From Macrocystis pyrifera (Eukaryota; Sar; Phaeophyceae; Laminariales; Laminariaceae), in assembly GCA_031763025.1 (NCBI GenBank), contig JASSKH010000001.1:22755840-22819839 (forward strand): DNA of 64,000 nt, read 5' to 3'. This document shows positions 1 through 64,000 of the stretch, piece by piece. Within the stretch, counting starts at the first letter, position 1; every line of letters starts with the position of its first letter. The position numbers and the translations under genes were made by a program. Below the pieces are notes generated by a model, which made no database searches, was not told the DNA's origin, and was given only the letters and a program-made list of their open reading frames with translations.

Positions 1-159
1 TGAGCGGCACCTTACCCGTACATTTTTATTTATTTGTTTTCAGTCGCCATGCCGCAACGTGTGAACCTAATTGCAGAATTAGGTGAGATATCACGATTCA
101 CCTTACAGCAGCAATGTAAAACGACTTTAGTGATCAACTGCAAGAAAATATTATTATTC

Positions 160-180
160 TATTACGGGGGTCCATAGTTG
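160..180. repeat. End fragment of TTACGGGGG foldback element
   Basis: The end motif of the short inverted-repeat family described at 16868-16978 (CTATTACGGGGGTCCATAG) is present, but the rest of the element is not. The sequence diverges straight after the terminal repeat. Confidence 0.55.
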
Positions 181-263
181 GAACCTGGTATAAGTACCCC
201 ATGGGGTACTTGGATCAAAAGTACCTCAAAGAGGTATTGCAAGTACCCCAAAGGAAGACCTAT

Positions 264-600
264 GTTTTTTTTTTTGTTTTTTTTTTTTTTTTTCATCATC
301 CCTTTTACTTTCCAGCCCACTCGTAGGAGGTTTTACCCTCGACGATCTTCTGGACAAGCCGTGGTCACAGGTGTCGTCCCTTCTCCCCCCCGGTACGTGC
401 CTTTAGTTTTTATCGCGCATAGGGTTCAGCATTCCCACTGCTCGTCGATTTTCATCGAATGTACAGCTAACTCACGCTCTCGCGCTTTCCGCTAATCAAT
501 TTTATGCAAGAAAAAGTCCCCATGAGCATGCACTCGGTGAGACTCGAACTCACGAAATTGATCTTGATAGGCTCGCGGACCACCTGCCAAGCCACCGGGG
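264..600 (-). mobile_element. tRNA-derived SINE, copy 1
   Basis: Read on the minus strand the unit starts CCCCGGTGGCTTGGTAGG (pol III A-box-like) and continues with GACTCGAACTCAC on the plus strand, the complement of a B box (GTTCGAGTC). A conserved body of about 240 bp ends in a long A-run, seen here as the T-run at 264-293. The same unit recurs at 2071-2394, 4593-4698 (partial), 54412-54737 and 58170-58502. Head, body and poly(A) tail in both orientations identify a retroposed SINE. It is non-coding; open frames across it are incidental. Confidence 0.8.
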
Positions 601-2070
601 ATGTACAGTAGTACTACTGCTGTATAATTACACATGATACATACATTCAATGTCGACGTATCCCAAGCTTTGATCTGATCCGGTTCGCTACTGCTGTACA
701 GCAGGCCGCGGCACCACCACATAAGGTCACATACAGCCGCAGCAGTACTATCGTGCCATTTGGTATCTTATACTACCACTGCCCCGTAATGTTAATAGTA
801 CGTCGACGTCGTTCGTTAGAGTATGATACTCTCACTCGTACTCGTATCAGCCAGATCATGGCCTATTAATAGTACATTGTTTATGTATCTATCTGTAGCC
901 CATAGCTCTCCCTCCACTCCCGGCGAACAAACAACCTTTACCTGGGTATGTTACTATACTGCTGCTACTGGTTGTCCTCACCCTTTTTTTTGCGGAAATG
1001 CGTGCAGAAGAGCTATCAAGTATAATAGGTTCCTACCCGTCCTGGCCTCATGATCCGGGTGATAGACACAAATAAATAAGAATTGAATGTATTAATTTGG
1101 TTCCTGTTTCTTCGTGAGTTTTTAGCGATTGACACATGATTAATATATATACTATTACGGGGGTCCATAGTTAATAGGACCTATGGTATACATAAAAACC
1201 TATAGTCTGCGCACCCATCGTGGACGCAAAGGGTATATATACCACAGCAAGAATATTCAGTTGACACACCAACCGCCTCCTGCTGTGATTACTTTTTCAC
1301 TGGTTGCAGTATCTCATCGTCGTCTTGCGACAACGTCAAGATCACATATACCAGGTATGCATGTACCTGCTCCGCTGCTGTACAGACTGAAGTTTCACTG
1401 ATTGACTGGCCAACATTTTCTGACGTATGCCTTTTAGACTGAAGTTTCACTGATTGGCTGATCACATTTTCTGGCGTATGCCTTTACAGCAGTGCTGTGC
1501 AGTTAGGGGCAATGTGATTAAGAATTGTTGACACAGCTCAATCTCGTGAAACGCAAACGTACTGCTGTATTTCATCGTCGTCTTGCCACGACGTCAAGAT
1601 CACATATATGCATGTGCCTGCTCCGCTGCTATACGAGACCGAAGCTTCACTGATTGACTGATACCACATTTTCTGACGTATGCCTTTTAGACTGCAGGTT
1701 CACTGATTGCCTAATCAACATATTCTGACGCATGCCTTTTTACAGAGCTGTTCAGTTAGGGGCAATGTGAACGTATACATGCCTCAACGCGAACGCGCGA
1801 CAGGTAACCAGCAAGAATATACAGCAGTGCACTATTATATCCAGCCGCACTTGTTTATTTATTCTTTTATTTATTTTCTCGCTGTAAGTTTTTGTTGCCC
1901 TGCCGCAACCTGTGGATTCTGCCACGCGCTTTCACTCAACAAGACGCAATTTCTGCCCTTGCAATTGACTATCTACAAGAATCCGCGCTCAAGACCTCTC
2001 GTATCCACAAGTATTGTGCCATAATACTCGAAATATGATGGCGTGTCCACGCCCACCCAGATAGCCGGCG
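601..2070. other. No gene; repeat-derived sequence
   Basis: No coding exon recognised. About half of a TTACGGGGG foldback element lies at 1152-1205. A roughly 50-bp unit (TTCACTGATTG...CACATTTTCTGACGTATGCCTTTTA) occurs four times, in pairs at 1387-1490 and 1640-1740, with GTTCAGTTAGGGGCAATGTGA after each pair. The stretch therefore looks like a duplicated module of about 250 bp. Sequence at 1960-2010 (ATCCGCGCTCAAGACCTCTCG) is related to the tandem array at 2960-4215. Confidence 0.6.
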
Positions 2071-2394
2071 TCCCCGGTGGCTTGGTAGGTGGTCCGCGTG
2101 CCTGTCAAGATCAACTTCGTGGGTGCAAGTCTCACCGAGTGCATGCTCATAGGGACTTTTTCTTGCATAAAAAAATGATTAGCGGAAAGCGCGAGAGCGT
2201 GAGTTAGCTACATTCGATGAAAATCGACGAGCAGTGGGAATGCTGAACCCTATGCGCGACAAAAAATGAAGGCACGTACCGGGGGGGGAGAAGGGACGAC
2301 ACCTGTGACCACGGCTTGTCCAGAAGATCGTCGAGGGTAAAACCTCCTACGAGTGGGCTGGAAAGTAGAAGTGATGAAAAAAAAAAAAAAAAAA
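2071..2394 (+). mobile_element. tRNA-derived SINE, copy 2
   Basis: Plus-strand copy of the SINE at 58170-58502, starting TCCCCGGTGGCTTGGTAGG and ending in A18 at 2377-2394. Its B box has diverged (GGTGCAAGTCTCACC rather than GAGTTCGAGTCTCACC), so this copy is probably transcriptionally dead. Confidence 0.8.
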
Positions 2395-2959
2395 GACTGC
2401 CAAGAGATTCACCGGACGCCATCACTCTCTCGATTACGATTATCGTAGTGTCTCTGCCGTCGCTCAAGGCCAAAGTCCGGTGATATCTCGTTGCTGCGAT
2501 TTGTGATTTTGCTTGTGCTTGATCACGAAGTTCACGTTGCTGTTCGCCCGCTTTTTGTTTTTGCACGTACAACACAACTTCAGCCATTCCCAAACGCGCA
2601 CGCCCTCGTAAACTGGCAAAAATCTGCGCCCATCACGATCGCGTAAGAGGTACCAGCAAGACTACCCAGTGACCATTGTAGCATACGAACATACCAAGCA
2701 TTACCGTGGTATCTAATCCTACGTACTGCTGTTCAGCAGTCGAAATTGCGATCGTTCTAAAGACTCAGCGCCCCATCGCGTACACACGAGAGGTAACCAG
2801 CCCGAGTATACAGTTGTGACGTATTTAGGCTTGAAATTATCGTCGCCCTGCCGCGACGTGTGAGCGGAATAGCAAATCATGCCACTCGCTTCCACCTAGC
2901 AAGACACAACAATATCTGCCCTCGGCGACTATATGCAAGTATCCGCGCTCAAGACATCT

Positions 2960-4215
2960 CGTGCGTTTTTGGCTGTAAATATTACTTCTCACCCAAGAAA
3001 TCGTCAAGGGAGTCACTGATTCCTCGCTTGTTTTCGCGCTCAATATCCGCCTTGCGGCGACTATCATACCTAGAAGTATCTGCGCTCAAGACATCTCGAG
3101 CGTTTTGGCAGTGAAGATTATCTCTCACCCAGTAATTCGTCTGGTTTTGGCCGTGAAGATTATCTCTCACCCAATTATTCATCTGGGAGTCACTCATCCA
3201 TTGCGCCATTTTATGTACATGTATTCGCGCTCAATATCCGCCTTGAGTCGACCATCCACAAGTATCCGTGCTCAAGACATCTCGAGCGTTTTGGCTGTGA
3301 AGATTATTTCTCACCCAAAAAATCGTCTGGGGAGTCACTCATTCATTGCGCCATTTTTAGATACCAGTTACTTGTTTTTGCGCTCAATATCTGCCTTGCG
3401 GCGACAATAATAAAATATACAAGTATCCGCGCTCAAGACATCTCGAGCGTTTCGGCTGTGAAGATTTTCTCTCACCAAATACTTCGCCTGGGGAGTCACT
3501 CATTCATTGCGCCATTTGTACATACCAGGTGCTTGTTTTTGCGCTCAATGTCTTCCTTGGGCGACTACACACAAGTATCCGCGCTCAAGACATCTCGGGC
3601 GTTTCGCCTGTGAAGATTATCTCTCACCCAATAATTCATCAGGGGAGTCACTCATTCATTGCGCCATTTTACATACTCGTATTTGCGCTCAAGAATTCTC
3701 GAGCGTTAACATGATATTCTGCAACTCCGACTATCTACAAGTATCCACGCTCAAGTAACCGCGCTCAAGACCTCTCGAGAAATTGCCCGTGAAAATCTCT
3801 CACCCAGCATTCCGCGTGGGGAGTCACTCATTCAATATGTGCCACAATACATACTTGTATTTACGCTGAACCGAGTCGATTGTGTGGCTGTGAAGATTAT
3901 CTCTCACCCAGCATTCCGCGTTGGGAGTCACTCATTCAATGTGCCATGTTATATGCTTGTATTTACTCTGAACCGGGTCGAGCGTTTGGCTGTGAAGATT
4001 ATCTCTCACCCAGCATTCCGCATGGATGGGGAATCACTCATTCATTATGCCGCATTATTATATGGCGTTTATACACGCCAATCTGAACTTAATATGCTCC
4101 CCACCGCAAAGCGCAAAATGCCCCCTCGAGGCTCTCGTTTGGCTGTGAAGATTATCTCCTATCCAGCAGTCCGCGTAGGGAATAACTCGTTCATTATACC
4201 ACATTGTCATATCGT
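2960..4215. repeat. Diverged tandem array, about ten units
   Basis: The core GTGAAGATTATCTCTCACCC followed by GGGGAGTCACTCATTCA recurs near 2971, 3109, 3149, 3292, 3456, 3606, 3786, 3887, 3990 and 4142. Spacing is irregular (about 40-180 bp). Each core is followed by a GCGCCATTTT...TTGCGCTCAA segment and preceded by CGCTCAAGACATCTCGAGCG. Later units carry CCAGCATTCCGCG where earlier ones carry AATAATTCATC, so two subtypes succeed one another. Short reading frames here are by-products of the repetition. Confidence 0.75.
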
Positions 4216-4592
4216 GCATGTCCACGTCAATCTCAATTCATTTTGCGCCCTACCGCCAAGCGCGATAGATACCGGCAAGAATCTCCAATTGTTGTGCATG
4301 AGCGATATCTTAAGCGTGCAAGTTTTGCGTCGCCTTGCCATAACGTTAGGAACCCAATTGCGAAGGTATGGTATCACGATTCACCTTCTTCCACCTGCAA
4401 CTTTTAGCGTCGCCTTGCCGCAACGTATGAACCCAATTGCGGAACAGGTATGATACCACTATTCGCCGTACAGCAGCAATGTGAAGCGATTTTTAGTAGT
4501 CAACTGCAGAATGTATTAAAAAGTCTACGCCCCATCGTGTACACGAAAGGTATAGTTACCACAGCAAGAATATGCAGTTGACACACTAACCA

Positions 4593-4698
4593 CCCCCGGT
4601 ACGTTCCTTTATGTTTTGTCGCGCATAGGGTTCAGCATTCCCTCTGCTCGTCGATTTTCACCGAATGTATACAGCTAACTCACGCTCTCGCGCTTTCC
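4593..4698 (-). mobile_element. tRNA-derived SINE, copy 3 (partial)
   Basis: Only the central body of the SINE is present (from CCCCCGGTACGT to CGCTCTCGCGCTTTCC). Both the tRNA-like head and the poly(A) tail are missing, so this is an internal fragment. Confidence 0.65.
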
Positions 4699-5282
4699 TT
4701 TACTGGTACCTGGTAATTTGCAGTGTCGCGCGAGTGTTCAATTTGCAAAATGATACCACGCACGTTGTAGATGTTGCTTGCCAAGAAGGCGGACAGAAGG
4801 CGGACGGTCGCGACTGTAGAGGTGGGCACCTTTAAAATAAAAACCGGTTTAAACCGGTTTTTGGAAACCCAGCAGGCTTGTTCGAGTAGTCGGTTTTTGA
4901 AAAAAGAAACCGCGTTTTTTTTTTTTGCCGTTAACCGGAAACCGAAAAAAAAAACGGGAAACCAGGCAGAACCGGACACATTTTTATTGATTTTCGACAG
5001 AATAAAACCATCACTATTAATAGTAACTATTAATAGACTGCCTGCACAGCAGCAGTTGCAGGACTATTAATAGTATTAATAAGCAGAGCATGCTGTATAT
5101 TCCGTACCTGGTACCCTAGGTCCACGTCATATTATTCCTCCTCCCACCCTAAGGATATTGTTTTTTTGAAAAAAAAATCAAATCCTGGAAGCACCACCCA
5201 CCCTGAGAAAAGTTTTTCCTTCTCTTTTTTTCCGAACCTCTCTAATGTACCAGATATCGGCCAGCATTATAAACTTGCATAG
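4699..5282. other. No gene; low-complexity sequence
   Basis: No exon recognised. AAACCGGTTT motifs with A- and T-runs occupy 4826-4980, and short palindromic motifs (ACTATTAATAGT, GTACCTGGTAC) occupy 5010-5110. Confidence 0.5.
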
Positions 5283-5425
5283 GGGTGGGGGGGCGGGGCG
5301 TACTCATCTGTTGCTCGCCCTAGTCTTTTGACCATTGACCACGCATTCCTTCCAAACCGGAGCACCGTTCCTACTCCTGATGGAAGCACCCCCAACAGTT
5401 GGGCGCTCATTACGTTATTTCCATA
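5283..5425 (+). repeat. Poly-G-capped repeat, family B, copy 1
   Basis: A G-rich run followed by GTACTCATCTGTTGCTCGCC, TTTTGACCATTGACCACG and GGAGCACCG...GGGCGCTCATT. The same order is seen at 48949-49097 and, shortened, at 38415-38512 and 42790-42846. Confidence 0.6.
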
Positions 5426-5865
5426 CTGTGTACCATGTGTTACATAGAAATATTTCGCTTGTATTATCCCTATCCTGTTTCGCCGCCTGTGGCCACCATC
5501 TATCTCCTAGGATCGCGACCGCTTTCTCGCTACGATCTATTCATAGTGTACCAAACTCCTCCACGTATGCCACATTTGTCTATTTTCCTCATCTCCTCTA
5601 ACACATCCCGTTCCTCCTTGTGCATTTCACATTCCCCCATTTTTAATTTATGAGAGTTCTGCTCTCTATTGCGTTTCCAAAAGCACGTCTATGAATCTTC
5701 TTTCTCCTCCTCCCGGCTACTGGGTACTACATAAGTATGTACCACGTACCTATTTCTTCTTTCTGGCAGTTCCAGGTCCCCTCCACAAAATCGCAGTTAC
5801 AGCGTTTGGCGAAGTCCATTGGGCCATGCAAATACGTTTTTAATTCGTCTCTCTTCCCTTACCCC
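5426..5865. other. No feature recognised
   Basis: Pyrimidine-rich sequence with no coding exon, RNA gene or repeat that I can support. Confidence 0.4.
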
Positions 5866-6599
5866 CTAAGGGCCGTTCCTAACGAACCGAAAAAAAAAAC
5901 ACGATTCGTGACTTTTTGGCATGCCAAAAGATCACGATCCGTGATATTTCAGTTCTATCGAAAAAAAAAAAAAAAAGGCCACGTTTCGTGATCTTTTCAA
6001 ATTGTAAAAGTTCCGATATTTCAAACCCAACGATTTTTGGGGGTAGAGCCAACTCTCGCGAGTGGGGCACGGTCAGGCCGGCCGGGCCGGGCCCACTGCG
6101 CCTCGCCCAGCCCGTGATATATTCGAATCACGGGCCGAAGCCTGACCCAGCCTACGAGATTCCAATTTCACCGACCGTCGGCCCAGCCCGGTTCGCGAGA
6201 TTCCATCTCGCAGGGCGTCTGCCCGGCCTGGCCTATGACATCCTCAGCTCATTTTCGCGTCTGTCTTCGAGCTGTGGCTTCTCCTCCTCGAAATTTCGAA
6301 GCCACAACCTCCTCGTTAGCCCGCGCCCAGCGGCGTCTTTGGGTATCCCGTTGTCTACAAGCGGCGTACGAAGCAGAGTCTGCCATGCCCCTATACCGAC
6401 CTTCGGACACCGTTGGTGCGCGTGGGTTGCGTAGTGCCTTGATCAGGCGTATTTCGAGACACAACAAATGTCACAAATCATGATTTTGTTTTTTTTTAAG
6501 GGAAGAGCAAAAAAAAATGGAGTCATGAATCGTGATCACGACAAAAAAAATCACGATTCACGACAAAAATGATTTTTTTTGTTCGTTAGGAATGGCCCC
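5866..6599. mobile_element. Candidate terminal-inverted-repeat element
   Basis: The left end (GGGCCGTTCCTAACGAAC at 5870-5887) is nearly the reverse complement of the right end (GTTCGTTAGGAATGGCCC at 6581-6598). Just inside both ends lie A-runs and copies of CACGATTCGTGA-like palindromes. The extreme left bases (CTAAGG) match the end of the element at 53592-54368, suggesting one superfamily. No clean target duplication and no transposase are visible, so it is probably a non-autonomous DNA transposon. Confidence 0.5.
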
Positions 6600-8770
6600 A
6601 AAAATAATGTATTTGATTTTATTCTCCGCTTTCACCTTGTTTGTTAGCGCTAGCCTTACCCTGTTAATATCATTTATTCTACTTCTGTCCCGTACCTACC
6701 AAACTCCTCCGTGGGTGGCATGTTCTTCTTGCTTTCCTCCTACATCCTGCCATACTTTCTCGACTATAAATAGGAAATCCCACCACGTTCCAGCTTGCCT
6801 TTTCGTTTCTTTCTCCCATACAGCTCTATCTGCTATGGCTGGCAACCTCTTTGTTGGCATGTTCCTTTATGCTGCCTTTTGAACGTTCTCGCGTTTCTAT
6901 TTGTTTTAATAAGTAGGCGCTCTTTTGATAGTGCTGTTAGCCCCGCGTCTTTCCTATCCTGGTTGTCTTGCCTAACGTGTGAAGATGGTCTATGCGCGCA
7001 GCCACGGTTTCGCCTAGCCCTGCTTACCCTTCGCATATTTTGTCTTCCTTCTCCGTCATTGTTCCCATTATATCGTTCAGAATCTTACGAAATGTGTTGC
7101 CTACTATGATTAAGAGCGTCATTCCTCCATAGTTTTCCCGGTCAGCCTTATCTCAGTTCCTAAAAAAGGCCCTTCGTACTGATCCAACAGTCTGAACGCG
7201 TACATACTGGTACTCGTTATATCATACAGAAACAGCATTTTAATGTTGCTGCTGCCTCGTCTACGAACTATGCCACTCAGATGACTACTGTGTACTGACT
7301 ATCTGTGGATGCTGCGTTGCAACGTAGCTGATAAAGAGGGACGCAATATAGTAATCACTCGAGCTACGTGGCGTATATTAATATTTTTAGGTAATAGAGG
7401 GGGAGGGAAGCATCCTGCACTAAGACCGATTTTCCGCTGTCGACACGATCGCCGCCACTGTCTTCGGAACCGTGTAGGTGACTAAATTCCAAAGGCTGAG
7501 CGAAATCGAGGTTGGGCAGTATGTACCCTCGGAGCCAAAACAGCTAGTACCGCGCGCGGACGAGAAAGAGCGCGCGGCGGCATGGTAACTCACCGAGAGC
7601 ATGGACTATACACACCCCTCCGTGCCAACTAAACAATCGGCTTGATCGGACGCGATCAGCGTTGCAACGAGTCTGCCAAATATTGCAGCTACTTTCCTGG
7701 TGTGAAGACGCAAGGCTCAGGCACTCTGGCCTCCTTTAGCTGCTGATATGACGATATGAAGCACCAAATTTACGAGATCGCAATTTTTCAACCTATGAGT
7801 ACCTAACGAAACCACCAAATACTCCCTGTATTGTATGAAGAACAAAAACCGACCCCCCTCCCCTTGATGTTTGTACGAATGACCCTCACGCATTCGCAAG
7901 ACCTCACTGACGGACACTGAAGCACGGCACCGAGCGAACGCGATGCCAAAGCTTTGGCCGTATCTGGTGGACCTGGGCAATAAGACAGAGGTCAAACGTT
8001 CGATCGCACACATTTGTTCGCTAACACTGCACGTTTCCCACGATAGTAGGAACAGCGCTGCCTGCGGCTCTACAGCAAGTAATCACTATCCCTCAGACAA
8101 ACCCATGCATTCTGTAACGACTGACTAGGTTTTAGGGCAAACCACTACCGCAATGTGAGAACGTTATCATAATATTCATCATCTCGACGACCATGATCAT
8201 CGCCATCAAGTGCCGGTTCGTAGGCGTCTCGGTGGCCCCAGTAGGCTGTGACCCCTCCAGTCACCCAGAATCACTTTCGGTCGGCCTGGTCATGGTTTTT
8301 ATTCTCGTTCGCTTGCTGTGCGAGAGTTGCGATGACGCCTCGAGGTCAGCGTGCACGCTTGAGCCATGTCATAACCATAAGCCGCCGCAAACTCCTACCT
8401 GGTACATCACTTACGGTGCGCCCGGTTCGAAATATACCAACACAAAATATTGTCGAAGTGTCGTCCTAAGCGCTAGTCGTGAGAAGTGCGACTCCGACGA
8501 GCTACACGCTTATTATTCATGCCCGACCACCAATGTCGCCTGTCGTGCTGCACAAACAAAGAGGCGTTGGGGTATGCCGTGAGTGGTCCTCCGATCTCCC
8601 CCTTGCCCGCCTCCCCTATATATTCGCCTCCACCGACGTACTCGTGCTCTGGCCGCGCATGGTGATTTTTGCGCCCGTCTCATGCGGGTTTCACCGCGTG
8701 TTTCGTCTGTTATTGAAGGGGGGGCGGACGAGCACCCGCCCAGTACACGAAGACGAATCCCGGCAAGATC
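6600..8770. other. No gene; upstream flank of SDMT-like gene 1
   Basis: Open frames here are short and match no family I know. The 5' untranslated region and promoter of the gene starting at 8771 should lie in the last few hundred bases, but I cannot place a transcription start. Confidence 0.4.
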
Positions 8771-8872
8771 ATGGCTGCGGCATTGGTGACCTCGAACGAT
8801 GAGGGGGACATGATGTCCGCGGTGGTGGGGGACTACTACGACTCTGACAACGCTTTCAACTTCTACCAACAG
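8771..8872 (+). CDS. SDMT-like gene 1, exon 1
   Basis: The ATG at 8771 opens 34 codons (MAAALVTSND...FNFYQQ). The exon ends CAG|GTGAAA, a good donor. The start is supported by gene 3, whose first exon also begins ATG-GCT-GC and has the same 34 codons. The segment YYDSDNAFNFY is shared by all three copies. Confidence 0.85.
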
Positions 8873-11800
8873 GTGAAAAACATAATGGAGCCACAAAAAA
8901 GCAGTAGAAGCAGTGATACTGTTTTGGTATGTGTACTCTCGCCGCTCTCGCGACCCCCTGTTATTCGGGCCAAAACCAGATTGTGGAAACAGACAGCACA
9001 CCCTACGTGTTGGCGGCAACTTCACTATATTGTTTCTCGCTACGGCTAGCCTCGTGCCAGGAAGTGTGATATAAGCAGTATGCATAACGCGAATGAACCT
9101 GCCGAGTGATTTCTGAAGAAGATTTCTTGAGCTGCGTCGCGCGGGCCAGACCCAACGATCCAATACCTGGTCCGATCTTCCCAGATCGCGTATTTTCTCG
9201 TCTCTTCTCATTTTCCTGCGGTACAGGCCAGAGTAAATGGGACCAAATTTTGTTAGTAAAAGTAGGGAAATATGTAGTTTTTTGTGTGTACCGTAGGTGC
9301 TATATACTATGGTCCTCCGTAATATGAAACCACCAACTGCAAACGATACGCCCCACTCTCCCCCTTCCGCGCGACGGACATGAACAGTCCCCCTCTCTCC
9401 TTTTTTTTTCTCTCGGTTTTTGACGGTCATCTTTTCTGGCAGTCGAACTAGATCGCTTGTGCGGGGTGGAGAATGTTCACTCCGCACAAGGGCAATGGTC
9501 GTTTAACGCAGTGTACCTATGATAAGGCACCCACGAGACAGCCACATAGTGTACCTTGTGCTATCTCTTGAAGTGGCTACACCAGAAAACAAATGTGTTC
9601 ATTTCGACGATGTCATCCATATACAAGAAAGTCCGCCTCACAAGCAGTTCTTGGTACAGTAGGATGCAGCCTACCCTTCATGCGACTCGTCGAACACCTC
9701 ATGGCGCTTCGCGCTTGGTGCAAGCAATGTCTGTCTGGTCGACAAAAACCCGACGTGCTCCGTCCCTGCATTGTAGGGATGGATGCAAGGTTTATGATCA
9801 TACGGCTGCAACCATTCACGACATGAGTACACCCCCGATCCCTACCACCGCCTGTTCCACACAAAATTCATAGGTGTGGGGGGGGGAGTGCATCCATGTC
9901 GGCATGTATAACATGCTCCAGGGTGAAGATGCCAAGCTGGAAGGAGTTTCCAGGCTCGCTAAGGCCAGCGCATTGTGCACGCAGGAGCTCCTCTCTCGGT
10001 GCTTTCCCGGCGGCGACGACCCCGCTCCCAGCAAATGCACCCTCATGGATCTGGGTTCTGGATATGGAGGAATGGCGAGGGTGGCCGCCAAAGAATTCGG
10101 CTGCAAGGTGCGGGGACCGTCTCGTGTATTACCTGTACTATATCACGCTAGTACTTGCCTACGTTCGCATATCGGGTTCGAATGGCGGCAGCGAGAAAAA
10201 ATCCGTCCGTGCTATTTAGCCCCGCCGTCCAAGTGATGCAACTCCTTGTAGCTCAGAGCAGTAGGGACTAGGAGGCAAAGGAAGGGAGAGTGCGAGGGAT
10301 AACGACAACAACAACAGTTAACATGTAGAGGCTGTATCAAGCAAAATACCCCAACTTTGTTAGGCGTCGGACATCACGCCGTCTTTAGGAGATACACCCT
10401 GTTTTTTTCACATCTGTTTTATGAGCCCTAGTCAAAACCCATTTAACGAAAGTCGTTCGTTTGTTTGGTTTTCGACACATGTTTTCTCGTTTTGCATTTT
10501 TTTTTTTGTATTTGGGCCTTGAGTAGGTTCCAATTTTCCTGCGACAACACCGTCCGCTAACGGATTGGCACAGGCTCGTAGAACACGAGCTGAAACAAAC
10601 TAGAGAAACCAGGATCTCACCTCACTATGCAACATGAACGTTTCCTCCTTTGGACGATAACAGTGAAAATTTTGCGGGGTTGCCTTGCAATTACTCATCA
10701 GTATGGTCCCAACGTTAAGCGTAAAATGTAAGATGATATTGGTCCTACGCAGTCAAGTATTCGAATATTTGCGCGAAAAAAAAAAGCAGGCATGCCTTCG
10801 AATTCCTGGAACCACCTCGTTCAGAACATAACCTGAAACAAAAGTACAGATTCCTACGGAAACGCCTGACTAGTGTGACCTTAAAGTGAAGGCCTGGGGT
10901 TGGTCGGGACAAATCGTCACCGCCTTCCGCTATTCATGGAGGTCAGTATGATGCCAAGCATGTGGCATTAGAGCAGACATTGCATTCGTGGCTTACAAAA
11001 CATCAATCAGCTTGAACCTGGTCGTGTACGAAAAGAAAATCACGCTCAAGAGTCTGGGCGTCAACAGATAAAATTGCTACCCTTCGGTATTGCCCTCCCT
11101 TGCTACAGACATAAACGAATGAGCCTAAATGAAGTTATCATTACGTCCAAGGTCACTGTGTCTAACCGGATCAAGCGAACTACCTCAGGTTTATAGTGCC
11201 GGCTTGGCGGCCCTCTCAAAAAACAAAAAACACCCTTCTCTCTGCCGGATGCCTCCTGTGCTCATAGCTCCAAGCAAGTTGACTCGCGGAAACCCAATAT
11301 CTCCCTCCAATCTACGCGAACGCAAACTACCCATACTAAACTTCCCGTACCAAACCCCACGCGCACGCTTCTAAAGGTGGTGTGCATCAACGTCGCCAAG
11401 AAAGAGAATAGCATAAATTCCGCCCTGACCAAGGCCGCCGGGCTAGAAGACAAGGTCATCATCCCCGGGGAGAAGACGTTCTTCAACACGGGAATGCCGG
11501 ACTCCAGCTGCAACTTCGTCCTGTCGCAGGACTCGCTGCTGCACGCGGGATCACAACGACACAGGGCGCTGGCGGAGGCGGCGCGCGTGCTGAAACCGGG
11601 AGGTAAATTAGTGTTTACGGACATCATGCAGTCAGAGGAGGCTGAGGCTAAGGACTTGCAAGAGGTGAGGAGAGGAGAACCAAAAGCAGGAGGAATGGGC
11701 AGGTGGGCGGGCGGATGAGAGGGGGTGGCGTCGGCAACCGGCGGGGTCACGAACGGGAATAGCAAGGCAATGTTCGAGCGTCGCGCGTTTGTGCCAGACC

Positions 11801-13508
11801 AACTATGTTGGTCGATGCTGCGCTATATTTCACAAGCACACAGTTGGCACCTTTTTTTTTTCTTGTCGGGCCTCGGGGACTTCCTGCGCCCCATCTCTCT
11901 CTCTCGCGAAGAGGAAGAAAGGGGCCCACCTTCTCCCCCGAGAAGGCATTTTTATTTTTTCATGATCAAGTGAACTCTGTCAGCGCAATATGTTGTAGGC
12001 ACTTCGCAGCATTTGGATTGGTGTTTCCTCGCTTCAGAACAGTGTCGGAGGGAAAAAGTGTATTGGCGGCAGTTTGAGTGATTAGCTGCTCGCTCCTTGG
12101 GTCGGAGGCGATGCATCGATGCAACCCAACGAAAATAGAGAAGTCCGCGGTCAATCAGCAGCAATGCCTCCATCCGTCCATCCTTCCTCTACCAAGGACC
12201 CGTGCACTATACGAACTCAAGACGCAAGTCAAGACTAGTGCGCGCGTTCCTTGCGCTACTACGACTTAGGATGCATCGGTCTAGCCTGGTTCTCCTCCCT
12301 CCGCTGGTGTGTGATTCGAATAAACGCTGCTGACTCATGTTTTCGACAGCTTTGCCACCCCACCTCCACCATTAATATAGATCTAGGGGCTTTCCGTCAC
12401 ACGCCATGACTCTATCGCGCGATCCCTTGCTGCTCGGAAGGTGTACCAGCGCATCCACCTGGAGGATATGGGCACACCGAAGTCCTACGAACGATGGTGC
12501 AAGGACAACAACCTCGACTTCATCGAGTTCGTCGACCTGACCAACAACCTCAAGATCCACTACTTGTCGGTGGGAATACTCCTCCGCGCTGTATATGGTC
12601 ACGGTGACGGCCATGGTGTCAAACGATACTCCACCGCAGGTTCTCGTCACCTTCTGCTGCCACGAACCAGCCAGCCTTGACTTTAGGAACAGCACGAACG
12701 CAGAACGTAGTGGACACTGACTGGTTTGTTCAAGAGCATTGAAATACCATCCGCATGCCCTCCACGGCATCATCCTCTTCGTCTTGAGGCCATACATAAG
12801 ATCGACACACCTCCAACTTCTGCTCCCTCCCCGCTCGCAGAACGCGCACCCTCTTTATCTTCGCCCCTTGCCTTATTCACATCCTGCGGACTCGAATCGG
12901 CGAGCAAAGAGCTACCCAATCCCCGATCGAGGACCATAGTTCCTTGTATTTTGTCCGGTTCAAAACAGTCGTCACGTGAACTACCCGTTATATCACATCA
13001 CTAGGTGCGCGGCTGAAACTTTAGCGAGGGTCTTCCTTCTTCGTGCTATCGCGCTAGCCTAAACGTCGCTGGCGTTTGTCCGATGACGTTGCTTACGGTG
13101 GAGTTCAGGCCCTAAAGACACCCTCTCGATCGTATTCCGGCCCTATTACTATCGTGGTGCCGCCACGACTTGTTATTTGGCCCGTGGGCGTTATGTTTGT
13201 TCTCATCCCTTCTCGAAGCCCCGGAAGATCTCAAAGCCGATTATCTCTTGAGTTTGTCTCCGTTGCTGAAAGCATTTTTTCCTCCACATATTATGGCAAC
13301 CTCACTTTCAACGCCCTCTCCTCTGCCAAAACATGTATCGGTGACGTCTTTGAACCGCCAGGTCCATGAGATACTCGCGTCCCGTCGCGGTGACTTGGAG
13401 GGCATGGAAGAGCAGTTCGTGGACAGTACAGTGAAGGGTTTGGAGGCCTGGAATTCAGCGGTGGGACGTGGCCTCATCCGCTGGGGTTTTATGGTGCTGC
13501 AGAAGCCG
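8771..13508 (+). CDS. Sarcosine/dimethylglycine N-methyltransferase-like gene 1 (5 exons)
   Basis: Exons 8771-8872, 9874-10107, 11377-11664, 12441-12569 and 13362-13508 join in phase 0 to give 300 codons without a stop. The product is a class I SAM-dependent methyltransferase. Exons 1-2 join to NFYQQ-VWGGECIHVGMY, matching the NFY..VWGGE.IHVG.Y signature of SDMT enzymes. Motif I is LMDLGSGYGG (residues 91-100), and VLKPGGKLVF lies at about 183-192. SDMT-type enzymes convert sarcosine and dimethylglycine to glycine betaine, an osmoprotectant, with SAM as methyl donor. The length is close to the usual 280-300 residues; a very short last exon with the stop is probably missing. Compared with genes 2 and 3 it has Cys for His at residue 40 and three extra residues at the start of exon 5. 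Introns of 0.8-1.3 kb contain repeats. The family is clear; exact substrate is inferred. Confidence 0.85.
9222..9324. mobile_element. TTACGGGGG foldback element, eroded copy
   Basis: The interior (GGACCAAATTTTGTTAGTAAA...GTGTGTACCGTAGG) and right end (ACTATGGTCCTCCGTAATA) match the family. The left terminal repeat has decayed to AGTAAATGGGACC. It lies in intron 1 of gene 1. Confidence 0.65.
9478..9837 (-). repeat. Poly-G-capped repeat, family A, copy 1
   Basis: Minus-strand copy of the repeat seen complete at 49099-49477. It runs from CACTCCGCACAAGGG to GAGTACACCCCC, with shared blocks CATGCGACTCG, GCGCTTCGCGCTTGGTGCAAGC and GTAGGGATG. The terminal homopolymer is short here (C5). Confidence 0.7.
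9874..10107 (+). CDS. SDMT-like gene 1, exon 2 (SAM-binding)
   Basis: Acceptor TTCATAG|GTGTGG and donor TGCAAG|GTGCGG; 78 codons, phase 0 at both ends. It carries the SDMT hallmark VWGGECIHVGMY and the glycine-rich SAM motif LMDLGSGYGG. Boundaries are fixed by the identical length of exon 2 in genes 2 and 3. Confidence 0.85.
10108..11376 (+). other. Intron 2 of SDMT-like gene 1
   Basis: GTGCGG...CTAAAG, 1269 bp. No repeat family found elsewhere in the window and no coding signal was recognised inside it. Confidence 0.65.
11377..11664 (+). CDS. SDMT-like gene 1, exon 3
   Basis: Acceptor CTAAAG|GTGGTG, donor CAAGAG|GTGAGG; 96 codons, phase 0. It encodes the second half of the Rossmann-type fold, with LSQDSLLHAG and VLKPGGKLVFTDIMQ, both typical of SDMT and related methyltransferases. 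Length is identical to exon 3 of gene 3. Confidence 0.85.
11665..12440 (+). other. Intron 3 of SDMT-like gene 1
   Basis: GTGAGG...CGGAAG, 776 bp. Nothing else recognised in it. Confidence 0.65.
12441..12569 (+). CDS. SDMT-like gene 1, exon 4
   Basis: Acceptor CGGAAG|GTGTAC, donor TTGTCG|GTGGGA; 43 codons, phase 0. It begins VYQRIHLEDMGTPKSYERW, nearly identical to exon 4 of genes 2 and 3, and encodes part of the C-terminal region that follows the methyltransferase core. Confidence 0.85.
12570..13361 (+). other. Intron 4 of SDMT-like gene 1
   Basis: GTGGGA...CCGCCAG, 792 bp, with no recognised repeat or exon. Confidence 0.6.
13362..13508 (+). CDS. SDMT-like gene 1, exon 5
   Basis: Acceptor CCGCCAG|GTCCAT; 49 codons ending RWGFMVLQKP before GTGGGC. 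Genes 2 and 3 have 46 codons here, so this copy has three more near the start. In all three genes the reading frames diverge exactly at the GTG after QK, which supports a donor there and a short, unidentified last exon. Without splicing the frame would run on to a stop at 13770-13772. Confidence 0.75.
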
Positions 13509-16500
13509 GTGGGCAAGCGAAGTCGTCGCGTTGTCGGTGCTGTTGTGCCTGGAAGGTTATTGGTGTTGAGTGAAATGATCGCGTATCTTGTTGGGGGCCG
13601 GGACGTTGGTGGGCTGAAGCGCATGAGTGCGAACTCAACGCAGGCAGGACACACCTCATGGGAGTGTGCGCGTACAGGAATGAGGGAAAATGAAAGACCA
13701 ACACGCCGCGCATCAAGCGGGTGGATGTTCGGGGTTCTAGATGTCATTCCTAGCACATTTTTCATGCACTGAGGGTAATAGGGACCCCCCGTATCACTCA
13801 GGCGTTCATAGAAGGCCTGTTTGAGCGTTGTGGTGCTGTCCAGCACGGCAGAACAGAATATACTTATCTGCCGTGGAGCACCTCCCCCTGAGTGTTTGGC
13901 CCCTCGGGAGGGTCTACCTTCCCCCCCCCCCCCCCCTCCCTCAGCTCTGAGGAGCACCGCCTGAAAACCTGATACGCCAAACGCGCATGTTGTGACAGCA
14001 AGGGATCTCCTAATCTTAGCCAGAATTCCACAACGTATCGAACGAATACATCGGAAGCACGTGTGATGTACGCGCCTGCTTTAGTGGTTTAATTATCTTG
14101 GTGGGCCGTGCCAGCGTGGAAAACTCTCGTCTGAGTCGAGTGTTGTCGGGATCCGTCCACTCAGCTAAGTTACCGGTTGATGCGTGTTTCCGTTTTTGTT
14201 GTTTGTCCTAATCCCGTCAAATATCTGATTCGTTCGCGTGCCCGTGCTTATCGTCCTTGGTCACTCCATCGTTTAGTCCAAGAACACGAAGATTTGAATC
14301 GTCTGCTGGTACCAACAACTCGCCGTTGGACGAGCTCCTAAGCCGGGGAACCATTCAATGCCGGGAGCCGGGGGGGTGGGTGGGTGAGGGAGGAGTGGAG
14401 TGAGGCACATGACGCATTTTACGTCGCATTTACGTCTCGTTCACACCGCGTCTAGGCGGAGATGCCTCGACTTCCCGTTTCTTGGACGCAAATCTTGCCT
14501 AAACATGAAGGCGGGTAAATTAAGGGGTGGACGGGTGGGGCGGGGGGAGCTAGGGGATCCGCTGAATGCATCACGGAGAAAACGCCTCCGACTTGCGGCT
14601 TATCAACTGGAGAAGCTCTTTTCAATATTGACCCCATGTTGCAAAGCGAGCAAGGCGGCCGATTAAACCAGGCGGCAGCGAAAAAATCCGCTTGGGTACA
14701 TACGATCGCCACGAACCACATGTGTTAGAAGGTTTCCGCGTTTTTCACGAGCGGGGGGGGGGGCGGGTTACAAGTGCGCGTGCGCCCCGCAGAGAGTAGG
14801 AGCGAAAGAGGTAGCTTCCAATATTGTTCCTGGAGGAACCCTCGTGCAGTGCATGGGCACGAGGGAGCTATATATGGTACTAAGCATTCCGTGCGAGCGC
14901 GACCAAACAATCAGGGAGGGGCGAAGAAGAGCAGAAGTGTTTGTGGCCTGCAGCGGCCAAACAGAAGCCGGAACGCTGCTATCGCGTCTGACGCGTTATT
15001 TATATGTTTTACATCGCATGCGGTATCGATATCATTCATCCTGGAATGTGGAGCATCGCCTTTAGCAGTGGACGGGAGGAGGGGTAAGGGAGGTCCCTTC
15101 TACGGGATCGAGAAAGCGAGAGACAACTGTATCCGACACAGGGCATTAATGGTGAATTGGAAATCACGTTGAGATATTGGCGATTTTGTTCTAAGGGGGT
15201 CGCTGTCTCTGTGTATGATGAGGTTGAGAAGAGGGGAGAAGAAAGAGGAAGAACGACGAAATATAGACGTTGCTCAACGCGCAGTCTTGCATTCTACTTG
15301 GCAGGGGGGTTGTGTACAAGGTTTGATGAGGGGGGGGCATCATGAATGCGCACAGAGGCATTTAGCGGGCGGAATATCAAATTTGGAGTATATTATGTTC
15401 AAGAAGGTTGGGGTACGCGCTGTCCGCAGCAACTTCCGAGAGGGGGGATATGTGCAGTACGTTCTGAATGGTGTGTCGGATTCGTGTAGCGCCATGGCTG
15501 GAAAACATCGACATATAACCGGATCAATGGGCGAAAGTCGGTTTTGTTGTTAGGTTGTCCCCAGCAGGGGGAAGATGCGTGCAAACGATCGAGTCCTTCG
15601 CTGTCGACATCTCCTCGATGTCGGCAAAAGGTAAGGATAGGGCAAGGCAGGGGGCATTCGATAGGTGGTGAGTTGCTCGCGATGTTTTACGGATGGTCGA
15701 GATGGAACTGGTGGTGGTCGCCAACGTTGTGGCCGACGGACCGGGACGACGCTCGGGCCACCATGCTCACTAAGTATAGTACGGCTAGACTTACATGGCA
15801 CACATCGGTTGTGGTTGCCTGATGATGGTGTGGTCGCTGTTTTACGTGTTCGTTTGTAGGGTCTCGGGCTTTATCGGTAGATACAAAGCTATACATACCA
15901 AAATGAAGCTTAGCGTCCACGCGCTTGCCTGGGTATGATGGTGCGGTCGCTGTTTTGCGTGTTCGTTTATAGGTATCGGCCTTTAAAGGTAGACACATGG
16001 GCATGGGTCCTAGATTTCAAGAACTACGTACATACACAACAAAACCGGATTTTTGCCCCTGAAGAATCCCAAATATAACTGCCTTACTGCAGTCAAGCTC
16101 GCACAGGAGTGTATCACCTGTTCTAAAGACTTTTCATCTACTCCTGGAACATGTGACGACAGGGATTTCCGACCGGTGCCACGACATGAACAACCCTTTC
16201 TGGTAAATATATTTCTGACTGACGGGGCCCTTAACCCGTTTATGAGGGCTGCAGTCCAAAAATGGTCAAGGGTACTGAGGAACCACATACGCAAAGCCGT
16301 TGGATGCCAATCATGTTTTACAATACTACTACTGTAGCTGTGTGTGTACTGTATACACCGATGATGGGATTCCGCATCTTCGTTTTTTGCTTTGCCAGTG
16401 TTTGGGTGAGATAGAGGAAGCATCAATATACTGAAATCGTATCGAATACCACAGCTTTTTCGTTTGTCGGTATACTACTGTCGAATTCGCTTCTCGTTCG

Positions 16501-16867
16501 ATATTCAACACTAGACGGCATTTTTTGGCGGAATATTGAACGTGGGACTGACTGGTGCCTATCCTCGTACATCACAGAAAAACCCTTTCTTTTCTATTAT
16601 TATTTGAAACTGGGTTTATTTGGATACAACAATGACAGTGGCTATTTTGCGAGTCGCAACGTATCGTGTGCTCTGTCCGCAGCATCTGCCTGGAGAAATA
16701 CACGGGATCTGAATACAGTACCAGGTAAAACCGACACAGCTATCCACGGTAGTCTATATGCCAAAGCGGCATCCTTTTTGATAGGTTTTGTGACGCAGTG
16801 GTGGTGATGATGTCGGATTGACTTTGCACAGGTATACGCCAAGCATGTTTTGAATATGGATGTTCAA
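13509..16867. other. No gene recognised
   Basis: The last exon of gene 1 is probably near the start of this stretch but cannot be placed. A C-run interrupted by T lies at about 13920-13937 and a G-run at 14754-14762. Open frames of 60-240 codons on both strands match nothing I recognise. Confidence 0.4.
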
Positions 16868-16978
16868 CTATTACGGGGGTCCATAGTTAACGGGACCAAA
16901 TTTTGTTTGTAAAAATAGTTAAATATGTAGGTTTTTATGTATACCAAAGGTCCTATTAACTATGGACCCCCGTAATAG
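16868..16978. mobile_element. TTACGGGGG foldback element, best-preserved copy
   Basis: A 111-bp unit whose 30-base ends are inverted repeats with two mismatches (CTATTACGGGGGTCCATAG on the left, its reverse complement on the right). It is a miniature inverted-repeat element with no coding capacity. Several copies are flanked by TA outside TTACGG, which would fit a Tc1/mariner-type TA target duplication (inference). Confidence 0.8.
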
Positions 16979-17180
16979 TATCACGTAGGGTTGCTCACGA
17001 GCGCCAGTCAACCTCTCGCGGCCGCGCGACCGTCCCACGCCCCCCCCTCTCCCCCGCCGACAGCAGCCCGGGGTGCCCGCAGCGAACGAAAGGGTGCCGC
17101 CGCCAAACTCGGCGAGAGGGGACCGTCGAAAGTGTCCCTCCCGGGTTTGGGAAAATAATAATAGTACCAGATTTTAGTTT

Positions 17181-17236
17181 GGGTCAGCGACAGAGCGCTT
17201 GACTCTGGGGGGCAGAAGCTAGGATTCAAATCTCAC
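17181..17236 (+). tRNA. tRNA-like relic
   Basis: GGGTCAGCGACAGAGCGC resembles a tRNA D-arm/A box, and GGATTCAAATC, 25 bases later, resembles a T-arm/B box. The anticodon arm between them is broken by a G-run and I cannot fold an acceptor stem. It is probably a degenerate tRNA or the head of an unknown SINE rather than a working gene. Confidence 0.3.
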
Positions 17237-18778
17237 CTTTTCCGCTTTTGTGTTTGCTTGATTTTGGGGGGGGTGAGTTGGTGGGTAGGTTGGTACGTAC
17301 AGTAGTAAGTGAGTGGGTGGGTGGGCGATCTGTTTTTGAAGCATCAGACGAGATTGGTTTTAATTATTAGTATCAGTCGTCCCAACAGGGTAGAGGCAGA
17401 GAATACTGTTCTCACAGGCCATCACACAAAGGCAAAACGGCAAGACTCAAATACATTGATTGGTGCATTGCTGCCATGCAAGCGCTATTTTCGTCCTAAA
17501 TTAAACTGCTACAGTCAGCCCTCGAACCCCCCCACGCCCGCTCACTCCACCGCATATTCCTCCATAATAGGAGTGCACGTGATCATGCCACGCGACTGAT
17601 TCCTGTCACCACCTTCGCTTCTGAGACGTCACGAGAGCACATCAAGCTTCGACCATGCGCCTTTTCGCGGAAGGGGCAGACGCGTCCCGCTCGCTCAGCG
17701 ATATCCCACATCTGTCTCTTACCTCTACCCTGTTGGGAGACGTACCAAAACGATGACTCGAAACCTATTTCGTATGGAGTTACAGGGTCTACGAACAATT
17801 GCTGGCTCCCCTTACTCCATGTCGGGGGCGACGGTGGCTGCCCTCGGGGTCCGCAAAAACCGTGGCCGAGTACATGGAGGTACGGACCAGGGCCGCCTGC
17901 AGGCGCCAGTCCACAAGCAGCAAGGAGGATAGAGGCGGTCGGCGCGTGCGCGTTGACCGAGGGGCGGGAGAAATGTCTGCATCCTATAGCGAGCGCACGT
18001 CAGACACGTGCGAGCTGCCCAGCACGTCACGACCGATAAGCGCAAGGTCGACAGCCCTGTTGGAAACTCTGTCTAAACTGTTTGTGGTGGCGAGCGAGAG
18101 ATTTTATGATCGATCGTGTCCTACTTGGGCCTTCACAGTGTGTCCGAAGTTGTGAGCAAATAGGCCACCGTCGGGCAGCGTGCATCATCGGGGTCGTAAG
18201 GAAGTCCCGTGCGGTAGAGACTTAGTCGGGGGCCTGGACAGAGGCTAGCCATATGCAGTGATAGGGGGAGTCCCGGCGTGTGGTACACAATATTCAGCGA
18301 TAGGAGGAGCGGCGGCGTGTGTATAGCACGCAGCGATACGGAGAGTGTAGGCGTTTTGTATAACGATAGAGGGTAAGACCAGCAGAGTTGGGATATAAGT
18401 GAGCTGAGCGTGGGACTTACGGCACGCCTTGCATAATGTGCGCGTTTTGCAAATAAAACACAAAACGTCTACACACACACCTGTTTAAAGGGGTCCATCC
18501 AGTGGAAATATTGGCGAAAAGCGTGCATGTAATCGAAATCGATACTTCCTGGACTCGTGTGTAAAACGTTTCGCGTCTATCACCTGTTCGCATGGAAACA
18601 GGCCGACGCCCCGAGCACACATCACACATCTTCCACCACGCCAGACTAATTCGCAACACACCTGTGCTTGCGAACGGAACGCCACGAGGACAACCGGCTG
18701 GGTTCATTATCGATATATTCACGCTGTTGTGTACATACATAACACATATCACGTATCACGGTAGCATTACAATTATCG
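17237..18778. other. No gene recognised
   Basis: No exon or repeat family recognised between the tRNA-like relic and the retrotransposon. The last four bases before the LTR (CATA, 18779-18782) are the target-site duplication. Confidence 0.45.
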
Positions 18779-18782
18779 CATA

Positions 18783-19060
18783 TGTTAAGATATTGTCTTG
18801 TATGAGATTGAAAGCCCGGTAACTACCTGGGTTCAGTCACTGGGAACGTATTTGTAGTACTTGGAAGGCGTATCTTAGATGGAAAACCAGGGGTTTTCCA
18901 GAGGAGCACGAGCTTGGTCTCAGTCTCCGCGTGCACGAAAGGAATAAAACTGCTCTTCTTCTATAGCTAAGCAAACAACACATGTGAGTGCAATGTTTAC
19001 CGACCTAAAAGGCAGACCTGTCCAGGGATACAAAGTGTCCCGCAACCCTTGATCTTAACA
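18783..19060 (+). repeat. 5' LTR
   Basis: 278 bp, starting TGTTAAGAT and ending ATCTTAACA (perfect 9-base inverted ends with TG...CA). It matches 32004-32281 except for four substitutions, all transitions. Confidence 0.95.
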
Positions 19061-19062
19061 AG

Positions 19063-19080
19063 TGGCGTCGTCGGCAGGAC
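19063..19080 (+). promoter_or_regulatory. Primer-binding site
   Basis: Two bases after the LTR comes TGGCGTCGTCGGCAGGAC. The TGG start complements the CCA end of a tRNA. It is not the initiator-Met type (TGGTATCAGAG). The identical 18-mer follows another LTR-like sequence at 53360-53377. I cannot assign the priming tRNA from sequence alone. Confidence 0.75.
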
Positions 19081-19483
19081 TGAGCGAGCTCTGCCGCCCA
19101 AGACAACTGGACGCCCCGCTCCTTCGAGAGCGCAACGCGCGCCACCAGCCAGGCCTTGGGTCTTGCAGCATTGTGTCCCCACCAGTGCCCTCTGCTGTAC
19201 AAGCCACCTGGAAGCCCCGCTCCGCTGAGCGCGTACCCAGCCAGCCCGTGGAGCCAGCTGCGTCTGCTCCGGGCCGGAGAAAGTCGGACAAACCTGGACG
19301 CAGCGACCTGGAGGCATCCCAGTTGCGCTCTGCGCCGCTGGATCTACCTGCTTCTGGGCCAGATGAGAGAGTTTTGAAACTGTTTTTTTTTTTTTTTCCG
19401 CCTCGCATTCCACTGTTGTTCGACTCTGCTCGTACTCGTAGGATGACCACGCGTGATGTTGCCACTCCTGGAAAAAAAAATCC

Positions 19484-20665
19484 ATGCCACGGCCACACGA
19501 TGGCACACTGGAATTCGTTGTTGAGCCTGCTTCCCGCGCTGCTCTATTAGGAGCTACAAACAGATATCCTGGAAATTACAGTGCTGGTTCGAGTTTTCAT
19601 GCTGCTGATAGCGGGAGCACCACGGCCGCTCGCGAAATTTTTCCCGCTCCTCGCCCACAAGATGGCACACTGGATTTCAGTATTGCGTCCTTTTCGCCCG
19701 CTGCTGTAACCACCCACGCCGATTCCACCGGATATTCCACTACTGATGCGAGTTTTAATACTGCTGTTAGTGAGGACGATGCTTTTGATAGGCCCCCCAG
19801 TACCGGAGTGCCCGCTACTGTGGCTACCCGCGGCGTTTCTGCTGAAAATTCTCGCCCTGATGCGAGTTTTAATACTGCTGTTAGTGAGGACGATGCTTTT
19901 AATAGGCCCCCCCGTACCGGAGTGCCCGCTACTGTGGCTACCCGCGACATTTTTGCTGAGAATTCTCGTCCTGATGCGAGTTTTAATACTGCTGCTAGAG
20001 AGGACGATGCTTTTGATAGGCCCTCCAGTACTGACGTGCCCACTGCTGTACGAGTAGCTACCCGCGGCGATCCGGTCTAGCATTCTCGTTCCGATGCGAG
20101 TTTTAATACTGCTGCTCGAGAGGATGGTGTTTTTGATAGGCCCTCCAGTACTGACGTGCCCACTGCTGTAGGTACCCGCGGCGATCCGGTCGAGCATTCT
20201 CGTTCCGATGCGAGTTGTAATACTGCTGCTCGAGTGGATGGTGTTTTTGATAGGCCCTCCAGTACCGACGTGCCCACTGCTGTAGCTACCCGCGGCGATC
20301 CGGCTGAGCATTCTCGTTCCGATGCGAGTTCTAATCCTGCTGCTAGAGGGGACGAGGCTTTTGATAGGCCCTCCAGCATCGGGGACGCGCCAATACCAAC
20401 TACACTTGCTGTTAGTACGCATATAAACCGCGACAGCCGCCACCCTATCACAACACCACCTAGGGTCGAGGCCCGCTCCCCAAGTGCTCGTAGTGCCCGC
20501 CGACTGGCGCGCCAGGCCTTGATCACAGCTATACAAGTTGCTGAAGCACAAGCTGCAGCTCCTGCCGCCGCTGTTCCTACCCATCACGACCCTGAGAACC
20601 GCCCTTTCCCGTCCTACCCCGCCTCGGTGTCCCCCCTGCCCCGGCGTCGCCCTTTGCCCTGGTGA
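19484..20665 (+). CDS. Retrotransposon leader ORF with 38-residue repeats (in-frame stop)
   Basis: A frame from ATG 19484 to the TGA at 20663-20665, interrupted once by TAG at 20078-20080. Equivalent positions in neighbouring repeats read GAG or GCT-GAG, so the stop is a point change. The product is mostly six copies of a 38-residue unit (DASFNTA..EDDAFDRP.STGVPTAVATRG...SRP), without a recognised domain. MPRPHDGTLEF at its start is echoed by APRPQDGTLDF 50 residues later. An A9 run at 19472-19480 separates it from an upstream frame containing the related MTTRDVATPG. It precedes gag by 22 bases; the function is unknown and it may be a gag N-terminal extension in intact copies. Confidence 0.55.
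19745..20434 (+). repeat. 114-bp tandem repeat array
   Basis: Units begin GATGCGAG at 19745, 19859, 19973, 20093, 20207 and 20321. The period is 114 bp (38 codons), with one 120-bp unit that has six extra bases. Because the period is a multiple of three the reading frame is kept, which suggests a repetitive protein segment. Confidence 0.9.
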
Positions 20666-20687
20666 TTTCCGCCCGCCCCGCTTCAGC

Positions 20688-23600
20688 ATGTCCCGGACAA
20701 CGAAAGCATGGGAGGGATCACCCAGCCCCGCCAGGTCTTCCAGAGGCCTGAGGACTTACGGCTCCTCCCCCTCTTCGGGAGCGAGGACACCCGAGACCGC
20801 GGGCCCCACGTCTCTGGACGACGCCGTGGACGTCGAGCCCCCGGACTCAGAGGACGAGCGACTGGCTACCGGGAAGGCCGCAGCACCGGCGGCCGAGGAC
20901 CCGGGCAGTGCCCAGGCACCCCGTCAACTACCTGGGGCGTGGACCTCCCTCTCGCCACAGGAGCAGGCGGCGGTGATCCAGCGTTGGGCCAACCAGTCGA
21001 GCCTCGAAGCGGGGACAACCGCCGATCGCCCCGCGCCCGGCCAGGCCGACACTGTCACGGCCGCGCGGGCTCCTGATGCCACGGACACCCACCCCGACGT
21101 CCTCGCGGCCGAGCAGGCTTTGGCCTCCGCCGAGGCCCTTGGGGCTGCCTCGGCGACAACGGCTAGTCGTCGAGCGCTGACGCATGTGTCGGCCGAGCTC
21201 GAGGCTGCAGCTGCCACCCGCGCCTCCAAGGCCGCCGCCGCCATCGGCACGGCTGCTGCCACGGCTTCCGAGGAAGCCGCTTGCTCCGCCTCTTGTGCGC
21301 GAGACTCCATATCTCGGGCTAGTGAGGCGCTGCGGGCTGCCCGGGCGGCTGCTTCCTCCGCGATCAGCCGGGCCGGCGAGACGAGGGCCTCACCGGAGAA
21401 CCTTCCACTTGCCTCCTCCACCGCGAAGGCCGCTCCAGCCCCCGGGCTTGGCCCCACGGACCCGTGTTCCCCCGCTGTGCTCGCGATCGACGCCCGGACC
21501 AAGCGTCCCGGGGATCTGGACTTTTTGCAGGGGAGTGTCGCCTGCATGGCGGCCGAGCCCAACCCGTGCTTCCCCCCCGAGGAGGCCGCTCTGGTGGTCT
21601 CTGCAGCTCGCCGCCTCCGACGCGAGCTGCCGGCCGAAGGCCTCTCGGTACACGACGCTTGGCTGGGAATGTCAGACGTCTCCTGGTCGGACCAACAGCT
21701 CCAGGCCTACACAATGGCTCTGGTGGTGAGCCTTCGGAGGGCCCATGAAGCGTCTTCTACCACGGTTCAATGGCCGAGACTGGCCGCGTACCAGCTTCAT
21801 TGCAGGCGGCGGTCGCGCGCTGCCCCCCAGGACCCCCCCCTCTCTTACTCGATCCCGGAAGCTGGACACCGCCCCACCTCCTCCAGCGGTCACCGGGGAA
21901 CTGGCGACAGCTCTGTGGCCGGAGACCGCGCTCGCAGCCGCGCCGGCGACCAGGCCCGCCAGCGCACGAGGGTTGGAGGGGATCCGGCCGGTCCAGACGG
22001 CAGGCTCCGCCGGGGCTCGGGCGGGGAAACGGGCGGCAGTTCGTCTCGGCGCAGCGGGACTGGACGGAGAAAAAACCGGTGGAAGGGGAAGGAGCGATCG
22101 GGTGACGGTCGGTACGGCCCGCGGGACAACTCTGGTCGAGCTACTTCCCCCAGCTCTTCCTCGGACGGCGACACCAGAGCCCCCGTTCCAGCGAAGCACG
22201 CAATCAGCAAGAGGCAAGTGATCCCCTCGCTGACTGAGGTTGCTTCTTCCGCCGCGCGTCTTGGTCGTTTGACCATGACCGATGACCGCGCCTTGCCTGT
22301 GTCATCTAACCTTGCTCACGACCGAACTTCGGCGATCGACTCCGCCGCCGCTGCCGCCGCGAAACAGCACGCTGCCGACGTACAACGGGCGTACAAACGC
22401 CTGGGACTGAAGGATATTTCGCGCATTTCTGTCTTGTCTTTCCCCTCCTCGATCGACCCTTGCGAGGCCGCACAGCAACTCATGCGTTCGGTAAAGGCCT
22501 CCGCCTCTGATATTCTCATGATGTGCAACGATGGCAGCCATGAAGGCCTTAGGTCTCCTAACTGGATCCCCGGTTGGGAGTACCCTCTCAAGAAATCCTT
22601 CGCGCGCGCCATCACGCCTGACAAGCCTACGACCGCCCCTCTCACTACCTTGATAGATGATTTTTTTGGACAGGTATCGCGCGCCCTCGCAGCAGGATCG
22701 TCGGGACCGGAGGCGTTCACGCTCCTCCTGAGGTTGCTGAGCAACCACTTTGACTGCACCAACACGGGGGCCAGCTACACCAAGTTGCATAATTTTGGCG
22801 TGGCTAACGGGACCCATTTTTGCGATTTTAGTCGTGCATTGCGAGGGGTGGTGTCCGCAGCGACGGGGACTGAGCGTGTTTTGGCACTAGGGGTGGAGGT
22901 CGTTTTGGAGGTAGTTCGGATGGCAGTGAACGAGCAGTACCCTAGCTTGATGCCGACGCTGTACCCGGGAGTTTTGGCTACGGTATCGAGGCCGTTCGGC
23001 ACTTTGGACGCCATGTGGTTAGCTTTCGAGACTCTTGCGAATAATAAGACACTTGCCGTCAACGGCGAAAAATATTTTTCTTTGCCTGCTTCTTCGACGG
23101 GTGCGCGGTCATCCGCCCCGTCGGGGCCCCGGCCCGCCAATATTGGTCGCGGCCAGGGCCGGACGCTTCCCCAGTCGCCTTCTTGGCAGACGGGATCGCG
23201 CAATAATCCGCTTGTGGTGAATGTCCACAAATCCATCCCTGACTGCCTCGACCCGTGGCTTGATACCTCTTCCAACTGCTGGCCCCTTGAAGAACACCAC
23301 TATGCCGAAGTTCACGCCGTTTGCATGTCCATCCAGACCGAGGACCCTCCCCTCTAGAGCGGCCTACTTTCATCGTCCTCCCGCGCAGCCGCCCTCAGCG
23401 AAAACCGAGGACGCTGTTTAAACTGTCACGAAGACACACACTCTCTTCGACAGTGTAGGCACCCCTTTTTAAACCTTAGTGGTATCTTGAACCCCGACCT
23501 CGGAACGCTCGGCGACGACGGCGAGGCGTTCCGTCGTTGGCAAGAACGCATGATCAGACACCGCCGCGAGAACAATTCACGACCGAACAAATACAACCAG

Positions 23601-24236
23601 AAGAAACACAGGCGTCGCCCCGGCCCCTCGCGTGGGCAACATCACGGCCAGGGTCAGCAACACAGACAAGGTGATGGCTACAGCACACACGCGGCACGAG
23701 GACACCAGCAGGCTCACCCCGGTCATCATGGTGGTTCGACCGCCCCTGCCTCTTCCGCCCCGGCTCCCGTCTCGGGGGTTCGCTACGGCGCCTCGCATAC
23801 CTCGGGCGGGAACCCGAATGGACTCCAGCCAGGCACCTTCCGCGCCGGTAACTGACAGGTCGACGGCGGTTCGGCTTCTCCTGACCGCCCGCCGCCAGCA
23901 TTGTCAGGAGAAAAAACCTTGATTTCACAAGATGCTCGCGTCCCAGGCTCGCTCAGTGCTCCGCTCCCGCCCCGCGCGTTACTCCGTACTTCGGACCGAC
24001 GCAGCGACTCAGCTCCACAGCTTTTTCCGGGGAGCCCTCGGGCGCCTTCCCCGATGTCGGGAGCCCGCGCCTCAAACGCCACTCCCCTCAACCTGGGCAC
24101 GAGAGCAGGCGCGATAAACGCCTCTCTCCCAAACCACGCACCGCGCAACACGACGGGTGTCGCGCCGTCGCGTCGTTCTTTCAGCGAGGGTGTCCCCCTC
24201 CTACACCTCCCGGCCATGCGGTGGCGGTCGGTTTGA
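20688..24236 (+). CDS. Gag polyprotein with CCHC zinc knuckle (stops at 23355 and 23853)
   Basis: From ATG 20688 (MSRTTKAWEG) one frame runs to 23355-23357 (TAG), then to 23853-23855 (TGA), then to 24236. A further open piece in the same frame spans 24279-24573. The N-terminal third is Ala-rich and probably helical, followed by a conserved block (about 21480-21780), a basic Ser/Arg region, a second conserved block (22350-23340) and the knuckle CLNCHEDTHSLRQC (C-X2-C-X4-H-X4-C, near 23411-23452). The stop at 23355 is TGG in the second copy at 61-64 kb, so it is a nonsense change in this copy or a read-through site. Gag forms the particle that packages the element RNA. Confidence 0.8.
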
Positions 24237-24610
24237 GGTGCGGGGAGGCAAACACCGAAACCCCGAGACCTCGGTTGAAGCTCGACTCGGCTTCCTCGCA
24301 ATAACGGTGGCCGCTCTACCCTTTTTCCTATTAAGGAGGAGTCGACAAGATTAGCTACCTCGTCCCCCTTCCCCACCAGGTATACAGGACGGAAGCCCTC
24401 TCCGGTGGACCCTTTGTTGCCCCCCACCCGAGCGCCGTTCTTGAAGACGTCTATAGGGTCTGCAGGCCCTCTTTCGTCTTCGCGCACGCCACTCCACGTG
24501 CGCAGCGCTCCTTCGGCTCCAGTGGAACAGGAAAAACCTGGCACTGTCCGTCGAGCCAGTGGTGACTCCACGGCCTAAGTCAGATCAACCGGACAGCATA
24601 CCCGTTATAA

Positions 24611-25840
24611 TCGGAAGAATCACAGCTCTCGTCAAGCAGAACGGGCTTAGAGCCCCCTGCCCCCTTTGGTCCAGGACAGAGATCATCGGGCGCTGCAAGA
24701 GAACCTTCTGGCGATTTTTTGCCTACGAGCAATGGTGACACAGAGCCAGTATACGTGGAACCGGACTCGTCTCGTGCACCAGGGGCTCAGTGTTCTCAGA
24801 GAAGCACACTCCCCCCCACACACGCCGCAACTGCGGCCACCGACGACTCGGTACCGTCGGTCTTTGACCCTACTCTCGAGTATACAACGGAGCGGGTAGT
24901 ACTGTTCTGGCAGCGCCCCTCTTATTTTTCGCAGTGGTGCCCCTCGTCTTTTGTCGTCGACGGTGTATCATACTCCTGCGCGGAGCAATATATGATGGCT
25001 GAAAAGGCTCGCCTTTTCCAGGACCACGGCACAGCGGAGCGGATTATTGCCTCGCCAGACCCACGCGAGCACAAACGCCTCGGTCGAGGCGTGCATAACT
25101 TCGACCGCGCTATCTGGGACCGTGTTCGGGAACACGCCGTCCTTGCTGGTAATTTTGCCAAATTCTCGCAGAACCCGGTCATGAAGCAGCACCTATTGAG
25201 CACTGGCACCAAAATTTTGGCTGAAGCCAGCCCTTTGGATGCCGTGTGGGGCATCGGTTTGCGGGCAGACGACCCCGAAGCTCACGACCCCTCTCGGTGG
25301 CGTGGAAAAAATTTGCGCGGTAAAGCTCTTTCCGCCGTTCGCGACACCCTCCGAGCAAATGAGGCCGGGTTGGCACACCCCGCCTCCTCTCACCAATTCG
25401 CACCCCAACCAGACCTGACAGAATTCATGAGATTACACCAGCGCCGCCCCGCCCTTTGGTCGTGGCCCGCGCTTGCCCAGGTCCTCCTTTGGAGTTTTCG
25501 ACCTATTTTTCTGACGCGCCGGCTGATCACAGCCCGGAGATTTTGGCTGTCGCACCTAGTGCCGACCCCTCCCTCGCGCTGCCAGAACACGGCCCCTGCC
25601 TCGTCGGGGGCACCATTACCCTCGATGACGCCTCTTTTACAACGAAAATCGCGATTCACAGCGGAGCTGGCGTTCTTGCACCTTTTGGTTGCGTGGCGCT
25701 TCTCGACACTGGTTCCCCGCAGACTTTCATCCGACGAGATGTTTTGGATCGCATGCACTCGGTTGGTGCGGCCTCCATCGCGTGCGAGCAGAAAGGCGCC
25801 CCTCGTTCTTGGGGGGGTGTTGGCGATTCGGCCCCTCTGA
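24611..25840 (+). CDS. NADAR (YbiA-like) domain inside the retrotransposon
   Basis: This frame is open from 24611 with no ATG before the domain, so it must be made as part of the polyprotein. The domain occupies about 24893-25361. Recognisable NADAR elements in order: FSQWCPSSFVVDG, AEQYMMAEKARLF, KRLGRGVHNFD..IWD, GNFAKFSQNP, LLSTGTKILAEASPLDAVWGIGL, WRGKNLRGKAL..VRDTL. The Glu of AEQY and the WG of VWGIGL, characteristic of the family, are kept. NADAR proteins were predicted to act on NAD/ADP-ribose compounds, and bacterial members are reported to remove ADP-ribose from guanine in nucleic acid. After about 25390 this frame leaves the coding track and the protease continues one frame back (-1). 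The domain call is strong; its role here is unknown. Confidence 0.88.
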   Translation, partial: SEESQLSSSRTGLEPPAPFGPGQRSSGAAREPSGDFLPTSNGDTEPVYVEPDSSRAPGAQCSQRSTLPPTHAATAATDDSVPSVFDPTLEYTTERVVLFWQRPSYFSQWCPSSFVVDGVSYSCAEQYMMAEKARLFQDHGTAERIIASPDPREHKRLGRGVHNFDRAIWDRVREHAVLAGNFAKFSQNPVMKQHLLSTGTKILAEASPLDAVWGIGLRADDPEAHDPSRWRGKNLRGKALSAVRDTLRANEAGLAHPASSHQFAPQPDLTEFMRLHQRRPALWSWPALAQVLLWSFRPIFLTRRLITARRFWLSHLVPTPPSRCQNTAPASSGAPLPSMTPLLQRKSRFTAELAFLHLLVAWRFSTLVPRRLSSDEMFWIACTRLVRPPSRASRKAPLVLGGVLAIRPL

Positions 25841-26052
25841 AGACTTCGACGAGTGTGCGCCTGAGCGTCCAATTTTTTCGAGAAAATGAGCCTACTTGCT
25901 CTCTCGCAGTTTGGGCCTGCGTGTTCCCCCCCTCGGTGGTGCAGCATGCTGTACTATTGGGACGTGACAGCTGGATGCGCTTTAATAGCCGCTCCTACCG
26001 CTCTCTGCCACCTCGGCCCTCTGATCAACGCGTTTTTGGCGAGCTGGAGTAA
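25363..26052 (+). CDS. Retrotransposon aspartic protease
   Basis: The frame is open from 25363 (after a TGA at 25360) to a TAA at 26050-26052. The active-site motif is LLDTGSPQTFIRRDVL, with the catalytic Asp codon at 25705. VVQHAVLLGRDSWMRF later resembles the ILGRDWL block that closes retroviral-type proteases. It would cleave the Gag-Pol polyprotein. It overlaps the NADAR frame by up to 480 bp and lies in -1 relative to it, so either programmed frameshifting or a deletion connects the two. The TAA separates it from reverse transcriptase in the same frame and is probably a mutation. Confidence 0.8.
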   Translation, partial: GRVGTPRLLSPIRTPTRPDRIHEITPAPPRPLVVARACPGPPLEFSTYFSDAPADHSPEILAVAPSADPSLALPEHGPCLVGGTITLDDASFTTKIAIHSGAGVLAPFGCVALLDTGSPQTFIRRDVLDRMHSVGAASIACEQKGAPRSWGGVGDSAPLKTSTSVRLSVQFFRENEPTCSLAVWACVFPPSVVQHAVLLGRDSWMRFNSRSYRSLPPRPSDQRVFGELE

Positions 26053-26073
26053 GTTCACCATGCCCCGACAGGC

Positions 26074-28221
26074 ATGTCCGTGTACGCCATCGACTCCGCC
26101 GCTTTGGGTGGAGGCTTCCATCTACGCTACGAGGGCGCAGCAGGCGTCACCCTGTCAGACGATCCCCAGCTGCTTGCTGTTAATTTGGTTCGAAGCGATG
26201 GCTCCCCGGCCCTCACTAGACACTACTTGGTCGACATGATGCCCCAGCCCGACCTACTCTCGGTCGAGGAGCACTTCGTCTCCTCCGGACGACAGGTTCT
26301 TCCCCTCGTTGGAGTGGCGGCTCTCGAGCCGGGGGATGTCCTCGGCGTCACCCACGCCCCACTGCTGAGCGTTCCGTTGGACGTTTTGCAGCAGGACAAC
26401 CGAGCCCCCAGCCCTCCCTCCGGACTAGGTGAGGTGTGTCCGGTTTCAGCAGTTACTACTCCCCCCCCCCCCCCCCCCGCAGTTCCAGCCTCGCCCTCGC
26501 CTGCACTGCTTGAGGGTTTGACCTCAGAACAGCGCGCTTCGTTCCTGCGCGTCTGGGCACGCTTGCCGACACATCTGCGGGAGGTGGCTTTTGATCTCCA
26601 CGGCACAGGCTGGACCTCTGCCGTCATTGAACAGCTGGGGGACGTTACCTGCGAATTCCCTGACGTTTTCTCGACGTCCAAGTCGGATTTTGGTTCCTGC
26701 TCGTTGATGCCTTTCGTGATCTCGGTCCCGCAAGGAAGCGCTCCTGTCACGTCCAGGCCGCACCGCATCAACCCCATCCTGGCCAAGGAAGTGGAGGCCA
26801 CCTTGGATCAGTACCTAGCGGCTGGTCTGATCCAGCACTCGACTTCTCCGTACTCGAGCCCGCTGGTGGTCATCCCGAAGAAGTCTGGAGGCGTTCGGAT
26901 CACCGTGAACTACAAAAAACTCAACCAGATCAGCAAACTCAGCCAGCTGCCTATCCCTCGCGTGGACCAAGTCCTCGACTCCCTGGGGAAGGGACGGGTG
27001 TTTTCCCTCTTCGATTTGGTCTCCTCGTTCCACCAGATTACCGCGCACAAGGACACTGTCCCTCTTACGGCGTTCTGCACTCCCACGGGCCTTTACGAGT
27101 GGCTCGTCATGCCCCAAGGCAGCAGTGCTTCGCCCGGCTGGTTCGTCAAAGTGATTAACGAAGTCATTAAAAGCCTGGCACAGGTGGCGGCCTACCTTGA
27201 TGATGTGATCGTTTTCGACTCTGACCCGACGGCCCACGTCAAGACGATACGAGCCCTCTTCGAACGCCTGCGCAAACACAACCTCAAGCTCTCCCCCTCG
27301 AAGGCTCGCCTCGGCGCCACGGACGCCAATTTTCTGGGCCACTCTATTTCGCCCGCGGGTATAAGCCCTAATGCGGACAAAGTTTCAGCCTTGCTGAAAA
27401 TGCCCATGCCCAAGAACCTCAAGCAGGTCTGCGCCCTGATGGGCGGCGTAGGATATTTTCGCAAATTCCTGCCCAACCTGTCTAAACGGATACGTCCTCT
27501 CACCGCCCTTCTCTGGAAGGGGGTCAAGTATGTCTTCACGCCGGCTATGGAAGTTATCGTCAGCCAGATCCTCACCGAGCTCGCGGCCCCACCGATTTTG
27601 GTCTTCCCTGACTGGGATGCCGTAGCCGACGGCTCCCGCCCCTTCCACGTCTACTGCGACGCCTGCATCGACGGTTTCGGTGCCGCGCTCGAACAAGAAC
27701 AACCGGACGGCTCGGTACGGCCCATTGCTTATATCAGCCGCGCTACTCTCGATTCCGAAAGGCACTGGACACCGTTGGACCTGGAAGTTGGCAGCATTGT
27801 CTGGGCCATCAAACGACTCCGAGGTTACCTGTGGGGCACGAAGTTTCGAATATTTTCGGATCACAAAGCACGTGAGAGTATCGCCAAAGTAGGGGACCAC
27901 AACGCGCGAGTCCAGCGGTGGCTCGAGTTGCTCACCGCGTTCGACTACACCCTCGAGTACCGCAAGGGCAGCGCCAACGGAAATGCTGACTTTCTCTCCC
28001 GCTTGCCAGAGCCCGCCACAGAACACGACCTAGCTGCCTCAACCCCGTCGAGGACGGTGGTATCTTCCTCATCCGAGCCTGTGGGCTTCGCACTCGCTCT
28101 TCGCCGACCCCTGGTGTCGGTTTGGGTGGGCTGGTGTCCCGCAGTGAAAGTGCCGTCTTGGGTGGGCTACCTCTCGCCCCTTCGGATTTTCGCGATTTTC
28201 GCACACACGGGCCACGTATGA
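26074..28221 (+). CDS. Reverse transcriptase-RNase H
   Basis: 715 codons from ATG 26074, same frame as the protease. RT lies at about residues 225-420: SPYSSPLVVIPKKSGGVR, VFSLFDLVSSFHQI (catalytic Asp314), AYLDDVIVF (Asp376, Asp377) and NFLGHSISPAGI. RNase H lies at about 520-645 with all four acidic residues visible: YCDACIDGFG (529), DLEVG (571), FSDHKA (596) and GNADFLSRL (639). The order RT-RNase H before integrase is Ty3/gypsy. The N-terminal 200 residues continue the protease-RT linker and include a poly-Pro stretch. The last 50-60 codons are off-frame: the linker to integrase continues in the -1 frame from about 28040. Motifs are intact, so inactivation is by stops and shifts rather than active-site loss. 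Confidence 0.92.
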   Translation: MSVYAIDSAALGGGFHLRYEGAAGVTLSDDPQLLAVNLVRSDGSPALTRHYLVDMMPQPDLLSVEEHFVSSGRQVLPLVGVAALEPGDVLGVTHAPLLSVPLDVLQQDNRAPSPPSGLGEVCPVSAVTTPPPPPPAVPASPSPALLEGLTSEQRASFLRVWARLPTHLREVAFDLHGTGWTSAVIEQLGDVTCEFPDVFSTSKSDFGSCSLMPFVISVPQGSAPVTSRPHRINPILAKEVEATLDQYLAAGLIQHSTSPYSSPLVVIPKKSGGVRITVNYKKLNQISKLSQLPIPRVDQVLDSLGKGRVFSLFDLVSSFHQITAHKDTVPLTAFCTPTGLYEWLVMPQGSSASPGWFVKVINEVIKSLAQVAAYLDDVIVFDSDPTAHVKTIRALFERLRKHNLKLSPSKARLGATDANFLGHSISPAGISPNADKVSALLKMPMPKNLKQVCALMGGVGYFRKFLPNLSKRIRPLTALLWKGVKYVFTPAMEVIVSQILTELAAPPILVFPDWDAVADGSRPFHVYCDACIDGFGAALEQEQPDGSVRPIAYISRATLDSERHWTPLDLEVGSIVWAIKRLRGYLWGTKFRIFSDHKARESIAKVGDHNARVQRWLELLTAFDYTLEYRKGSANGNADFLSRLPEPATEHDLAASTPSRTVVSSSSEPVGFALALRRPLVSVWVGWCPAVKVPSWVGYLSPLRIFAIFAHTGHV

Positions 28222-29765
28222 GGATTGACGACCTCTCTACTCCTTCGGGGAGATTCGTCGCTCGTGTATCTGCCTCCGTCGCCACCGTCGACCGCCGTCC
28301 TGGCTTGGGGGATTTTTCACCCCCCGCCAACGTCGCTTTCGCTTCGGTTTTTGTCGTACCCTCCGGGGGCGACCAAGGCTCTGCAGAAGCCCCCGCTGCA
28401 GCGACGTTTGTCGCTCAGCGCGCTCCTCCCCCGACGAGCACTTTACAGGTCGAAGATTCCGTCGTGAGCACTGCTCCGGCCGCGTCTTCCCTCTCAGGCC
28501 AGCGGCCTGCAAAAGCCCCCGCTGCAGCGATGATTGTCGCTCAGCGCGCTCCTCCCCCGACGAGCACTTTACAGGTCGGAGATTCCGCCGTGAGCACTGC
28601 TCCGGCCGCGTCTTCCCTCTCAGGCCAGGGCTCTGCAAAAGCCCCCGCTGCAGCGATGATTGTCGCCCAGCGCGCTCATCCCCCGACGAGCACTTTACAA
28701 GTCGAAGATTCCGTCGTGAGCACTGCTCCGGCCGCGTCTTCCCTTTCATGCCAGGGCTCTGCAGAAGCCCCCTCTGCAGCGACGATTGTCGCCCAGCATG
28801 CTCCTTCCCCGACGAGCACTTTACAGGGAAAATATTCCGCCGTGATCACTGATCCGGCCGCGTCTACCCCATCGCCGCCTGGCAACCCGGCGCCTCCGAA
28901 TGTTTGGCCGTCTTCAGGCCGCATCTCATCGCGGACGGGCCGACGAACAGCCGCCGCCGCTGGCGCCGTGCCGCCTGCTGTTGATTATGGCTTCGGGCCC
29001 GGCGAGACCCCTAGACCATCAGCCCGGCGCGCTACCACCCCGCTGCGAGCCCCACGGCCACGACCGCCCGCACCCGTCGTTTTGGCCCCGACTCCTGCCG
29101 CCTCGTCCGTCCCGACGGCACCCATCCCGTCCGGCCGCGACCGCACCGAGCCCGTGGGAACTCCTCTGTTACGACTTCCGCCGCCAACTGACGCACCTCC
29201 CGTCACCTCGACCGACTTGGACGCACTCGGCGCAGCTGCCGAGTTTCAGTTCGGTGATTCCGCAGCGCGCTATTCGCACGCCGACTGGGCTCGGGAACAA
29301 CAGGCTGAGCCCGCGTGCAATGCCGCCATGCGCTACATAGCCCTTGGCCGACCGGAAGTTTTGCCAGGTGACTTTTTATCAGGTTTCCCTTCCCGCCAGC
29401 GCCCTCCCATTTCGGACGTTCAAGAGCTGGTCACCAAAGGCCGCTTGCACACCACTGACGCGGGCATCGTTCTACTTGTCCGACAGCCGTCTCCCCCTCC
29501 TGCGTTGGATACGCCACGCCCGGTGGACCGTACGGCCTGCTTATTGAACGACGAGCCTATTCGCATTTATGTTCCGCTGCTCATGCGCCCCTGGGTCATG
29601 CATTCTTGCCATTCTACGGCTTCCTGCCACCTAGGAACCGCGCGCACCCTACGTATGCTCGAACGTTTCTACTGGTGGATTGGCATGAGCATCTGCACCC
29701 GGTGGTGGCTACGCAACTGCTTAAAGTGCCAGGCACGGAAAACGTCGCGGCAGACGGTCCGGTAG
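28041..29765 (+). CDS. RNase H-integrase linker with repeats and integrase zinc-binding domain
   Basis: The frame is -1 to reverse transcriptase, open upstream of 28041 and ending at TAG 29763-29765. It starts near EDGGIFLIRACGL..SSPTPGVGLGGL, passes through four 42-residue repeats (28381-28884) and a Pro/Ala/Arg-rich spacer. A retroviral-integrase-type zinc domain follows: MHSCHSTASCHLGTA and, 26 residues on, RNCLKCQARK (HHCC). This domain normally lies directly before the catalytic core, which follows in the same frame after the TAG. The TAG is therefore an in-frame interruption between two halves of integrase. Long repeat-bearing linkers at this position are unusual for Ty3/gypsy elements. 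Confidence 0.75.
   Translation, partial: NPVEDGGIFLIRACGLRTRSSPTPGVGLGGLVSRSESAVLGGLPLAPSDFRDFRTHGPRMRIDDLSTPSGRFVARVSASVATVDRRPGLGDFSPPANVAFASVFVVPSGGDQGSAEAPAAATFVAQRAPPPTSTLQVEDSVVSTAPAASSLSGQRPAKAPAAAMIVAQRAPPPTSTLQVGDSAVSTAPAASSLSGQGSAKAPAAAMIVAQRAHPPTSTLQVEDSVVSTAPAASSLSCQGSAEAPSAATIVAQHAPSPTSTLQGKYSAVITDPAASTPSPPGNPAPPNVWPSSGRISSRTGRRTAAAAGAVPPAVDYGFGPGETPRPSARRATTPLRAPRPRPPAPVVLAPTPAASSVPTAPIPSGRDRTEPVGTPLLRLPPPTDAPPVTSTDLDALGAAAEFQFGDSAARYSHADWAREQQAEPACNAAMRYIALGRPEVLPGDFLSGFPSRQRPPISDVQELVTKGRLHTTDAGIVLLVRQPSPPPALDTPRPVDRTACLLNDEPIRIYVPLLMRPWVMHSCHSTASCHLGTARTLRMLERFYWWIGMSICTRWWLRNCLKCQARKTSRQTVR
28381..28884 (+). repeat. 126-bp tandem repeat, four units
   Basis: Units start CTGCA at 28381, 28507, 28633 and 28759, exactly 126 bp (42 codons) apart. 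They encode A.KAPAAA.IVAQRAPPPTS-type segments. The frame is preserved through all four, and the fourth unit is the most diverged. Confidence 0.92.
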
Positions 29766-31472
29766 TCCTCCGTCACGTTGCCCTTGCCAGAAGGGCCCGG
29801 CATCGCCGTCAGCATCGACTATTTCGGCCCCCTCCCGGTGACGCCTCGAGGTAATACCTACATCTTGCTTTTCACGGATCGTTTCAGCCGCCGAGCTGAC
29901 ATGTACGCCGTCACAGCGGCCGAGTTCACTGCTGAGGGCACGGCTAACATTCTCATCAACCGGTATATCCCTCTTTGGGGGTGCCCGCGCAGCATCCTCT
30001 CGGACAACGGCCTCCAGTTCTGCTCCAAGCTTTCGCACGCCGTATATCAGCTTCTCGGGGTTCGAAAAATTGCCACCAGCTCCTACCACCCAAACGACAA
30101 CGGTGGGGTGGAACGTGTAAACCACACGATGGCCCAGATGTTGGCAATGGTCGTCAACGAGCTCCAAAACAACTGGGATGAACACCTCCCTCACGTCGAA
30201 TTTGCGTACAACAATTCCGTCAGTGCCGCCACGGGTCTGGCTCCCAACGAGGTCCATATGGGTCGGCTCCCACGCCTCCCACTCACGATTTTCGAACGTG
30301 CAGGGGTCGCCGGCCACCAGAGCTTGACCCGCGACCATCCCGCCTACTGCGACTTGGCGACGGACCGCCAGCAGCGCGCGTACGACATCGTTCGAGAACA
30401 CCACGCCCTCACTGTCGCTCGCGTGAACCGCCGCAATTCCGCCCTCTCCGACGCTCTGCGTCCGGTCCCCAAATTTGACGTTGGTGGTTGGGTGTGGGTG
30501 TACAATACGGCGGCCACCATCCGCCAGGGCGCGAAACCAGACACGGACGCCAAGGTCCTCAAGGCCAAACTCTCCCTCAACTGGACGGGTCCCTACAAAG
30601 TTCTCGCAGTTGGCCCCTGCTCCTCTGCGGACACCCCGGATGGATCTCCTCTCGGAGCAAAGCTCCTGTATTTGGATCTTCCTTCCGATATGCCCGGCGC
30701 CGAGGCTCGCCGGCGCGTATCTGTTGAACGCTGCAAGCCCTGTGCCAACCCCCACGACCGTGGCGACATGCAGAAGTATTTGCCGGCGGGGTTGACGCAA
30801 TACGTGCTCAACAATTTCTCCAAGAAATCTCCTCCGTACCACGTCACCGAGGACGACGTTTCGACCACTCTTGAACGACCCGAAGTGGAAAAGATTACTG
30901 GACATCAACCGGTTAGAGGTCGAGGTGGCGTCATCGCGGTGATGTACGAGACGCACTGGAAGGGACTTTCCCGGCCATCCTGGGAACGGGAAATGGACAT
31001 TCAGCTTTCTCGCCACGTAATTTTGCGCTACTGGGCCGGCACCCCGAACCAACACCGCCAAACCAACCGCCTGTATCACCGAATGAGAATTGGCGCGGCA
31101 CAACGGGAGCTTTCCCGGAGTAACGGCGAGCGGTTTCTAGCACCCGGCTATGGTTGCGTATCGCACGCCGATTGGCTCCGCCGATACAGCAACACTGTAC
31201 TTCCCAATGGGACCCACTTTTGGTACAAGGGCGACGACCGTCTGTGGTGGCTCGGAAAAATCAGCGCAACTACACCGACGGATGGAGTATATTTAGTTCG
31301 ATTTTTGGACGACCCGGGACCAATCAAGCTTCCTCTTTCTCCGGCGCGCTACACGACTTCGACGAGAGCTGTACGAGGTTCTTGGTGTCTGAATATTCAC
31401 TTGGCTAGCGCGTTTACACCGGGGATCCAGCGTAACGTAGATGAATCTCGAGGTGCCGCCGTGGATAGCTGA
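29766..31472 (+). CDS. Integrase catalytic core, chromodomain and Tudor/SH3-like C-terminus
   Basis: This continues the frame of 28041-29765 after one TAG. The catalytic triad is complete: Asp in VSIDYFGPL (29817), Asp in LSDNGLQF (30003) and Glu in GGVERVNH (30111), with 61 and 35 intervening residues, the D,D(35)E spacing. A chromodomain follows at about 30882-31040 (VEKITGHQPVRGRGG, YETHWKGLSRPSWERE, HVILRYW), a module that in chromoviruses directs insertion to particular chromatin. A further segment at about 31209-31360 (GTHFWYKGDDRLWWLGKI, VYLVRFLDDPG) has the look of a small SH3-like beta barrel such as Tudor; that assignment is tentative. The stop is the TGA at 31470-31472. Confidence 0.88.
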   Translation, partial: SSVTLPLPEGPGIAVSIDYFGPLPVTPRGNTYILLFTDRFSRRADMYAVTAAEFTAEGTANILINRYIPLWGCPRSILSDNGLQFCSKLSHAVYQLLGVRKIATSSYHPNDNGGVERVNHTMAQMLAMVVNELQNNWDEHLPHVEFAYNNSVSAATGLAPNEVHMGRLPRLPLTIFERAGVAGHQSLTRDHPAYCDLATDRQQRAYDIVREHHALTVARVNRRNSALSDALRPVPKFDVGGWVWVYNTAATIRQGAKPDTDAKVLKAKLSLNWTGPYKVLAVGPCSSADTPDGSPLGAKLLYLDLPSDMPGAEARRRVSVERCKPCANPHDRGDMQKYLPAGLTQYVLNNFSKKSPPYHVTEDDVSTTLERPEVEKITGHQPVRGRGGVIAVMYETHWKGLSRPSWEREMDIQLSRHVILRYWAGTPNQHRQTNRLYHRMRIGAAQRELSRSNGERFLAPGYGCVSHADWLRRYSNTVLPNGTHFWYKGDDRLWWLGKISATTPTDGVYLVRFLDDPGPIKLPLSPARYTTSTRAVRGSWCLNIHLASAFTPGIQRNVDESRGAAVDS

Positions 31473-32003
31473 ATTTCGCGTCTTGACTGCACTCGTTATG
31501 TAGTTATTTTTTTTCGTCTTCCTGGGCCTTGGGGGATGAATTTTTGTCTGCCCGATATGTTTCTGGTGTGTTTTCTTTTCTTTTTTTTGAACTGGGTTGG
31601 GGATGTGTTTTTGCGTATTCTGTCCTGCCCCCCCCCCCCGCTCGGTGTTGGGACGCGCTTCCAGAGTGGTGGACTGGGTATAGGTGGTTCTTGTCGTCTT
31701 CCGCGTTATTTTTCTTTTTGTTCCAGTACGCACTTTTCGCTTTTCCGTGCATCTTCCTCGCCCCCCCCCCGTGCGGGCGGTGTGGCGATGGCTTTCATCG
31801 ACGATTTCTTCCTGCCCCTTAAGGCTAGGTCTTCCCTTTATTTATTTTTTTTACGTACTTTGCCGGCTTCGTTGCCTCGCCGTTCAGAGGTGTGGGAGTG
31901 GGTTTTGAGGAGCCGCATCTTCGACTCATGTTCTAGTTCGTGGTATCGGGATTTCCACGAATTTCCCATAATTCTACATATACGGCTCATCAGAGTGGGC
32001 TAA
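31473..32003 (+). other. Retrotransposon 3' untranslated region
   Basis: A 530-bp T-rich stretch with runs of C at 31626-31640 and 31762-31771. A clear polypurine tract is not visible next to the LTR; CAGAGTGGG at 31991-31999 is the only purine-rich candidate for plus-strand priming. Confidence 0.6.
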
Positions 32004-32281
32004 TGTTAAGATATTGTCTTGTATGAGATCGAAAGTCCGGTAACTACCTGGGTTCAGTCACTGGGAACGTATTTGTAGTACTTGGAAGGCGTATCTTAGA
32101 TGGAAAACCAGGGGTTTTCCAGAGGAGCACGAGCTTGGTCTCAGTCTCCGCGTGCACGAAAGGAATAAAACTGCTCTTCTTCTATAGCTAAGCAAACAAC
32201 ACATGTGAGTGCAATGTTTACCGACTTAAAAGGCAGACCTGTCCAGGGATACAAAATGTCCCGCAACCCTTGATCTTAACA
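32004..32281 (+). repeat. 3' LTR
   Basis: 278 bp with ends TGTTAAGAT and ATCTTAACA. It differs from the 5' LTR at four transitions (for example AGATTG/AGATCG and AAAGTG/AAAATG) and is followed by the CATA duplication. Confidence 0.95.
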
Positions 32282-32285
32282 CATA

Positions 32286-35200
32286 CCAGTCACACCACAT
32301 TAGGGTGCTCCCGCTGTTCAAGTATACGAAGTAGAATATCGAGTCATATCGAGTCATTATAGACACCGAGTATAGCTACACAGCCGGAAGTTGGGTTTTG
32401 TGCGCGCCCTCGCGTCCGTTTTATCATCGCTGCTTCATTTTGTCCCAAGCTGCGTAGTGTCAACGCTCAACTCACGACGATAGCGCGTTGCCTATTTCGT
32501 AACACTCTCCCAAGTTAGAAGTCGCGTCGCAACTACACTTAGTGTTGCAAACAAGTACCAAAAACAATCGCTACAGCAATCGTTACCTTGTCGTTTCTTG
32601 ATCAGCTCGTTTTACTTTTTCGTACCGTAAACCGGCAAAAATACGATGGTGTAATGTTTTTTTATCATGTTGGCCAGTGAGACGGACGGACATGGATGTT
32701 TCGCCATAAAATGGTATACCTTGACAGAAAGCGTGATCCAACTTGGGTTTGGTGTAGCCTGATTTCCTGATTTGAATTTTGTGCCGTAAACTGGCAAAAA
32801 AGCACTGTTGTACTGTTTTTTGTCGTGTTGTCCGTTAGGACAGGAATTTAATTTTGCTTTTAGATAACCCTAGATAAACCTAGGGAATAACTCGCCGGTC
32901 TGACTGATCCAGGTTGTGGTGGAGATGCCGTTGGCCATCTGGTCGATTAACTCTTCGGCGTGCCCGCGAGTAGACCCTGTGTCGAGTTCGTGTTAGAAAA
33001 CGGGCAAAAGACACAGACCTTCTGGGCTCCTTTTGGAATTACCTACGGTCTGCGGATTTCTTGCGTGATGTTTTACATTCGAATCGTGCTTGCGAAAGTA
33101 CCGTACTGTACCAGGTGGTACAAATCGATAGTGCGTTGCTTCCGTACACCTAGCTGCAGTACATCAGGATATCGATGGGTCTCAACGCCCCGGTTTCCGT
33201 ATATATTTGTCGTGAAATCATTTTTATTCACTTTATTAGGTGGTGATCGATACCTGATACTTAACAATATTATTGTCGGTCCAAAATTGGAAAAAGACAA
33301 AATTCGGCGTTACAAACAACAACAGCTAGCAGCAGAGAAGCAAGCTATGATATCTGAGCCGAGCCCAATGGTAAATGCCCCGCAGAAAATAAAGCGCGTT
33401 CGTGCGCGTATCTCCCATGCTCCTTTCTCGTTGCTAGATGTGCCTGCACCTTACGCGTGACCCACACTGCTGCTACGCGAACAAAAACGTGAAACCACCA
33501 CGACGCCATCATCGCCAAGCGATCCCGCGCGCTACGTGCCATGTACAACCACCCACCAACCCATCATCTACCCGTACTAAACTGCCTACCATGCTCGTTT
33601 GTGATTGCTGATTGGTGTGCAGCGCAGCTCGAAAGCCTTCTGGGCTGATAACCTACTACAGTACGACGCCATCAGCTACTGTAGAATGACGGAAATTCCA
33701 TAGTAATGCCCGGCAACAGCACTATCGTCCTCCGCCCGCTATCCCTTTCTTCCCAGTCACCACCACTTCCAGTCGAAATCGAGGACACAACTGGACAACA
33801 AGTTCTGACCATTCACGCGCATTTTCCTGGGATCAAGAAACACCAAGAAACGGCATGAAACGGCATGAAACGGCAAGAACTTGCCTCGGGAAACAATCCG
33901 CTCGACATCTCCATGTAGGGTTTCACACACTGCTCCGATCATTCGGCGACTGGTCACCGCCACTGTGCTCGCAAGACAAGCACACGCTGCGAATACTCGT
34001 TGGGCGCGTTTTTGCACAAGGGACGTGCACCCCAGCCTTGGTCTTGTTCTGCCCTTCCGACTTTGATACCCTTGCACACCCTGACCAGATGCGTTGATGC
34101 TCGATACACACTACCTGTCAGTCCTCCCCCCCTGCCTCCTCTGCCAACACATTATACATAAGACCCTTGTCGAAAACAACTTTCTACCCTTGATCATGGG
34201 CATCGCTCCCATCCCCTCAAGCATCTGGTTGCGCGTTACACAACATGCATATATGGTACGTATCATACCCTTCCTACCCCCCTCTCCTCTCTCTCTCTCT
34301 TTCTCCCTATTTCGGGCTCTCGCGTTGCCTGATCTCCGACCCCTCCCCGTCTCTCAAAATATCACACAAAAGCGCGCCTCCCTTATTCCGAATCCATAGT
34401 CCTCTCTTGTTCACACGAAACCCTACGCTCCTCCCCCTCCCTCCTTGCCTCCTCCTAAATTTCCGGTTCCAGCAAAATAATGCACAATCGGTAGATATTC
34501 ACGGCCACATTCGAGATTGGTTGTAAGTCAATCTGCGGTCTCGTCCCCTTAAACGTCTCCCTGCCCCCCCCCCACCAAGTTATGTCCGCTACAAAATCGG
34601 CCATCAAAACCTGCACGCAAATTACACAATCATCACAAAACAAAATGTACCTGGTATAAGAAATGAGAAAAGACCGAATAGACGCTATCAGCAGCGCTAG
34701 CATTTCCGCCAATTGCAATACATAACTCGAATGAATCCGATGAATTTCCCTCTTCTTAATAACTATAATAGGCGCACCTGCACTTTTCTCAATCATTGCA
34801 CATTACCAAGACAAAAACAAAGCTCCTCGTTCTCCTCCCCTCCCCTCCCCTCCCCTCCCCTCCCCTCCCCTTATCTCCTCTTCCCTCCCAGCGTTAGTAT
34901 TTGTCGGGTTCCTGCTAAACGCCCTGTACCATATTTTGGGATAGAGTACTTACTCCCTCCTGCCTAAATGCGGAGGGGTCCATGAGGAACAACTATCACC
35001 CGTCGTGCTGTTTCGCCACTACGGTCAACAGAGCTCCCCAGTTTCTCAGCTGTACCCTCCCCCCATCTAGACAGCTAATATTTTGAGTTATTTCACAGAA
35101 TACCTACAGCAGAACTAGTTGCTGTGACACGGCCACAAGCCGGAGGCGTTTTCGCCGTGATGCAATCAAAGAGGCGCTTATACTCCACCCCTTCGTTGCC

Positions 35201-35814
35201 AAACGCCTGCCTCACAGTCGTTCTCGCGTACGAAGGAAAGGAGTCGTATAGCTCTGAACTGTTTTCGCCTTGAAAAGTCATATAGCTCTCAATTGTTAGC
35301 ACGCATGGCAAGAGACAAAGAGGTAAGTCTCACGGCCCTCAAGAGTAAAATAGATAATTTCTTCATTATTGTTTTCAGGATCTTCCTGAGGCCGAGCTTA
35401 AACACGGTTTGAGCCCCAGACAAAAAAAAAAACGACATGAGCGGAGTCACGAGTCGCGATCGGGGGCACCTCTTGGCCTCACCCGTTGTGAATCCCTCGC
35501 GGTACATGCCAGCGTTTTGACAAAGCTTCGTCTTGGACACCTATACCAGGAATTTCGGTGATGACTGTGAACATCTCAAGCCTTCCGGGTCTTCGAACGA
35601 AGCGATAAGAGTGACGAACAAGAAAACACAAGCGCCAAAAAACGACGCAAAAAACGTATCATGTGGGTACAGTAGATCAGGTTAGGGCAATGTATACATG
35701 CCATCAAAAAGGAATATGCTTGAGAAGACGAAGTTCTGCGGCACTCGAACCTGTGCCCGGTGTTCTATGCTTCGGCGACTTACCGAACGAGGCTCAGGGC
35801 CATGCTACCGCAAG
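32286..35814. other. No gene recognised
   Basis: The longest frame (32960-33460, no ATG start) matches nothing I know. ACCGGCAAAAATACGATGGTGTAATGTTTTT near 32631 is echoed by ACTGGCAAAAAAGCACTGTTGTACTGTTTTT near 32790, a diverged pair of about 160 bp. A CCCCT microsatellite lies at about 34837-34871. Confidence 0.45.
34837..34871. repeat. CCCCT microsatellite
   Basis: Seven consecutive TCCCC units in a pyrimidine-rich stretch. Confidence 0.85.
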
Positions 35815-36090
35815 GGGGGGGGGGGGGGGGGGGGGGGTACTCATCATCATGCATGGCCGTAGTCGTATGACCATAGACCCTCGCATCCCTACAACGCTGG
35901 GACGGAGCACGTCGGGTTTTGACCGACCAGGCAGAAATTGCTTGCACCAAGCGCGAAGCGCCGTGAGGTATTGGGCGAGTCGCATGATGGGTGAGCTGCA
36001 TCCTACCAAAAACAGCTTCAGAGGCGGACTTTCTTGCATATGGGTGACAGCATCAATGAACTGGTTTAATTTCTGGTGTGGCCACTTAGG
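35815..36090 (+). repeat. Poly-G-capped repeat, family A, copy 2
   Basis: A G-run of about 23 bases followed by TACTCATCATCATGCATGGCCG, CCCTCGCATCCCTACAA, GACCAGGCAGAAATTGCTTGCACC and AGCGCGAAGCGCC. It ends near GTGTGGCCACTT. It lies about 1 kb beyond the last recognised exon of gene 2. Confidence 0.7.
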
Positions 36091-37130
36091 GGGGCGCACC
36101 TAATGTTTCTCAGGCTCATATGAGGAACTCTACAGCTAACACCCAAAAATTGACTGCGAAACAAATAACAAGTCGGACACATCACCATCTGCTCTAGATC
36201 ATCTTTATCCTAACCTGTAGTTATCAAATGTTGTGCAAGGATCTGTGTGCGTAGTACAGATCCAACCCAGGAAGCACGTCCTAGATCGCGCGGGTTCTAC
36301 GGCTCGGCTCCACTTAACAACACGAGCCATAGATCAGACAGATCGTACAGATCAGGAACACTTCTGTCTATCTATCTATCTATCTATATATATATATATA
36401 TCTGCCCTGAAAGATCTAGATCATGAACTGCGGGAAAGCGATGATCTAATCGAGGTGTGAAACGAATTGTGCGCGTAACCGTACCGAAACGCATTGGCTA
36501 GGGGCATACCACAACTAATTGATAAGAACAAAAAACGGGACTGCAAAAATATATTGGGTGCTTCTTCAGCTCAGGAGCCCGGTCGACCAGGTGAAAGTTT
36601 GGGCCCAAAACTACCCCTGCCTCCCCCCCTCAATAACGTGGTACGGCTCTTGATCAGCAGCATGAGCACCACGCGCGCCCGAAACATCAGGGAACACGCT
36701 GTGCCACTTCGGCTGGGATTGGCCCACCCCTCAGACTGACCTTGCTAATCACTGCAAACAAATCCAACTCCAGCTTCAAGCGGTTTGGTCTCAACTACGT
36801 GAAAGGTGCAGTTCCACAGGAGCCAAAGCCCATTTTAGGGTGGTATTCTAAGCACAGGAAACCCCCCCCGCAGGAAGCCATCTCGGCATGGGTGCCGTTG
36901 TAAAGGAGTTACCCCCGTTTTAGGGCGGCCTCCGAAGCTCAGAAAATCCTATAAAATGAACCAATCTCGACGTGGATGCAGTAGGACGGTCTTGTCAGGA
37001 GAGCAAACCCCTCAAGGAAGCCATCTCGACGTAGGCGCAGTTATACGATAGTATCCCCATTTTTATGACGGCCTGCCAAGCACGGGAAACCCTGTCGAAA
37101 GGAACACATCCCCACATCTGGCATGCTCAC
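36091..37130. other. No gene; downstream flank of SDMT-like gene 2
   Basis: A CTAT/TA microsatellite lies at 36367-36401. From about 36835 to 37090 a loosely repeated 80-90-bp motif (GGAAGCCATCTCG.C.T.GG.GC.GT...TTTTAGGG) appears three or four times. The final exon of gene 2, if any, should be here but cannot be recognised. Confidence 0.45.
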
Positions 37131-37268
37131 CGACTTCTGCAGCACCATGAATCCCCAGCGGATGAGGTCGCGCCCCGCCGCTGACGTCCAGGCGTCCAGC
37201 CCCCTGGCCATGTTGTCGACGAACTGCTCCTCTACCCCTTCCAGATCGGCGCGATGAGCCAAGAGCAC
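37131..37268 (-). pseudogene. SDMT-like gene 2, exon 5 remnant
   Basis: 46 codons (VLLAHRADLEGVEEQFVDNM...WGFMVLQKS) ending before GTGAGC. The upstream acceptor reads TAAAAAAA|GTG, where gene 3 has CGAAAG|GTG. Using the only nearby AG would remove one base and break the frame. Confidence 0.75.
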
Positions 37269-37955
37269 TTTTTTTACCTACCGGTGCAACCCAAGGCGCC
37301 ATTGTGTGTTGCCCACGGGGGTGGGAAGAGTCAGGTTAAGCGGTGATGCCGTGGGGGGAGGGGGAGGAGGGGCGAGTCGAGCTTCAACACTTCCTACCAA
37401 ACCAAGTTCGTGCGAACCATCCATCATGCGAAGCATCAAAACACACTTGTTCGATTCGAGGCGCGCGCCTTCCCTGAAGCAGATGCCGGCCGGATTTATT
37501 ACATGGGGCCGGCCGGGTTAAATCTGTTAAGCGCAAGCCCCGATATGCGAGGCGTTCTACGATAGAGGTTCACCCTAAAAATTCCGAGGCCCCTAGGTCC
37601 CCCCAAGGTATAACGCCGAATTCAACGGGGACACACATACGAACACGACTGATGCTGCACGCATCTCGTACGTGTAGAACACAAATTTCCTACTCATCCC
37701 TGTACTGGCGCCCGGTAAGAACGGCGAGGTGGCTCAGAGAGTTTTGTTTCCCAAAGTGTGATACCTCTACCGTAGAACGCCTCATGGGCTACTGACACAC
37801 AACCACCAACTCATACATCGTCGCCGCCCGGAACGCCTCTCTGGGTCTACTGCAGTGTTGGGCACGAGTACCACACCATTTCATCAGGCGTTCAAGCCTT
37901 TCGTCAGACCTCTCCGCGCTGTCGTAACCAAATAGGGGGGGCGGCGTGTCCTCAC

Positions 37956-38084
37956 CGATCCATAGTGAATCTCGATGTTGGCGGTCAGGTCGACGAACTC
38001 GACGAACTCGAGGCCGTAATCCTTGCCCCATCGCTCGTAGGACTTCGGCGTGCCCATGTCGTCCAGGTGGATGCGCTGGTACAC
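37956..38084 (-). pseudogene. SDMT-like gene 2, exon 4 remnant
   Basis: 43 codons beginning VYQRIHLDDMGTPKSYERW. Acceptor GAGCAG|GTG and donor GGATCG|GTGAGG are both intact. Confidence 0.8.
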
Positions 38085-38159
38085 CTGCTCATCAGTAAGG
38101 GATCGATCAAGCGGTGGAGACATGTTTCGTGATTGAGAACCGCTGACATACGTGTTGAG

Positions 38160-38425
38160 GGGGAGCACGACGGGCTTTCATCGACCAAGCAGACTTTGCT
38201 TGGGCTTGTACCAAGCGCAAAGCACCGCAAGGTGTTCGGCGAGTCGCATGAAAGGTGAGCTACAGTACATCTTACTAGGAACGGTTTGTGAGGCGGATTT
38301 CGGCACCTTGTTCGGACTTTCCTTACATATAGACGACAGCGTCGAACTACTTGGTTTGTTGTCCGGTGTACGAAGCCATTTATAGAGACAGCAATGGGTT
38401 CACCATGTACCTTCCTCCTGCGGGG
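38160..38425 (+). repeat. Poly-G-capped repeat, family A, copy 3
   Basis: Internal and distal part of the family (TTTCATCGACCAAGCAGAC, ACCAAGCGCAAAGCACC, GGCGAGTCGCATGAAAGG, AGAGACAGCAATGGG) within intron 3 of gene 2. The G-run end is replaced by GAGGGGGAGCACG. Confidence 0.65.
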
Positions 38426-38512
38426 GGGGTGCGTACTCAATTTTATCTTGCCTTGGTAATTAGGCCATTGACCACGCATCTCTTTCGAGACGGAGCGGGG
38501 GGGGGGGGGGGG
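38415..38512 (+). repeat. Poly-G-capped repeat, family B, copy 2
   Basis: GGGGGGGTGCGTACTCAATTTT, then GGCCATTGACCACGCATCTCTTTCGAGACGGAGC, and a second G-run at 38497-38512. Directly follows a family A copy. Confidence 0.6.
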
Positions 38513-38858
38513 GTCGATGCAGCCAGAACGTTGACCTGGCGCCGGTCTCGCTTTGCAAGACCGGGATGCTACCATCAGGCGGGGTGACATAGCCATCACT
38601 ACTGCGCCGTGTGACACGCAAGAAAACGGACTGCGTCGGACAATTTCCACGCTGATTTTTCTCGACAACGAAGAGAGTGCAAACGCCGAGCGGCGAGTCT
38701 ATGGAACAATACCAACAACCTCGCGTTTCGACCGCGCCGGTTGCAGACCCACCATCCCACCCCCTCTCACAATCTCATCCTGCTCCTGCCTGCCTCCCCT
38801 CCCCTCCCCCCTCCCCCCCCTCCCCTCCCCCCCTCTGCCCCCCTTCCGTAATTCTCAC

Positions 38859-39147
38859 TTCTTGTAGGTCCTTGGCCTCGGCCTCCTCCGACTGCATGAT
38901 GTCGGTGAACACCATCCTGCCGCCGGGCTTCAGGACGCGCGCCGCCTCGGCCAATGCCTTGTGTCGCTCCGACCCCCGCGTGGAGCAGCGCATCCTGGGA
39001 GCAGACCACGTCGCAGCTGGAGTCCGGCATGCCCGTTTCGAAGAACGACTTCTCCCCGGGGATGATGATCTTGTCTTCTAGCCCTGCGGCCTTGGTCAGG
39101 GCGGCATTGACACCGTTCTCTCTCTTCGCAACGTTGATGCAGACCAC
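38859..39147 (-). pseudogene. SDMT-like gene 2, exon 3 remnant with frameshift
   Basis: 289 bp instead of the 288 bp found in genes 1 and 3. The extra base lies in the C-run at 38973-38977 (G5 on the coding strand in ...CACGCGGGGGTCGG; gene 3 has G4). Before it the frame reads VVCINVAKRENGVNAAL...LLHAG; after it LAEAARVLKPGGRMVFTD is in another frame. Confidence 0.82.
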
Positions 39148-39833
39148 CTTGGGTAGGCATGCGCACAGGGAGTGGTAGGTTTGACGGGGGTAGAAGGGGC
39201 GGGGGGGGTGGGCTGGCGGGCGGCGTCAGCGGTGTGACCTGGCGATGTGAAAGGTTTCCGCACGCCTCTTCGATCCGCCTTTATGTGCTATTCAGAGAAA
39301 ATCTTCTTGAGAGCTGAAAAAATATAAATCTCCCTTCCTCCCTCCCTCCCTCCCTCCCTCCTCCCTCCCTCCCTCCCTCCCGTCCTGCGCTTTTCAGAAC
39401 TGAAGCACCGGAGCGCAGGAGCTACGCTGCAGGACAAGAACAGCGTCTCCCATGCTGCCACGCACGAAGTGCCACCCAAAACCGTGAGGATATTGTACAA
39501 CAGGCACGACACATCGCAAAACCTCGCCCAGTACCTGCAGCCGAGCTCCTCGGCGGCCACTGGTGCTCCGCACCGGGAATGCCAAGAAAACAACGTGAAA
39601 ACCTGGACTATTCTTCAGCGCCTCAACGGACGTCAAAGATGGCTGACTGACAATCAAGTTGGTCCGTCAAGGTCTCTTCATACTTAATCTAATACGGTAT
39701 TTTTTAGTGTACGGGCACATCTCTTTGACGGTTTTCCATGACGTCCGTCCTTGACGCCTTCCCTAGGCGGCTTTCCGTCAAGGGGTGATAGTGCCATTAA
39801 CCGACATCGTTGCCGGACGCCTGGGGGCCTCAC

Positions 39834-40067
39834 CTTGCAGCCATGCTCCTTGGCGGCCACTCGCGCCGTCCCTCCGTACCCGGAACCCAGATCCAAGAGG
39901 GTGCAGTTGTCGGGAGCGGGGCCCTCGCCGCTTGGGAAGCACCGGGTGAGGAGCTCCTGTGTGCACAGGGAGCTGGCCTTCGTGATCTTGGGCACTCCTC
40001 CCAGCTCCGCATCTTTGCCCTCAAGCTTGGTGTACAGACCCACGTGGATGTGCTCTCCACCCCACAC
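39834..40067 (-). pseudogene. SDMT-like gene 2, exon 2 remnant (SAM-binding)
   Basis: 78 codons, open, with acceptor CCTGCAG|GTGTGG and donor TGCAAG|GTGAGG. It contains VWGGEHIHVGLYTKL and LLDLGSGYGGTARVAAKE. Confidence 0.82.
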
Positions 40068-40330
40068 CTGCAGGGGGGCGGGCGGGCGGATGAGTGAGTT
40101 CCATTTGGAGCAGGCAATGGCGGGCCAGCGGAACGGGGGTGCAGCTCGGGTCCCATTAATAGCAAAGGACACGAAAAAACACCGTTCTGCCGTCCACCGT
40201 TCGACGTATATCGTAGATGCGTACGTACTCGTATAAAGTAAACCGCTATGTGCGAGAAGGTGGACACTTTTTTTTTTTCGGAGCTTTGGGGTGAACATCC
40301 AAACGCACCCAGCGTTTCCGACCAAAGTGG

Positions 40331-40437
40331 TAGTACGGGGGACCATAGTAAATAGGACCAAATATTGTAAGCAAAGATGGGGAAATATAAAGGTTTTTGT
40401 GTGTACCGTAGGTCCTATTTACTATGGTCCCCCGTAG
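40331..40437. mobile_element. TTACGGGGG foldback element
   Basis: 107 bp in intron 1 of gene 2. Its ends are TAGTACGGGGGACCATAGTA and the complementary ACTATGGTCCCCCGTA. Confidence 0.8.
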
Positions 40438-40633
40438 AATAATATTCGGAGGGGCAATTTTCTCCAAGCAATTGGGGCATAAGCAACAGATAAGAACCGA
40501 TGGTTTTCGGAAAACATCTCGTCTACCTTTTTTCCACCGAGGCACAGAGGCGCGATAGCACTCTCCCTGCCGCCGAGAAGAAAACGGTCAGCTTGGAAAT
40601 TCGTCGCAGGGGGCGTGTCGCCTTAACCCCCTA

Positions 40634-40706
40634 GGACTGCAGTTCCGTTGTGGGGAGAAAATTCCTAGAAGTTGACCGGTTCGTCCCCCAGACGGGACTG
40701 CAGCCC
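40634..40706. repeat. CTGCAGTTCCG foldback repeat, copy 1
   Basis: GGACTGCAGTTCCGTTGTGG on the left pairs with CCCCCAGACGGGACTGCAG on the right across a short loop. A second copy lies at 53407-53478. About 73 bp; intron 1 of gene 2. Confidence 0.6.
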
Positions 40707-40752
40707 TGAAACAGTTCAGAGTGATACAACACGGTTCGTTTCTTGTTCTCGC

Positions 40753-40851
40753 CTGTCGGTAGAAGTTGAAGGCGTTGTCGGAGTCGTAGTAGCCCTGCGC
40801 CGTCGCGGCAATGGCGTCCACATCGTTCTTCTTGTTAGAGGGCGCCGCTGC
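40753..40851 (-). pseudogene. SDMT-like gene 2, exon 1 remnant without ATG
   Basis: 33 codons (AAAPSNKKND...YYDSDNAFNFYRQ) corresponding to codons 2-34 of genes 1 and 3. The preceding bases are TGTAG, so there is either an in-frame stop or an acceptor, and no start codon. The donor is CAG|GCGAGA, a GC-type 5' splice site. Confidence 0.75.
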
Positions 40852-40856
40852 CTACA

Positions 40857-40858
40857 CA

Positions 40859-40890
<32 letters not shown>

Positions 40891-40892
40891 AG
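40857..40892. repeat. CACGAG hexanucleotide repeat
   Basis: Five to six perfect GAGCAC units immediately next to the first codon of gene 2, in the position where the start codon would be expected. Confidence 0.9.
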
Positions 40893-41244
40893 AGCACCCA
40901 CGCACACCGCCTTGTATTCATAAAAGCTAGCGAGATACAGACACCTTAGCTGTGGGATCGAACGGTTCGTCAAAAGTCGATTTGTTTTTTTCAGCCTGCG
41001 TGTGATGTATGCGTCCATTGCGCGTGCGTACTACGGGGTGCGCCTTTCGCTATATCGTGTCAGGAACCCCCGCCGTCGACGCCACCACGGACCTCGCTCT
41101 TCAGAATCTCACGCACTGCCGTCGACGCCAAGGTAGGGAAAGTAGACTTTAAACGTTGCAGTATCGGACGCTACCAGGGTTCCAAGACTTGTAAACTCGA
41201 TTTTCCACCACAGTTATGCCGTCTCCGCTCCCTCTCTCGCCCAC

Positions 41245-41382
41245 CTTCTTTTGCAGCACCATGAAGCCCCAGCGGATGAGGTCGCGCCCCGCTGCCGCCG
41301 TCCAGGCGTCCAGCCCCCTGGCCATGTTGTCGACGAACTGCTCCTCTACGCCCTCGAGGTCGCCGCGACGGGCCATCAGCAC
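41245..41382 (-). CDS. SDMT-like gene 3, exon 5
   Basis: 46 codons (VLMARRGDLEGVEEQFVDNM...RWGFMVLQKK). Acceptor CGAAAG|GTG, donor AAGAAG|GTGGGC. If unspliced the frame ends at a stop at 41149-41151. Confidence 0.8.
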
Positions 41383-43718
41383 CTTTCGAACCTACCGATG
41401 GAACAAAAACAAGCAGGAAATTGAGATTTCACGCAAGAAGAATACTATAGCACCAGCCGCCGACGGAACGCCAATACTACTATTACGGGGGAACACAGTA
41501 AATAGGACCAAATATTGTTAGTAAATAGGTAAATGCATAGGTTTTCGTGTGTACCGTAGGTCCTATTAACTATGGACCCCCGTGATACAGCAGCTGTCAC
41601 GGTGGGCAGAAGGTAAGGACGCCCTTGGTTATTCGCATTCACACACCAACTTTCCTCATCATTTCGTCGAGGGCGGTAAGGCGGTACTGGTGCAGTGCAG
41701 TGCAGTGCAGTGCAGTGCAGTGCAGTGCAGTGCAGTGCAGTGCAGTGCAGTGCAGTGCAGTGCAGTGGCAGATGCTTCAGCCGATCGCAGCAATAAAAGT
41801 GGACCGCCAGATCCCGACAGAGCAAGCGACTGCGTAGCTCCCCAGGAACAGCAGTCATGAACACGGGGTCAAGAGGAAAAGGTTGGCTCAAACAACATCC
41901 AAATTGTCCAATTGTCCTGTTTGTGCTGAAAACATACCGTAGTGCATTCCTTCCATCGCGTTCTTTCTTTGGGGAGGGGGGGGGGGGTGGAGGGTGGGCG
42001 AGGGCTTCAAGGAGAAGGGTGCGACACCAATACTAACACATGTGAGAGTGAAAAAAAAAATCGAGTGCCTGGCACGTGACACTGCCGAGACGCGTGCTGC
42101 CCGCGTGCGGGACGCCTTGCCGGCGGTGGTGCCTCTAGCGGTTGCGACGAAGCTCCGCGCTGCCCACCCCTTGCGTCTCACCGCTGCTTATTTACGACAG
42201 TCTTATCAGGTAGCTTGCAAGAGCGGCTATAATAGTCGATTTGCTTGAGAACTAGGCATTTCCGAATCTTCGATTATTTCTTCGATTTTCACGCTTACTC
42301 CTGCCTCCGAGCCGCCCCTTCTACCGCGCCAAAAAAGCTACAAAAAAAAAATCGCGGAATTTAGGAGCTCCGATGCCCCGTGGGATCCCCTCATCGCGTG
42401 ATTCTGTCGATAGGGTTTCCATGCTAGGGGCAGAAGGCGCGTGCGGCAGCGCAAACACCTTCAGTGCCACGCGTTTCTCGCTAGGGTTTCCATGGTAGGA
42501 ATGAGGAGGCGTGTGCGTTACCGCGTACATCCTGAGGGAAAATATAATGGTTGACGGCGCTCTTGCAACATGACGGACAGTCGTCAAGGAACTCCCCACA
42601 CAAGAACTAGAACACAAAGTATAAATAGGTCTTTCACGGTCCAAAACTGTAGTAGACCGTCAATCGGCACTCTTGTCCCTTAACAGACAGCCGTCAAGGA
42701 ACTCCCACAAATCAACGCGAGTCGACGAGGCAAGAACGTGCTGAACCCTTGCACGTGATTAAAAACACAGTACGAGGCACGTGCCATAGTGGGGGGGGGA
42801 GGGATTTACTCATTTTTTACCTTAGTCATTTGACCATTGACCACGCAGGGTGTACTCACTATCATGCATGGCCGTAGTCGGATGACAATAGACCCTCGCA
42901 TCCCTACATTGCCGAGACGGAGCACGTCGGGTTTTCACCGACCATGTAGACACTGCTTGCACCGAGCGCGAAGCGCCGTGGGGTGTTTGGCGAGTCGCAT
43001 GAAGGATGAGTTGCATCCTACTAAGAACCGCTTTCGAGGCGGATTTTCGTGCATATAGATGACAACATCAATTGACTTGGTTTATTTTTTGGTATGCCCA
43101 CTTCCAGAGACAGCAACGGGAGTACTATGTAACTGCCTCGGGGGCACCTTAACATAAGAGGGGGTGTACTCGACATCATGCATAGCCGTAGTTGTATGAC
43201 CATAGACCCTCGCACCCCTATGATGTCGGGACAGAAGACGTCGGGTTTTCACCGACCAGGCAGACATTGCTTGAACCAAGCGCGGGGGGGGAGAGCCTGC
43301 TATGTGGCGCCGGGCCTGGGTGGGAGGGAGCAGAAGAAAGAAGGACAAATGTAATAGATGGGATGAAACATAAAAAAAAAAAAACACACTGCGACTAGTA
43401 TACTTGAATCTACGCAGGCCTTGGCAGGCCAAAACTAGACCGACCGCCAAGGGACCTCTTTGATTGAGGGCGCGGGGTAGGAGGCGAGGGCTTGCCGTGC
43501 CGCGATTCTCACCGATTCGTAGTGGATCTCGATGTTGGCGGTCAGGTCGACGAACTCAACGAACTCGAGGCCATGCTCCTTGCCCCAACGCTCGTAGGCC
43601 TTCGGCGTGGCCATGTCATCCAGGTGGATGCGCTGGTACACCTGCTTGTTTTTCGATTGAAAAAATGAAAAAAAAAAAAAAAAAAAACGACGAAACGGAG
43701 GGAAGCGGTCGAAGTCAG

Positions 43719-43764
<46 letters not shown>

Positions 43765-46700
43765 ACTCATGCCATGCATGGCCGTAATCGTATGACCCCA
43801 AACCCTCGCATCCCTACAATACCCAGACGGAGCATGTCGGGTTGTCGCCGACCAGGCACACATTGCTTGCACCGAGCGCGAAGCACCGTGAGGTGTTACG
43901 CGAGTCGTATAAAGGGTGAGCTGCATCTTACTAAGGACCGCTTGTGAGGCGGATTTTCTTGAATGGTAGCATTACTAGACCATATCTCCCCCAGGCTGCG
44001 CAAGAGACTTTGTGCCTCGGTGCGGGCACGTGCGTGATGACGTTTGTTGAAGGTTGGAAAGCGGTCGAGAAAAGGGCATCTCCGTCGGTAATTGACACCA
44101 AAGGGCCTATCGTAGGTATCCCGAGTCGCGCTCTCATCCATGACATATACGGTCCGCCTTTGGCGCGTAGCAACAGGAGGGCATTCTTCAACGAGCCCAG
44201 CAGGCACACCACCAACTCTCAACGTCTACCATACTTCTGCAGCCACAGATAAGAGAACCAGCCCATCCCCCTCCAGCGCGCTTTTGTTTGTTTTTGGGCG
44301 GCGACCACGGCTAGCGGTCGGGTCAGATCATTTTTGTGCGGAGAGAACGTTAACTCCACACAAGGGGGATAATCGTATCACAGTGTGTATATGTTGGGGC
44401 ACCCACGAGGCAGTTACATAGTAGACAACATTACTGTCTCTGAAAGTGGGCACGCCAAAAAATAAATCAACACATTGACGCTGTCGTCCATATGCACGAA
44501 AATCCGCCTCAATAGCGATTCTTAGTTGGATACTGCTCACCCTTCATGCGACTCGTCCAACAGCTCACGGCGCTTCGCGCTTGGTTCAAGCAATGTCTGC
44601 CTGGCCGATGAAAACCCGATGTGCTCCGTCCCGGCATTGTAGGGATGCGAGGGTCTACGGTCATACGACTACGGCCATGCATGATAACGAGTACACCCCC
44701 CCCCCCCGCCTCCGTCCGCTTCCCTCTCCCTCACCTCTTGCAAATCCTTGGGTTCAGCATCTTCCGACTGCATGATATCGGTGAACACCATCCTGCCTCC
44801 AGGCTTCAGCACGCGCGCTGCTTCCGCCAGCGCCCTGTGCCGCTCCGACCCCGCGTGCAGCAGCGCGTCCTGGGAGCAGACGACGTCGCAGCTGGAGTCC
44901 GGCACGCCCGTGTCGAAGAACGATTTCTCCCCGGGGATCACGATGTTACCCTCTAGACCGGCGGCCTTGGTCAGGGCGGCGTTGATTCCATTCTCCCTCT
45001 TGGCGATGTTGACGCACACCACCTTGGGGGGGGCGTTACAATGCAGGGGCGTGCCAGGACAGGCGGTGTATGGCGGGGGGGGGGGGCAGGACGTCGTACA
45101 TACAGATAGTCTTATTACTCTCGTCGAAATCACCTTATTGGGCACGTGGAGAAGAGGACGGACGGAGCTCGCCATCCCAGACAAGACCAAGGCTTAGGCC
45201 ACGACCACGACCGAGACACCAGCTCGCGTAACAAAGTTTGCACCGCACGTACTCGATGAAAGGGGCTCGATTGTGCACGAAAACAAACAAATCGATTTGT
45301 TCGGCACCAAGCAGTCCGCACGCAGCTCGCGGCGGGTACGCAACAACTCTCCTCCTCTCAAAAAACCCGCCACAGGACGCTCCTCGGCACCAACCGGGGG
45401 GGGGGTGGTTCACGAAAGGAATGCCGAAACAAAAATGAGCAAAACCCCGAACATCGACATATTTTTAACCACCAAACCGGTGGATTGGCCTGCACCGTGG
45501 CACCTACTGTAACTGCTTTCCCTGACGGCCTCATCTCACCTTGCAGCCATGCTCCTTGGCCGCCACTCGCGCCGTCCCTCCGTACCCGGAGCCCAGGTCC
45601 ATGAGAGTGCACTTGTCGGGAGCGGGGCCCTTGCCGGCGGGGAAGCACCGGGCGAGGAGCTCCTGAGTGCTCAGGCAGCTCGCCTTCGTGATCTTGGGCA
45701 CTCCTTCCAGCTCCGCATCATTACCCCGGAGCTTAGTGTACAGACCCACGTGGATGTGTTCTCCTCCCCACACCTGCGGGAAGGGTTTCGAATGGAGTAG
45801 TGGGTGTTGGGGATAGGGGACGGGGGAAGTTTTTGTCCGTCAAGAATGACACCCGTCGGCCGGGGGGGGCGGGGGGGGTCCTTTGAAGTAGGAGGTGATG
45901 GTGACAGGGAAAACGTTTCCGCTTGTTTTAATTTTGCCTGCCTGTGGGTGTGGGGGGGTCGTTAAAAGCAGGGGATGGGGGGGACAGGGGACGGGGACAT
46001 TTTCGTCTATGTTAACGCTACCTGCGGGGGAGGGTCGAAAGAGGGGGTGGTGGGACGGGGGACTCGGGATGTTCTCGTCTGGCAAAATGGTGTCATAGTC
46101 CCCAGGAATCAACAAGACAAATGGACCCGCAAGCGGTCTCCTCCCCGTGCCTGCGGGATAGAGTGTTTCGGAAAGGGGGGTGGGGACAGGGGACAGGGGA
46201 CGTTATCGTCACCCATATTGCTCCCCAGGGATCAAGGAGGAAACCTGGACCCATATAGAATATGAACGAGGCATAACATCGGCCTAAAGTCATATTTTAT
46301 GTTATTAACTCAAGGTTTTTCAGCCGATCGCACGCAAAAAAAAAAAACGACAGATCTCGATATAGCAAGCAACTCCTCGAGAAAAAATCGAGCGTCAACA
46401 GGAGAACACAAGAAGAAGCGCCAAAATAATCCGTTTGCGCGCACGAAAATTTCGTGTATCGATTGGTGCTCGATTCGCATGCCCACCCTATGATATCGGG
46501 CTTGTTCTGCTGTCATTACTATCGTTCCGCTAACTGTACCGCTGCAATACCTTTAAAATACTCGAGCCTTACCGCTGTGACTGCTACTGTCCCCGCTGCT
46601 ACTGCTGCCACTACTACAACTACTACTACTACTACTACAACCATGGCCACTACCACTACTACCACCACTATCACTATAACCACCATCACCACCAACCCCA

Positions 46701-48631
46701 CCATACCACCACAACTACCACCACCACCACCACCACCACCACCACCACCACCATACCACAAATCTAGGACACTCCACCGGTAACCAGCTTACCGACGGAT
46801 GCACCGCGAGCTAGCCAAAGCGAGCAGCGCAAAAACAGAAGCAAACCCGTAGCAAGCGCAATCGAAGTAACCCAAGCAGCTTGCAACAATGAATTTTGAT
46901 CTCGCACTGAGGTGTCATTTCTTAACGCTGACGAAAACCAGTTCCTACCAAATTATCGATCCCACAGCTGACGCGCAGTTTTGGACGAACGTTTTAGCGA
47001 AGCTATTACGAATACGTCAGCCTTACTTCGACCATTTGAGTCATTGATATCAGCGTTTCAGGCGGCACATACTGCGCGTGTTCTGTGTTCCAGTTGAATG
47101 ATGGGGTATTGCTACATCTTGACACGTACATACCTCGTATACACTGCTTTCGAATCTACAGAAAAAGCCATAGAACAAAAGGCTGGGCATCAAAGCAGCA
47201 GCAATAACAGCAGCAGCTCATCCCCGGAAAAGTTACTCACATTTAGAACCATACCATACTAAAACTCAACAACACTCAACCAATATATAAGTATTTGTAA
47301 AATAAAAAGGTTTTGACATGTCGCAACGTCATGTCATTCTCCATTGTTCAAGTTATATAGTATCAGTGCGCAGAATCATTATTTTAAATTGTCCTGTTGA
47401 CCTATTAACAGGCAGCATCCAGGGGAGCCACTGGCCTATATCTTTGCCAAGGAATTACACATAGACTACGCGCGTTCGGCATATTTATCACAATCCTTGT
47501 AAAATACAGTAAAAATGGAATATAGACGAGACGTATCACGCAGCTTGCAAAGTTGAGTATCAACTACTTAATCAGCCGAACTCACAGCTGACGTATTTCA
47601 TAATTCTATAAAATGTATACCGGGTAATACGATCGTCATTTGTGAATTTGACCGACGTACATAGTAGATGACCAATGACCAAAGTGTGTGACAGGCCGTT
47701 CGCGCGAGTTCTACGTTGATTCCTCACGAAATTTTGATTGGTTCGTTCGGCGCCACAGTCAGCGAGACGGCGAGACGGCGAGACCCACAAGAACACACCC
47801 GCCCGTCCCCCCACATGGTTACCCTATAAGCTACCCTTGAAACCAGGCGAGAGGCGTTCTTGGCGAAAGCTAAAATACGATTGCCCACGGGTGCAAAACT
47901 CTGGCTTGTGATCGTGTCTTGGCACCTTTAGAACTTCATCTCGCTTTTCGGGGACCAAAAGCTAGGGACTTGATTTTGGAGTAGTTATAGTAGCAGTACA
48001 AGAAAAAAATATTTCGTGCGTGCTCGAAACTGTAGCCACTTGTACATGCTGAAGTTGTATTGCTAGTTTTGCCCTGGGAGACTGACCAATACAACTAAAT
48101 CGAGTACGAGTGCAGTAGTAGTTTATTTTGACACGAGTTCTACACGATAACATGATAAACCCTTGCAAAATACTGAAATTTGTGTAGGACACGTGCAAGA
48201 ACAAAAACTTCAGCCTGGCCCTCAATAAGTTTTTTTTTTTACTGGTGTCGGGGTACGATAGTGTGACGACATTGAACATCGTCATCATCAACGTCATCAC
48301 CACCACCATCGTCACACAGCAGCATCCGATAGAGTGACACAGCAGCATCCGATAGAGTGATACAGCAGCATCCGATAGAGTGATACAGCAGCATCCGATA
48401 GAGTGATACAGCAGCATCCGATACAGTGATACAGCAGCATCCGATAGACTGATACAGCAGCATCCGATGCAGTGATACAGCAGCATCCGATGCAGTGATA
48501 CAGCAGCATGATCAAATGATTCGGTGTACCTGTCGGTAGAAGTTGAAGGCGTTGTCAGAATCGTAGTAGTCCTGCGCCACGGTCGAGATCATGTCCATCT
48601 TCTCGTTCAAGACCATCACTGCAGCAGCCAT
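41245..48631 (-). CDS. Sarcosine/dimethylglycine N-methyltransferase-like gene 3 (5 exons)
   Basis: Exons on the minus strand: 48631-48530, 45773-45540, 45022-44735, 43641-43513 and 41382-41245. They give 34+78+96+43+46 = 297 codons, all phase 0, with GT...AG introns. The ATG follows GGCAGCACC. Signature and motifs: NFYRQ-VWGGEHIHVGLY, LMDLGSGYGGTARVAAKE, VVCSQDALLHAG and VLKPGGRMVFTDIMQ. The product is a cytosolic-type class I methyltransferase of the SDMT family, expected to make glycine betaine from sarcosine or dimethylglycine using SAM. A terminal exon is still needed: one candidate (acceptor GTGAG, about 15 codons ending GGGSS-type residues and a TGA) lies in the 390 bp before gene 2, but it is weak. 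Gene 2 lies head to tail behind it and is decayed, so gene 3 is the likely working member on this strand. Introns hold many repeats. Confidence 0.85.
41480..41586. mobile_element. TTACGGGGG foldback element
   Basis: 107 bp in intron 4 of gene 3, from CTATTACGGGGGAACACAGTA to TTAACTATGGACCCCCGTGA. The left end has several substitutions relative to the right. Confidence 0.78.
41692..41767. repeat. TGCAG pentanucleotide repeat
   Basis: About 15 perfect GTGCA units in intron 4 of gene 3. The open frames across it on both strands are artefacts of the repetition. Confidence 0.95.
42790..42846 (+). repeat. Poly-G-capped repeat, family B, copy 3 (short)
   Basis: G-run, then ATTTACTCATTTTTTACC and CATTTGACCATTGACCACG, running directly into a family A copy. 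Confidence 0.6.
42847..43152 (+). repeat. Poly-G-capped repeat, family A, copy 4
   Basis: From GGTGTACTCACTATCATGC to GAGTACTATGTAACTGCCTC, with all internal blocks of the family. It lies in intron 4 of gene 3. Confidence 0.7.
43160..43285 (+). repeat. Poly-G-capped repeat, family A, copy 5 (truncated)
   Basis: The first third of the family (GGGGGTGTACTCGACATC...ACCAAGCGCG), then a G-run where the other copies read AAGCGCC. Confidence 0.65.
43513..43641 (-). CDS. SDMT-like gene 3, exon 4
   Basis: 43 codons beginning VYQRIHLDDMATPKAYERW. Acceptor CAAGCAG|GTG, donor GAATCG|GTGAGA. Confidence 0.85.
43721..43966 (+). repeat. Poly-G-capped repeat, family A, copy 6
   Basis: Carries the longest homopolymer of the window (about 43 G, 43721-43763), followed by TACTCATGCCATGCATGGCCG and the first two thirds of the family. 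It is in intron 3 of gene 3, just before exon 4 in the direction of transcription, so on the coding strand it is a long C-run. Confidence 0.72.
44350..44708 (-). repeat. Poly-G-capped repeat, family A, copy 7
   Basis: Minus-strand copy from ACTCCACACAAGGGGG to GAGTACACCCCCCCCCCC. It is the only family A copy in gene 3 that has the same orientation as the gene. Its C-run abuts the donor side of exon 3. Confidence 0.7.
44735..45022 (-). CDS. SDMT-like gene 3, exon 3
   Basis: 96 codons, acceptor CCCCAAG|GTGGTG, donor CAAGAG|GTGAGG. Contains VCINIAKRENGINAAL-type sequence (VVCVNIAKRENGINAALTK), DVVCSQDALLHAG and VLKPGGRMVFTDIMQSE. Confidence 0.87.
45540..45773 (-). CDS. SDMT-like gene 3, exon 2 (SAM-binding)
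   Basis: 78 codons, acceptor TCCCGCAG|GTGTGG, donor TGCAAG|GTGAGA. Carries VWGGEHIHVGLY and LMDLGSGYGGTARVAAKEHG. Confidence 0.87.
45774..46250 (-). repeat. Diverged tandem copies of a pyrimidine-tract/acceptor module in intron 1
   Basis: On the coding strand, units of a C-rich tract (CCCCGTCCCC...) followed by a CCCGCAGG- or CCACAGG-like AG recur about four times. On the plus strand they are seen near 45774-45840, 45938-46010, 46021-46080 and 46151-46215. The last unit before the exon is the real 3' splice site of exon 2; the others look like decayed duplicates of it. Confidence 0.5.
46609..46755. repeat. ACT/ACC trinucleotide tract
   Basis: About 145 bp of CTACTA, ACCACT and CACCAC units, ending in a pure CCA tract at 46717-46752. 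Lies in intron 1 of gene 3. Thr/Pro- and Gly/Val-rich open frames across it are not genes. Confidence 0.9.
46756..48316 (-). other. Remainder of SDMT-like gene 3 intron 1
   Basis: AT-richer sequence with no recognised repeat family or exon. The whole intron (45774-48529) is 2756 bp, the longest of the three genes. Confidence 0.55.
48317..48507. repeat. 23-bp minisatellite
   Basis: Eight units of CAGCAGCATCCGATAGAGTGA plus two bases, exactly 23 bp apart from 48317 on. The distal units have GATGCAGT or GATACAGT in place of GATAGAGT. It ends about 20 bp from the exon 1 donor of gene 3. There are no spacers, so it is not CRISPR-like. Confidence 0.93.
48530..48631 (-). CDS. SDMT-like gene 3, exon 1
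   Basis: ATG at 48631, 34 codons (MAAAVMVLNEKMD...YYDSDNAFNFYRQ), donor CAG|GTACAC. The same length and start as exon 1 of gene 1. Confidence 0.85.
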
Positions 48632-48948
48632 GGTGCTGCCGGCTTCCGTCTAAGCGTGCGACCCTGACGCTTGTCCCTCTCCTGAGCAGATCAGACCACC
48701 ATAAACGCGGCGAAACCCACACGAACGAGACGGAAATCACCGGCACGCGTGGCCAGGGCATGGAACATCAGCAGAGGCAGAGAGAGTTGGGGGGTAGAGG
48801 GGGGATTACACTCGTCCAACTCCTTTAGTAGACAGCAAAACACGAGGCGAAACCGACACGAAAAGTACGGCAAGCACAGCTGCGCGTGGCCAGAACGTGG
48901 AGGAACCAACAGAGGCGGAGAGAGGGGGGGGCGAGGGGAGGAGGGGGG
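48632..48948. other. 5' flank of SDMT-like gene 3
   Basis: Promoter and 5' untranslated region are expected here. A diverged pair of segments (CACGAGGCGAAACCGACACGA-like at about 48710 and 48840) suggests a local duplication of about 130 bp. No core promoter motif can be defended. Confidence 0.45.
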
Positions 48949-49097
48949 GACGGGGGGGGGGGGGGGGGTTGTACTCATTTGTTGCTTGTCCTAGTCATTT
49001 GACCATTGACCACGAATCCCTTTCGAGACGGAGCACCGCTCCTACTCCTAACAGAGACACCTCCAACAACTGGGCGCTCATTTCGTTGTTTCCATAT
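48949..49097 (+). repeat. Poly-G-capped repeat, family B, copy 4
   Basis: G-run, then TTGTACTCATTTGTTGCTTG, TCATTTGACCATTGACCACG, CGAGACGGAGCACCGCTCC and GGGCGCTCATTTCGTTGTTTCC. It is the clearest copy of the family and directly precedes a family A copy. Confidence 0.68.
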
Positions 49098-49098
49098 G

Positions 49099-49477
49099 GG
49101 GGGGGGGGGGGGAGGGTGTACTCCATAGGAGAGATGCACTCGATTTCATGCGTGGCCGTAGTCGTATGGCCATAGACCCTCGCATCCCTACAATGCCGGG
49201 ACGGAGCATGTCGGGTTTTCACCGACAAGGCAGAATATGCTTGCACCAAGCGCGAAGCGCCGTGAGGTGTCCGGCGAGTCGCATGAAGGGTGAGCCGCAT
49301 CCTACTAAGAACCGCTTGTGAGGCGGACTTGCGTATGGATGACAGCTTCGATGAGTTAGTTTAATTTCCGGTGTAGCCACTTCCAGAGACAGCAATGGGA
49401 GTACTATGTAACTGCCTCTTGGGTGCCTTACCTTGAACACTACGTGACACGATCAATTCCCTTGTGCAGAGTAAAGG
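49099..49477 (+). repeat. Poly-G-capped repeat, family A, copy 8 (most complete)
   Basis: G-run, GTGTACTCC, CATGCGTGGCCGTAGTCG, CCCTCGCATCCCTACAATGCC, CACCAAGCGCGAAGCGCC, GGCGAGTCGCATGAAGGG, AACCGCTTGTGAGGCGGA, CACTTCCAGAGACAGCAATG, ending CCCTTGTGCAGAGTAAA. About 380 bp, no open frame conserved between copies. Confidence 0.72.
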
Positions 49478-51558
49478 TTCTATACCTCGCACCGATGATC
49501 TAACTCGACGACCAGCTGTGGGCGACCGCCAAAAAAAAAAAAAAAAAAAATGGTACCCTGGATGTCTAGCTCACGTGGTGAGCGGCATGTTATACAGTGT
49601 TGTTGCCAACCGACGCCAACCCAACCCATAAATTAGGGGGGGGGGGGCGTTCAATCACGGCACTGTAGACAAGGGCGCACTTTGCCCGAGAAACAACCCT
49701 TCGCGAGTCCACAGAGACGATGCTGAGGGCGTGAGAGCCTTCTCGCAATCTTGAGGGCGGTTTAATTGAGCAGGTGACCGTGGCGACGGTGGGTGGGTGC
49801 GTGGATGGGTATGTGAGGTTGGGGGTAGGTGGGGGTGGGCGGTCGGTGGGTAGATGGGGGCAGAGGGAGGAAGAGGGATGGGGAGGGGCGCAGGGCCGCC
49901 CGCGGCTGATGTCATCGTTGCAATATTCGTGCCTCAAGACGTAAAGCAATCTGGCTGGGAAAATGTGTTCTCAGCGTGTGGCCGCGCCGGACTCGGACTC
50001 GGGTCTGCCAACGCCTACGGGTACGTACTGTCGCGCAACGCGTGTGTATCGTCTGCCTGTCATTTTGACGCTGTACGGCGGTGGTATTATTAGCGCCGGT
50101 GGAGTGTGCAGGGGGCCGTCCCAACTCTCGTGTATCGTGCACAACAGGCGCATGAACAAAAACGTGCTGTGACGGGCAGTCGAAAACGTTTCTCGGCTAT
50201 CACGAGAGGCTTGCTGTTACCAAATACATTATAATCGCACCAGGTATGTACTGGTATACCTGGTATCTGGTACCTGGTACATGATAGGAGGCCCTCAACT
50301 GACCGCCCCTACACTAAAACCAGTATATAAGGTCGAAAGAGGCTTTTATCGGGCCCCAAAAGACCGTTAAACTTATTGCATGCCACCGCAAACTACAATA
50401 GATGCCTCCGACCTTCCGAAACCCGAACCAGCACTTTTAGGGTCGATCTTAACGACACGTGTTACAATTCGCCTTTTTCAGAAATTTCGGCATTTCCCCA
50501 AACCCAGCGAGGGTTGAATCTTGTCGAGTACGTGCCTCAGTTGGCTTGCGAAATGATCGTCCACCCGGCACAGAACCGTCCCTACACAGCAGCTGCGCTC
50601 GCGGAACCCATCCGTGCGGTGGTCCCGCTGCCGTCGGCCTGACTCGTAGGCAGGTGTCAGTGTCGGTGCCTTGAGGAGTGCGATCCATCAAAAACTCGTC
50701 ACGCTACAACGCCCAACGCGACAAAGTCTCAGCTATTGCCCTCACCGAGCTAAGTCGATCGGTCACCTCGGTAGGGTCACCTTTCTGAACTCGGCAACGA
50801 AAGCCCAAAAAGCTATTGCGCCTTCTGCGTTCGGCCATGACTTGCGAATGACCTTGGGAACGACCCTGGTCAGCCTTGTACGCTCGCGAGTGGTGGCACA
50901 GCTTGAGCGGTGGGGCTGCCCGATCCTCTACAATTTGTACCTGAAATTCCTGAATACCCTAGAAACACTTCAAGACATCATTCTTCAAAGATGACATTTT
51001 CTGCTTTTTCCCGAAGTTTTTTTTGGGGGGGAAAGAATTTTCCCGAAAAAACTGAAAAAAAAAAAAAAACACACACACTCCTCGTTAAGACCGAGCCCAA
51101 CAACATGGGCATATTGGACGCGCAAATATGGGGAATAGCCAATAGCCGCAGTTTATCAACTGACCATACCAGAAATGGGCAGCCCGCTAACGTGACGGCT
51201 ACTGACGGCTAAACCGGGGACGCGAACAAAACATTCCCGTTTTAACAAAGAAAGCCTTGAGATATGGATGAAAACTGACCCAAACCGTTTTTTTTTTCGT
51301 TTTTGGGCCGCTTGGAGAGGAAAAACGGCAAAAAAATGGAAATGGATCCAATTCAATTTTTTTTTTTTTTTCTCCGTTTGGAGAGGAAACAATCGATACA
51401 TTTGGCGGGCACCCTGCTCCCACCCGCAAGGTGCAGAAATATAATTAGCCCTCCGCAGGAACCGCCGGAGGCCGCGAGCGCGAAGCGCGAACCGCAAACG
51501 GTCAGAAATCGTCGAACGGTAAAAAATTGTCGGATGCAAAAAAAGAAAGAAGCGTCAC
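49478..51558. other. No gene recognised
   Basis: An A-run lies at 49531-49549. Frames at 50376-50642 and 50671-50994 have ATG starts and moderate length but match no family I know. From about 51230 to 51400 two segments containing TTTGGAGAGGAAA and flanked by T-runs form an internal repeat. Confidence 0.4.
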
Positions 51559-51690
51559 AACCCAGGAATTGAACCCAGCATCGGCATCATGGTGCTGGCC
51601 GCGGAGCTATATTACCCTCGGCAACCCGGGAATTAGACCCAGCATCGGAGTCATGGTGCTGGCCGCGGAGCTACATTACCCTCCGCCCCG
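51559..51690 (-). tRNA. Tandemly duplicated tRNA-like sequence
   Basis: Two 64-bp units. On the minus strand each reads TAGCTCCGCGG (A-box-like), then a CCAGCA...TGCTGG stem, then GGGTTCAATTCC (B box) or its mutated form GGGTCTAATTCC. The A-to-B distance (about 22 bases) is shorter than in ordinary tRNAs and the D-stem does not close, so these are probably tRNA-derived relics rather than functional genes. Confidence 0.35.
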
Positions 51691-52765
51691 CCACACCGTC
51701 CACGTTTTTTTTTACGTAGGCTATTTATAGTGGCAGCACCAGGTCCTGTACGTACAAGCATATACACAGAATAGGAATATTCCTCGAAAATTACTGTATC
51801 TACAAAGTGGTGAGAACCCAGCTCCAAATTCTTGACAAGCACTGCTGTGCAGCAGTCGAATTGGTTCAGCGTGCAACAGTGGAGGGCAGAGTGCTGCGAG
51901 GCTGGGAGAATATCTTCGATTTCGAAAGTGTAACAGCACACGCAACATGTGAAAAACATATTGAGTCGCGCGTCGCGCGCTACACATATACTGATGCTCT
52001 ACTGCTGCTGTTCTCAGATAGCCGCCGACGCCGGCGTGGTGTTCCCGTCCGCCCGTATCCCTCACGACTATTCAGCCGCACAATCAGATCGGCGCCCTAA
52101 CGCCTGCTGGTCACAACATCACACCAACGTTGTGCTCGGCCGCTGTCTCGCAGAATACGACTGCTGCAAAAAACGTGCGCAGAATGATTACCTGGCACAG
52201 CAGTATCAGCATCATCCTGCTACTTCCTAGTCCTGCTGACCCTGCGTTCTACCAGGTACCAGTATCACCGAGGAGGGGCTATATAACCTTCATGGGTTAA
52301 CATGCGACATGCAGTAAGCGCGATCGAAGTATCACTGATAGTATCACGCACAGCTTGTAGATGAATAAATACCAAGTACGCCAGCAACTAACTCTATCGC
52401 AGGAGCAAGATGGACAGATGTAAAATTATTCGCACGCAATCCATGTGGAAGGAGTACGAGCTGGGCCAGCCAAGACTAGCTTTTTTATACTCGTATTCGT
52501 CCTGCGCTTTCGCCACCATTTGGAATTCTTATGCTGCCTCCAAATTTGGCAACAGCAGTGTTACTGGGCCGGCAGCGCACTTGCCGACCTTAAAAAAAAA
52601 ATGGACCCGATCTGATTTCGTCGAGAAATTCGAGAGCAAAAAAACAACTTTCCGTCAATGTCCGTCAAATGTCCAACACTAAAGTCTATACGAAAGTCCG
52701 ATAACCGATGCCGCTGGCACTCGGTGTGAACATTCCTTGAGGCATGCCCCAAGGATAGAAACTGC
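51691..52765. other. No gene recognised
   Basis: Moderately AT-rich sequence containing CTGCTGTGCAGCAG-type palindromes (about 51840) and paired CCAGGTACCAG motifs (about 52250). No exon or repeat family was recognised. Confidence 0.4.
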
Positions 52766-53357
52766 TGTGATAGAGTACCTTGGTTCATAGTATATATACC
52801 AACCATCAGTAGGGGCCGTTAGATATTGTTATTCCAGTTGGATCTTACTCCTTTTACCGTCTGGAGTAAGATATTTCGTATTTGTAGCGTCCGGTACGCA
52901 GGCTAGTATTCCTTCGTACACGTACGTACGCCGTTTGGAATAAGATATTTCTATTTGCTAAAAGGACACGCAGGCTAGCATCTAAGTAGCCGAATAGACG
53001 GAGATGTACGCGCGTGGTATGTTCGTACGTCAGGTTTTACGGGGTGTTGTACTATTGAAGTTGAGAGTAACGCATGCACCCTCGCGGGGTGTTGTACTAT
53101 TGAAGTTGAGGGTGACGCATGCACCCTTGCCAGTAGATTGTAGCCGGTTGAAGCCAGACGATACTTCTGGCTTCAAAAGGCACCCGCTTCTCCCCCCCTC
53201 CCTTCTCACTCTTCTCACTTGCCTCTTCGAGCAAGCCTCGCATCAATAATATAAGAGAACGCCAATGAGTCTGAGTTTGACCAAGCACAGACACCTGTGT
53301 CACACCTCTTCTGTGCATCATCATCCCTTGGAACCCTTACTGTTTTCCCATATCACA
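52766..53357 (+). repeat. Candidate 5' LTR of a second retrotransposon
   Basis: Bounded by TGTGATA at 52766 and TATCACA ending at 53357, a 7-base inverted end pair with TG...CA. It is followed after two bases by the same 18-base primer-binding site as the element at 18.8 kb. A TATA-like run (TATATATACC) lies near 52791. Otherwise it is unrelated in sequence to the 278-bp LTR. The internal region is lost or short, and no partner LTR is seen in the window. Confidence 0.5.
53041..53128. repeat. 45-bp tandem duplication
   Basis: GGGGTGTTGTACTATTGAAG...CGCATGCACCC occurs twice, 45 bp apart, with two or three differences, inside the candidate LTR. Confidence 0.85.
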
Positions 53358-53359
53358 TT

Positions 53360-53377
53360 TGGCGTCGTCGGCAGGAC
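53360..53377 (+). promoter_or_regulatory. Primer-binding site of the second LTR element
   Basis: TGGCGTCGTCGGCAGGAC, identical to 19063-19080 and also two bases after an LTR end. The bases that follow it (GCCAAATGG) differ from the first element. Confidence 0.65.
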
Positions 53378-53406
53378 GCCAAATGGGCCAATCTCAACCT
53401 TTTTAG

Positions 53407-53478
53407 CACCGCAGTTCCGTTATGGGGACAAACTACTTTAGAATTTGTATGGTTTGTCCCCAAAACGGGACTGCAGTG
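53407..53478. repeat. CTGCAGTTCCG foldback repeat, copy 2
   Basis: CACCGCAGTTCCGTTATGGG on the left is the inverted counterpart of CCCCAAAACGGGACTGCAGTG on the right, 72 bp end to end. Related to 40634-40706. It sits just inside the second LTR element. Confidence 0.65.
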
Positions 53479-53591
53479 TTTTTGAGTTTTTCTTCAGTAT
53501 TTCGGTATTTTTCTGTGTTTTTCAGTTGTTTCGTTTTTTTTTTACCGAAAATACTGAAGAAAAATGAAAACACTTCTTGCTAATATCGACC

Positions 53592-54368
53592 CTTAGGCCG
53601 TTTCTTATGCGGTTCGATTTCGAGCTTCAGATTTGTATTTTTCGATCTCAAAAATGAATGACCCTGCTTATGCAGTCCAAATATGCAAAATCCGACCGGA
53701 AATTTGTCGATTTGAGAATCCGATGACCCAAGTCGTCGGATTTTGGTGGGCATCAGATTTTCCGATCGAAAAATGGCATGCTCTTTGAATTCAAGATGTT
53801 ATCCACGACAGCAAACTGCTGCAGAACGATCGATGAGTTGGATGGTGATACAGTAGTTGCTGCATAGCGACGTTGCTTCGCGCCCGACGCGCGGACGGCG
53901 CGTCCCTCCGTGGCCAGACCGGAGTCGGCTGGCGCGGGCTCAGGCCTAGAGACCAAGAGAAGCGCACTCGGCACGCGCCTCTCCGTGGATACGTACTCGT
54001 AGACTACACTGCTGTACAGCAGCAGCAGCAGCAGCAGCAGCAGTCGGTCACAAAATGAAACACAAAATACCAAGACAGGTTGACTCTAGCGCACTCGCCA
54101 CGTCTCTTCGCTGCCAGACCAGAGGCAGTCAGCGTAGGCTCGGACGCTTGGGTCCTACGCGCAGGGCAGCGCACAGCGGGTCTCTTCGCGGCGCCAAACC
54201 GCAACAATAGCAGTTGGTCTCGGCGTTTGCTGGAATCTCACACGCACAATAATAAATCTGACTTTTCCGGATAGGTAGACTCTTTCGATTTGCCAAGTTC
54301 CTATGTGAAAATGCCATCCGGTCAAAATCTGAAGCTCAAAAATCGAACCGCATAGGAAACGGCCTTAG
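53592..54368. mobile_element. Terminal-inverted-repeat element, CT(T/A)AGGCCGTTTC ends
   Basis: Left end CTTAGGCCGTTTCTTATGCG, then GTTCGATTT.GAGCTTCAGATTTG. The right end is its near-exact reverse complement (about 45 bp in total). Flanks TATCGACC and TATCGCCT may be a decayed 8-bp target duplication. The interior holds (CAG)n at about 54014-54045 and no transposase, so it is non-autonomous and possibly hAT-related. Confidence 0.65.
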
Positions 54369-54411
54369 TATCGCCTATTAATAATTCGATTTCCATCAAG
54401 AGATCTGGCTT

Positions 54412-54737
54412 GTTTTTGTTTTTTTTTTCATCCCTCACTTTTACTTTCCAGCCTAACTCGTAGGAAGTTTTATCCTCAGCGATCTTCTCGACAAGCCGTG
54501 GCCACAGGTGTCGTCCCTTCTCCCCCCCCCGGTACGTGCTTTTATTTCTTGTCGCGCATAGGGTTCAGCATTCCCACTGCTCGTCGATTTTCATCGAATG
54601 TAGCTAACTCACGCTCTCGCGCTTTCCGCTTATCAATTTTTGTACAAGAAAAAGTCTCCAAGAGCACGCACTCGGTGAGTTGTGAACCCACGAAATTGAT
54701 CTTGATAGGCACGCGGACCACCTACCAAGTCACCGGG
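54412..54737 (-). mobile_element. tRNA-derived SINE, copy 4
   Basis: Minus-strand SINE with its tail as the T-run at 54412-54429 and head CCCGGTGACTTGGTAGGTGG. The B box is mutated (complement of GAGTTGTGAACCC). Confidence 0.8.
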
Positions 54738-54950
54738 TACGACTGTATACGATATCCTGTACCTGGCACACAGTCAAGATACTATCATTAATACTACGAT
54801 GAGATCAACCAAATCTGCGATTCTCAGACCTATGCCAATGGCAACGCGAAGTTCAAAAGTTTTCTTTCAAAAATATTGCTTAAAAAAAACAGCCGAAAAT
54901 ATCCTCGTACCGCCGCTGTGGGAAAAAAGGGAAAAAATGTTTGATTTTTC

Positions 54951-55849
54951 CAGGGCTTTTCGCAGGTCATGACCCGACCCGCGGGTCGAGTCACGGGGTG
55001 TTTAAAATGTCACGGGTCGGGTCGGGTCGGGTCAGGAAGTGTTCGAAATCTCACGGGTCGGGTCGGGTCCGGTCAAGAGGTTTTCAAATTTCACGAGAGG
55101 GTCGGGTCGGGTCAAGAGTTTTTCAAATCTCACGGGTCGGGTCGGGTCGGGTCGGGTCAAGAGGTGATGAAAAGCTCACGGGTCGGGTCAGGTCATGACC
55201 CGCGAGAAACAGGTCACTCGCGGGTCGGCCCAGCGTGACCCGCGAGTTCTTTTCTGCTGACCCGCGGGTCGGACCCGCGCATCCGGCCCGCAGATCCGAC
55301 ACTCAAAGCACTTCCCGCTCTCTTACCTAAAGGCTTTTCTCGTACAAATACTCAATAATACTCCTTTGGTATCTTATTCACACATTAAAACACTGCCAAA
55401 TCCATATACGCATGCCCGCATCCATTTATAGCCACTACAGCCAGGCCACATATCGCTTGTGGGCACAAAAATGGATAATAAATTGTTTTTGAAGTGTCGA
55501 CCCACGGGCCGGATCCACAGGTCGGACCTGCGGGTCAAGATAAATAGTATCACGGGTCAAGGTGACCCGACCCGCATGAAACCCGTGTCTCACGGGTCAA
55601 TCCGAAGGTGGCGGGTGGGGTCGGGTTGGGTCAGGAGGTTTTGAAATCTCGCGGGTCGGGTCGGGTCGGGTCAGGATGTTCTCAAATCTCACGGGTCGGG
55701 TCGGGGCGGGTCAACAACTTTTTAAATCTCGCGGGTCGGGTCGGGTCGGGTCAAGAGGCTTTCAAAATCTCACAGGTCGGGTTGGGTCAGCTGACCCGAC
55801 CCGACCCGACCCGACCCGTGACATTTGACCTGACCCGCGAAAAGCCCTG
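54951..55849. mobile_element. hAT-like non-autonomous element with GGGTC arrays
   Basis: Ends CAGGGCTTTTCGC and GCGAAAAGCCCTG are perfect 13-base inverted repeats, and GATTTTTC directly flanks both sides (54943-54950 and 55850-55857), a perfect 8-bp target duplication. An 8-bp duplication with CAGGG ends is typical of hAT transposons. Inside, each half has arrays of GGGTC separated by TTTTGAAATCTCACGG-type spacers, in inverted orientation towards the ends. The AT-rich centre carries no gene. Val-Gly-Ser-Gly-rich open frames are products of the array. Confidence 0.85.
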
Positions 55850-55857
55850 GATTTTTC

Positions 55858-57113
55858 CTTCTTTTTTTTCTAACGTCTGCAGGCGGCGCAATTTGTATTC
55901 TCTCGTGGCAAATTGTCAACACGCTGATAAAAATCAGCTCGTGCGACGATAGATGCTCTATCTCGATATAGACTCAGCCCACGGCCAACCCGCTTGGTGT
56001 CGGGCAAGGCCAACGAGTATAGATGACGGCATCGAAGATAGGAAGTGGATAAATGCTCGAGCAGAGCTTGCCGGCGGCGTCCTGCGGTATCCTCCCAAAC
56101 CTGAAAAAAAAAAACTGTTTTTTTGCCATTCGAGGCGGATCGAGAAATTTTGTCTTCTGTTTGGTACACACCAGCGGCTAATTGTTTTTTTATCGCACGC
56201 CTGGCCAGCGCCCGCCACACGTCACTGGCCATTGTGTGAAGACGGTGACCCAAGGGTGAGTCGGAGCCCCTAACGAGCGCACTCTGTTCAGAATTCATGA
56301 CGCATTCGTTGGTTTTGTCGATCGATGTCTGTCGACGACTCGGAATCTCGCCGCTTCGAACCAAAGATCGGCCTGAGTTTTTCTCAAGCCGATCTTGGCC
56401 CAACATCGGCCCAGATTTGCTTTTTTCGGGCTTTTCCAAAAGTTGGGAACTTTTTTTTTTTCTAAACGTGCCCATAGGAAGCGTGTTCTAAAATTTTTGG
56501 CGGGTATCTTTGGAATTCAAACTTTTTATTGATACTTCGCGTTCCCATTGGCATAGGTCTCACAAGTGTTTTTTTTTGGGACCTGGCATTTTACACGCCT
56601 TTTTTACGGGCAAGACAAAGGGGTTCATTACTGCACCAATCTTCTTTGTTTTTTTCGTCAGTTTGGTTATTAACATTTTTTGGTTATTTTTCATATGTGC
56701 CTTAGCTCCCAAAAAAAAAAGGAGTGCAGTAATTCATCTCTCGGGAAGACTATGATGAAGCACGTGTGAATTTTTCAGATCAAAGTTCGAAAAAACGGAC
56801 CGAGAATGTGCGTGAAACCCTAAAAAACTGTTTTTGGCTGTCCCAGCTCGCTGAAATTATGCGCGACATACATCTTCTGTTAGACGTGTGCATAGCTTCG
56901 GAGTCCGCGGGTCGCCCCGCCACCAAGGAAAAGACTTCAAGCAGAGGCTATGGTTGATAGCTTGTCATCATCTGTATGAGCAAGTCAACAAGAGAGGTTG
57001 AGAGGCGAGACCATCGCGCAGCAACAGCAGAGCTTGCTTGCTGTTGCTTGCTGCTGTTACTCCTTCCTGCTGCTGATGCATGGAGCTAAGGGCTGTTGTT
57101 AACGACACCATTA
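55858..57113. other. No gene recognised
   Basis: Several A- and T-runs and short frames without family resemblance. A short hydrophobic frame at 56510-56755 has one possible membrane segment but no other support. Confidence 0.4.
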
Positions 57114-57223
57114 ATATTACGGGGGATCATAGTAACTAGGACCTACGATACAGACAAAAATCTATATATTTCACTAATTTTACTAACAATATTTGGTCCT
57201 ATTTACTGTGGTCCCCCGTTATA
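57114..57223. mobile_element. TTACGGGGG foldback element
   Basis: 110 bp, from TATTACGGGGGATCATAG to CTGTGGTCCCCCGTTATA. Its interior is inverted relative to the copies at 16.9 and 40.3 kb (GGACCTACG first, ATATTTGGTCC last). Confidence 0.8.
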
Positions 57224-58169
57224 AGAGTGTCTTGCGCATAATATTTTGGTGTATCAACAGGGATTTCCGTCGGAAAGATAATCATAATCGAAGGCCTCCC
57301 GGCATGCGCGTAAATCGGAGACGAAAAATAAAAAATACCGGTAGCTAATAAAATATTGGATTCTACAGTTGGAAAAAAACACTTGCAGCAGCGGCAGCAC
57401 TTTTGCAGGTTCAAACGAGTCGAACAGAAACCGTGTAAGCAGCAGATGTAGTACAGCAGTACCTACGTGCAGCAGCATCAGCAGCAGCAGCAGCAGCAAG
57501 CTGCAGGAACACTTCCTTCGTAAGCAATAGCAAGCACCAACAGGCAGAAGTGCGATCTATTAATAATGCATGTAGCGCTCCTCGACACTCGCTGTGCAAG
57601 CAACGCCGCCACAACGAAAAGGTCGCCCTCGGTCTTAGTTGTCCTCTCTGCCCGAAAATGGATCGTAGCGGCGAGGATCAGGAGCGTGACGGTAAGGGTG
57701 CACGCGCTTGCAGCAGCAGCTGCTTACGGTAGCAGCAGCAGCAGCGTTGTAAAAACTTGCAAATTGGCAAGTTTTGGGAAATTTGGGTTTTTTAAGTCTT
57801 GCTAAAACTTGCCAAAATGAAATGGCAAGTCCAAATTTGCAAAAAAAAATTGGCAAGTTTTTTTGCCAAATACCTGGTACGTCACGTGTGTGTCGTTACA
57901 TGACCCTAAAGATGTCGGGACACAGCCCTTTGGCCCCTTGACAGATATTAATGGCAACGTTGCCTCGACATGCCTTGACTGACACAAAACTTCTATTAAT
58001 ACTACTGCTGTAGGTTTCTGTTCTGCACCTTTGACAGCGCGCGTTGTCCTGGCGCTTGACATATTTGATGGAGGAGTACGATCTACCTCATCTGTAAATC
58101 CATGAAGCAAATCTATGTACAGCAGTACAGGCATTTTATACCTGGTATTCGTGAGTTCGAAAGTCGGCG
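57224..58169. other. No gene; CAG-rich sequence
   Basis: CAG runs lie at about 57470-57500 and 57712-57745. Around 57755-57865 the motif ACTTGC(A)AAATTGGCAAGTTT occurs in direct and inverted form. No exon recognised. Confidence 0.45.
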
Positions 58170-58502
58170 TCCCCGGTGGCTTGGTAGGTGGTCCGCGAGC
58201 CTGTCAAGATCAATTTCGTGAGTTCGAGTCTCACCGAGTGCATGCTTATAGGGACTTTTTCTTGCATAAAAAATTGATAAGCGGAAAGCGCGAAAGCGTG
58301 AGTTGGCTACATTCGATGAAAATCGACGAGCAGTGGGAATGCTGAACCCTATGCGCGATAAAAACTAAAGGCACGTACCGGGGGGGAGAAGGGACGACAC
58401 CTGTGACCACGGCTTGGCCAGAAGATGGTCGAGGGTAAAACCTCCTACGAGTGGGCTGGAAAGTAAAAGTGACGATTAAAAAAAAAAAAAAAAAAAAAAA
58501 AA
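58170..58502 (+). mobile_element. tRNA-derived SINE, copy 5 (best head)
   Basis: 333 bp. Head CCCCGGTGGCTTGGTAGGTG with an intact B box GAGTTCGAGTCTCACC, body shared with the other copies, and an A24 tail at about 58478-58502. The AAGATC before the B-box region recalls a tRNA-Leu anticodon arm, but the parent tRNA is uncertain. Confidence 0.85.
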
Positions 58503-59678
58503 TAGCAGTAAAAAAGCAATTGATAAAATAACGATGCTCTACGTGGAAGAGACGAAATTCCTTTTTCATGTCGATCTTTCTATAGCAGCAGAGAGTAGAT
58601 AGGAAGGAGAGCAGAGAGTAGCATCAGCGGGCAAGATAGCAGTACGGTTGAGAATGTGAGGACATTAGACTATAACCAGTAGACGCGACTGCGCTTCGTA
58701 CGTAGGAGAGGCCAGCACCGCCCCGACTAGAGTCGGCATGTTCAGCCTTGCATCGTGTGGGAGTGTCGGAGCGTCCCCGGCGGAGTTGGATGGAGGCCCC
58801 AAGGGCTAGCTCGTATAGACGGCGGCCAAGCAACCAGGAGGAAATTACGCGGATTTTGCAACAAACTACCTGGCACGGCATTAATTATACGAGTGTCAAC
58901 CACCAGAGCGAAGATATTGGTTGGGGATTTATGCCAGACACTCGGCGGTGGTAGTCATATGCACACGGCAGATAGGAGCGTTGGTTGCTGGTGTGGTCGG
59001 GTTCGCAGTCGCAATTAAGCAAGCTACGGAAGAAGGTGTACAGCAGCAGCGTGCACGAGTGCGTGTGATACCTGTGAGCATGAAAAATACCCGAGGGCAG
59101 TTGTTGGTTTCCATCGTCACACTCGAGGCTTTCAAAGTTCAAAACGCGGGTTGCAAGGCCAGACTTGCAGCAGCCGCCGCCCGCTGCACCGTGCATATGT
59201 ACCTAGGCCCAGCCGACCACCTTGAGGTGGCAGTGCCACGCAAGGCTGGGAAAGGGGGGGCTCATGGTTACCACCGCTACGCACTCGTACATACCCCCAG
59301 AGCGATTGGGAGAATTCCTGCTCGGGGCTGGGCGGGTGCAGAAAGACACGTCACACCTCACGTTTGCACAACAGCCCTACTGCTGTAGCTCTGTTTGCAA
59401 ACACGCAACACCAAACACTTACCATGCCCTGATACTTCGATTCATTCAAACCTCACCTGCTGTCTAAGCAAGAGGTGGGCGCTTGGAGCCGGACGGAGAG
59501 TGCTGCAAAGAACCTTGTGATGGTGATCCCGGGTCTAGCTAGTTGGAGTACTACGTGGTTTGTAGGTTCTTGTGAGCTTGCCAGGCAGAAAAAAAGCTTG
59601 CAAGTGCAAATCTATATAGTCGTTCAAAGAAACGTGCAGTTATTATTCCGAGCCGACACATGAAAGCGTACTGCTACA
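58503..59678. other. No gene recognised
   Basis: The longest frame (58921-59388, ATG start, 155 codons) has one possible hydrophobic stretch near its start but no recognisable domain. GAGAGTAGATAGGA and GAGAGTAG at 58590-58620 form a short duplicate. Confidence 0.4.
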
Positions 59679-59787
59679 TATTACGGGGGACCATAGTAAA
59701 TAGGACCTACGGTTTACACTAAAATATATATATTTACATATTTTTACATATAATATTTGGTCCTATTTACTATGCCCCCCCGTAATA
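59679..59787. mobile_element. TTACGGGGG foldback element
   Basis: 109 bp, TATTACGGGGGACCATAG to CTATGCCCCCCCGTAATA, flanked by TA. Interior orientation as in the copy at 57.1 kb. Confidence 0.8.
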
Positions 59788-60826
59788 TAATACCTGGTAT
59801 AATCTCTGCATGTTTTTTTCACAACCGACGGAATTCATTATTTATAGCTATGGTGTCTACCGACGGAAACTAAATGGCCTAATTTGTTCAGACAGAGGAA
59901 GAGAGAAGAAAAGCAGAGCGACCGCACTCACTCGTCACGTGCCCCCTCCTGATTATTGATTATTAGCCCCCTCCTATATATATAGCTTCTCGTGATTGGT
60001 GTGCGAGTAGAGCACAGCACTGCTCGCTGCCAATTGATAGGCCTAGAGGGGCAGGCCTTCTGTTGTGGTTTCTCCCGCCCCCTAGCCCCATTCTTCTTTC
60101 GAAAGTGGGTTGAACGGAGAGCGGCCCCATGGTGATGCTGCGTGTCATACTTTTACACGTAGCAATTCGGGGCTCTCACTCACTATATTATTATAATAGC
60201 ACCCGTCACATCAACCCTATGAACCTCTAGCCCATCCCCTCGTGCCACCTCGAGACATATCAATGACAACCTAGACATCACAGCAGCAGCAACAACAGCA
60301 GCAACAACAGCAGCAACAACAACAGCAGCAGCAGCAGCAGCAGCAGCAGTAACTCAATTCCCTCGGAAAAATCCCACCCGACATCTGCATTGATAGATAT
60401 CTAGAAATAATACTTAACTCGTACCAGGTATGTTTATTATACTATTAATATTAATATGGAAGCAAATTCAATATTAACTTCAATTATGAAATTCAAACCT
60501 AATCATACAGCACTGTCTACTCGTACCACTAAATAATTTAATGGTAATTTTCTAAATAGAAAGGACAAGAAACATGACATTGATTGATGGTATGCGATAA
60601 ATTGTACCAGGTACCTGGTATCAGTTTTCCCTCCTTACTGCCATGTAGTATCATCACACTATACTTATAACGTCGACAGGTTGAAAAGCACACACACAAA
60701 ACGACCTACTACCAGTACACCTAACCCTGAGTAATAACCAAGTAGTATTGATGTAGACAAACCGCATACCTCGTAGAGTTTAGGAAATCACCATATAGTT
60801 CCGGGAACGCCAATACCTGATTTAGG
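59788..60826. other. No gene; AT-rich with CAG/CAA tract
   Basis: A CAGCAACAA/CAGCAG tract occupies 60277-60351. Palindromic CCAGGTACCTGG lies near 60606. No exon recognised. Confidence 0.5.
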
Positions 60827-61373
60827 CAGGGCTTTTCGCGGGTCAGGTCAAACCTCACGGGTCGGGTCGGGTCGGGTCGGGTCAGCTAACCCGACCTGAC
60901 ACCCGACTCGACCGCGAAAATATTGAGGTGTGTGGACTTGACCCGACCCGACCCGCGAGATTTTGAAACCATCATGACCCGACCCGACCCGACCCGACCC
61001 GCGAGATTTAACAAACTGCTGATCCGACCCGACCCGACCCTTGAGATTTGAAAATCTCCTAACCCGACCCTACCCGACCCGCGAGATTTCAAAACCTCCT
61101 GACCCGACCCGACCCGACCCGCCACCTTCCGATTGACCCGTGAGACACGGGCTTCATGCGGGTCGGGGTCTCCTTGACCCGCGATATCATTTACCTTGAC
61201 CCGCGGATTCGACCCACGAATCTGGCACGTGGGTCGAAACTTCAAAAACAATTAAATACTCATTTTGTGCACCGCAGCGATATGTGGCCTGGCTGTAGTG
61301 GGTATGGATGGATGCGGACATGCGTATATGGATTTGGCGATGTTTTAATGTTTGAACATCATACCAAAGGAGT
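60827..61373. mobile_element. Half of a second hAT-like GGGTC element
   Basis: Starts CAGGGCTTTTCGCGGGTCAG and follows, in reverse orientation, the right half of the element at 54951-55849 (down to about 55361), including the segment GGATGCGG.CATGCGTATATGG. The match stops at ATACCAAAGGAGT, exactly where gag sequence begins. The preceding 8 bases (GATTTAGG) would be its target duplication if the other end exists beyond the window. Confidence 0.75.
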
Positions 61374-64000
61374 GCCTCGGCGACAACGGCTAGACGTCGG
61401 GCGCAGGCGCGCGTGTCAGCCGAGCGCGCGGCATCAGCTGCCGCACGAGCCTCCAAGGCTGCCGCCGCGGCCTCCGAGGACGCCGCGCGCTCCGTCTTGT
61501 GCGCAAGATTCCATTTCTTGCGCCAGTGAAGCTCTGCGGGCTGCCCGGGCGAACAGCGCCTCCAAGACCCGTCGTGCCGCCGAGGCAAGGGCTTCAGCTG
61601 AGAGCCTTCCGCTCGTCGCGACTACCACGACAGCCACTCCAGCCCCCTCTTCAGCCCCCGGACTTGGCCCCTCGGACCCGCTTCCCCCCAGCACGATCGC
61701 GGTCGACGCCCGGACCAAGCGTACCGGGGACCTGGCCTTCCTGCAGGGGAGTGCCGCCTGCATGGCGGCCGAGCCCAACCCATGCTTCCCCCCTGAGGCG
61801 GCGACTCGGGTAGTCTCTGCCGCTCGCCGACTCCGACGCGAGATGCCCGCAGACGACCTCTCCGTCCACGACGCTTGGGTCGTGATATCGGACGGTTCCT
61901 GGGAGACCCAACAACACGGGGCGTACACCATGACTCTGTTGGTCAGCCTCCGGAAGGCGCACGACGCTTCTCCCACCACCGTTTCTTGGCCGAAACCTGT
62001 CGCCTGTCTCCTCCACTGTAAGCGGCGGGCACACTCCGCCCACCAGGGACCCCACCTCCCCGACAAGGGACTGGATGCTGGACACCACCTCGCCTCCTTC
62101 AGCGGTCCCTCGGACAACCGGGTTCACCAGCACCCGGGAGTTGAAGCCAGCTCTGTGACCCGGGACCGCTCTCGCTGCCGCGCTGGCGACCAGGACCGCC
62201 GGCGCCCGAGAGTTAGAGGGAATTCGGTCAGTCCGAACGGCAGGTTCCGCCGGGGCTCAGGTGCGGACATCGGCAGTGGCACGTCTCGGCGAAACGGGGC
62301 TGGACGTCGGAGAAACCGAGGCAAGGCGAAGAAGAGCTCGAGTGACAGCCGCTACCGCTCACGGCGAAACTCTTCTCGAGCCAGTTGTCCCAGTTCTTCC
62401 TCGGACGACAACAAAAGAGCCCCCGTCCCCGAGGTTACGGGCGCTACCAATAAGAAGCAAGTGGTTCCCTCGCTGACTGTTGCTGATTCTTCCGCCGCTC
62501 TTCTTGGTCGTTTGATCATGCCCGATGACCGCGCCATGCCCGCGTCATCTAACATTGCTCACGCCCGAACATCGGCGATCGACTCCGCCACCGCAGCCGC
62601 CGCGAAAAAACACACCGCCGACGTTCAACGGGCGTACAAACACCTAGGACTCCAAGACATTTCGCGTATTTCTGTCCTACCTTTTCCCTCTTCGATCAGC
62701 CCTTCCGATGCCGCGCAAAAACTCACTCGTTCGGTCTAGGCCTCCACCTCTGATATTCTCATGATGTGCAACGATGGCAGCCATGAACGCCTTAGTTCTA
62801 CTGATTGGATCCTCGGTTGAGAGTACCCCCTCAAGAAATCCTTCGCGCGCGCCATCGCGCCTGACAAACCCACGACCGCCCCTCTCAATACTTGATGGAT
62901 GATTTTTGGACAGGTGTCACGCGCCCTCGCAGCCGAATCGAAGGAACCAGAGGCGTTCACGCTCCTCCTGAGGTTACTGAGCCACCACCTCGCACCAACA
63001 CGGGGGGCAGCTACACCAAGTTGCATAATTTTGGCGTTCCTAACGGGACCCCCTTTTGCGATTTTAGCCGCGCATTTATTGGGGTGGTGTCAGCAGCGAC
63101 GGGGACTGAGCGTGTTTTGGCACCGGGGGTGGAAATTGTTTCGGAGGGGGTTCGGATGGCAGTGAACGAGCAGTACTCCAGCTTGATGCCCACGCTGTAA
63201 CCGGGAGTTTTGGCTACGGTATCGAGACCGTTCGGCACTTTGGACGCCATGTGGTTGACTTTTGAGACTCTCGCAAAAAACCAGACACCTGCCGTCAACA
63301 GCGAAAAATATTTTTCGTTGCCTGCTTCTTCGACGGGTGTGCTATCATCCGCCCCGTCGGGGCCCCGGCCCGCCAGTAATGGTCGCGGCCAGGGCCGGAC
63401 GCGTCCCTAGTCGCCTTCATGGCAGACGGGATCGCGCAATAGTCCGCTTGTGATGAATGTCAGCAAACCCATCCCTGACTGCCTAGACCCGTGGCTTGAC
63501 ACCTCTTCCAACTGCTGGCCCCTAGAATAACACCACTATGCTGAAGTTCACGCTGTTTTGCGTGTCCATCCAGACCGAGGACCCTCCCCTCTGGAGCGGC
63601 CTACTTTCATCGTCCGCTCGCGTGGCCGCCCTCAGCGAAAACCGAGGGCACTGTTTAAACTGTCACGAAGACACACACTCTCTGCGACAGTGTAGACACC
63701 CTTTTCTAAACCTGAGTGGTATTTTAAACCCCGACCTCCGAACACTCGGCGACGACGGCGCGGCGTTCGGTCGTTGGCACGAACGCATGATCAGACTCCG
63801 CCGCGAGAACAATTCACGACCTCACAAACACAACCAGAAGAAACACAGGCATCATCCCGACCACTCGCGTGGGCAACATCACGGCCAGGGTCAGCAGAAC
63901 AGACAAGGTGACTGCTACAACACACACACGGAACGAGGACATCAGCAGCCTAACTCCGGCCATCACGGTGGTGGTTCGACCGCTCCTGCCTCTTGCGCCC
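61374..64000 (+). pseudogene. Second, broken copy of the retrotransposon gag
   Basis: Homologous from GCCTCGGCGACAACGGCTAG onward to the gag at 21146-23770, colinear to the end of the window. It has no LTR, leader ORF or first 150 gag codons. Frames are broken: TAG at 62737 (AAG in the first copy), then further stops and shifts from about 62820 to 63600. The zinc knuckle CLNCHEDTHSLRQC is preserved near 63650-63691. Where the first copy has a stop at 23355 this one reads TGG. It is a relic of a related element, not a product of the same insertion. Confidence 0.85.

What the first reader, a model, noticed from the sequence alone, without database searches (positions are those of the whole stretch)
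24611..25840. NADAR domain embedded in a Ty3/gypsy retrotransposon polyprotein
Between gag and protease lies a nearly complete NADAR/YbiA-like domain (AEQYMMAEKA, KRLGRGVHNFD, FAKFSQNP, ASPLDAVWGIGL, WRGKNL). It has no ATG of its own, so it is polyprotein-encoded. NADAR is not a standard module of LTR retrotransposons. The family acts in NAD/ADP-ribose chemistry and some members remove ADP-ribose from guanine in nucleic acids. A retrotransposon carrying one might erase ADP-ribosylation marks that a host places on element RNA or cDNA, or might act on NAD in the particle. I do not know whether such fusions have been reported.
Basis: partly seen in the sequence, partly recalled or inferred. Interest (0 to 1): 0.88.

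Follow-up and report, generated by a model that had tools for sequence, protein, structure and literature searches.

The report
NADAR enzyme domain in algal retrotransposons
A jumping gene in this eukaryotic (probably algal) genome carries a complete, well-preserved copy of an enzyme domain that in relatives strips ADP-ribose from guanine in DNA and RNA; such fusions were already reported from the brown alga Ectocarpus in 2025, and what the enzyme does for the element is still unknown.

The parts
18783..19060 (+). 5' LTR, 278 bp, TG...CA
   Evidence: direct repeat with 32004-32281, ends read
18779..18782 (.). target-site duplication CATA (left); right copy at 32282-32285
   Evidence: read directly from the flanks printed
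20523..23855 (+). gag region (frame interrupted once at 23355-23357 in this copy); zinc knuckle CX2CX4HX4C at 23415-23456
   Evidence: ORF list; motif read by eye, no Pfam hit for it; second gag copy at 61373-64000
23853..23855 (+). gag stop TGA followed by CAG; the same in 11 of 11 fetched copies whose gag end could be aligned (of 14 fetched)
24905..25354 (+). NADAR domain, complete (profile 2-163/163); active-site codons E 24983-24985, K 25004-25006, E 25223-25225, and the K75 equivalent 25073-25075
25363..26052 (+). aspartic protease frame; LDTGS active-site motif 25702-25716
   Evidence: weak Pfam Asp_protease_2 E 0.042; homologous to the protease that follows NADAR in one frame in relatives
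26872..27348 (+). reverse transcriptase RVT_1
   Evidence: E 2.7e-28
27634..27942 (+). RNase H (RT_RNaseH)
   Evidence: E 2.2e-29
29574..29744 (+). integrase zinc-binding domain H2C2
   Evidence: E 3.3e-12
29796..30092 (+). integrase core rve
   Evidence: E 9.7e-8, 32.6 bits, at the cut-off of 32.6
30882..31034 (+). chromodomain-like stretch after the integrase
   Evidence: Chromo E 0.0019, 18.5 bits, below cut-off 25.1
32004..32281 (+). 3' LTR, 278 bp

Best explanation
An LTR retrotransposon of Ty3/gypsy order whose Pol polyprotein begins, after a roughly 350-residue low-complexity linker, with a YbiA-type NADAR domain that has an intact active site, followed by protease, RT, RNase H and integrase. 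Shown: anatomy, copy number, active-site conservation, long-term constraint, and a gag UGA stop with Pol in the same frame in 4 of 11 copies. Inferred: Pol, NADAR included, is made as a Gag-Pol fusion by reading through the gag UGA, so a minority of particle proteins carry NADAR into the particle, where protease may release it. Inferred: the domain hydrolyses ADP-ribose from guanine bases (or an ADP-ribosylated small molecule) and so keeps the element's RNA or cDNA copyable when a host enzyme ADP-ribosylates it. The domain was most likely taken up once by an ancestor of this lineage, from a stramenopile cellular NADAR gene or a common source.
For: Profile, fold and active site. Protease downstream of NADAR in 58 of 61 copies examined in the own genome, 210-466 nt away; RVT_1 in the same ORF in 6 of the 120 listed of 2296 relatives found (three of the 6 checked with Pfam). 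Active-site residues in 61 copies: E43 59, K50 59, K75 60, E125 61. In 893 distant protein pairs NADAR 50%, protease 49%, linker 21% identity. Gag stop TGA-CAG in 11 of 11 alignable copies and the window; two copies open from it to NADAR. Tree: main set of retrotransposon NADARs one clade 98/87, beside brown-algal stand-alone NADARs 97/78. Biochemistry of relatives: E43/K50/E125-type residues needed (PMC11543638); NADARs reverse guanosine ADP-ribosylation on RNA (PMC11833690).
Against: No host guanine ADP-ribosyltransferase is known here; my searches for DarT, PARP and KptA families did not complete. Within families A and B dN/dS of NADAR (0.54, 0.60) equals that of the linker and is only a little under simulated neutral values (0.64-0.96). 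13 of 61 copies have a stop inside NADAR. E. coli YbiA has a riboflavin-pathway role, so the substrate need not be nucleic acid. The junction shows no special RNA structure (z +0.44); only 4 of 11 copies have gag and NADAR in one frame, and 6 of 14 copies have a Met upstream of NADAR in its open frame, so a separate start is possible. Two relatives (P0193, P0220) fall outside the main clade (single origin not rejected, AU p 0.188).
Confidence: 0.4

Rival explanations
1. The domain acts in RNA processing or repair of the element's RNA intermediate, or on soluble ADP-ribose derivatives and NAD-derived signals, rather than on ADP-ribosylated guanine.
For: Proposed by the Ectocarpus authors (RNA processing) and by the viral NAD+-ADPr survey for NADARs embedded in RNA-virus polyproteins (passages).
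Against: No such reaction by a NADAR was shown in the passages read here; [quoted passage not shown]
Confidence: 0.22
2. The fold serves as an ADP-ribose reader that tethers the integration complex to ADP-ribosylated chromatin or DNA breaks; hydrolysis is incidental.
For: The lineage described in Ectocarpus carries chromatin-reader domains at the integrase end (weak chromodomain here); the fold binds ADP-ribose (8bau).
Against: E43, K50 and E125 are all kept, more than binding alone should need; the domain is at the other end of Pol from integrase.
Confidence: 0.13
3. A neutral passenger captured once and carried by hitch-hiking.
For: Within-family dN/dS of 0.54-0.60, the same as the linker; stops inside NADAR in 13 of 61 copies.
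Against: Between distant families NADAR is as conserved as protease (50% against 49%) while the linker is at 21%; catalytic residues kept in 59-61 of 61; pN 0.35 with saturated pS 0.74.
Confidence: 0.05
4. As to origin: NADAR was picked up directly from bacteria, as the Ectocarpus authors suggest, and not from a cellular gene of the algal lineage.
For: Authors' blastp hits outside Ectocarpus were nearly all bacterial; named bacterial NADARs reach up to 58% identity to the window.
Against: Brown-algal stand-alone NADARs are the sister group in two careful trees (85/69; 97/78) and lie beside the retrotransposon set in a quick one (support 84); bacteria lie elsewhere. None of these sister supports is decisive and the direction between element and host gene is not resolved.
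Confidence: 0.2

Closest known systems
Ectocarpus Gypsy lineage with NADAR (e.g. Gypsy-12_Ec32), Genome Biol 2025, PMC12477816
   Same: Ty3/gypsy, YbiA-family NADAR at the N terminus of Pol, chromodomain after integrase in the example, all families of one lineage
   Different: Another, unnamed 537-Mb genome; sequence not compared directly (the element's letters were not in reach); the parts of the paper seen do not speak of active-site residues, of conservation against protease or of the gag stop, and 'stop codon' and 'readthrough' occur 0 times in its main text
Tx1 LINE ORF1 of Crassostrea gigas with NADAR (same paper)
   Same: NADAR inside a retrotransposon protein
   Different: Non-LTR element, divergent NADAR; not examined here
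NADAR embedded in polyproteins of positive-strand RNA viruses, PMC9503650
   Same: NADAR as a polyprotein domain along with a polymerase
   Different: RNA viruses, no reverse transcription (passages)
Phytophthora nicotianae NADAR 8bau
   Same: Fold, ADP-ribose pocket residues E43/K50/E125
   Different: Stand-alone enzyme; 35% identity in the structural alignment
DarT1-NADAR toxin-antitoxin and phage NADARs
   Same: Superfamily and proposed logic of undoing guanine ADP-ribosylation
   Different: They have Asp (DarT1-linked) or His (phage gp30.3) where this has Glu

Membership tests
NADAR superfamily, YbiA family | Pfam NADAR match over the whole profile | tested here: met
   E 1e-49, 2-163 of 163
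NADAR superfamily, YbiA family | YbiA fold | tested here: met
NADAR superfamily, YbiA family | E43 and K50 (P. nicotianae numbering) | tested here: met
   both present in the window; 59 of 61 copies each
NADAR superfamily, YbiA family | Glu in the last strand (E125), which marks the YbiA family | tested here: met
   61 of 61 copies
NADAR superfamily, YbiA family | hydrolysis of guanine-linked ADP-ribose | not testable with these tools
   needs an enzyme assay
DarT1-associated (BC4488) NADAR | Asp in place of E125 | tested here: not met
   Glu
Ty3/gypsy LTR retrotransposon | LTRs TG..CA with short target duplication | tested here: met
   278 bp, 4 differences in 279 compared bases, CATA
Ty3/gypsy LTR retrotransposon | order PR-RT-RH-IN | tested here: met
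   (protease below the Pfam cut-off, recognised by motif and homology)
Ty3/gypsy LTR retrotransposon | primer binding site and polypurine tract | tested here: inconclusive
   sequence after the 5' LTR read but no tRNA match made; ARAGORN found 0 tRNAs in the window
Ectocarpus NADAR Gypsy lineage | NADAR at the N terminus of Pol | tested here: met
Ectocarpus NADAR Gypsy lineage | C-terminal chromodomain on integrase | tested here: inconclusive
   E 0.0019, under cut-off
Ectocarpus NADAR Gypsy lineage | placement in the same RT clade | not tested

The most novel reading that the evidence does not exclude
Algal retrotransposons carry a Gag-Pol-borne guanine de-ADP-ribosylase because their hosts restrict reverse transcription by ADP-ribosylating element RNA or cDNA: an undescribed eukaryotic anti-transposon defence and its counter-measure, parallel to DarT and phage NADARs.
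Probability: 0.2. Interest if true: 0.88.

Novelty: new member of a known kind. Interest (0 to 1): 0.45.

Why it matters
If the domain acts on element nucleic acid, it points to nucleic-acid ADP-ribosylation as a way in which a eukaryote restrains retrotransposons; I saw no report of that in the listings (titles and abstracts only, open-licence papers). The 150 or more copies, the kept active site and an existing substrate assay make it directly testable. It also gives a case where an enzyme of NAD chemistry has long been a fixed part of a Ty3/gypsy lineage.

Full report

The element. LTRs 18783-19060 and 32004-32281 differ at 4 of 279 compared bases, begin TG and end CA, and are flanked by CATA on both sides, so this is a rather young insertion of about 13.5 kb. 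Inside, in order: gag with a zinc knuckle (read by eye), NADAR, aspartic protease (LDTGS; weak Pfam, E 0.042), RVT_1, RNase H, integrase H2C2 and rve, and a chromodomain-like stretch below the Pfam cut-off. This copy is damaged: gag is interrupted once, the linker before NADAR changes frame, and NADAR and protease are in different frames. Less damaged copies exist.

How widespread. The host genome (537,376,219 bp, 223 contigs) returned 150 NADAR places over cut-off out of 150 scored, from 1264 candidates; the tool scores only the best candidates, so this is a lower bound. I fetched 60 of these 150, 40 from the upper half of the list and 20 from its lower part. With the window that is 61: 58 have the protease downstream on the same strand, 210-466 nt away (three do not within the piece: L043, L055, L068), 39 in the same frame, 23 open from NADAR through protease, and 13 have a stop inside NADAR. 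At 85% linkage they fall into one group of 44 with the window, one of 16 and one single; the two large groups are on average 48% identical in NADAR. In the protein collection a NADAR-protease alignment found 2296 proteins, of which 120 were listed; all 120 carry NADAR and 6 also RVT_1 in the same ORF; three of the 6 were checked with Pfam and show NADAR, RT and RNase H. A simple protease pattern was found downstream in 86 of 124 examined.

Constraint. In the 61 copies E43 is kept in 59, K50 in 59, the K75 lysine in 60, E125 in 61. In 118 proteins from the retrotransposon search (not each shown to have protease): E43 94 of the 98 that reach that position, K50 116, E125 111, K75 116. In 96 proteins with both domains, 893 of 4560 pairs are distant (protease under 60%): mean identity NADAR 50%, protease 49%, linker 21%, the linker taken only where it is longer than 40 residues. 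Codon comparison by the Nei-Gojobori method between the two families: NADAR pN 0.353, pS 0.741 (saturated), protease pN 0.313, pS 0.692. Against: within families (45 and 16 rows), dN/dS is 0.54 (0.45-0.64) and 0.60 (0.41-0.87) for NADAR, 0.46 and 0.57 for protease, and 0.56 and 0.52 for the linker, with simulated neutral pN/pS 0.64-0.96, so recent copies, many of them dead, show little. The sample was chosen through NADAR profile hits, which favours conserved NADARs; a protease-anchored sample could not be obtained.

How it is expressed. In 14 copies I read the 1.4 kb upstream of NADAR. Gag's end could be aligned in 11; all 11 and the window end in TGA followed by CAG (in L162 the frame that ends there rests on a 32% match because gag itself is shifted). 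In 4 of 11 gag and NADAR are in one frame; in 2 of these the frame runs without a further stop from the TGA to NADAR (352 and 354 codons) and without any Met, the other 2 have two stops. Of the 14 copies, 8 have no Met in the stretch open to NADAR and 6 have at least one, so a start of its own is possible in some. Copies differ in a run of 5-10 A about 55 bases after the stop. The simplest reading is readthrough of the gag UGA, giving Gag-Pol with NADAR as the first folded domain of Pol; frameshifting on the A run, an internal start or a non-AUG start are not excluded. The RNA fold at the junction is not unusual (z +0.44). Readthrough is inferred.

Origin. In a tree with bacteria, viruses, brown-algal stand-alone NADARs and others, the main set of retrotransposon NADARs is one clade (98/87) and its sister is the brown-algal stand-alone group (97/78) of Ectocarpus, Pylaiella and Scytosiphon proteins; without viruses the pair has 85/69, and in a first quick tree the fork that holds both, with three unnamed rows, had 84. 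This speaks for a stramenopile cellular source, or exchange with it, rather than a direct bacterial gift as the Ectocarpus authors thought, but support is moderate and the direction is open. P0193 and P0220, which have the same kind of protease, fall outside; one origin for all is not rejected (AU p 0.357, 0.188). One Ectocarpus ORF without protease (P0292) lies inside the clade.

What is known. Genome Biol 2025;26:320 (PMC12477816; [quoted passage not shown] So the kind is known. Of papers holding both NADAR and Gypsy as whole words there are 2, that one and an unrelated one; of 104 with 'nadar' and 'retrotransposon' 30 were listed, and by title and abstract no other concerns this; two searches listed 5 and 0 papers, none on it.

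Mechanism. NADARs were the only hydrolase family tested that reversed guanosine base ADP-ribosylation in RNA (PMC11833690, passages), and they do so in DNA (PMC11543638, passages). A particle-borne NADAR could therefore keep element RNA or cDNA copyable if the host ADP-ribosylates it. Anatomy about 0.95, active enzyme about 0.8, nucleic-acid substrate about 0.5, defence against a host modification about 0.2 (my estimates).

Noticed in passing
window 61373-64000: A second copy of the gag part, 83-84% identical to 21146-23760, cut off by the window end.
   Followed up: partly
window 19745-20376: 114-bp tandem repeats, 5.5 copies, between the 5' LTR and gag.
   Followed up: no
window 28373-28869: 126-bp (42-codon) tandem repeats, 3.9 copies, in the linker between RNase H and integrase.
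   Followed up: no
window 23911-23916 and L159-L172: A run of 5-10 A about 55 bases after the gag stop differs in length between copies and so changes the frame; possible slippage site or mutation hot spot.
   Followed up: partly
window 11374-11679, 38854-39150, 44720-45025: Three fragments 82-85% alike that read like a SAM methyltransferase (LKPGGKLVFTDIMQ; motif recognised from memory, no profile run).
   Followed up: no
P0018, P0024, P0021, P0236: Brown-algal stand-alone NADARs have an N-terminal Cys/His-rich stretch, perhaps a zinc finger, without a Pfam match in the three tested (P0018, P0021, P0024).
   Followed up: no
P0096: A protein with a macro domain (PF01661) and NADAR in one chain.
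   Followed up: no
P0193, P0220: Retrotransposon-type NADAR-protease proteins from JGI metagenomes whose NADAR falls outside the main clade; second acquisition, replacement or long branch.
   Followed up: partly
P0292: Ectocarpus sp. CCAP 1310/34 ORF of 301 aa with a NADAR inside the retrotransposon clade but no protease; possible domesticated or broken copy.
   Followed up: no
phage collection: 673 of 50,697 phage records encode a relative of this NADAR, all under 60% identity.
   Followed up: no
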